A stretch of 26,968 nucleotides of DNA. It comes from a virus. The DNA lies in IMG/VR virus record IMGVR_UViG_3300030101_002068, positions 1 to 26,968 of that record. The stretch is one strand, 5' to 3'. Positions 1 through 26,968 of the stretch are shown one piece after another. The notes beneath the pieces were generated by a model. That model worked only from the letters and a program-made list of their open reading frames with translations. It was not told the DNA's origin and did no database searches. The first letter of the stretch is position 1. Each line of letters opens with the position of its first letter. The position numbers were made by a program, and so were the translations under genes.

Positions 1-72
1 GACCTTGCCACCTTTTTTCATTCCTTTGGATTTTACTTTACCACCCATTTTGTAACCCTTTTTCTTCATCAT
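1..72 (-). CDS. Lys/Gly-rich small phage peptide, 3' end cut by window edge
   Basis: The visible 24 residues begin MMKKKGYKMGGKV and continue with KGMKKGGKV, so the peptide is very basic and has an internal repeat of the type KGxKxGGKV. The start is set by a strong Shine-Dalgarno (SD) sequence, AAGGAG, about 8 nt upstream; a second ATG follows at once. The reading frame runs off the left edge, so length and C-terminus are unknown. Similar Lys/Gly-repeat peptides are frequent in marine phage genomes (family knowledge), usually unannotated. It follows the 421-aa gene in the same direction. The charge would suit nucleic-acid or virion-core binding, but that is inference. Confidence 0.6.
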   Translation of the reverse strand, partial: MMKKKGYKMGGKVKSKGMKKGGKV

Positions 73-126
73 TTTATTTGCTCCTTTATTGATTTGTTGA
101 GGGATTTTTGATCTCGATATTGTCAT

Positions 127-1392
127 TTATGTAATTGTACTAATAAAATTGTCTAACGCATTGTCTAAACTCGATACATTACCACCTTCTTGCATAGTTG
201 CAACTGGCATCTTCATATTAGCTAATAATTCTTTAAAAAAATCAGGTTGAATAATCGGTGGAAGCATAGGCTGTGTCGGCATATTAAACTGCGGAAACGC
301 TGGTAAATTAGCTAAATCAAAGCCTGGAGTCCTTGTTGATTCTACAATAGGACTAGTCGGTGCTGTCGGGGTCGTGTCATCTCCAGATGGCGGTAAATCT
401 ATAATTGGGTCAATCGGTGTGGTCGTATCAACCGCAGGGGGCATCATACTTTGTATCATAGCTCTCATGCGTTGCTCTTCTGCTAGTTTTCTCTCTGCAC
501 TTTCTTGGTCTTTACGTCTAAAATCTTCAAGCTCTTGATTTCTAGCTGCTGTACTTCTTGTTTGTGCTAATAAATCAGCATACCCTAAAGGTGTGATGTT
601 ACCAGCATCATCTCTTGCCTTGCCAAAAACACCACCAAATATGTTTGCTAAACCTCTTTCAAATTTTCCCATATTAGATAATTCTTCTGTTGCATCATCA
701 ATATTAACAAATGTGTTATCATAGTTTGGATTGAAATTTCCTGATCCTTGAAAATCACCACTTGATGCTAAGTCTAAAGGCATTGAATCATCTTCTGGTG
801 GAAAAACATTTAATGGTGATGAAAGTGGATTGTTGTTTTCAGCAAAATTTAATGCAGCATCTGCTAATTGGTCAACAGCAAGATTAGAACCACTATTATC
901 AGAAGCTGGTTGAGAAGGTGAATACATCTCATCATATTCACTTAAAAGATTTTCAACATAATCATCTTCTATCTGTTTAGCTCTTTCAGGCTCTGCTACT
1001 TTAAGGTTAGTAGTAAAACCACCATTGCTAAACCCTTGAATAATACTGTTCTCATTACTGTCCATAATCTCTGAACCTAAATTGTCCATGAAACTAGGAT
1101 CAAAAACATCGACCATACCACCCATATTCATCATCATGGGTGGCTGAGACATTGGTTGTTGCATAGGAGGTTGCATAGGGGGCAAAGCAGCAGGTGCACT
1201 CATCGAGGTAATATTAGGTAGAAGCTGTTCTGCGGTTTTTGACGCTATCGCATCTTTATAACCTTCCATATAACTCTTTAACTTACTTCTTTTTTCAGCA
1301 GAAACCGCTATATTCATCGGTGCCCCCTGTGCAGGTGCGGGCGGTCTTGGTTGCAGTGGGCCACCCATGCCAGAAGCAGTAAAATTTGCCAT
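127..1392 (-). CDS. Pro/Met-rich phage protein of unknown function (421 aa)
   Basis: I do not recognise a family. The N-terminal 90 residues are rich in Pro, Gln and Met, with MGG motifs near residues 9 and 91. The middle is acidic and Asn/Ser-rich. Residues about 285-315 form a charged helical stretch, probably a coiled coil, rich in Glu, Arg and Lys. A Pro/Thr-rich linker with DTTTP and PTAPT follows. The C-terminus contains MQEGG, which also occurs in the 310-aa protein at 23600-24532, so the two may belong to the same virion or tail assembly. No signal peptide or membrane helix is visible. AGGGG lies about 8 nt before the ATG. A structural or accessory virion role is inferred from composition only. 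Confidence 0.75.
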   Translation of the reverse strand: MANFTASGMGGPLQPRPPAPAQGAPMNIAVSAEKRSKLKSYMEGYKDAIASKTAEQLLPNITSMSAPAALPPMQPPMQQPMSQPPMMMNMGGMVDVFDPSFMDNLGSEIMDSNENSIIQGFSNGGFTTNLKVAEPERAKQIEDDYVENLLSEYDEMYSPSQPASDNSGSNLAVDQLADAALNFAENNNPLSSPLNVFPPEDDSMPLDLASSGDFQGSGNFNPNYDNTFVNIDDATEELSNMGKFERGLANIFGGVFGKARDDAGNITPLGYADLLAQTRSTAARNQELEDFRRKDQESAERKLAEEQRMRAMIQSMMPPAVDTTTPIDPIIDLPPSGDDTTPTAPTSPIVESTRTPGFDLANLPAFPQFNMPTQPMLPPIIQPDFFKELLANMKMPVATMQEGGNVSSLDNALDNFISTIT

Positions 1393-1440
1393 ATAAAACC
1401 CCTATTTATCTTCTACATGACCGACCTTACTATCTTTTTT

Positions 1441-1845
1441 TTATTTTGACAATACGTTATCTATTTCTTTTACCGCTTGACGACACATTCGATACATAAA
1501 ATCAAATTGTGGGTTCTGCTCACCATGATCAACTTGATCTGCTAACGCATCTCGTAGTCTTTCCATGCGTTCACGCTCAAATTTTGAAAAAACAAGGTAA
1601 GATTTGTCCTTTAACACCTCTTCAAATGGTTTTTCTTTGTTTTGAACCAAGTATTTCATCGCATACTCCATGGGAAGCGACACAGGAGTGTCACCAGACT
1701 CATAAAAACAGTACATTCGATGCGTAATACCTAATTTTTTTGCCATCTCTACCTGCGTGTAGCCTAAATCCATGCGGTGGTAACGCATATCATGCCCCTG
1801 CCACTTGCTATATTCGGTTTTTGGTCGCTTAATTGTGCTCTTCAT
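1441..1845 (-). CDS. XRE/Cro-C1-type helix-turn-helix regulator
   Basis: 134 aa. Residues about 20-65 match the Cro/C1 helix-turn-helix plan: the run MDLGYTQVEMAKKLGIT, then a recognition helix and YESG, where the family usually has WExG. The remaining 70 residues are charged and helical, possibly for dimerisation. SD AAGGA lies about 9 nt before the ATG. The start overlaps the end of the upstream gene by 17 nt, so the two are probably co-transcribed and coupled. It is likely a DNA-binding transcriptional regulator of the phage, acting as a repressor or a late-gene switch. Its target is unknown; no operator could be assigned to it. It sits downstream of the amidoligase terminator, in its own unit. 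Confidence 0.85.
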   Translation of the reverse strand: MKSTIKRPKTEYSKWQGHDMRYHRMDLGYTQVEMAKKLGITHRMYCFYESGDTPVSLPMEYAMKYLVQNKEKPFEEVLKDKSYLVFSKFERERMERLRDALADQVDHGEQNPQFDFMYRMCRQAVKEIDNVLSK

Positions 1846-2080
1846 CTTTAACTTCCTTTAATATTTTCTCTTTTAGCAAATCTTTTGTGAAATCTTCTAC
1901 AGAATTAAACCTTATCGACTTTCCAGACCATGACGCTAACTGCTCAGACATGATTTTTAAGAAAGCACTCTCTCCAGCTTTGCCATAAATACTCATTTTA
2001 CGCATAAATTCTATCACGGAGGTTGGGTTCTCACCCTCAAATACACTTTTTTCGCCTACATCTAGTTCATACTTTGTCAT
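1829..2080 (-). CDS. Small protein of unknown function (83 aa) heading the regulator operon
   Basis: The start at 2080 is chosen because AGGTG lies about 5 nt upstream and a strong promoter lies just beyond. The longer reading to 2335 would run through GC-rich non-coding repeats and is rejected. The protein is soluble and mostly helical by composition, acidic and Lys-rich, and begins MTKYELDVGEKSVFEG. No motif is recognised. Its last 17 nt overlap the XRE-type gene, so it may act with that regulator, for example as a partner or modulator. That is inference from position only. Confidence 0.7.
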   Translation of the reverse strand: MTKYELDVGEKSVFEGENPTSVIEFMRKMSIYGKAGESAFLKIMSEQLASWSGKSIRFNSVEDFTKDLLKEKILKEVKDEEHN

Positions 2081-2132
2081 TATACACCTATTTTTTGTTA
2101 TATATAATATATAGTAATATACTTCATGATTG
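2081..2132 (-). promoter_or_regulatory. Sigma70-like promoter for the 83-aa/XRE operon
   Basis: Read on the minus strand, a perfect -35 box TTGACA (plus positions about 2130-2135) is followed by a 17-nt spacer and an AT-only -10 region, TATATA. The SD and start codon of the 83-aa gene follow within about 35 nt. The box fits the bacterial vegetative consensus. Repression by the nearby XRE protein is possible, but no clear palindrome is visible here. Confidence 0.6.
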
Positions 2133-2164
2133 TCAAGATGTGCCTGGGCGTTTGCGGAAAACTT

Positions 2165-2318
2165 AGCGGAGCGAGCGTCAGCGAGCGTAGCCCCCCCGAA
2201 GGGGGGCCTTGGGGCGAGCGAAGCGAGCCCGCCCGCTGATTTGATCGCTAGGGTACCTGCCCGACGGTTTGCCCTGCTTGTGTCCGCTCCCCGATAAACA
2301 AGGCGAGCGGAGCGAGCC
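2165..2318. repeat. GC-rich tract with three GCGAGCG-N-AGCGAGC repeats
   Basis: Related copies lie at about 2167-2187 (GAGCGAGCG, TCA, GCGAGCG), 2213-2227 (GCGAGCGAAGCGAGC) and 2303-2317 (GCGAGCGGAGCGAGC). Between the first two is a hairpin, C6-7/GAA/G6, at about 2191-2206. The tract is far richer in GC than its neighbours and holds no supportable gene. It separates the amidoligase terminator from the promoter of the next operon. It may be imported DNA or a structured spacer; no function is assigned. Confidence 0.6.
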
Positions 2319-2350
2319 AAAAAAAAACCGCCCACGAAGTGGGCGGTTTT
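2319..2350 (-). terminator. Rho-independent terminator of the amidoligase gene
   Basis: On the minus strand a perfect 9-bp stem, ACCGCCCAC with GTGGGCGGT, and a 3-nt loop is followed by nine T residues (plus-strand A-run 2319-2327). It lies 25 nt past the amidoligase stop codon. The plus strand also has four T residues after the stem, so weak bidirectional action is possible. Confidence 0.9.
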
Positions 2351-2363
2351 CTGTAGCCACTCG

Positions 2364-2387
2364 GCAAGCCTTGTTCACAAGGCTTGC
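2364..2387. repeat. Perfect 10-bp hairpin with the amidoligase stop codon in its loop
   Basis: GCAAGCCTTG (2364-2373) and CAAGGCTTGC (2378-2387) are exact inverted copies around a 4-nt loop. The TGA stop codon of the amidoligase (2375-2377) lies in this loop. With the terminator just downstream it forms a double-hairpin 3' end, which could protect the mRNA or affect termination of translation. Confidence 0.7.
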
Positions 2388-3682
2388 TCACGTTGTTTAA
2401 ACCACTGATACAATAAATCATCTATACCGCAAAATATTGACGGGTTGCCTGCTTGGTTGTCTGCTTTACATCTGATTTCATTGGTTGCGATTGTAAACTC
2501 CTTTAAAATTTGATAACGTGCGAATTCGTCGCCGTCTCCAAAACTTGCCCCATTGGTTGCTTGTGTATGGGTTACAATCGCAGGTCTGCCAAATCGTTGT
2601 CGCATTTCTGAAATTCTGCCTGCAATATTGGAACGACTTGTTCCAGTTTCTAACATCATATCTCTAACGGTTGCACCTTCATCAGTTCTGCACATTTGAT
2701 AAATTGTATCTAGTCTTGTTCCTGCTCTAAATGGTTGCTCTGGTGTTGTTTCAACTTGGTTGTTATTGTTTGAATAATCAAGGTCTTGTTCATCTGAAGT
2801 ATAAAACATTGTTACAATCAATAAAATCCAATTAAACATTTTTCTTACTTCTAAGGTTCCTGCTCCTTGTCTAAACTCAACGGTTCCAATACCGCCCCAA
2901 CTTGACATGTTAACCGTGTTAAACTTACCGCCTAAAACTCTGCTCATATCGTTTGCGGTTGTTGATCTTTCCCATTCTCTGCTGATTGTTCTGTTATTGA
3001 TAATTTTATCAATAGGCAAGGCATAACGGTTGTTTGTCCTGCTCCTTGGTTGTAGTCTGTCAAGTATCATTTGATTTAATGCATATCTTGTTATTACTCT
3101 TTTAACCAATGGTAACGGCATAATAGATTTTAAATTCATTAATGAGCCATGTTTCCATGATTGTTGTGTAAATGTTATTGGGTCAATTTCTTCGCCATTA
3201 ACAAACTTATTACCTAAATGAAAGTGAGCTCCGCATTTATTATTTATTTTTGCATTTAAATCATTTGTTAAAAAATTACATATTTTATCCAAAACATTAA
3301 AAGAATAATCACACAGTGCAAACGGTTTAATTTTTAGTTCATAGATTGTGTTCTCATTAGGTGTTGCATCTGTTCCAAGTTCTGCAAAATTAGTCAATCT
3401 ATTAAATTGCAACCACTCGTTATTTTCTTGAATAAAATCTATTAATCTATTTTTAATATCTTGAAATCCTAGGGGCGGGCGGTTGCTTGTTGGCGGTTGA
3501 ATATAAAATTCAATTTCCCAACCAATGGTCGGATAACAATTTCTTGTATAAGTGCAATTTGGGTTTGACGTTGTATTCATGTATAATTGATCAATAAAAT
3601 TTGGTTGGCTTGTATGGTTTCCATAACTGAATAGCTGATCTAATAGTCTTTGATCTTCTGTTGTTATTTCAATATTTGGCAT
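2375..3682 (-). CDS. Amidoligase (Amidoligase_2 type) with C-terminal winged-helix-like domain
   Basis: 435 aa. The start is fixed by SD AGGAG 9 nt upstream. Amidoligases are ATP-dependent COOH-NH2 ligases related to glutamine synthetase and gamma-glutamylcysteine ligase; they form amide or peptide bonds on small molecules or protein tails. Visible signature: GWEIEF (E56, E58), ELK at 115-117, CGAHFHLG at 150-157 (H153, H155), N258, and TVEFRQGAGTL from 267. Residues about 323-392 look like a winged helix: GATVRDMM, then TGTSRSNIAGRISEMRQRFG, then a short wing-like hairpin ending RYQI. That fusion is unusual. The gene has its own promoter, operator and terminator and lies between two GC-rich islands, so it behaves like an independently expressed cargo gene. 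The substrate is unknown. Its likely partner is the GGCT-like gene at 8254-8733. Confidence 0.85.
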   Translation of the reverse strand: MPNIEITTEDQRLLDQLFSYGNHTSQPNFIDQLYMNTTSNPNCTYTRNCYPTIGWEIEFYIQPPTSNRPPLGFQDIKNRLIDFIQENNEWLQFNRLTNFAELGTDATPNENTIYELKIKPFALCDYSFNVLDKICNFLTNDLNAKINNKCGAHFHLGNKFVNGEEIDPITFTQQSWKHGSLMNLKSIMPLPLVKRVITRYALNQMILDRLQPRSRTNNRYALPIDKIINNRTISREWERSTTANDMSRVLGGKFNTVNMSSWGGIGTVEFRQGAGTLEVRKMFNWILLIVTMFYTSDEQDLDYSNNNNQVETTPEQPFRAGTRLDTIYQMCRTDEGATVRDMMLETGTSRSNIAGRISEMRQRFGRPAIVTHTQATNGASFGDGDEFARYQILKEFTIATNEIRCKADNQAGNPSIFCGIDDLLYQWFKQREQAL

Positions 3683-3707
3683 TTTCAAAACTCCTGTTTG
3701 TTGTTTG

Positions 3708-3757
3708 TGGGATAATCCCATAATCAAATATAATATGTAATATATTACAAGTCAATA
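3708..3757 (-). promoter_or_regulatory. Promoter and palindromic operator of the amidoligase gene
   Basis: On the minus strand TTGACT (plus 3749-3754) is separated by 17 nt from TATATT. Just downstream, at the expected transcription start, is the perfect palindrome TGGGATAATCCCA (3708-3720), 26 nt before the start codon. The same TGGGA-N3-TCCCA pattern occurs before the GGCT gene and the recombination operon. A second palindrome, TGTAATATATTACA (3735-3748), fills the spacer. The placement predicts repression by steric block. Confidence 0.75.
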
Positions 3758-3842
3758 CAATAATTAAATATTTGTTCGGTTTTTTTTTAAGGGCTGGCGG
3801 TTTTACCGCCAGCCTGCCAGCTGGCGGCCAGCTGTTCCTGGT

Positions 3843-3890
3843 GCTGTCAGGCACCAGAAGCGAACAAAGTTTCGGGAAAGTCCTGACAGC
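3843..3890. repeat. Stem-loop enclosing a GCGAACAAAGTTTCGG motif
   Basis: The arms GCTGTCAGG (3843-3851) and CCTGACAGC (3882-3890) are a perfect 9-bp inverted repeat. The motif copy at 3860-3875 lies between them, next to a smaller inner repeat TGGTGC/GCACCA. Confidence 0.6.
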
Positions 3891-3942
3891 GAGCTGCCGC
3901 CAGGCAGCTCGATCCCCGTTCCGCCAGGCAGCGGCCCGATCC

Positions 3943-3958
3943 CCGAACAAAGTTTCGG
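3943..3958. repeat. Most symmetric copy of the dispersed motif, CCGAACAAAGTTTCGG
   Basis: The 16-bp sequence has inverted ends CCGAA and TTCGG around CAAAGT, so it looks like a dimeric protein-binding site. It is the best guess for the full form of the motif that recurs through the window. Confidence 0.6.
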
Positions 3959-4130
3959 AATGTTTGCCAGGCAGCCAGGTCATTTCCCGATTCTGGCCGT
4001 TGGCCAGCGAGCTGGAGCGAGCTGCCAGCGGGGAGGGCTAAATGGCACCCCCGCAGCCGAACAAAGTTTCTGGTTTTTGTCTGTACGCAGCGTGGATCGT
4101 CAGCGGGCTGGCGGAAGCCAGCCAGTTCGC

Positions 4131-4177
4131 ACGCTGCCAGCGGGCGAAAACCCGAACAAAGTGTCGGCTGGCAGCGT
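4131..4177. repeat. Stem-loop with 11-bp arms enclosing CCGAACAAAGTGTCGG
   Basis: ACGCTGCCAGC (4131-4141) pairs perfectly with GCTGGCAGCGT (4167-4177). The motif copy starting at 4152 occupies the right half of the loop. This is the longest perfect inverted repeat of the island. Confidence 0.65.
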
Positions 4178-4214
4178 TTCTCAGCCCGATTCTGCTAGTG
4201 AAGGCAGTCGCCTG

Positions 4215-4235
4215 CACCGTGCGACGGTGTTTTTT
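4215..4235 (+). terminator. Plus-strand rho-independent terminator
   Basis: CACCGT, loop GCG, ACGGTG, then six T residues on the plus strand. It lies at the right end of the GC-rich island and just past the stop codon of terS, which is read in the opposite direction. No plus-strand gene precedes it, so it implies a plus-strand transcript across the island or an insulator against antisense transcription of terS. Confidence 0.6.
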
Positions 4236-4244
4236 CCTGTAATT

Positions 4245-4766
4245 TTAGTGGATTACGCTATCTGAAGCTATCTCAGTCCGAACATTTTCCTCAGGCGTTA
4301 CATTTTTCATTCTATGTTCTGCCAGTTTCTTAAATTCTTCCAGTTTTTCAAGGATTTGCTCCCTGTTCAAAGTTCCCATATCCTCATGCATGACATGGGA
4401 TTTATTAACAAGTAGTCCAGTTGCCTTCAATCTTAGCTCTTCAGCCCGTATAGCATCACTAAAACGACCGTTTTGCCACGCATCATTACGCATCTTTAAT
4501 AAGTCTCGAACAGACTTCTCCACAGTAACTCCGAACTTTGCATTAGCTTCCATACGCATCTCTTGTAATCGCTCTTGTATAACGGGATTACGCAATAACC
4601 TTACCGCATCTACAGTTGGGTTTTTATACCCTGCATCTCTTGCTGACGCAGTTTGCGTCATGTCTTTGTACATGAAGTTATCAAGAAACTTTTGTTGTTT
4701 TTCTGTTAATCTTTTCCAACCTGCCTTAGACAAATCTTTTGATATTGTTTCTGCTACTTGTGTCAT
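4245..4766 (-). CDS. terS: Terminase small subunit (Terminase_2-like)
   Basis: 173 aa. TerS recognises phage DNA at the pac or cos site and loads the large subunit for packaging. The N-terminal part has the family signature: LTEKQQKFLDNFM near residues 20-32, then the TQTASARDAGY helix-turn-helix stretch and the LLRNPVIQERL helix. The rest is helical and charged, as in the oligomerisation region. The start at 4766 has SD AAGGAG 8 nt upstream; a longer reading to 4814 has none. The large subunit is not in the window, which is odd because the two genes are usually adjacent. An iteron-like repeat cluster lies just upstream of the gene and could contain the packaging site. Confidence 0.85.
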   Translation of the reverse strand: MTQVAETISKDLSKAGWKRLTEKQQKFLDNFMYKDMTQTASARDAGYKNPTVDAVRLLRNPVIQERLQEMRMEANAKFGVTVEKSVRDLLKMRNDAWQNGRFSDAIRAEELRLKATGLLVNKSHVMHEDMGTLNREQILEKLEEFKKLAEHRMKNVTPEENVRTEIASDSVIH

Positions 4767-4854
4767 AAAGTTACTCCTTAATAAACATATACATGAATAT
4801 TTTTGGATTCGCAACCGAACAAATATTTGCTATTGGAATATAATGGTATGGGGC

Positions 4855-5064
4855 GGTTACTTACCGCCCACCATAACCCCCTTTAGGGGGTAAGTCGTGG
4901 TAAGTTGGTAAGTAGCAATAAAAACAATGACTTACCGAACAAAGTTTACTTACGGTGTTAAATTGTAAGTACCGTAAGTAATATATATTTATTTAATAAA
5001 AACAATTAGTTACAAGTTACCGCCCGATTTACTTACCGTGGTAACTTGTAAGTTGGTAAGTAAA
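4855..5064. repeat. Iteron-like cluster of GTAAGT heptamers; candidate origin or packaging site
   Basis: Eleven heptamers of the form (G/T/C)GTAAGT or its complement lie at 4859, 4889, 4899, 4907, 4930, 4948, 4964, 4973, 5031, 5047 and 5055, in both directions. Two pairs form long perfect inverted repeats: TTACTTACGGT/ACCGTAAGTAA (4947-4957/4971-4981) and TTTACTTACC/GGTAAGTAAA (5028-5037/5055-5064). Hairpins GGGCGGT/ACCGCCC (4852-4858/4864-4870) and ACCCCC/GGGGGT are also present, plus an AT-rich stretch at 4980-5010. The right end lies inside the 3' end of the metallopeptidase gene. Clustered short repeats beside AT-rich DNA suit a replication origin; the position next to terS suits a pac or cos site. 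Confidence 0.6.
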
Positions 5065-5435
5065 TCAGCCCAAATACCCTTGAATTGTTCTTCATTTACA
5101 CCATAGCTACATAGTGCTTTTTTCATAATTCTAGTTGCAGTTTCTGTCCATACGATTGCCTGCTCCATAGCATACTTCCATGCCCCTATTTCTTTTTCTA
5201 ATAGGTCATTATCCATGGATTGATTTTCTCCTACCAAGTGTCCTATTTCGTGCAATGCGGATACATAATAACCCGTATTCTTGGTTGGTCGTATCATGAT
5301 AACCTTAGTTTTTTGATTAGCATAATAACAAGGTGTTATATCATCTAACGGTTGGTATTTAACCGTTATCTTATGCTTTGCACATAATTCTTGGATATGC
5401 AAAGCCATATCAATACGTTTTACTAGATTAGGCAT
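5010..5435 (-). CDS. HExxH zinc metallopeptidase, ImmA/IrrE-like
   Basis: 141 aa. The motif ALHEIGHLVG (H62, E63, H66) followed by E(K)EIGAWKYA with E82 as probable third zinc ligand is the gluzincin pattern of ImmA/IrrE-type peptidases. Members of that family in phages and mobile elements often cleave an XRE-type repressor to start induction (family knowledge). Here the only XRE gene lies 3.2 kb downstream in another operon, so that pairing is inference. The C-terminal 17 residues are encoded by the GTAAGT repeat cluster and may be less constrained. The gene is last in a chain of 1-nt-overlapping genes and has SD GGGAGAT upstream. No signal peptide, so probably cytoplasmic. Confidence 0.75.
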   Translation of the reverse strand: MPNLVKRIDMALHIQELCAKHKITVKYQPLDDITPCYYANQKTKVIMIRPTKNTGYYVSALHEIGHLVGENQSMDNDLLEKEIGAWKYAMEQAIVWTETATRIMKKALCSYGVNEEQFKGIWADLLTNLQVTTVSKSGGNL

Positions 5436-5623
5436 TAGTTACTATCTCCCAATAAAATAATTAATTCATCAAATTTTCTTCTAAAAAACAATAGTTCTTC
5501 AACATGGTTATCGTCATATTTGTTAGAATTTATAAGTGTAGTAAAATCTTTATTCATGTTAACTAACTTATTCCTGCTAATATCTTTAAATTCAACAAAA
5601 AACTTTTTGTGTACTTCTAACAT
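5435..5623 (-). CDS. Small unknown protein (62 aa)
   Basis: I do not recognise this protein. It is charged, Lys/Asp-rich and predicted helical, with no cysteine motif and no membrane segment. SD AAGGAGG before the ATG is strong. It overlaps its neighbours by 1 nt on both sides, which shows a translationally coupled early operon. Its size and position suit a host-takeover or anti-defence protein, but nothing specific supports that. Confidence 0.7.
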   Translation of the reverse strand: MLEVHKKFFVEFKDISRNKLVNMNKDFTTLINSNKYDDNHVEELLFFRRKFDELIILLGDSN

Positions 5624-6027
5624 TACAGTTTCCCCTCCTTAAATGTCGGCATATAGCCATCAAGTGTATATTCTACATAAATGTCATTAATAGGATTAAT
5701 AACCTTCACGTTATCAGAATAGTAGCCCTCCTCGATAGCCCACCGAACAAGTTTTTCCTCCAATATCCAAAAGTTATTACTTTCATGGGTATCTCTTTCT
5801 AAATCTAATTCCCATTTAAAAGTTTCACATTCGTTACCCATGTAGTCTTTTGTTGGTTGTTTATGACCACGGATATAATAAAAATTATCTCTTCTAATAT
5901 CAAAGTCTCTTTTATCAGAATAAGTAAATAATAATTCTTTACCAAATTCATGACCAAATCGCTCTTTTAAATTATCAACAATATCTTTGTTGTCAGATAA
6001 ATTAAAATAATGTCTATAAATAATCAT
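5623..6027 (-). CDS. Unknown early-type protein (134 aa)
   Basis: No family is recognised. The protein is acidic and aromatic-rich (many Tyr, Trp and Phe) and soluble, with no signal peptide. It begins MIIYRHYFNLSDNKD and contains ECETFKWELDLERD near the middle. The SD AGGAG lies upstream of the ATG. It is coupled by 1-nt overlaps to the genes before and after it. Confidence 0.7.
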   Translation of the reverse strand: MIIYRHYFNLSDNKDIVDNLKERFGHEFGKELLFTYSDKRDFDIRRDNFYYIRGHKQPTKDYMGNECETFKWELDLERDTHESNNFWILEEKLVRWAIEEGYYSDNVKVINPINDIYVEYTLDGYMPTFKEGKL

Positions 6028-6308
6028 TACACATTCTCCTCTTTAACAGTATAGTTTCCATTTTTATCCTGCCTAAATACATTTAAATCATCATCAACAA
6101 TAAATGGCGGTTTAACAGTTGCATTAGAAACAAAATATTTAAAATTATTTTTATCTAGTAAATCGATAAAATTTTTAAGATTGCCAAAACCACATTCAAT
6201 ATCAATATTAAATATTTCTTCATGTTCACTACCATACTCTTTATTGTGAACACTAATTCTAGTTTTAACATTATGATTAGTGCGAAATTGTTTTACTATA
6301 TTATCCAT
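6027..6308 (-). CDS. Unknown early-type protein (93 aa)
   Basis: Unrecognised. Mixed alpha/beta composition; starts MDNIVKQFRTNHNVKTRIS and is rich in Asn, Asp and Lys. A GGAG SD precedes the start. This is the first gene of the four-gene coupled cluster that ends with the HExxH peptidase. An AT-rich promoter-like region with an ACTTGTAA box lies just upstream, separating it from the small HTH-like gene at 6373-6567. Confidence 0.65.
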   Translation of the reverse strand: MDNIVKQFRTNHNVKTRISVHNKEYGSEHEEIFNIDIECGFGNLKNFIDLLDKNNFKYFVSNATVKPPFIVDDDLNVFRQDKNGNYTVKEENV

Positions 6309-6372
6309 ATCAAGTACTCCATAAATTAAGTTATATATTATATATATATCTATATGAAATATATTACAAGTA
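6309..6372 (-). promoter_or_regulatory. AT-rich early promoter with ACTTGTAA box
   Basis: On the minus strand ACTTGTAA (plus 6364-6371) is followed by 17 nt and TATATA-type -10 sequence, then the SD and start of the 93-aa gene. The same box, spelled (A/G)CTTG(T/C)AA, recurs upstream of the genes starting at 3682, 8193 and 8733, so it may be the -35 element of the phage's early promoters. No operator palindrome is seen here. Confidence 0.45.
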
Positions 6373-6567
6373 TTATTTTATATATAATATTCTCCTTGCT
6401 TGACTTTCAGTTAAATCAAAGTGTTCAGCGACCTCTTTTATGCCAAATTTACGGATTGTTTTTCTTTCTTTATGAATACCCGTAATCTCCTCACTCATAA
6501 CTTTACCTTTATTTTCTTTAAAAAATTCTTTTACTTCTTGTATTTTTTCTTCACTAAATTTTGTCAT
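6373..6567 (-). CDS. Small helix-turn-helix-like protein (64 aa)
   Basis: The C-terminal half, with KFGIKEVAEHFDLTESQARRIL at residues about 40-62, reads as a helix-turn-helix: a helix, a turn at LT, and a recognition helix with SQARRI. The N-terminal half is a charged helix. SD AGGAG lies about 6 nt before the ATG. It probably binds DNA as a small regulator or adaptor. The fold call rests on pattern only; no exact family is named. Confidence 0.65.
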   Translation of the reverse strand: MTKFSEEKIQEVKEFFKENKGKVMSEEITGIHKERKTIRKFGIKEVAEHFDLTESQARRILYIK

Positions 6568-6772
6568 ATAATCTCCTAATTAAATTAATATAGGCAATCT
6601 ACAAATTTTGGTTTCTGAATTTAAGCAACCAACCATTTTGCACATAAACAATTTATAAGTAATAATATCACATTCACGGGGATAAATTGTTCAGTGATTT
6701 GTAGTATCACGACCTGCCTATTAGCCGAATGGAGGAGTGGTCGCCCCCGAAACCCGAACAAAGTTCCAGGGG
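6568..6772. other. Intergenic leader with motif hairpin, no gene seen
   Basis: About 205 bp between two minus-strand genes. The left part is AT-rich and could carry the promoter of the 64-aa gene. The right part holds inverted repeats: TATTAGCC on the minus strand pairs with GGCTAATA across about 50 nt; GGGCT/AGCCC flanks the stop codon of the upstream gene; GTGAT/ATCAC surrounds a 7-nt loop. A tRNA was looked for and not found. Confidence 0.45.
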
Positions 6773-6773
6773 C
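6743..6773. repeat. Hairpin presenting CCGAACAAAGTTCCA
   Basis: GCCCC (6743-6747) and GGGGC (6769-6773) enclose the 15-nt sequence CCGAACAAAGTTCCA (6754-6768). The identical 15-mer, in the opposite orientation, lies between inverted arms at 8908-8938. Two intergenic sites sharing an exact loop and different arms suggest that the loop is the functional part. Confidence 0.6.
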
Positions 6774-6979
6774 TAATAAGCCCTTGGGTCTTCGTATTGT
6801 TCTTTTTCTTCTTCAGTAGCACAATCTAAACAAACATTGTTCCCGTTTTTATCAACAAAAGCAATATAATCAGCTTTACTATAATCATGGCAATCTCTAC
6901 ATTGATAGCCAACCTTGGATATAGTTTGTTTCTTTTGTAGTCCTTTAATGTATCGTGATAGATATATAATAGCCCCCAC
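6773..6979 (-). CDS. Small zinc-ribbon-like protein (68 aa, GTG start)
   Basis: Contains CRDCHD near residue 27 and CLDCAT near residue 54, two CxxC pairs about 24 residues apart, as in a one-zinc ribbon. The start is GTG at 6979, supported by SD GAGGAG 5 nt upstream; an ATG two bases earlier is out of frame. The C-terminus is acidic. Such small zinc proteins in early phage operons often bind host proteins or nucleic acid, which here is inference only. Confidence 0.65.
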   Translation of the reverse strand: MGAIIYLSRYIKGLQKKQTISKVGYQCRDCHDYSKADYIAFVDKNGNNVCLDCATEEEKEQYEDPRAY

Positions 6980-6981
6980 AT

Positions 6982-7191
6982 TTACTCCTCTACTTTTGTT
7001 AAATACTTTTCATTATCTTCGTCAATAACTTCGCCTACCCAACTAAAATCAAGTTTACCGCTATCATCAGTGTACAATATTGGCTTACCGTTTTTGTCCT
7101 CTATAACATCTCCATTATCATCATATTTACAAAATGTTATATCCCATACACCATAGTGATTAGGCATTTTAAACATACCGTTACCGTTCAT
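6982..7191 (-). CDS. Unknown acidic small protein (69 aa)
   Basis: Rich in Asp, Glu, Gly and Asn, with a repeated DxNGxxxxDKNGKP-like pattern that looks like beta turns. No family is recognised. The start at 7191 is preferred: it gives SD GGAGG a 9-nt spacing and a TAATG coupling with the upstream gene. An ATG six bases earlier is possible but too close to the SD. It is coupled to the zinc-ribbon-like gene downstream. Confidence 0.6.
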   Translation of the reverse strand: MNGNGMFKMPNHYGVWDITFCKYDDNGDVIEDKNGKPILYTDDSGKLDFSWVGEVIDEDNEKYLTKVEE

Positions 7192-7382
7192 TACCATTTA
7201 CCTCCCGTTTTATTTATGTCAATAAAAGTTTCACTACAACTGCTACAACAATCAATAGAAACTATATTATCCCATGCAAAATTAAAATCATCAGTTGTAA
7301 TTTCATTTGTGTTAAATGTTTCTTTGCAAACACCACAAGCGATTGTATCTTCTTCTACAATATTACTAATATATATACTCAT
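7191..7382 (-). CDS. Small double-CxxC protein (63 aa)
   Basis: CGVC near residue 17 and CCSSC near residue 45 make a probable zinc-binding knuckle, with an acidic stretch between. SD AGGAG lies 6 nt before the ATG. It overlaps the downstream gene and sits 2 nt from the upstream stop. It resembles the other zinc-ribbon-like protein of this operon in size and layout but not clearly in sequence, so the two could be distant paralogues. Function unknown. Confidence 0.65.
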   Translation of the reverse strand: MSIYISNIVEEDTIACGVCKETFNTNEITTDDFNFAWDNIVSIDCCSSCSETFIDINKTGGKW

Positions 7383-7384
7383 GA

Positions 7385-7816
7385 TTAACTCCTGCTATTA
7401 GGTTGCATTTTACCGATAGGCGGTAATTTTAACTCACGACCTTGTTGACCTTTTTTCTTACCGCCCACATACCTATCTTTACCAACTTTAATTTTCACAT
7501 TCTTAAAACCAAGTTTCTCATAATAATCTATAAGCCTGCTAGTTTTTAATCTTTGCAAAGAATTACTATCGGGAAAATTAATAACGTCAGTATTATCAAA
7601 AGATAACATAGAATTACGACCTGCTAAGTTTTGAACATAATCAACAGTGTCATTATATTCATCTAGTAGTATATCTTTATTATCCCCATAATCGGGGCTA
7701 AAACAATCTATACCTAGATTTTCCCAATATATAGTTTGACCTACCTTACGTTGTTTATTCTTACGTTTACGTTTTTCTTCTTCTTCATCATCAATAATAT
7801 GTTTAATATTATTCAT
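7385..7816 (-). CDS. Unknown early-type protein (143 aa), faint acetyltransferase-like stretch
   Basis: The start at 7816 (MNNIKHI) is chosen because GGAGA lies 6 nt upstream and the ATG overlaps the preceding stop in ATGAATAA; a longer reading to 7837 lacks an SD. Near the N-terminus is a long run of Glu, Lys and Arg. Residues around 92-105 read SRLIDYYEKLGFKNVKI, which resembles the last helix-strand of GNAT acetyltransferases, but the acetyl-CoA loop is absent, so I do not make that call. The C-terminus is basic and Gly-rich. Confidence 0.65.
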   Translation of the reverse strand: MNNIKHIIDDEEEEKRKRKNKQRKVGQTIYWENLGIDCFSPDYGDNKDILLDEYNDTVDYVQNLAGRNSMLSFDNTDVINFPDSNSLQRLKTSRLIDYYEKLGFKNVKIKVGKDRYVGGKKKGQQGRELKLPPIGKMQPNSRS

Positions 7817-8036
7817 CAGTATCTCCAACATATTCATAAAAATTATTATTAAAAAACTTTTTTAATTCATTCATAATATCTTTATGACTTTCTTTATTTA
7901 CTGTCCAACTATGGGTAGAATTATTCTCACTATCCACAATTTTCATTGTAAAACCATATTCAGAATTTACCAATTTTTGTAATTGGTTTTTATAGTACAA
8001 ATTCCTGCCTGCTACAGTAATATTTTTTTTATGCAT
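7809..8036 (-). CDS. Unknown small protein (75 aa)
   Basis: Start at 8036 (MHKKNITVAG) with SD AGGAG 8 nt upstream; a longer reading to 8084 is less likely because it would overlap the upstream gene widely. Alternating charged and hydrophobic residues suggest a small alpha/beta fold. It is coupled to the genes on both sides. No family recognised. Confidence 0.6.
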   Translation of the reverse strand: MHKKNITVAGRNLYYKNQLQKLVNSEYGFTMKIVDSENNSTHSWTVNKESHKDIMNELKKFFNNNFYEYVGDTDE

Positions 8037-8037
8037 A

Positions 8038-8193
8038 TTAAAATCTCCTGCCATATCGTCTAAACTGCTCCCACTTATAATCACGGATAATTTTAACTAT
8101 ATCATCATAGTCAACTCTTTTACTTAAAAACATACCAACAATCATATTAGTGGTGGTGCCTTTTTCTATTTCTTTAATAATTTTATTCTTCAT
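8038..8193 (-). CDS. Unknown small basic protein (51 aa), first gene of the early operon
   Basis: Start at 8193 (MKNKIIKEIE) is chosen because AGGAG lies 8 nt upstream; starts at 8199 and 8235 would place the SD too close or behind. Two helices with a basic C-terminus ending RRYGRRF suggest nucleic-acid or protein binding. The promoter lies just upstream, so this gene leads the six-gene run down to 6773. Confidence 0.6.
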   Translation of the reverse strand: MKNKIIKEIEKGTTTNMIVGMFLSKRVDYDDIVKIIRDYKWEQFRRYGRRF

Positions 8194-8199
8194 ATTCAT

Positions 8200-8250
8200 A
8201 ACTCCTTTATAATAATAATATGTATTATAATTCATATTGCAAGTAAAAAA
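8200..8250 (-). promoter_or_regulatory. Early promoter with ACTTGCAA box
   Basis: Read on the minus strand: ACTTGCAA (plus 8237-8244), then TATAAT (plus 8224-8229) and further AT-rich sequence, then SD AAGGAG and the 51-aa gene. With TTGCAA as -35 and a 17-nt spacer the -10 would be ATTATT. The exact -10 is uncertain. Confidence 0.45.
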
Positions 8251-8253
8251 AAT

Positions 8254-8733
8254 TTACTTTTTATTACCGCTAAAATACTTCATTCTATAAGCATTTTTAG
8301 GTTGTCTATCTTGAATGGTATTAGTATGCACATGATGGCAATGCGACCACCCTAAAGAATTGTATAAATGAGAAGTATCTAAACCAAAGTCCTTATAACC
8401 TTCTTTGATACAATTAAAGTAACTGTTAGATGGCGGAGAAAAACTCGTACTGTTCATAGTATAAGTCATCATACCCATGATTTCTATTTTACCATATAAG
8501 TTTGGAAAACCCTCATACAAGTCTAATGCCTGCTCACACTCTTCTGTAATCTCCCATAAACCCACGGGCAACATATCATGATTATTGGTTGACGGTTGAA
8601 TGTCTGCAACACCACGAAATACTAACTTCCAATTTGGAATATATAAACTACCTAACTGTTTTGCATTAGGACAACGAAAAGCCATTTGGCTAAGATTAAG
8701 GTTACTACCGTATGCGATATATAATTTTGTCAT
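8254..8733 (-). CDS. Gamma-glutamylcyclotransferase-like protein (GGCT/AIG2 family)
   Basis: 159 aa. GGCT enzymes release 5-oxoproline from gamma-glutamyl amines; related ones act on other gamma-glutamyl tags. Visible signature: AYGSNLN at residues 7-13 (substrate loop), then PVGLWEIT at 56-63 and LDLYEGFPNLY at 70-80, with E74 as the predicted catalytic glutamate. Length is normal for the family. SD AGGAG lies 7 nt before the ATG. The gene stands alone with its own promoter region, and the perfect palindrome TGGGAAAATCCCA lies 35 nt upstream, the same operator type as before the amidoligase. Amidoligase plus GGCT pairing is known from comparative genomics (Aravind group analysis of amidoligases), so the two probably make and remove one gamma-glutamyl or peptide-type linkage. 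Confidence 0.85.
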   Translation of the reverse strand: MTKLYIAYGSNLNLSQMAFRCPNAKQLGSLYIPNWKLVFRGVADIQPSTNNHDMLPVGLWEITEECEQALDLYEGFPNLYGKIEIMGMMTYTMNSTSFSPPSNSYFNCIKEGYKDFGLDTSHLYNSLGWSHCHHVHTNTIQDRQPKNAYRMKYFSGNKK

Positions 8734-8766
8734 TCTTTACTCCTGTAATTAATAATTTAATACTAC

Positions 8767-8817
8767 ATGGGAAAATCCCATAAGTAAATAATAATTATAA
8801 AAAAACATTTTACAAGC
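8767..8817 (-). promoter_or_regulatory. GGCT promoter with palindromic operator
   Basis: ATGGGAAAATCCCAT (8767-8781) is a palindrome whose core TGGGAAAATCCCA matches the operators at 3708 and 16563 in all outer positions. Upstream on the minus strand are GCTTGTAA (plus 8810-8817) and TATAAT-like sequence after a T-run. The operator lies between the -10 region and the SD, consistent with repression. Confidence 0.7.
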
Positions 8818-8869
8818 AAAAAAAATAATTTATTGTAAAAATAACACTCATATTATTTCCTCCACACTT

Positions 8870-8900
8870 AACCAGCAGTTATTTCTGCTGGTTTTTTTTT
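8870..8900 (+). terminator. Strong plus-strand rho-independent terminator
   Basis: AACCAGCAG (8870-8878), a 6-nt loop, CTGCTGGTT (8885-8893), then T residues to 8900. The stem is perfect and the T-run is nine long, so termination of plus-strand transcripts should be efficient. Read on the minus strand it has an A-run before the stem and no T-run after it, so it would not stop the primase-helicase transcript. Confidence 0.8.
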
Positions 8901-8907
8901 ACAGGGA

Positions 8908-8938
8908 GCTGCAGGTGGAACTTTGTTCGGCCTGGAGC
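8908..8938. repeat. Imperfect stem-loop with the CCGAACAAAGTTCCA loop
   Basis: GCTGCAGG (8908-8915) and CCTGGAGC (8931-8938) pair at 7 of 8 positions. The 15-nt loop is, on the minus strand, exactly CCGAACAAAGTTCCA, the same 15-mer as at 6754-6768. Confidence 0.6.
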
Positions 8939-8976
8939 CTTCATGAGATGAGTCTTCATGGGATAAATGTTCGGGT

Positions 8977-11139
8977 TTATATATTATCTCTGGCAGTCGT
9001 TGCTTCATACTCGCCCCGACTCATCACCCCGACTGTCGTGCCAAGCCACTTACGACCACCAGCAGTACTAAAACTGTACTTGTCAATTCGATTCTCAGTT
9101 ATAAGTTCCCGAACAATACCGTCCAGTACCCGTTGAGATAAATTGTTCAGGACTTCAGGAGCGTCAGCATCAGACATGCGATTTATCAAAGAATCAGCAC
9201 CGCCCTGTTGAGATAAAGCTCTACCCTCCCGTTCACAACGACCAATCCACTCGTATATGGCAGTCTTTCTGTTATCCCGATTAGTTCCCATATTCAGTTG
9301 TTCAATATCTTCACTGCGATCAACCAGCAGTCCAGTGTTTAAATCCCGAACAAATTTACGCACCTGTCTTTTTGCAACCCCGTTCGACTTGACAACCGCC
9401 CCGTCAAAGCACCGATTACGCTGATATTCTATGTTCAACTCTTTACACTGGCGTTTTGCAGACTTCTCATCTACCTGCCACAACGCAAAAGCACAACGCA
9501 CACCGTCTACAAGGGCAGAAGTACCCCGAATAAGGTTTCTGGCTTGTTCTGGTGTTGATATAACGGCATCATCTTTAACCTTGGTCATGTGATGGCACAT
9601 CATCACTGAAGCTCCAGTTTCCGAACCTATTTTCGACATAAGCCCCGTTAAAGCAGCCCCCGCTGCTGGATCAGAATTTACATCTGCATGAACAAAAGAA
9701 GCCAGTGGATCAAATATGATCAGCTTCAGGTTATTGATCTGTAATATTTGTTCGTATATACGCTCAAACTCAGCAGAAGTTGTAAACTCACCGTGTATTT
9801 GCTGTAATATAGGGAAAACACCACCAGCGTTAGGCAAAGCAACGACCCGAAGCTCATGATTGTATTCCAGCCGATTATTGTTCGGGTCAAGACGCTGGAT
9901 TCTCCTGTGCATCTCAGCTTCATCATCTTCTGCTGTAAATATGACTACATTCCCGAACTCTGTTACATTTGCCCCGAAGGAACTGGTCATAGAAGCCCCC
10001 GAAGCTACCTTCATAGCCAAATCTAGTGTTAACATACCCTTACCAGCATCACCCGCTGCCGATAAAATTATAGGAACCCCGAGCGGAAATGTAGAATCTA
10101 CTATAAATTTTTGTTCGGGTGCAACGCCAGTAAATCTGGATACCAGCATACTATCGTCCAGCAGGTTAATATTATGTTTTGTTACATTATTAGGTGTACT
10201 GAGGAAGCCATTAATATCAAAACCCTCAGAAATAGCGTCATCAGCGTCCCATCTTTCAGGTTTACCCCGAGGAAGTGTAAGCATCTTGACTGACTTAGCA
10301 TTAGCGTTCAGGGCTAACTCCTGAACCAGCTCAGCTAATTTTTTACCAGCGTTGTCATTATCAGCCCATAAGATAAGCTCCTTGCCTTGCAATGGAGAAA
10401 AGTCATACTGTGATGCTGATTTCTTAGTGAGCATACCCGCACCTCCCATAGTGCAAGTAGCTGTGTAACCTAAGTTATTTAGTGCATCTGCACACTTCTC
10501 ACCTTCTACCCAGATAATTGTATCCGAAGCTAAAATGTTCGGGATATTATACAATGGTCTAACATCAGGCATGCGAGGATATGGGTGATTACCAGTAAAC
10601 TGCCTAAATTCTTTCTTAGGTTTACCATGTGTATCCAGTACAGGATTACCTGAATTATCCCGAACAAGGTATTTACGCACAGCACATATAACCTGACCTT
10701 CAGAATTTTTGTACAAATACTCCGAATCGTATGGTGTTTGCCAGTTGATCTGGACTTTTACAGGATTCTCTGCTGGCTGCTGCCGAACAAAGTTGCTTGT
10801 TTCCCCCAGGTAGTCTGCAAACATCTTCTTAATTTCTGGTAGCTTCATGTTTCTACCTTCCATCAGTATCTTGACGATACCTCCAACACCATCACTACCA
10901 TTAAAATCTTGACCCTTCATAAAGTATGGACTCCGAGGATCAATATCTATTTTTAAAGATTTACCCGCTTCTCCCTGTAAAGACCCGATTGAAAACAAAT
11001 GGCCTTTAACCTGACCTTGTGGAAAAGTCTCCCGAAGAACATCTATCTGCACCTGACTTGGTACTTTTCTGGATATTTCATCAACTAATTCTTTTGCTGT
11101 AACACTATATTTAGTGTTGTCAAAAGGCACTATACGCAT
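8977..11139 (-). CDS. Bifunctional primase-helicase (TOPRIM plus RepA-like ATPase)
   Basis: 720 aa. The N-terminal 115 residues resemble the DNA-binding start of phage primases but lack zinc cysteines. The TOPRIM part shows WVEGEKCADAL (E212, E214) and LWADNDNAGKKLA (D260, D262), the metal-binding acidic residues. The C-terminal RecA-like domain has Walker A AAGDAGKG at 361-368, FTAEDDEAEMHRR near 401-413, Walker B KLIIFDPLASF with D477, and MMCHHMTK near 516-523, as in RepA/AAA_25 replicative helicases. It should unwind the fork and make primers. SD AGGAG lies about 9 nt upstream. The coding sequence looks richer in GC and in CCCGA words than its neighbours and carries six full CCGAACAA/TTGTTCGG copies. 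It may have entered from another genome. Confidence 0.85.
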   Translation of the reverse strand: MRIVPFDNTKYSVTAKELVDEISRKVPSQVQIDVLRETFPQGQVKGHLFSIGSLQGEAGKSLKIDIDPRSPYFMKGQDFNGSDGVGGIVKILMEGRNMKLPEIKKMFADYLGETSNFVRQQPAENPVKVQINWQTPYDSEYLYKNSEGQVICAVRKYLVRDNSGNPVLDTHGKPKKEFRQFTGNHPYPRMPDVRPLYNIPNILASDTIIWVEGEKCADALNNLGYTATCTMGGAGMLTKKSASQYDFSPLQGKELILWADNDNAGKKLAELVQELALNANAKSVKMLTLPRGKPERWDADDAISEGFDINGFLSTPNNVTKHNINLLDDSMLVSRFTGVAPEQKFIVDSTFPLGVPIILSAAGDAGKGMLTLDLAMKVASGASMTSSFGANVTEFGNVVIFTAEDDEAEMHRRIQRLDPNNNRLEYNHELRVVALPNAGGVFPILQQIHGEFTTSAEFERIYEQILQINNLKLIIFDPLASFVHADVNSDPAAGAALTGLMSKIGSETGASVMMCHHMTKVKDDAVISTPEQARNLIRGTSALVDGVRCAFALWQVDEKSAKRQCKELNIEYQRNRCFDGAVVKSNGVAKRQVRKFVRDLNTGLLVDRSEDIEQLNMGTNRDNRKTAIYEWIGRCEREGRALSQQGGADSLINRMSDADAPEVLNNLSQRVLDGIVRELITENRIDKYSFSTAGGRKWLGTTVGVMSRGEYEATTARDNI

Positions 11140-11200
11140 TATATTGTACTCCTATACACCATTTACACCTAGACCCGAGCAATCCCTAAATTGTTCGGGT

Positions 11201-11890
11201 TTAATTCCAACAAGTATCTCTAAATTCACATCTTTTACATAAAAAATAATCTGAATCCATAGCAATTCTTGGTAAAATTTCATCATGCTTCACTGCTGTT
11301 AAAATTTCAACAGCTTTATCACTTGTCTTTTGAGCTAACTCTTTATCAAAATCAACAAATTCTATATAAATTTCACAAGTATTTTTGTTAACAACCGTAA
11401 ATAAAGCAGGATTGTCTGTTAAATCCATATATGCTTGATATAAAGCAATCTGTGAAGCATACGTTAAATTAACTTGCTTTACACCTTTCCGAACAAACTC
11501 ATTAAAACTCCTGTCATTAGCAGATTTACACTCCCATAACATAGGGTACTTAAACTCACTTGATCCACCGCATATAACGCCATCTATATGACCTCGAATC
11601 TGATCATCTGCTATTGAAAAACCAAATTGTTCGCCATTTTTATCAGTGCTTTTAAGATCAAAGCCAGCATTATATATCCAACCATGAGCCATATCTTCAA
11701 TTACATGACCAAACTGGAATATTCTTAATAACTTAGCACTAAACTCACTCTCTTTATCTGGCTTTTTACCCATATACCTATACTGTATCTTGCGTGAACA
11801 AGCATCTCCGAGAGACGAAGCACCTAAATATTTTCTAGGTTCCTGTTTTTTCTGTTTGTCCAGTATTGCTTGATCTATCATTTCCGACAT
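11201..11890 (-). CDS. Cas4/RecB-like PD-(D/E)XK nuclease with Fe-S cluster cysteines
   Basis: 229 aa from the start at 11890. Catalytic residues are visible: E65 in HVIED, D103 in GHIDGV, E120 and K122 in LWECKSA, and the QIALYQAYM helix near 147-155. Four cysteines, C31 and C218, C221, C227 (CKRCEFRDTC), match the Cas4/AddB arrangement that holds a 4Fe-4S cluster. It probably acts as a 5'-3' exonuclease in recombination with the nearby Sak4-like ATPase and ssDNA-binding protein. No cas genes or CRISPR array are present, so a CRISPR role is unlikely. A start at 11986 with SD AAGGA is an alternative, giving 32 more residues but a 152-nt overlap with the upstream gene. The chosen start codon overlaps a dispersed-motif copy, CCGAACAATG. 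Confidence 0.8.
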   Translation of the reverse strand: MSEMIDQAILDKQKKQEPRKYLGASSLGDACSRKIQYRYMGKKPDKESEFSAKLLRIFQFGHVIEDMAHGWIYNAGFDLKSTDKNGEQFGFSIADDQIRGHIDGVICGGSSEFKYPMLWECKSANDRSFNEFVRKGVKQVNLTYASQIALYQAYMDLTDNPALFTVVNKNTCEIYIEFVDFDKELAQKTSDKAVEILTAVKHDEILPRIAMDSDYFLCKRCEFRDTCWN

Positions 11891-12131
11891 TGTTCGGCTT
11901 ATTTTTTCCGAATGGGAATTCTGCTTCTTTGTCGCTAATGTTGAATTTGAGCCAGATTGCTGCCAAATAAGTTTCGTTAACGTCATCTTCTATATCCTTC
12001 ATTTGTTGAATACTTGAAATTAAATACAGGACATCTTGCTCGTCCAACTCTGTAAATCTTTTATTCCAGCCTACTTGACCGAACAATTTACCTACTTTTT
12101 TTAATGAATCATAAGACAATCTTCTATCCAA
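11835..12131 (-). CDS. Unknown small phage protein (up to 98 aa, TTG start)
   Basis: No family is recognised. The middle, LFGQVGWNKRFTELDEQDVLYLISSIQQ, is predicted helical and amphipathic; the tail is Asn/Lys/Thr-rich and overlaps the exonuclease frame. The frame opens with TTG at 12131; a second TTG at 12119 has a better-placed GGA sequence, so the true start is uncertain. The gene overlaps both neighbours. The position between helicase and exonuclease suggests a replication or recombination accessory role. Confidence 0.55.
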   Translation of the reverse strand: MDRRLSYDSLKKVGKLFGQVGWNKRFTELDEQDVLYLISSIQQMKDIEDDVNETYLAAIWLKFNISDKEAEFPFGKNKPNNVGNDRSSNTGQTEKTGT

Positions 12132-12385
12132 TCTGTTATAATTTTATTTTTCTTTGTTTTTATATTTTTCATTGTAAGTGAAGCAACAATATCACCTTCA
12201 TGTATGGCCATGGCACTTGCATAATTACAATCTGTAAACAAAAAATACATTTTGTTTATTTCTTTTTTAATACCTTTTAATAAATCATCACGATCTAATA
12301 CATAATATTCAAGCGGTGTATAAAACCCAACTTGTTTTACTTCTTCTTCACAATCTAATATCATATTGACTTCAACTAATGGCAT
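12101..12385 (-). CDS. Unknown small phage protein (94 aa)
   Basis: Acidic at the start and Lys-rich in the middle; begins MPLVEVNMILDCEEEVK. Alternating strands and helices by composition, two lone cysteines, no motif. SD AGGTGA lies about 5 nt before the ATG. It follows the SF2 helicase by 18 nt and overlaps the next gene by about 30 nt, so it is part of the replication operon. Function unknown. Confidence 0.6.
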   Translation of the reverse strand: MPLVEVNMILDCEEEVKQVGFYTPLEYYVLDRDDLLKGIKKEINKMYFLFTDCNYASAMAIHEGDIVASLTMKNIKTKKNKIITDWIEDCLMIH

Positions 12386-12403
12386 TTAATCACCTATCAT
12401 TGT

Positions 12404-14149
12404 TTAGTATGCTTTACCTGAAATTCTGTTTAAATATTCAAGTCTTTCTCTTCTTACTTTGTCTGACCGCTCTTGTATTTTTATTTCTTTTTGTTTCTTA
12501 TAAATAAGAAAATCAACTTCTTTTTTGTTAAACAAGTAATTTATAAGACAAGCCGCCTTATATTTTGTCCAAGAAAAATCAAAAGGATTAATTCTATAAC
12601 CTTTTTTAATCAATATGCTTTTTTGTTTTTCACTTACTGGTTCATTTAACCACCGCTTATTCTTTTTAGCATTACTATTACTCTCAATCTTCCTTAGAAA
12701 GTCGTCAGCAGATGCAATAGCTTGTTTCTTAGTTCCTACACTAACTACTCTTAATTTATCATTTCTTGACTTTGTAAACCCAAAAAACGTATCGTTTAAA
12801 TTAACAACCATAGCAAAGCCATTAAATCCTGATGCCATTAAACATTTATCAGTATCAAAAACCCGAATCCAACGAAACGGAGAAAGATTTATCAATTCAA
12901 CCTCTGTCATATTAAATTCTTTGAGCTTCTTTTCTTCTTCTTTAGCAAAGTCATGACCACATATAGGACACTCACGAACACCCAAAGGAACTACTGAATT
13001 ACATTCAGGACATTGTTTTTGTGGTGCTTGACCATTCTCGTTTGATGCAACGTCATCTAAGTTAACTTCTTCATCTAACTCACCATGAGTTAATATTGAT
13101 GTTCCAAAATCTAAAACTATACACTCAGTTTTAATTATGTTCGGGTGTTCACCTGGATCAATGGTACGAAGACCTCTGCCAATCATCTGCACCATTGTTG
13201 ATTTATACGAACAAGGTCTTGTTAAAATAATACAAGATACAGGAGGTGAGTCAAAACCCTCAGTCAACACCGCCACATTAATTACAACCTGCAAATCACC
13301 ATGCGACAAACTGTGCAGCATATTAACCCGAACATCTTTCTTTGTGTCTCCTGTAAGAACTTCTGCCCGAACACCTTGCTTTACAAACTCATCACATAAA
13401 TCTTTAGCATGGTTCTTTGTAGAACAGAAAACAACTGTCTTACGGTCTGATGCTTTTTCATGCCATTCATTAACAACCCGTTCATTAATAGGTCTTTTGT
13501 TCATGATACGAGCTACCTCGTCCATGTTAAATTCATCAATCGTTTTTCTAACTTGACTAAGTTCTTTTTGCACTCCGACATTAATTACAAATGTTTTAGG
13601 TGATACAAGAAAACCCTCACGGATAAGTGTTGCTATCTCTATTTGGTGTGAACAATTAGAAAAAACCTGCTTTAAACCCTTGCCATCACCCCGATTAGGA
13701 GTGGCTGTGAACCCTGCTACCCTAACATTTGGATTAATTTCTTTTGATTCTTTAATTATATTCAACCAAGAATTTGCTATAGTATGATGACTCTCATCAA
13801 TAATAATTAGATTAACCCGCTGCATACTTGATAAATTGTTCGGTCTTGAAAGCGTTTGTACCATGGCAAACACCACATCACCTGACCAATCCTTCTCATC
13901 AGCATTTAAAATACTCGTTGATATATTAGGATTTATCTTTTTAAACTTGTCCATATTTTGATTAACAAGTTCATCACGGTGTTGTAGCACCAATACTTTA
14001 TTGTTCTCCTTGTGCATCTTCCCTATCAAAGACGATAGCATAATAGTTTTACCCGCACCCGTTGGTGCAACGACTATTGTATTTTTATGTTTGTTTAATG
14101 ATTTAATAGCAGAGTTAACTGCCACATCTTGATAAGGTCTAAGTATCAT
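12404..14149 (-). CDS. Superfamily II DEAD/DEAH helicase with zinc ribbon
   Basis: 581 aa. Motifs in order: Walker A APTGAGKT (28-35), DESH (118-121), TAT (148-150), TEGFD (296-300), and QMIGRGLR (321-328). A four-cysteine zinc ribbon, CPEC and CPIC at 380-397, is followed by a C-terminal region of about 180 residues that is Lys-rich. The layout matches phage helicases of the RecG/UvsW/XPB-like group that remodel forks and recombination intermediates. It overlaps the SleB-like gene by 4 nt (ATGA), so the two are coupled. It probably serves replication restart or recombination; the exact substrate cannot be seen. Confidence 0.9.
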   Translation of the reverse strand: MILRPYQDVAVNSAIKSLNKHKNTIVVAPTGAGKTIMLSSLIGKMHKENNKVLVLQHRDELVNQNMDKFKKINPNISTSILNADEKDWSGDVVFAMVQTLSRPNNLSSMQRVNLIIIDESHHTIANSWLNIIKESKEINPNVRVAGFTATPNRGDGKGLKQVFSNCSHQIEIATLIREGFLVSPKTFVINVGVQKELSQVRKTIDEFNMDEVARIMNKRPINERVVNEWHEKASDRKTVVFCSTKNHAKDLCDEFVKQGVRAEVLTGDTKKDVRVNMLHSLSHGDLQVVINVAVLTEGFDSPPVSCIILTRPCSYKSTMVQMIGRGLRTIDPGEHPNIIKTECIVLDFGTSILTHGELDEEVNLDDVASNENGQAPQKQCPECNSVVPLGVRECPICGHDFAKEEEKKLKEFNMTEVELINLSPFRWIRVFDTDKCLMASGFNGFAMVVNLNDTFFGFTKSRNDKLRVVSVGTKKQAIASADDFLRKIESNSNAKKNKRWLNEPVSEKQKSILIKKGYRINPFDFSWTKYKAACLINYLFNKKEVDFLIYKKQKEIKIQERSDKVRRERLEYLNRISGKAY

Positions 14150-14568
14150 TCCATCTCTCTTCTATAAAATATATGGTCGTTAATACGAACAGTCCTTGTA
14201 AACTTATATGACCAACTAGGGTTAACATAGTCTGCATGGTAATGAGTAGCACCGCTTGTGGTATCATATAAATAGCCTGCCATTGTAGCTTCAGCTATAT
14301 CAATAGCAAAACCCCAAGCCATCATGTCATTTACAATTTCAGGCTTACCATCACACCAAAAACTAAATTGACATTTATCCCGAATAGGTTTGTTTTTATC
14401 CCATGTATAATAATAACCTTGTTTAACAACTTCACATACATCATTTGGGTATCTGTGGTCATTAACTCTGTTCACAACAACTTGAGCAACCGCCACTTGC
14501 CCCACCATGGGCTCACCTCTTGCTTCAAAGTAAATCGCCATGGCTAAACACATAATTGATTCAATCAT
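14146..14568 (-). CDS. SleB/CwlJ-type cell wall hydrolase
   Basis: 140 aa. The N-terminal part, AMAIYFEARGEPMVGQVAVA, is the core of the Hydrolase_2 (SleB) family, with E15 in YFEARGE as the probable catalytic glutamate. VVNRV, FSFWCDGK and ATHYHADYVNPSW complete the family pattern. It should cleave peptidoglycan glycan strands and serve as endolysin. There is no clear signal peptide or holin nearby. It is coupled to the SF2 helicase gene downstream, an odd place for a lysis gene, and its leader can form alternative hairpins that would hide or free the SD. A second lytic enzyme is encoded at 17338-17784. Confidence 0.85.
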   Translation of the reverse strand: MIESIMCLAMAIYFEARGEPMVGQVAVAQVVVNRVNDHRYPNDVCEVVKQGYYYTWDKNKPIRDKCQFSFWCDGKPEIVNDMMAWGFAIDIAEATMAGYLYDTTSGATHYHADYVNPSWSYKFTRTVRINDHIFYRREME

Positions 14569-14670
14569 TTAATCCTCCCGATTGTGGCGGGGAGTTTTGC
14601 GTCCTATGTACTCCCCAAACATAGTCCTAACGCACTACAAGGTGTTGACGCTAGAAATCTTAGAAAATTA
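14569..14670 (-). promoter_or_regulatory. Possible translational switch in the leader of the SleB-type gene
   Basis: Read on the minus strand. GGGGAGT (plus 14610-14616) can pair with ACTCCCC (14589-14595) in a 7-bp hairpin. Alternatively CTATGT/ACATAG (14619-14624/14604-14609) can pair, which puts GGGGAGT in a loop and leaves CTCCC free to pair with the GGGAG of the SD (14574-14579). The two folds exclude each other: the first leaves the SD open, the second can hide it. No ligand or protein is suggested by sequence. Confidence 0.45.
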
Positions 14671-15255
14671 TTACTTAGCCCAATCGGGTGTGGGATTAGA
14701 AGAAGATTGTTGAACTTGCTGAACTTGTGGTTCACTAGGCAAATCAGCAAGTATATAATCTGACTGACCAGGTGTTATTGCAGTGATTAAAGAATTTTTA
14801 TCAGCATAACCGTTCGTACCTTTTTCAACACCAATTTTAACACATAAATTCATACCGTTTAAATCTTCAATAGAATTTATTTGCCTTTTATTATTAGCTT
14901 CAGGTGACATGTCGTCAGTTCTAATTTGGCGAGCACTTTCTAAAATAGAACGTAAAGTTCTCATACCTATTTCTTTTGCTTGTGGTACACCTCTTTCACT
15001 TAACTTATCACCGTCAACAAATAATTTGTGCCAAAATTTTCTACCTTTAAATTCACCACCCGTAATAGTAAATTCCATAGGCAACCATTTTGCTTTTGTT
15101 GTTTGACTTGCAACAAAAAAATTACCTTGACCAAACTCAGGTATTTCTAAACTCCCTGATTCAAGTTTTAATGAAACTCTAGCTACTGTGTTAGCAGGCA
15201 TAAGCTCTATTGGTCCTAATCCTTTATCAGGTTGTACATCATTAAAATTAAGCAT
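14671..15255 (-). CDS. ssDNA-binding protein candidate (DUF669-like)
   Basis: 194 aa. The sequence plan, with TTKAKWLPMEFTITGGEFKGRKFWHKLFV near residues 53-80, followed by helices and a beta segment NGMNLCVKIGV, resembles DUF669 phage proteins, thought to be OB-fold ssDNA-binding proteins. The C-terminal 25 residues are Gln/Ser-rich and disordered and end PDWAK, as in SSB tails that bind partners, though the very end is not acidic. It overlaps the Sak4-like ATPase gene by 8 nt, a common pairing in phage recombination modules. Confidence 0.65.
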   Translation of the reverse strand: MLNFNDVQPDKGLGPIELMPANTVARVSLKLESGSLEIPEFGQGNFFVASQTTKAKWLPMEFTITGGEFKGRKFWHKLFVDGDKLSERGVPQAKEIGMRTLRSILESARQIRTDDMSPEANNKRQINSIEDLNGMNLCVKIGVEKGTNGYADKNSLITAITPGQSDYILADLPSEPQVQQVQQSSSNPTPDWAK

Positions 15256-16105
15256 TTATTTCTCCATTTTCTTTATTTAAATTAAAATTTAAGACACGAT
15301 CCTCAACATTAGTATTACCAGACATCTTTTGTAATAAATTACCTAAATGAGGTGGTTCTAATAAATCTAAACTACCTGACCTATCTTTTGCAGGATAGTT
15401 CCATTCATTTAGAGTATGACATACAAAAGCACGGAATGGTGGAGTATTTTCATCACCAGGCATTACTGCCATAGTAATTACTTCATCTACAATTCCTGGT
15501 AATTCACGACCCGTTTTTGAGCCTTCTATTTGTAAGTCATGTATTGGTCTACCGTAATCGTCTGTACGACTATCTAATATTCCAACAAATACAACATTTT
15601 TATCTCTAATATGTTGTAAATGCGTAAGCCAAGCCATCATTTCACGACCTTGCATACCATAGGCGGCACGAGTATCGAGCCTGCCATTAGAGGTTTTGCA
15701 ATCAGGTTGACTTTGACACCATTGAAAACACAATCTACCTGCTACGGTAATACTATCAATAAATATACTGTCATATTTAGACAACCATTCTTGAGGATTG
15801 CCTTTCTCTTTACAAAGTTGTTGATAGTGTGCTTCAGAATATACTTGGTCATCATTTAAAGCAGGGTTATGTCCACCAATGTAACAAGCAAAATCACGAC
15901 ACTCTTGCCACGTTCTAGGACGAATAACATCTATAGGCCACCCCTCAATGGCGGCATCACCTGCTTCTAAATCCATAAACAAAGTTTTTTCAGAATCCAT
16001 GGTGCGGACAAGAGTTGTCTTGCCTACACCACTAGTTCCAACGATAACTATTTTATGACCTCTTTTTTCTTTAAGACGGTCTTCTGCGGAAATTATTTTT
16101 AACAT
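15248..16105 (-). CDS. Sak4-like RecA-fold ATPase (AAA_24)
   Basis: 285 aa. Walker A GTSGVGKTT at 23-31, an acidic FMDLEAGD segment at 43-50, Walker B-like SIFIDS with D117, and a sensor-like stretch VVFVGILDS. This is the layout of AAA_24/Sak4 phage ATPases, which assist single-strand annealing. It lies between an unknown 140-aa gene and an SSB-like gene, with 1-nt and 8-nt overlaps, and close to two nucleases, so a recombination role fits. The operon is preceded by the shared TGGGA-N3-TCCCA operator. Confidence 0.85.
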   Translation of the reverse strand: MLKIISAEDRLKEKRGHKIVIVGTSGVGKTTLVRTMDSEKTLFMDLEAGDAAIEGWPIDVIRPRTWQECRDFACYIGGHNPALNDDQVYSEAHYQQLCKEKGNPQEWLSKYDSIFIDSITVAGRLCFQWCQSQPDCKTSNGRLDTRAAYGMQGREMMAWLTHLQHIRDKNVVFVGILDSRTDDYGRPIHDLQIEGSKTGRELPGIVDEVITMAVMPGDENTPPFRAFVCHTLNEWNYPAKDRSGSLDLLEPPHLGNLLQKMSGNTNVEDRVLNFNLNKENGEINA

Positions 16106-16527
16106 TATTCATCTCCCTCAAATGTTACTTTTACACCCTGCAACGAAACAGTACGGAACTTTTTAAGTTCGTGCTGAATAGCAGGTAAGGCATTGGTATA
16201 TTTAGCTTCAGGTATAGTTACAGAAACTTTAGATAAATGTTCTGCATCTTCAGCTTTAAGTGTATTAAGATATTTTATTAAACCCTCTTGATCCCATGCA
16301 ACTTTTTTACGCAACTCTACTTTAACTTGCGTATTCCCTTCCATAAGATTAGCAGTACCAAAGTCTTTACCGCCTTGATTAAGCACTTGTTGTGCTTCTT
16401 CTGTATATCTATTTTCAAGAAATTTATTGAAGTCTTGTAAATCTTTTTGAGCTTTTTTAAGATTATCATTTAATCGTGCTTGTGTTTCAGCAAGATTAAA
16501 CTTATCAATGTATTCTACTTTTGACAT
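16105..16527 (-). CDS. Unknown protein heading the recombination operon (140 aa)
   Basis: The start at 16527 (MSKVEYIDKFN) has SD GAGGTG about 4-5 nt upstream; a start 12 nt earlier has none. The N-terminal 60 residues form a long amphipathic helix or coiled coil, followed by a beta-rich region, VKVELRKKV and SVTIPEA. I do not recognise the family. It shares a 1-nt overlap with the Sak4-like gene and is first in the operon, so it may be a recombination cofactor. Confidence 0.7.
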   Translation of the reverse strand: MSKVEYIDKFNLAETQARLNDNLKKAQKDLQDFNKFLENRYTEEAQQVLNQGGKDFGTANLMEGNTQVKVELRKKVAWDQEGLIKYLNTLKAEDAEHLSKVSVTIPEAKYTNALPAIQHELKKFRTVSLQGVKVTFEGDE

Positions 16528-16562
16528 AGTACACCTCATTTAATTGTTAGGAACTTATAACA

Positions 16563-16588
16563 TGGGAATTTCCCACAAAAATGTCAAC
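16563..16588 (-). promoter_or_regulatory. Promoter and operator of the recombination operon
   Basis: On the minus strand a perfect -35 box TTGACA (plus 16582-16587) is followed by the perfect palindrome TGGGAAATTCCCA (plus 16563-16575) inside the spacer, then ATGTTATAAG as a -10 candidate. The palindrome has the same TGGGA arms and 3-bp centre as those before the amidoligase and GGCT genes. Its place between -35 and -10 would let a bound protein exclude RNA polymerase. Confidence 0.7.
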
Positions 16589-16959
16589 TACTTTTTTTTA
16601 GAAATTTTAATTTCTATGTTATTGACTGCTTTCATTAGCTTCATTTTTATTTTAAAATCAGTAGTTTGCACTCCTTTTGCATCCTCAACAATTTTTTCTT
16701 TTTTTCCATTTTCATGAACTAATGTATAAACAAAGTCAGCTATATATTTACAAATTTTAATATCATTTACAATTATATCAAACTTTACTTGTCGTTCTAA
16801 ATCTTGAACAACACCTGCCATTTGCATAGATGCAAGTTGACCATAACGCTCTGCTTCCCATTTGGAATCAAACTTAAATCCCATAAACTCTGTTTTTTTA
16901 GCGTTATACTTATTATACTTCCCATAACGTATGGGATAGTGTATATTAGTTTTATTCAT
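16588..16959 (-). CDS. DUF1064-like phage endonuclease
   Basis: 123 aa. Conserved features of DUF1064 (PD-(D/E)XK fold) are visible: KYNKYNAKKTE at 14-24, FKFDSKWEAERYGQL at 28-42, YIADFVY at 72-78, and KIVEDAKGVQTTDFKIKMKLM near 88-108, which gives the D-(x)n-E-x-K core with D75, E91 and K94. It probably cuts branched or single-strand DNA during replication. No good SD precedes the ATG. The first codons carry the TCCCATA/TATGGGA palindrome, so this start overlaps the control region of the divergent RHH gene. Confidence 0.75.
   Translation of the reverse strand: MNKTNIHYPIRYGKYNKYNAKKTEFMGFKFDSKWEAERYGQLASMQMAGVVQDLERQVKFDIIVNDIKICKYIADFVYTLVHENGKKEKIVEDAKGVQTTDFKIKMKLMKAVNNIEIKISKKK
16920..16936. 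promoter_or_regulatory. Palindromic operator candidate before the RHH gene
   Basis: TCCCATAACGTATGGGA has perfect 7-bp arms around ACG. The arms use the same TCCCA half-site as the operators at 3708, 8768 and 16563, but turned inside out. It lies about 40 nt before the RHH gene, next to -10-like TATATT (16942-16947), and inside the start of the divergent nuclease gene. It may serve autoregulation of the RHH protein. Confidence 0.55.
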
Positions 16960-16977
16960 AAGAAAAGGATAAAGTAT

Positions 16978-17166
16978 ATGGCTTCAAATGAAAAGTGGAA
17001 AAGTGTGAGCGTTGATATTAAAACATATAATCAATTAAAAAAAATAGCTTTGTCTGAAGATAGAAAAGTAGGACAACAAATAACTAATCTTGTTAAAAGA
17101 GAATATGAATCAAGATATGGCAATGATATTAAAGATATGGGTATTGGCTCTGCTAAACAAATATGA
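16978..17166 (+). CDS. Ribbon-helix-helix (CopG/Arc-like) regulator
   Basis: 62 aa. The pattern KSVSVDIKTYNQLKKIA (strand, helix 1) and KVGQQITNLVKREYE (helix 2) is that of RHH DNA-binding proteins, which bind palindromes as dimers through the strand. SD AAGGA lies about 8 nt before the ATG. It is one of only two plus-strand genes in the window and overlaps the next gene by 4 nt (ATGA). The palindrome 42 nt upstream suggests self-control. I infer that it also binds the TGGGA-N3-TCCCA operators before the amidoligase, GGCT and recombination genes; this is not proven by sequence. Confidence 0.75.
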   Translation: MASNEKWKSVSVDIKTYNQLKKIALSEDRKVGQQITNLVKREYESRYGNDIKDMGIGSAKQI

Positions 17167-17348
17167 TGGAAAAAAAAGTATTTATATATGCTTCACAGGA
17201 AGCAGAAAACACTCCCATATTAATTAATATTTTAGAACGTGATAAACAAGAAAAACATAAATTTCAACAATATGAATTAACATCACATCAAGCTATGAAA
17301 TTAGTTGCAGAAATATTTTTAATGTTAAAAAGTAAAATTAAGGACTAA
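17163..17348 (+). CDS. Unknown small protein (61 aa) coupled to the RHH gene
   Basis: Begins MMEKKVFIYASQEAEN; a beta strand followed by Lys/Glu/Gln-rich helices. No family recognised. It starts at the ATGA overlap with the RHH gene and its last 11 nt overlap the end of the lysozyme gene on the opposite strand. A partner or antagonist of the regulator is possible, as in some small phage or toxin-antitoxin pairs, but no toxin motif is visible. Confidence 0.6.
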   Translation: MMEKKVFIYASQEAENTPILINILERDKQEKHKFQQYELTSHQAMKLVAEIFLMLKSKIKD

Positions 17349-17784
17349 CTTCTTCCATACGTTTACATAAACGCTCCGCCCGATTTGGCACCTGTTTATG
17401 CCACCTCGAGTCACGCATCTGATTTGCACTTTCCTGCCAGTTGCCGTCCATCACAGCTTGTATATGTTTTCTAAACTTGCTGTATCTTGGTCTGCCAAGA
17501 TTAAACATCATGTTTGCTACAATCTGTTTAACTTCTTCTGGTAAGTTATCCCAATCATCATAAACTTTCTTACAATCTTGGATAACAGTCTGTATATCTT
17601 GTTCAAATAATTCTGTAACTCTGTCTTCAGATACCTTTGCACCTAGCTCTAAATCAAACTCTGGTTCATCCTCTCTGCACAAATGTCCGATTCCACATGT
17701 CTTTAGGGAAAGATGATCGAGATATGTTTCATATTTGACCCCCTCATCAATAATGAGTTGATCTTTTAGTTTTGATATGTCCAT
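17338..17784 (-). CDS. T4-type lysozyme (GH24 muramidase)
   Basis: 148 aa. The GH24 catalytic triad spacing is present: DEG with E14, D23 in YLDHL, and T29 before CGIGHL, equivalent to T4 lysozyme E11, D20 and T26. NMMFNLG and the ANQMRDSRWHKQVPNRAERL segment match the rest of the family. It should cleave peptidoglycan glycan strands. There is no signal peptide. The gene is coupled by TAATG to the 1025-aa internal protein and sits with virion genes, so it may be part of the particle used at DNA entry, or the endolysin. A SleB-type enzyme is encoded elsewhere. Confidence 0.85.
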   Translation of the reverse strand: MDISKLKDQLIIDEGVKYETYLDHLSLKTCGIGHLCREDEPEFDLELGAKVSEDRVTELFEQDIQTVIQDCKKVYDDWDNLPEEVKQIVANMMFNLGRPRYSKFRKHIQAVMDGNWQESANQMRDSRWHKQVPNRAERLCKRMEEVSP

Positions 17785-20700
17785 TAGACTCTTCCTAGTT
17801 CTGCTAATAATCTAGTTTGTGGATTTGGGTTCAATATAGCGGATGTTCTGTTATTCGGCTGCGTCACATTCACCTGGGCTATACCCGAATTTATGTTCGG
17901 TTCTGGCATATTGTTTTGCATTTGAGATACTTGATCATCTGGTTGTTCATCTGTTTTTTGACTGTCAATATAACTTTGAACTTGCTCTTTAGCATCACGC
18001 CCAATATCTCTCGTAACTTGTTGAGGTGTTTGTTTTAAAGTAGGTATTATAGATGATATTGCATTTGAAATTGCTTTAGCAAATAAAGTTGGTTTTGGTA
18101 CTGTTTTATTTTTTGTTTGTAATTTAACGTAATCATTAAATACATCTTTATAAAAACTACGCATACCAAGAACTTGACCAATAGCAGCAAATCTTAAAAT
18201 AGAACCTATATTTTGTAAAGGACTTGCAGCTATATTTGCAGCAATCAAATCACCACCTTCAGTTTTTCTTGCTAATAAATCCAATTGCTTTCCAAAAGCT
18301 AACATATCTTTTGCCATGTCATCACCAAACAATACGGCTAATTTACCAGCTTCACCTTGTTCAATCATATTAGCAGCAAATTTTTTAACCATAGCAGCAT
18401 CAGTTGTTTGCGTAGTTCCAAAATCTCCAACTAATTGTTTTAAATAAAATCCTTTTATTTTTTCTCTTTGTTGTGTTGATACATTTTGAACAATTCTTTT
18501 TATTTCAGATGTTTTGGTTGTATCTAATAACAAGTTTTTAGCTGCTTCTAAATCACCTATTTGATTTGTTTTTATTTTTTGAAATAAATTTAACGATCTT
18601 AAACCAGCTTCTTCATTTGCAGCACTTAAAACATCATTAAGAGTTCTAATAATACCTTTCTCTTGTTGCCAAATATCTTTTATGCTCTCTGATGTAAGGT
18701 CATTAAAGTTTGTTTTAGCAATTTTATCACTTAATTCTTTTATTTTACCTGCATTATTGCCAAACAAAACATCTGCTGTTTTGCCTAATTTTTCTATTTT
18801 CTTTTTAAATAATAATCCATTAAATTTACCAACAGCTTCTGAACCTATGTTCGCTTCTGTCATAGCATTACGAAGCCACTGACCAGCCAGTAGCTCTCTA
18901 AATTGTTCGGCATTACCAAAACCGCTTATATCACCCTCTGCCACGGCATCTATAGCTTTTCTAAGTCTTGATGGTTGACCATCTTTTACAAGATTATTGA
19001 TTAAATAATCAGCGTTAACGTCACTGCCAGTTATACCGCTTGTCCTAAAATTTTTTAATGCAGCAGCAGACTCCATTTGTGTAAACACTCTATTTGTGTT
19101 TCGGACTAAATCTCTATGTGCAATCAATTTGTTATTAAGCCTTTGCACTATGCCAGGTTTTAAGGTTGCAGCAATACCTGTATCTGTTTCAAAATTTCTA
19201 ATTAAATCTTCAACATTACTTGGTGTCATTAATTCATCAATTTTAGCAATCACATTATCTATATGTTTATAAGCAGCTTGTGTAATAGCTTTTGTTGCTC
19301 CTTGTTCTGCACCTTCTTCGATTACACTGTGGTTCATTTGTTTAAGAACATTTATGTCACGTCTTAAATCTAATAATTCATTAAAAGATAATTTTCCTCT
19401 TTTACCATACTCTTGGAGCACTTTTGCTATAGGTAAAAAGTCTGCATTTGCAGGAGTTTTACGTTTTACTTTTAATATATCATTAGCCATATCCCGTATA
19501 CTGGTTGTAGGAATGACTGCTTTTTGAAAAGGAGTTTGATTTAATATTGTGGCTATCTCATCTGTACTATCTTTTACATTTTTACTTGCTTGTATATACG
19601 CAGTTTGTAAAAAATCTAATGCTTCTTCACTTAAATTAGCATTTTTAGATGTAGCAGCACCCATGTCTTTTAATAAATCATCAAGTTGATTTAAAACAAC
19701 ATTTTGTGCTTTTTTTTGTGAACCCAATATTTTTTTAAATGTTTCATCACTTGCTTGAACTATCATCTCTCCTACATCTTCAGCAGAAGCTCCTTTTCCT
19801 ACAACCTGCTTATAGGCTTCCAATCTTGTTCTTATGGCAGCATCATTTGCTTGTAATCTTTTTGAAGTGCCGAATATTTTTTCTGCTATACCAGCAGCAC
19901 GACTTAACAATGATGGAGCACCAACTGTGCCTAAAGTAGGTTTTAAAGCTGTGTCTACTACTTCAACATCTTTTTCAAATATTAACTTTCCTTTTTTATC
20001 TCTTAATGGAACACCATCAGCATCAGTTTTTGGTTTAACAGAAAAATCAACTTTACCACCTGTTTTAGTAATTGTGCTTTCTAATCCAGTGCCTATAATT
20101 TCAAGCTCAGATTCCGTTGGTTTTTTACCGCCACCAAATGCTTTGGCTATACCTCTATAAGCTAAAAAAGGTAAACCTAATGTTAAATCTATACCGAATG
20201 TTATAGCCGCTTCTTTTCCAACATCTGTAGCTACTTCACCAAAAGATTGTTTTTGTAAACCACGAGTTGTTTCAACAAGTTCTTCTGCTGCTTTACCACC
20301 ACCAGCACCAAGGCCAGCACCTATGGCACTACCCAAAACTCCACCAATTGCTGTACCTATACCAGGTGCAAAAGCAGTTCCTATTGTAGCACCTTTTGCA
20401 CCACCAGCAACAGCACCAGCGATACCACCACCTAACTCTGGCGTAATACCACTTAAATCTGCAAAGTCATACTTACTAAATCCTGACTCATCAATCAATG
20501 TAGGTTTATCTATATCTACACCAATTTTCTTTGCACCAGATACATTTAAACCTAAACGACCTCTATTATCACGAAAGTAATCATCTTTAAGCAAATTAAA
20601 ATTTTGTTTAAGTCTCTCCTCTTCTTCTGCTTGATTTTCTGCAAAACCTAAATCAAAACGTAACTTTGCGTTACGAATACCAGATTTAGTATCTATATTT

Positions 20701-20861
20701 TGATCTTGTTCGGTTTGTTGAATATTTGTTCGGTCTGCTTTTTGTGCTCGTAATTGCCGTATTAAATCTACTATTTTTAACTTTTCTTCAATAGTAGGTG
20801 TTTCTCCAGCAATTTCTGCATCAAAAGTTAAATCAGGAAGTTGTATACGTATTTTACCCAT
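17784..20861 (-). CDS. Large internal virion-like protein (1025 aa)
   Basis: No enzymatic motif is seen. Residues about 140-190 are a Gly/Ala-rich glycine-zipper segment (GGGIAGAVAGGAKGATIGTA and onward), likely to insert into or cross a membrane. Much of the rest is helical and charged, typical of DNA-ejection proteins of podoviruses such as the T7 gp15/gp16 group (role inferred by analogy, not sequence match). The C-terminal part has Gln/Asn-rich low-complexity sequence. SD AGGTTAAT precedes the ATG. It is coupled to the lysozyme gene, which could supply the wall-digesting activity that T7 gp16 carries in one chain. Confidence 0.7.
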   Translation of the reverse strand: MGKIRIQLPDLTFDAEIAGETPTIEEKLKIVDLIRQLRAQKADRTNIQQTEQDQNIDTKSGIRNAKLRFDLGFAENQAEEEERLKQNFNLLKDDYFRDNRGRLGLNVSGAKKIGVDIDKPTLIDESGFSKYDFADLSGITPELGGGIAGAVAGGAKGATIGTAFAPGIGTAIGGVLGSAIGAGLGAGGGKAAEELVETTRGLQKQSFGEVATDVGKEAAITFGIDLTLGLPFLAYRGIAKAFGGGKKPTESELEIIGTGLESTITKTGGKVDFSVKPKTDADGVPLRDKKGKLIFEKDVEVVDTALKPTLGTVGAPSLLSRAAGIAEKIFGTSKRLQANDAAIRTRLEAYKQVVGKGASAEDVGEMIVQASDETFKKILGSQKKAQNVVLNQLDDLLKDMGAATSKNANLSEEALDFLQTAYIQASKNVKDSTDEIATILNQTPFQKAVIPTTSIRDMANDILKVKRKTPANADFLPIAKVLQEYGKRGKLSFNELLDLRRDINVLKQMNHSVIEEGAEQGATKAITQAAYKHIDNVIAKIDELMTPSNVEDLIRNFETDTGIAATLKPGIVQRLNNKLIAHRDLVRNTNRVFTQMESAAALKNFRTSGITGSDVNADYLINNLVKDGQPSRLRKAIDAVAEGDISGFGNAEQFRELLAGQWLRNAMTEANIGSEAVGKFNGLLFKKKIEKLGKTADVLFGNNAGKIKELSDKIAKTNFNDLTSESIKDIWQQEKGIIRTLNDVLSAANEEAGLRSLNLFQKIKTNQIGDLEAAKNLLLDTTKTSEIKRIVQNVSTQQREKIKGFYLKQLVGDFGTTQTTDAAMVKKFAANMIEQGEAGKLAVLFGDDMAKDMLAFGKQLDLLARKTEGGDLIAANIAASPLQNIGSILRFAAIGQVLGMRSFYKDVFNDYVKLQTKNKTVPKPTLFAKAISNAISSIIPTLKQTPQQVTRDIGRDAKEQVQSYIDSQKTDEQPDDQVSQMQNNMPEPNINSGIAQVNVTQPNNRTSAILNPNPQTRLLAELGRV

Positions 20862-20862
20862 A

Positions 20863-22545
20863 TTAACCTATTTTAAATAAAGGAATACCATCATCACTTG
20901 TTGCAATGGGTTGAAATGTAATATTTTTGCTTACAGTTCCTTGTGTTGCTAAACTACTTATTAATTGATTATCTATTTGTTCGATTGTTTTTCTGTATTC
21001 TTTTTCTGTTAAATACATATCTCTGTCTTGAAAATCTTTTAATGTAAGTCCAAGAGCTGTTCTTCTTGATAAAAATATTTCTTTAGTTTCTTGTACTTTT
21101 TTAGCTATTTTATTTGGATCAGAAAGTAATGTTAATTCACCAAGTGATCTTTTAATTTGATTAACATCTTCGTTTGATATACCATTACCAGTTTCTTGTG
21201 TTAAAAATCTTTTATATTGAGCTATAACTCTATCTTTTATTGCATCTATATTATTAATATCTCTATTTATTTCACCATTTTCATCTTGATAAATAGAATA
21301 ATTTTTACCAAATAAACCAGTTACAATTTCATCATACTTAGTTAAAACCTGTGTACCAAAAGCACTTTGTTTACCTAAATCATTTAATACTTTTATAATT
21401 TCATCAAGACTTGCTTCAGCTTCTAATGTATCTGTATAACCTTTAGCAACTGTAATAACATCTGAACTTGGATTTACAAAAACTCTCTGTAAATCATTTT
21501 TTCTAGTGGCAGTTTGTATTTTAATATTATCAATTCCTAATATAGGAGTAGCCATTGTTGGTAAAATTAAATCATTATCTGGTTTGCCAGCTTCAATTTC
21601 TGCCTTTGTTATTTCTTTTTGTGCTTTTAAATTTTCTATTTGAGTATTAAAATAATGATCGAGTACGGATTTATTTCTTTCACCATATTGTTTACGAATT
21701 TCCTTTTTTAACTCAAGAGTAGCGTTTATTTTATTTTGTATGGCAGCATTTCTTGCAGCTTTATCTTTACCGATTTCACCCAAAGCAAAACGACCAGCAG
21801 CTATTTCTTCTGCTCTAGCTTGTTGTCTTGCTTTTTCAGCTAATGGTAAGGCTTTTTCACCAGCTTTTCCAATTTCAGCCATTATTCTTCCAATATTAAA
21901 ACCTTTACCCGCTTTGTTTTGCATTAATGCTAATCCAAAAGCTGTGGCAGCGGTTCTTAAATCTGGTTTACCTGATGGATCAAGACCAGTTGCTTTATAA
22001 AATTCCTCTTTATAATCTTTTATATCACCTATTTTTGGTATTGATCCTTTAAATACGTTTTCATAATCATCTAAAGATTTATCAAATAAATCTTGACTAG
22101 CCTTATCATATTTAGCAAGCCCAGTAAGAGGGGTAGTTTTAACACCGCCTTGTTCTTCTTGATCAAATTTTAATTGCTCATCTGAAATAGGTGATCTTAT
22201 ATCAATATCTGTTTTTAATTCTTCATCTTCATCACCTGAAGTAACTACATTTTTTGTAGTTTCATCTTTCTTTTTTACAATAGGTGTGTTTGTAAGTAAG
22301 TTTAATTTTTCTTGTATTTCATCTGGTATTAAGTTTAAATCTATACTTTTACCTGGCATAGGTGGTTTTATTATTTCATTATCATCAATAATTTCTTCAT
22401 TATTTTTTTCAGTATCTCCTCCCGCAAAATTAAAATTTGCTTTTGGAAAAACAAAATTTAAACCACGTTGGATACCTTGTTTATTAATTCCTAAATTTGG
22501 TGTAAAAGAACCAGATAAATTTTTTGAGTCATAAGGTAAAACCAT
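20863..22545 (-). CDS. Internal or structural virion protein (560 aa)
   Basis: Unrecognised family. The N-terminal 150 residues are Asn/Asp/Lys-rich and probably disordered; a basic Ala-rich helix follows near residues 240-310 (AEKARQQARAEEIAAGRF and onward), then mixed helices. No catalytic motif, no signal peptide. It lies between two other virion-like genes, joined by a 1-nt TAATG overlap upstream, and is separated by only 1 nt from the 1025-aa gene. A role in the internal core or tail is inferred from context. Confidence 0.65.
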   Translation of the reverse strand: MVLPYDSKNLSGSFTPNLGINKQGIQRGLNFVFPKANFNFAGGDTEKNNEEIIDDNEIIKPPMPGKSIDLNLIPDEIQEKLNLLTNTPIVKKKDETTKNVVTSGDEDEELKTDIDIRSPISDEQLKFDQEEQGGVKTTPLTGLAKYDKASQDLFDKSLDDYENVFKGSIPKIGDIKDYKEEFYKATGLDPSGKPDLRTAATAFGLALMQNKAGKGFNIGRIMAEIGKAGEKALPLAEKARQQARAEEIAAGRFALGEIGKDKAARNAAIQNKINATLELKKEIRKQYGERNKSVLDHYFNTQIENLKAQKEITKAEIEAGKPDNDLILPTMATPILGIDNIKIQTATRKNDLQRVFVNPSSDVITVAKGYTDTLEAEASLDEIIKVLNDLGKQSAFGTQVLTKYDEIVTGLFGKNYSIYQDENGEINRDINNIDAIKDRVIAQYKRFLTQETGNGISNEDVNQIKRSLGELTLLSDPNKIAKKVQETKEIFLSRRTALGLTLKDFQDRDMYLTEKEYRKTIEQIDNQLISSLATQGTVSKNITFQPIATSDDGIPLFKIG

Positions 22546-23600
22546 TATGCACTTACTCCTGCATTTTGTAGGGCTGTGTAAGCACCAACGCCAGACATAA
22601 ATGGGTTAGGCTCTGGTGTTGTTACAGACTTAAATATTGATGGTATTGTAGCACTAGGCATACCTGACAAGAATTGTGATCCTAATTGTAATCTTGTGTA
22701 AGGCTCCATAATACCTTGTAAAATATTTTGTCTATTAGCATCAAGCCCTTCTTGTTGAAAAGCTCTGCCTATTCCACCTAAATTAACTAAATTAGATAAA
22801 TCAGCACGACCTAATTCTGATGTTAGTCGTCCTAAATCTCCAGTAGTGCCAGCGAAACGATTATAAACATCACCCAAAACGCCAAATTTTCCACCAATAT
22901 CTCCAAAACGGCTACCTACCTCTCCTAATTTACTTCCAAGACCGCCCATCAACTCTGTAGAACCAAGAAAATTTTTCATAGCCTGTTGAAAACCACCAGA
23001 ACGTAATCCACTTAATGTTCTTGCTTTCTGATCTGCTGTGTTTTTAGCCAACTCTGCTTCTAATACAGCACTACGACCACTACCACGACCTGTACCAACT
23101 CCTTGACCTTTACCTTGCAAACCACTTAAAAGTTCCTGTCTTCTTTTATTGTAATCTCTGTCTATATCTTTTTCAGCTTGTTGTATTACCTGTTCTTGAA
23201 AAGGATCAAAAAACTTTTTCATACCCGCTGTTGGATCAGCTAACTCGCCTATACCCTTAGATATTGCAGTTCCTGCCGCACCTATGGGTGACAACGCTGT
23301 ACCTAATGTTGATTGTCCTTGACCTAAAGCATTTGCCCCAGCACCAATTTGACCTAATCCACTTTGCATGAATGGTGCGTAAGACCCGAACATTTGTGGA
23401 GCATATGCAAAAGCCATCTGCTGTAGTGGGTCTAATCCAGCTACTTGAAAATCTGGTAAATTTAAAGGTTGGTCTATCAACCCTGGTGTTTTTTGAGTGT
23501 CTCCATCAAACGTGCCATATAAACTTTGTAAAAGACGTTTTTGTAAACCTTCAAGATAAGGTGGTAAGCGTTTTACTTGTTCTACTGTTTGAACTGCCAT
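22545..23600 (-). CDS. Gly-rich structural protein (351 aa)
   Basis: Contains repeated Gly/Leu/Phe units of the type LGxxGxxFGDIG near residues 217-265 and a Gly/Ala/Gln-rich region near 80-120. A basic segment, DRDYNKRRQELL, lies near the middle. These features suit a membrane-active internal virion protein or an assembly protein of marine podoviruses. TAATG overlaps couple it to both neighbours. Function is inferred from context. Confidence 0.65.
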   Translation of the reverse strand: MAVQTVEQVKRLPPYLEGLQKRLLQSLYGTFDGDTQKTPGLIDQPLNLPDFQVAGLDPLQQMAFAYAPQMFGSYAPFMQSGLGQIGAGANALGQGQSTLGTALSPIGAAGTAISKGIGELADPTAGMKKFFDPFQEQVIQQAEKDIDRDYNKRRQELLSGLQGKGQGVGTGRGSGRSAVLEAELAKNTADQKARTLSGLRSGGFQQAMKNFLGSTELMGGLGSKLGEVGSRFGDIGGKFGVLGDVYNRFAGTTGDLGRLTSELGRADLSNLVNLGGIGRAFQQEGLDANRQNILQGIMEPYTRLQLGSQFLSGMPSATIPSIFKSVTTPEPNPFMSGVGAYTALQNAGVSA

Positions 23601-24532
23601 TATGCCATCCTCTCCAACTTATTCATCATATCATAGGCTTTTTGTATACCCAATCTTTGATCGCCATTACCTAATCCCTTGACAGCATCTTTTGTTAAAA
23701 CAAATTCACCAGCAGTCAACATAGCTGGCACATCATCTTTTGTTCCTGATCCCTCTGATGGGTCTATACCGCCATCACGTCTAGGAAAATCCATCTCACC
23801 ACCCTGTTGTGCAGTTTTGATGAATCCTAATTTTTTAAGAATTTCAAGTTTTGTATCAAAGTCAGCACCAAATCCAAACGGTGAAAAAATTGGTTTACCT
23901 GATTCTAAAAATTCTAATATACCAGAAGGTCTTCGTGGCTCTCTAGGCATACGTTGTTCTTTCGTATCCCCGCCCTCTTGCATATATTTAATACCACCAA
24001 TTTGCCCGCCAGGACCATCAAATCCAAAAGGTCTACGTTCAAAAGCAGTACGTGAATCTTCATCCTCATCATCAGAGAATAACTGTGTTAACAATCCTGC
24101 AGCAAGACCTTCACCTAATTTTGTATTTAACAAATTACCGATTAAACTATCTTGAAATCCTAACTGTTGTGCTAATTGTCCTGACATGGTGGCTGGTTCA
24201 AATTTTTTTGCAGCATCTATTCCTTTTCTTGTAAAATTTTTTGAACCAGCTTGAGAAGCATTTGGTGTGATTGTATCACCTGTTAAACTTGGAAATTTCT
24301 TTTGTGCAAAAGTACCGCCTACACCACCTAGTAATGCAGATCGTAAAGCATCTTTAGTATCTCCCCCTGCGACCATACTACCTAAACCACTGGCTAAAGC
24401 GTTAGTAATAAAAGGATTAGCGGCAAGTTTTCCTAAACCTACTCCTTTAAGAACACCTGTAGCAGCAGGACCTAATAAAGCTCCAGCAGCTACTGGTAAA
24501 ACAACTTTTTTTAATACGTCACCTAAACTCAT
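23600..24532 (-). CDS. Virion protein with hydrophobic N-terminus and GEFVLTKDAV motif (310 aa)
   Basis: The first 60 residues are Gly/Ala/Leu-rich and could cross a membrane. The C-terminus holds DDVPAMLTAGEFVLTKDAVKG followed by GNGDQRLGIQKAY, a motif found near the end of many phage tail and tape-measure-related proteins (family knowledge). MQEGG and AQQGGEMDFP occur in the middle; MQEGG recurs in the 421-aa protein at 127-1392. It is probably part of the tail or internal core. Confidence 0.65.
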   Translation of the reverse strand: MSLGDVLKKVVLPVAAGALLGPAATGVLKGVGLGKLAANPFITNALASGLGSMVAGGDTKDALRSALLGGVGGTFAQKKFPSLTGDTITPNASQAGSKNFTRKGIDAAKKFEPATMSGQLAQQLGFQDSLIGNLLNTKLGEGLAAGLLTQLFSDDEDEDSRTAFERRPFGFDGPGGQIGGIKYMQEGGDTKEQRMPREPRRPSGILEFLESGKPIFSPFGFGADFDTKLEILKKLGFIKTAQQGGEMDFPRRDGGIDPSEGSGTKDDVPAMLTAGEFVLTKDAVKGLGNGDQRLGIQKAYDMMNKLERMA

Positions 24533-24541
24533 GATCTTATC

Positions 24542-24865
24542 CTAACTTATTTCTAAATAACTTACAACTAAATGTAAACGATTAGCTGTAGCTGCTGTTG
24601 CTTTTAATATTTCAGAGTCTTGTAAAACCAATGGTTGAGTTAATAACTCAACTGTTGTATTTGCACCAACAGCTTTTACTTTAAATAAACTAAACACTGC
24701 ACTATCTGTATCTGTAATAGTTAATGTAATTGTATCTGCATTTCCACTGTCTTCTGATGCTAAAATAGATTTTATTATATTTGTAGAGCCAACAGGTGTT
24801 GTTAACACAGTTGTTGCACCTGTTGTTGTTAAATCTACTTTTGCATTTTTGTATGTATTAGCCAT
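24542..24865 (-). CDS. Small beta-rich structural protein (107 aa)
   Basis: Start at 24865 (MANTYKNAKVDL) with SD AGGA close upstream and a TAATG overlap with the 52-aa gene; a start 15 nt earlier is less likely. Thr/Val/Ala-rich beta strands throughout, with TLTITDTDSAVFSLFKV in the middle, suggest a beta-sandwich head or tail protein. It is often seen next to large tail genes in marine phages (family knowledge). Function unproven. Confidence 0.65.
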   Translation of the reverse strand: MANTYKNAKVDLTTTGATTVLTTPVGSTNIIKSILASEDSGNADTITLTITDTDSAVFSLFKVKAVGANTTVELLTQPLVLQDSEILKATAATANRLHLVVSYLEIS

Positions 24866-25023
24866 TATCCTGTAAACCAACCAAATGCTTGTGCGTCTTC
24901 CTCAACGGTACTTGTTGTTTGTTGAGAAATAAACAATTCTAACGCTCTTATCAAATCTTCTACATACTGTCTATCAATTTGTTCGGGTGGTTCAGGTAAT
25001 CTTGGAGGTATAACAACTGACAT
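24865..25023 (-). CDS. Small conserved-looking phage protein (52 aa)
   Basis: Translated directly from the minus strand: begins MSVVIPPRLPEPPEQ, continues with a helix RQYVEDLIRALELFISQQ, and ends FGWFTG. Both ends are 1-nt TAATG overlaps with the flanking structural genes, which is strong support for translation. The Pro-rich start plus long amphipathic helix could join larger virion proteins. The PPEQ codons include a copy of the CCGAACAA motif (24979-24986). Confidence 0.75.
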   Translation of the reverse strand: MSVVIPPRLPEPPEQIDRQYVEDLIRALELFISQQTTSTVEEDAQAFGWFTG

Positions 25024-26968
25024 TATCTTCTCCCATCTGGTCTAATATTAACTCTAGGAGTACCTAGCTTCCATTTCATACCTGTTGCACTTGAATCAAC
25101 ACGCAAAGCAAATGAACGACCTCTAGCTCTTAAATCTATTTGATTGGTAAACAACTCAACGGGTGATGTAGCTGTTCTTGTTGCTGTGCCACTAGATGTA
25201 TTACCATAATCTTCACCAGGCTCATTCCTTGCTTTGATTGTAAAGTTAGCCGCAGGTGTACTTTGATTAACAGAACCCTCAAATGTCAAATCAGGTATAA
25301 CTTTTTGTATAAGCGTAAACTTATCACCATCACCTATATCCATTGGTGCTGACTCAATAAATGATGTCATAGCAGAGCCATCATCATCATAACCTGTTTC
25401 ATGATTAAATAAATTAGGACTTCCAGCAGCTATTGGAAATGTTCGGATACCTCTATCTAGCCAAGCAGTTCTTGCTAACGTACCAAAATACCATATCTTT
25501 TGACCATAGTTATATACAACATACTTATCTATATCACCCGTGCCACCATTGTTTAACGAGTTTGATTCAGAAGGATAAAACCATATAACTTCTGTATATT
25601 CAGAATTAACGCCTGCAATAACTTTGTCTGCTTGTTGACTATTAAAATCAAGAAATACTTTATCTTTGACAGTACAAGGTAAAGTCTGCGTACTACCCGC
25701 ATATACATAAAAATTATCTTTACCCATCCAAAATACAAAATCTTGTGTAGCAACAGCTGCTTGCGGCCCCATGATTGTTATATTAGATGATATTTGTTCT
25801 ATGCCATAATACAATGGTGCACCTAAATATCTAAGTGTATGTAAAGAAATATCAGTAAAAACAAGTATTTCACGTTTTGTTTTAACAGCTTGTACAAACT
25901 CAGAACCAGATCCTATACTTAAAAAACCTGCACTAGTTGTTGCTGATACAGTGTAAACAAGTGGATTGTCAAAAGATGAAAATCTTACTAACAATGGGTC
26001 TTGTGTCGTTGTTGCATAAGTATTAGCACCAAAAGCAAATACGTGACCTTGATCGCTTACAAGAACTTGTTTTGCTATGGTAGGCACATTTTCTGCACCA
26101 GATATAGTGCTAAGTTCTACTGCTCTTGTTGACAAACCATTTGTTTTATCCCAACGAAAAACTTGACCATCTCTAGGATTTATTAATAAATCTTCACCAA
26201 AGTTGTCATGTGACCACGTTCGTATTTCACGAGTTGTACCACTTACAGCAGCTATACCCCAACCAGTAAAGTCATCGTTAGATGACGCATTGCCTACAGC
26301 AAGCCGAACAATTGTGTTATCATCGTGAGCCACAGCAGTTGTACCACTATGTCCTCTCGCAACAGTAAGTGTATTATCATCAGTTGTTGCTGTCACAATC
26401 ATCAATTCTTCATCAACGAGTATAACATCATTATCTGTTGTAATACCTGTCTCATCATCTACATCAACGGCTGTTTCACTGTTGTCTAAGGCTTCGTTTA
26501 ACTGTGTTGTTAAAGCACCTGTTGTTGTACCACCAAACAATCCAGCACCCCAACCTGTACCACCAACCTGTGAGTCAAGACCTACAGTTACTTGATACTC
26601 GGCATCTGTTGCACTGCCACCATTGCCACTGTCAGATGCGTTAGCCGTTACACTGACTGTAATAACATAGGTATTTGCATTGGTTACAGATACAATCTGA
26701 TGTTCTGCATTGAGTATAGATGCTGTAACTAAACCACCTAAACTCACAGCATTGCTAAAAGTAACAAAATCATTCTCTGCTGCACCATGATTAGCTTCTG
26801 TAACAGTTATGTTTGCAGAGCCGTTTGTAGCAGAAAATGTTGTAGAATTTGTGGTTGATGCACGAACAGGTGTTATGTCGTTAAATGTACCACCTTCTTC
26901 TATATAGTATTTAAGATGTGTACCAACACCAAGAAAGTTTGATCCATCAAGTGCTAACCAGTTATGTA
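25023..26968 (-). CDS. Large beta-rich virion protein, 5' end beyond window (647+ aa)
   Basis: The frame stays open to the right edge, so the N-terminus is missing; a GTG at 26747 is internal. The first visible part, HNWLALDGSNFLGVG and YYIEEGGTF then ITPVR, continues into Thr/Ala/Val-rich beta repeats. Residues around 160-220 of the visible part hold an inserted module ending VARGHSGTTAVAHDDNTIVR, a pattern (RGxxGTxAxxH) common in phage tail proteins. The C-terminal half has repeated beta strands with Trp and Phe, as in propeller-like tail tube or stabiliser proteins. It ends in a TAATG overlap. Likely tail or neck structural protein. Confidence 0.75.
   Translation of the reverse strand, partial: HNWLALDGSNFLGVGTHLKYYIEEGGTFNDITPVRASTTNSTTFSATNGSANITVTEANHGAAENDFVTFSNAVSLGGLVTASILNAEHQIVSVTNANTYVITVSVTANASDSGNGGSATDAEYQVTVGLDSQVGGTGWGAGLFGGTTTGALTTQLNEALDNSETAVDVDDETGITTDNDVILVDEELMIVTATTDDNTLTVARGHSGTTAVAHDDNTIVRLAVGNASSNDDFTGWGIAAVSGTTREIRTWSHDNFGEDLLINPRDGQVFRWDKTNGLSTRAVELSTISGAENVPTIAKQVLVSDQGHVFAFGANTYATTTQDPLLVRFSSFDNPLVYTVSATTSAGFLSIGSGSEFVQAVKTKREILVFTDISLHTLRYLGAPLYYGIEQISSNITIMGPQAAVATQDFVFWMGKDNFYVYAGSTQTLPCTVKDKVFLDFNSQQADKVIAGVNSEYTEVIWFYPSESNSLNNGGTGDIDKYVVYNYGQKIWYFGTLARTAWLDRGIRTFPIAAGSPNLFNHETGYDDDGSAMTSFIESAPMDIGDGDKFTLIQKVIPDLTFEGSVNQSTPAANFTIKARNEPGEDYGNTSSGTATRTATSPVELFTNQIDLRARGRSFALRVDSSATGMKWKLGTPRVNIRPDGRR

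Follow-up and report, generated by a model that had tools for sequence, protein, structure and literature searches.

Amidoligases are widespread in phages, and in the passages on them in PMC10580990, PMC11318856 and PMC5498523 their assignment to cell-wall modification or host metabolism is purely inferential. The virus record IMGVR_UViG_3300030101_002068, whose 26,968 bases (positions 1 to 26,968) were analysed as a whole and are called the window here, encodes an amidoligase whose C-terminal part had been proposed, from the letters alone, to be a winged helix. Does this phage enzyme carry a DNA-binding-type domain, and what would such a domain do there? If present, a DNA-binding-type domain inside the enzyme would offer a handle on its role and timing, and a DNA-binding insert would predict a defined target site on DNA together with a regulatory response. 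We favour, at a probability of about 0.42, the joint reading of an active amidoligase combined with a winged helix that binds nucleic acid and regulates. Comparable combinations in other uncultured viruses and in bacterial genomes suggest that certain phage ligases may double as gene regulators. Our literature searches on amidoligases returned no title on a fusion of amidoligase and winged helix, which is a statement about the titles returned and makes no claim about print as a whole.

The amidoligase gene and its core

Table 1. Coordinates of the features discussed (positions in the window; residues of the amidoligase protein).
Feature	Position	Strand	Evidence
Amidoligase with inserted, predicted winged helix	2378..3682, stop 2375-2377	-	435 aa; PF12224 27.8 bits, phrog_2443 4.3e-6
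Glutamine-synthetase-fold amidoligase core (predicted)	2786..3535, residues ~50-299	-	conserved residues; pLDDT mostly 79-94 in 190-300; VIA-align Z 13.6
Winged-helix-like insert	2483..2731, residues ~318-400	-	model; related-insert profile (1/10,000 shuffles); sub-threshold DUF3489 / phrog_10315
Putative recognition helix	2591..2635, residues 350-364	-	model; net charge +3
Terminal helix of the amidoligase fold	2378..2419, residues 422-435, R431	-	R in 97/102 rows; helix 422-434 at pLDDT 91-93
Promoter-like site TTGACT-17-TATATT of the amidoligase gene	3727..3755	-	10/12 matches
Perfect 14-bp palindrome TGTAATATATTACA, candidate operator in the promoter spacer	3736..3749	-	invariant in window, L002, L004, L006
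Four copies of 16-bp near-palindrome CCGAAACTTTGTTCGG, upstream of the gene	3846..4168	-	
Gamma-glutamyl cyclotransferase-like gene, likely functional partner	8254..8733	-	phrog_2520 1.2e-26; PF06094 (GGACT) 18.7 bits, under cut-off 22.8

The open reading frame noted at 2375-3682 is a real gene and lies on the minus strand: it starts with an ATG at 3682 and comprises 435 codons and a stop. A longer open frame reaches 3727, and the ATG at 3682 has aggag upstream. The gene is flanked by the terminase small subunit gene (4245-4814) on one side and by a short gene and an HTH_3 gene (1441-1845) on the other. In sibling contigs, a gene named terminase large subunit by similarity follows a few genes past the amidoligase, and the large terminase of L002 shares 55.8-63.2% identity with its counterparts in Pelagibacter phages HTVC027P and HTVC023P, phage 023Pt_psg01 and phage DSL-LC04. 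We show here, by gene similarity, that the genome is that of an uncultured tailed phage which encodes the amidoligase between its terminase genes. An amidoligase was also sought at the equivalent place in two named relatives: of the larger hypothetical genes preceding the terminase large subunit gene, one in Pelagibacter phage HTVC027P and two in phage DSL-LC04 were tested, and none of these is an amidoligase according to Pfam. A small zincin-like metallopeptidase is encoded near the terminase gene at 5010-5435 (MPTase-PolyVal 4e-5, under its cut-off; phrog_87 metallo-protease).

Residues 113-289 match Amidoligase_2 (PF12224) above its cut-off of 22 bits, which establishes family membership by score, and the protein also matches phrog_2443, "amidoligase enzyme". 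The signature recognised beforehand (E56/E58, H153/H155, N258 and EFR from 269) is present in full, and E56, E58, D105, E115, H153, H155, N258, E269 and R271 are each kept in at least 101 of 102 alignment rows. Four further positions are replaced in the window clade, namely by A100, E101, K119 and G273, where the original W, K, S and H are each kept in at least 92 of the 102 rows; these WK, SP and RQH positions are conserved in the branch as sampled here and are not taken from a published family definition. The loss of W100, K101, S119 and H273 could mean altered or lost activity. Searches with the window protein gave no PDB sequence match up to E 10 and a single, chance-level match in NCBIfam.

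An AlphaFold2 model from 102 rows reached a mean pLDDT of 74.7 and a pTM of 0.65, whereas a first model from 6 rows (mean pLDDT 36) was useless for the core. The core aligns to glutamine synthetases with a VIA-align Z of 13.6 at best (221-244 residues aligned at an rmsd of 3.6-5.7 A in the first ten rows), and the top Foldseek matches of the model are gamma-glutamylmethylamide synthetases (2.4e-4 and 4.3e-4). In the model, the core is a glutamine-synthetase-like fold.

The segment ahead of the last helix

The same model places helices at residues 323-331, 339-346 and 350-364 and strands at 337-338 (short), 369-371, 389-392 and 395-398. Their order, helix-strand-helix-helix-strand-wing-strand, is that of a winged helix-turn-helix, and the elements closely agree with the winged helix that the sequence-only reading had drawn at residues 323-392, with a recognition helix and a wing. 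Blocks within 321-360 have pLDDT values of 84-91, with lower values in the wing (below 50 at residues 374-382); the shallow first model contained the same three helices at pLDDT 53-64. The putative recognition helix carries a net charge of +3 and the wing of -3, and the sum over the entire insert is just +1. Glutamine synthetases occupy the fold lists obtained with the complete model, and winged-helix families missing from these lists were not taken as evidence, since one domain fills such lists.

The domain had been described as a C-terminal fusion, which the alignment and the model do not bear out: it is inserted ahead of the last amidoligase helix. Modelled within the full-length protein, the presumed tail of residues 300-435, for which structure prediction had been proposed as a check, separates into two parts, a predicted winged helix at 318-400, about 83 residues long, and the terminal helix 422-434, which is common to amidoligases without the insert. 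R431 aligns with an arginine in the great majority of rows (Table 1), insert-free proteins included, so that this helix is part of the enzyme, with the extra domain placed in front of it. Alignment and model together make it very probable that the winged-helix-like domain sits between the penultimate and the terminal helix of the core.

Homology to other inserts is visible only with profiles: when the window tail was compared by phmmer with 9,385 ORFs from 183 loci, matches fell solely in the window's own clade. We rely on a shuffle test in which residues 306-411, without the terminal helix, were compared with 10,000 letter shuffles, using profiles made without the window. A profile of virus-contig inserts, built from segments picked by eye, which is a weakness, scored 9.0 bits on the window insert, a value reached by 1 of the 10,000 shuffles. 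A profile of DUF3489-type inserts scored 1.6 bits (reached by 372 of 10,000), which alone is not convincing, and a control profile of a different insert from marine viruses scored -0.8 bits (reached by 4836 of 10,000). The two winged-helix insert profiles detect most of each other's members, and the control profile detects neither set. Earlier tests with 5,000 shuffles, in which the window ranked above all 5,000 with one profile and third of 5,001 with the other, were set aside because they contained the shared terminal helix.

Further matches point in the same direction. DUF3489 (PF11994) scores 15.2 bits on the whole protein and 17.6 bits on the tail alone; its cut-off is 29.5 bits, so that the segment is DUF3489-like only and not a member of that family. 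DUF3489 and phrog_10315 both point to the insert segment, sub-threshold or weakly, and phrog_10315 is also the top PHROG match of a true DUF3489 protein, which itself matches HTH_23, HTH_11 and HTH_20. Sister inserts match PaaX, MarR_2 and HTH_24 weakly, and 11 of the 13 weak PDB matches (0.037 and worse) of the DUF3489-type insert profile are named transcription regulators. Moreover, hhalign of Desulfovibrio-order tails against window tails found the correct register (P 0.003-0.006, probability 4-6%), which we do not count as proof. We put the chance that the winged helix binds DNA at all at about even.

Distribution, constraint and origins of the insert

With tblastn, 35 of 50,697 named phage records and 2 of 72,556 plasmids were matched, all aligned to the amidoligase part only, and with three queries no match in the 50,697 named phage records covered 80% of a query. 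Nine of the genes found (L015-L023) continue for 35-79 residues past the core, the exception being a Vibrio phage gene with 181. In the first larger scans, at least 385 viral stretches and 141 genome stretches were confirmed, and the best 80 of each were used; a second viral scan confirmed 549 of 576 stretches, of which the best 80 were used. Counts of relatives given here describe samples of best-scoring loci and not totals. The branch to which we refer consists of 171 of 209 unique near-complete cores, those scoring at least 150 bits with a core profile built from six phage and plasmid proteins, and the window clade lies outside the 171.

Among the 171 branch members sampled, 117 end within 66 residues past the core, 2 within 67-90 and 52 later. 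The sequence-only reading had itself raised the possibility that the tail is common to all amidoligases. That the tail is simply a part of the amidoligase fold is true of its last 14 residues and was accepted for 422-435; for 318-400 it was ruled out, because those 117 members end too early to have room for an insert, and the tblastn alignments in the 35 named phages stop ahead of the tail, which leaves this explanation hardly credible for the tail as a whole. The architecture had also been called non-standard, and it is indeed absent from most amidoligases sampled. It recurs nevertheless: the search for it elsewhere, likewise proposed beforehand, found winged-helix inserts at the equivalent spot in 13 other virus contigs (among the matches listed) and in 8 genomes of one Desulfovibrio-containing order.

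The virus-contig inserts come from twelve loci of the second viral scan and from L058 of the first scan, which was seen again as L271. Those of L226, L229 and L231 were found with a profile of Desulfovibrio-order tails; nine further inserts, chosen by eye, gave a second profile, which L058 then matched at 1.5e-8. The Desulfovibrio MAG L135 belongs to an order in which 45 of 297 genomes sampled contain Amidoligase_2. Nine places in this order are branch-like by score and length, namely L135 and eight further loci, and a DUF3489-like insert is present in L135 and in seven of the eight, the eighth (L225) being cut by the contig end; other loci of this search that the core profile recognised have a different tail of ~86 residues. 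L135 (32.0 bits) and L229 (57.5) exceed the DUF3489 cut-off of 29.5 bits, and L221 and L226 (27.1) fall under it.

Several further arrangements were observed. Many virus-contig amidoligases (L055, L063, L064, L066, L073, L097, L103 and others) carry a different insert of ~90 residues ahead of the terminal helix, which is not a winged helix by profile. A separate DUF3489 gene (86-107 bits; L229:1973-2599, L231:188-871 and L223:1271-1885) lies upstream of amidoligases with a DUF3489-like insert. Tandem amidoligase ORFs occur on a Syntrophomonadaceae MAG contig (L163:617-2197 and 2207-3112). An N-terminal segment of ~55 residues with a helix-turn-helix-like pattern is found in 65 of the 171 branch proteins sampled (L018, L028, L034, L113 and others), its carriers being Bacteroidota and virus contigs near them; we treat it only as a lead, as a PDB profile search was unsupportive and each of the Pfam HTH families recognises only 1-2 of 12 members.

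The cyclotransferase-like gene shares the strand with the amidoligase in the window, and the sibling loci L009 and L010 have one too. Such a gene lies near the amidoligase in 62 of the 171 branch loci sampled, whose flanks are mostly 3 kb or less. By class, it was found in 40 of 52 loci sampled with a long C-terminal extension, in none of 65 with the N-terminal domain and in 22 of 54 with neither. Outside the window clade, 9 of the 20 listed loci with a winged-helix insert have it close by, and it was not found within the flanks of the Desulfovibrio-order loci. The passages on such cassettes in PMC5498523, PMC10580990 and PMC11318856 assign them to cell-wall modification and superinfection protection by inference.

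A scan of viral contigs gave 6 contigs with close relatives of the window protein (7 stretches matched, 6 confirmed), and a profile search returned the same contigs. The tail is present in 5 of the 6, the remaining one, L006, being cut ahead of it. Between the window and L004, identity is 93% over residues 311-395 and 72% over residues 1-310, while synonymous differences at codons for identical residues are even along the gene, at 28 of 75 (37%) and 75 of 210 (36%), respectively. High identity together with even synonymous change indicates that the tail is held by selection and does not reflect recent exchange; recombination as the cause of its identity was ruled out on this ground. Measured by codon comparison, the insert here is more strongly constrained as protein than the enzyme part.

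In a core tree of 123 rows, the window and L004 sit together on a long branch (2.99) apart from all other winged-helix carriers, and identity between the window and alignment rows outside its clade is ~14-27%. Mapped on this tree, the winged-helix label requires 4 changes, and well-supported branches force at least 3 of them. Because the bootstrap had not converged and long branches can be misleading, several origins of the winged-helix insert are likely from these sequences but not proven.

The long branch also bears on the idea that the core is an inactive amidoligase which serves the winged helix as a sensor. The clade-specific replacement of W100, K101, S119 and H273 would fit such a pseudo-enzyme, as would an insert more conserved than its core. 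We nevertheless consider it improbable: the conserved residues from E56 to R271 listed above are all kept, the core keeps 72% identity between lineages in which 36% of synonymous-comparable codons differ and is therefore under selection, and the cyclotransferase gene has been retained.

The upstream region and the role of the domain

The sequence-only reading had suggested that the ligase might sense its own expression, and this idea gains circumstantial support from the perfect palindrome TGTAATATATTACA in the promoter-like site of the gene, which is invariant in the window and three siblings. The window has only 3 perfect palindromes of 14 bp or more, this one included, and in the window, L002, L004 and L006 it is followed by an invariant TGGGATTATCCCA. 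Promoter-like sites are common by chance (43 found against 31.7 expected in the region scanned), and near-matches to TGTAATATATTACA, with 3 mismatches allowed, are not enriched (7 against 5.4 expected by chance); the palindrome is therefore a candidate operator only. A second promoter-like site, ahead of the operon leading to the HTH_3 gene, has a related sequence, TTGACA...TGTAATATATTAC, in L004 and L007, and the HTH_3 protein (1441-1845) is an equally good candidate for the reader of TGTAATATATTACA. The upstream regions of the other winged-helix amidoligases, taken as a set, have no shared repeat or palindrome.

The intergenic block at 3765-4245 on the minus strand, which separates the amidoligase gene from that of the terminase small subunit, is GC-rich (0.46-0.53 against ~0.35 for the genome) and has strong predicted RNA folding (-214.9 kcal/mol, z -5.75). 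The CCGAAACTTTGTTCGG repeats also occur in L002, L003, L004, L005 and L006, with near-identical spacing in the siblings. The block may serve in packaging, as a cos/pac site, or may be an array of operators or a structured RNA; no Rfam family scored above threshold in the window, and three weak Rfam matches in 3700-4300 were judged to be chance. A second GC-rich intergenic block lies directly downstream of the amidoligase gene (~2120-2350) and is conserved in L004.

Under the favoured joint reading, the amidoligase would form an ATP-dependent gamma-glutamyl-type amide bond on an acceptor, which may be a small molecule, a cell-wall peptide or a protein, and the cyclotransferase would remove or recycle the gamma-glutamyl product. 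The winged helix would contact DNA through helix 350-364, and the protein would act as an autoregulator of the trigger-enzyme type that represses its own promoter with TGTAATATATTACA in the spacer, the substrate state of the amidoligase altering DNA binding. Autoregulation as such appears rather unlikely to us.

A different assignment of the same elements would make the winged helix a module for protein-protein contacts, oligomerisation or substrate handling and leave regulation of the gene, via the palindrome, to the HTH_3 protein. The acidic wing and the near-neutral domain are consistent with this, the related sequence in the second promoter-like site (L004, L007) would suit an autoregulating HTH_3 repressor, and other small domains fill the same insertion site in other viruses. 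The net charge of +3 on the recognition helix argues against it, however, as do sister inserts that belong to or resemble DUF3489, PaaX and MarR_2, and we regard it as a serious but unlikely alternative.

Alternatively, the winged helix could bring the ligase to DNA, where it would modify a base, the packaging machinery or host proteins bound there. The gene lies just past the terminase small subunit gene and, in siblings, ahead of the large subunit, four 16-bp repeats separate it from the former, and several lineages have amidoligases with a DNA-binding-like domain at one end or the other. Partner genes for base modification were not recognised among the genes scanned, and the usual partner, the cyclotransferase, better fits a soluble or cell-wall gamma-glutamyl product, as far as the relevant passages of PMC5498523 go, which makes this targeting distinctly improbable.

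The joint reading might be widened to a class: phage amidoligases of this branch would be DNA-reading enzymes that acquired their domains repeatedly, with winged helices ahead of the terminal helix in three or more branches and, in the Bacteroidota lineage, N-terminal domains of a helix-turn-helix-like kind. The protein described here would then be its own repressor, reading both a gamma-glutamyl substrate and the promoter palindrome; we consider this wider version quite unlikely.

From alignments and model, the window protein appears to be a new and recurrent variant of a known enzyme family. The Amidoligase_2 proteins of Porphyromonas, Arthrobacter and Bacillus phages have the same core fold, catalytic-type residues and terminal helix, and in Bacillus phage 035JT001 a gamma-glutamyl cyclotransferase gene is close to the amidoligase, as in the window; the window protein differs from known members by a predicted winged helix before the terminal helix and by four replaced conserved residues. 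The amidoligases with DUF3489-type inserts (L135, L218-L224, L226, L229, L231) share the insertion site, the order of elements and the terminal helix, but their inserts reach higher DUF3489 scores (57.5 bits at most, in L229) and their cores are ~20% identical to the window. By profile, the inserts nearest to that of the window are those of L227, L235, L237, L238, L277, L281 and L283, which also have a cyclotransferase gene close by; L285, L248 and L058 carry more distant members of this virus-contig set, and none of the set shows close core kinship to the window. Glutamine synthetase and gamma-glutamylmethylamide synthetase have the same fold as the window core at 8-14% identity and are not known to carry a winged helix. 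The site before the terminal helix appears to be a permissive spot in the glutamine-synthetase fold, at which small domains of more than one kind have been accommodated. Trigger enzymes with a second role in regulation, such as PutA and BirA, combine an enzyme and a DNA-binding domain in one chain, and the amidoligase of the window likewise unites an enzyme with a DNA-binding-type domain, whose DNA-binding role is in this case predicted.

Follow-up and report, generated by a model that had tools for sequence, protein, structure and literature searches.

The window analyzed in this study is a 26,968-bp stretch of a marine bacterial virus (IMGVR_UViG_3300030101_002068:1-26968; genome G+C content of 35.5%), in which exactly three copies of the palindrome TGGGANNNTCCCA (TGGGA-N3-TCCCA) were identified, at 3708-3720, 8768-8780, and 16563-16575. 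They are located before an amidoligase gene, a gamma-glutamyl cyclotransferase gene, and a recombination/replication operon, respectively, while a related site lies before the gene of a candidate ribbon-helix-helix (RHH) protein. The features of the locus are as follows:

1441 to 1845, minus strand: XRE/HTH_3 protein (Pfam PF01381, E=1.5e-5), downstream of the amidoligase gene; rival candidate regulator
2375 to 3682, minus strand: Amidoligase_2 gene (Pfam PF12224, E=2.9e-6; phrog_2443)
3708 to 3720: putative operator O1, TGGGATAATCCCA, near +1 of the promoter that serves the amidoligase gene; kept in relatives
3727 to 3755, minus strand: putative sigma70 promoter of the amidoligase gene, TTGACT-17-TATATT, directly upstream of O1
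8254 to 8733, minus strand: gamma-glutamyl cyclotransferase (AIG2/GGACT-like) gene (phrog_2520, E=1.2e-26; PF06094 below its cut-off)
8768 to 8780: putative operator O2, TGGGAAAATCCCA, upstream of the cyclotransferase start; kept in close relatives
8977 to 16527, minus strand: recombination/replication operon
16105 to 16527, minus strand: phrog_2480 protein, first gene of this operon
16559 to 16587, minus strand: putative promoter of this operon, TTGACA-17-CATGTT, spanning O3
16563 to 16575: putative operator O3, TGGGAATTTCCCA, within the -35/-10 spacer of the operon promoter; clade-wide
16588 to 16959, minus strand: DUF1064/Holliday-junction-resolvase-like gene (PF06356, E=2.3e-15; phrog_190, E=2.3e-31), divergent to the RHH gene
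16919 to 16947, plus strand: putative RHH promoter, TTCCCA-17-TATATT, from sequence; overlaps O4
16920 to 16936: putative operator O4, TCCCATAACGTATGGGA, with tail-to-tail half-sites at 10-bp centre spacing
16978 to 17166, plus strand: 62-aa Arc-like RHH protein (phrog_3180), candidate repressor

The cyclotransferase gene heads a block of small minus-strand ORFs. After phrog_2480, the recombination/replication operon encodes a Sak4-like annealing ATPase, phrog_2300 (SSB/DUF669-like), a SleB-like hydrolase, a helicase, a PD-(D/E)XK-like nuclease, and a primase-helicase, where the hydrolase, helicase, and nuclease were named from sequence motifs rather than by family search. Besides these genes, G+C-rich islands were observed at 2101-2400, 3801-4300, and 8901-9100, with up to 62% G+C against the genome value given above. 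The islands seem to be non-coding, with chance-like ORFs only, and several contain AAACTTTGTTCGG-type repeats; GAACAATTGTTC palindromes were found in comparable G+C-rich regions of relatives.

Dinucleotide shuffles of the window gave an expectation of 0.01 copies of TGGGANNNTCCCA, and none of 100 shuffles reached three. No copy with one mismatch was found anywhere in the window, no further arm word containing three or more G/C occurred in it three times as a 5-N3-5 palindrome, nor did this happen in any of 200 shuffles, and no TGGGA/TCCCA pairs were found in it at other short head-to-head spacings. Besides O1-O3, the window contained a single short-range pair, arranged tail-to-tail at 16920. 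Start codons follow the three palindromes at distances of 25, 34, and 35 nt (3682, 8733, and 16527, respectively). Three perfect 13-bp palindromes with identical arms had been described previously from the sequence alone (hereafter, the sequence-only reading), and that description holds, with its distance of 26-36 nt to the start codon correct to within one base. All three copies of TGGGA-N3-TCCCA in the window lie on or just after sigma70-like promoters. The palindrome is repeated on promoters above chance, as is expected of a phage operator.

O1 is placed 6 nt after TTGACT-17-TATATT, and the same geometry was found in the related contig G017 (TTGATA-17-TATATT, followed by 7 nt and the operator). 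O3 occupies the spacer of TTGACA-17-CATGTT, with its right end overlapping the -10 hexamer. The promoter at O2 is less clear, comprising an A/T-rich region with TTGCTT upstream and a possible TATAAT or TATTAT. Hexamers alone prove nothing here, because AT-rich sequence gives many chance promoter-like matches (77 found in the window vs 66 expected by chance); the putative promoter at O3 is supported by the TTGAC upstream of the site, which is conserved in relatives. Relative to these promoters, O1-O3 fall within the interval of -35 to +20, where repressor sites are expected. A protein bound at such sites would block the polymerase, so repression would be the natural reading. Additionally, a perfect 14-bp palindrome, TGTAATATATTACA, was observed at 3736-3749, in the spacer separating the -35 and -10 hexamers of this promoter of the amidoligase gene; it is present in G003 and absent from more distant relatives, and is possibly a second operator.

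Relatives were gathered with amidoligase, Sak4, and RHH queries, which identified about 60 related IMG/VR marine contigs. No relatives were found in phage records by DNA search or by search with the RHH protein (none among 50,697 records at an E-value of 1e-5), and Sak4 relatives occurred there only at less than 60% identity. The exact motif was present in 22 of 50 related records, while control matches numbered 0. Within clade A, defined by RHH proteins at least 76% identical, the operator was found in every readable operon promoter, with a CGGGA left arm in one sub-lineage. Among nine non-redundant operon promoters, all 10 arm positions were invariant, compared with 73% of the left flank, 63% of the right flank, and 74% of the spacer, an invariance that is partly by construction since the set was picked by the motif (left arm TGGGA or CGGGA only). 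When clade A promoters were chosen by gene position alone, all fit the motif with the allowed TGGGA/CGGGA left arm. Judging from these alignments, the operator is more conserved than its flanks in related phages, and TGGGA-N3-TCCCA is a real, conserved, and clade-specific phage operator.

The sites before the two enzyme genes had a narrower distribution. O1 was kept in three lineages (window/G001, G002/G003/G004, and G017), the last even though its amidoligase is 42% identical and its gene order is rearranged. O2 was kept in G003, G006, G011, and G012, only where the cyclotransferase is at least 85% identical, and G021 and G023 encode both enzymes without O1 or O2 sites. Because only O3 was kept clade-wide, the core target would be the recombination/replication operon, and the amidoligase and cyclotransferase sites are, on this comparison, subclade additions that partially extend the regulon. 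The sequence-only reading had asked for conservation of the sites in related phages, which was found, and had united an amide ligase/cyclotransferase pair with DNA recombination in one probable regulon. The shared operator and its conserved sites on promoters bear out such a regulon, but the union with both enzymes would apply to part of the clade only.

In G017 (27391-29303), and apparently in G019 as well, the cyclotransferase and amidoligase genes are adjacent, which they are not in the window, and this adjacency supports a functional pairing of the enzymes. A literature search for amidoligase with cyclotransferase in phages, by title and abstract, returned incidental annotation papers only.

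Outside clade A, the operator changed. In clade B, with RHH proteins 68-71% identical, the operon promoter contains TTGATATTTCCGTATAAATCCCATAT, with one TCCCATA half-site in the same place and the left half-site replaced. Operon promoters of distant clades were unrelated to the operator type, and inspection by eye revealed no convincing half-site common to the RHH and operon promoters of the more distant clades. From these sequences, it looks as though the operator turned over along with its regulator across clades. Many copies inside genes had been named by the sequence-only reading as evidence against an operator. None of the three exact copies in the window is intragenic, and the one weak instance lies outside it, as TGGGAAATTCCCA in a GroES-like co-chaperonin gene of G003 (43125-43137) and G017 (10357-10369), where it codes for GKFP. 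The GroES-like homologues of G035, G036, and G043 have neither the glycine codon nor TGGGAAATTCCCA, and this copy is probably a coincidence.

The fourth site, O4, is 41 nt upstream of the RHH ATG (16978), on the RHH promoter and within the opening 13 codons of DUF1064 (YGKYNK), the gene divergent to RHH. The related TCCCATA-ACG-TATGGGA that had been reported before the RHH gene is present, but its overlap with the DUF1064 codons and its reversed orientation had been missed: the O4 half-sites are tail-to-tail, in contrast to the head-to-head half-sites of O1-O3. In many relatives, the O3-type site extends to TATGGGA-N3-TCCCATA, such that O4 and the extended O3 type are the same 7-bp half-site pairs at 10-bp centre spacing in opposite orientations. 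The right arm of O4 is TAGGA in G023, G033, and clade B, all of which keep the RHH protein. The left-arm codons TAT-GGG-AAG were invariant in 17 sequences, as were other nearby codons, and this arm may be kept by DUF1064 coding. The placement of O4 is suggestive of an RHH autoregulatory site. A helix-turn-helix dimer normally cannot accept half-sites in both orientations. In the omega repressor, the pseudo-symmetry of the RHH fold allows direct and inverted repeats to be bound equivalently (PMC5016525), so the use of both orientations at O4 and O1-O3 would be compatible with an RHH dimer.

Similar to Arc/Mnt/CopG-type RHH repressors, the protein encoded beside O3 is small, with a KSVSV strand followed by T-x3-L-x3-A ... 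R-x-V-x3-I, its gene is located beside and divergent from its presumed targets and stays divergent to DUF1064 in relatives, and the operators lie on promoters, with probable autoregulation. The sequence match to this family is weak, however (E=8.7e-4, the best among the 17 of 32 RHH orthologues that matched the Arc-like repressor phrog_3180). Two AlphaFold2 monomer predictions gave no strand in residues 1-13 and one continuous helix over residues 14-53 (pLDDT 75, pTM 0.40), which differs from the helix-turn-helix expected of RHH. The window protein had no Pfam match, with single orthologues reaching ParD_like (0.1) and RHH_4 (0.21), a PDB search with it returned no significant RHH match (HP0222 at 0.8), and its profile had no match in a bacterial/archaeal genome collection. 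Its assignment to RHH, which draws on the PHROG Arc-like matches and the residue pattern, is weak by sequence.

From alignment to the general RHH family pattern, we take the DNA-facing strand residues to be W7, S9, and S11. These residues were invariant among lineages whose operon promoter has the operator or its TCCCA half, apart from L072 (Y7/A11). All 12 correctly parsed lineages with the W/S residues had TCCCA in the operon promoter, vs one of 14 others, although the correlation is weaker than these counts suggest because it is clade-level and confounded by phylogeny (few independent events). Lineages elsewhere had F/Y7 and/or G/A11. In L009, a later TTG was parsed as the -35 in this count; this lineage does carry the operator. 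Clade B keeps W7/S9/S11, yet has only one TCCCA half-site.

The phage XRE/HTH_3 protein could bind the operators in place of the RHH protein. Its gene, which is part of the O1 transcription unit and may use the promoter at O1, is conserved in the family, and a 5-N3-5 palindrome has the typical size and the symmetry for an XRE homodimer. Restriction-modification C-proteins are XRE dimers that act on short palindromes with N3, and their boxes share with the present sites a short palindrome, a 3-bp spacer, and promoter overlap. However, no restriction-modification genes were seen here, and the XRE recognition helix varied where the operator was constant (ITHRMYCFYES in the window and G003, VSPRMYRFYES in G017, VSSRMYRYYES in G021, and VSPRMYYFYES in G023). 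The XRE gene itself also has no such site upstream, and the tail-to-tail O4 would be left unexplained. Binding by the XRE protein is considered unlikely, and, on this comparison, the RHH protein is most likely the stronger candidate of this phage-encoded pair.

Recognition of TGGGA-N3-TCCCA by a host transcription factor, which would place the phage early promoters under host control, would fit the sigma70-like promoters at the sites. It appears even less likely, as the site type shifts between phage clades in step with residues of the phage RHH protein, and the operons targeted are the phage's own, with one of its regulators encoded beside O3. A final explanation, in which the palindromes are RNA hairpins or by-products of promoter composition, is highly improbable: a perfect inverted repeat is able to fold into a stem of 5 bp, and O3 does run into a -10 hexamer, but RNA folding was no better than in shuffles (z of -0.2, -1.7, and -0.7), the arms are invariant without compensatory changes, and O3, between the -35 and -10, would be untranscribed from that promoter.

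The preferred reading, to which we assign a probability of roughly 0.7, is that the candidate 62-aa RHH protein is an autorepressor of early operons acting through O1-O4. Bound at the palindromes, this phage-encoded repressor would shut down or delay early transcription units. Two RHH dimers would occupy a pair of TATGGGA half-sites spaced by one helical turn (10 bp). The pair is arranged head-to-head at O1-O3, and at O4, on the promoter of the RHH gene itself, it is tail-to-tail, where binding would lead to autorepression. The bound protein would block the -35/-10 spacer at O3 and cover the start point at O1. The recombination/replication operon would always be on early in infection, together with the cyclotransferase and amidoligase blocks in the subclade, and accumulation of RHH would turn all of them down jointly. 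A lysogeny repressor was also considered and rejected, as a tyrosine integrase was not found in the family records. Phage_integrase (PF00589) had no match in 25 family records, probably fragments, while controls were positive; timing control in the lytic cycle is therefore likelier than lysogeny maintenance.

Heptads of the omega repressor are contiguous and occur in longer arrays, unlike the two 7-bp half-sites here, which are separated by N3 (10-bp spacing). The two systems would be alike in using half-sites irrespective of orientation while the spacing stays fixed, as described for the omega repressor of pSM19035 (PMC5016525). The circuit type is ordinary phage control, to which this probable operator/repressor pair would add a case.

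A broader proposal is that a single virus-specific RHH repressor, which would read its half-sites in both orientations at one-turn spacing, couples recombination/replication to a peptide-amide module (amidoligase and gamma-glutamyl cyclotransferase), and that the operator and the RHH strand co-diverge across marine clades as a natural specificity series; it is tentative, with the odds somewhat against it. The assignment of a regulator to its operator is testable, and concerns a group of uncultured marine phages to which the phage collection searched contained no close relative. In one subclade, the phage amidoligase and cyclotransferase, which are poorly understood, would share an early switch with DNA replication, which hints at early action of both enzymes on the host. 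Studies of RHH specificity could also draw on the clade series.

Separately, the octamer CCGAACAA/TTGTTCGG was observed in 25 copies in the window, from 3772 to 26304, compared with 0.56 expected, and in 21-34 copies in the related contigs G003, G017, G036, and G043, compared with 0.6-1.5 expected. The copies are spread over both strands, over coding as well as non-coding sequence, and over every reading phase, with most of them located in the replication half. The octamer looks like a genome-wide signal, such as a recombination hotspot, uptake, or host-mimic motif.
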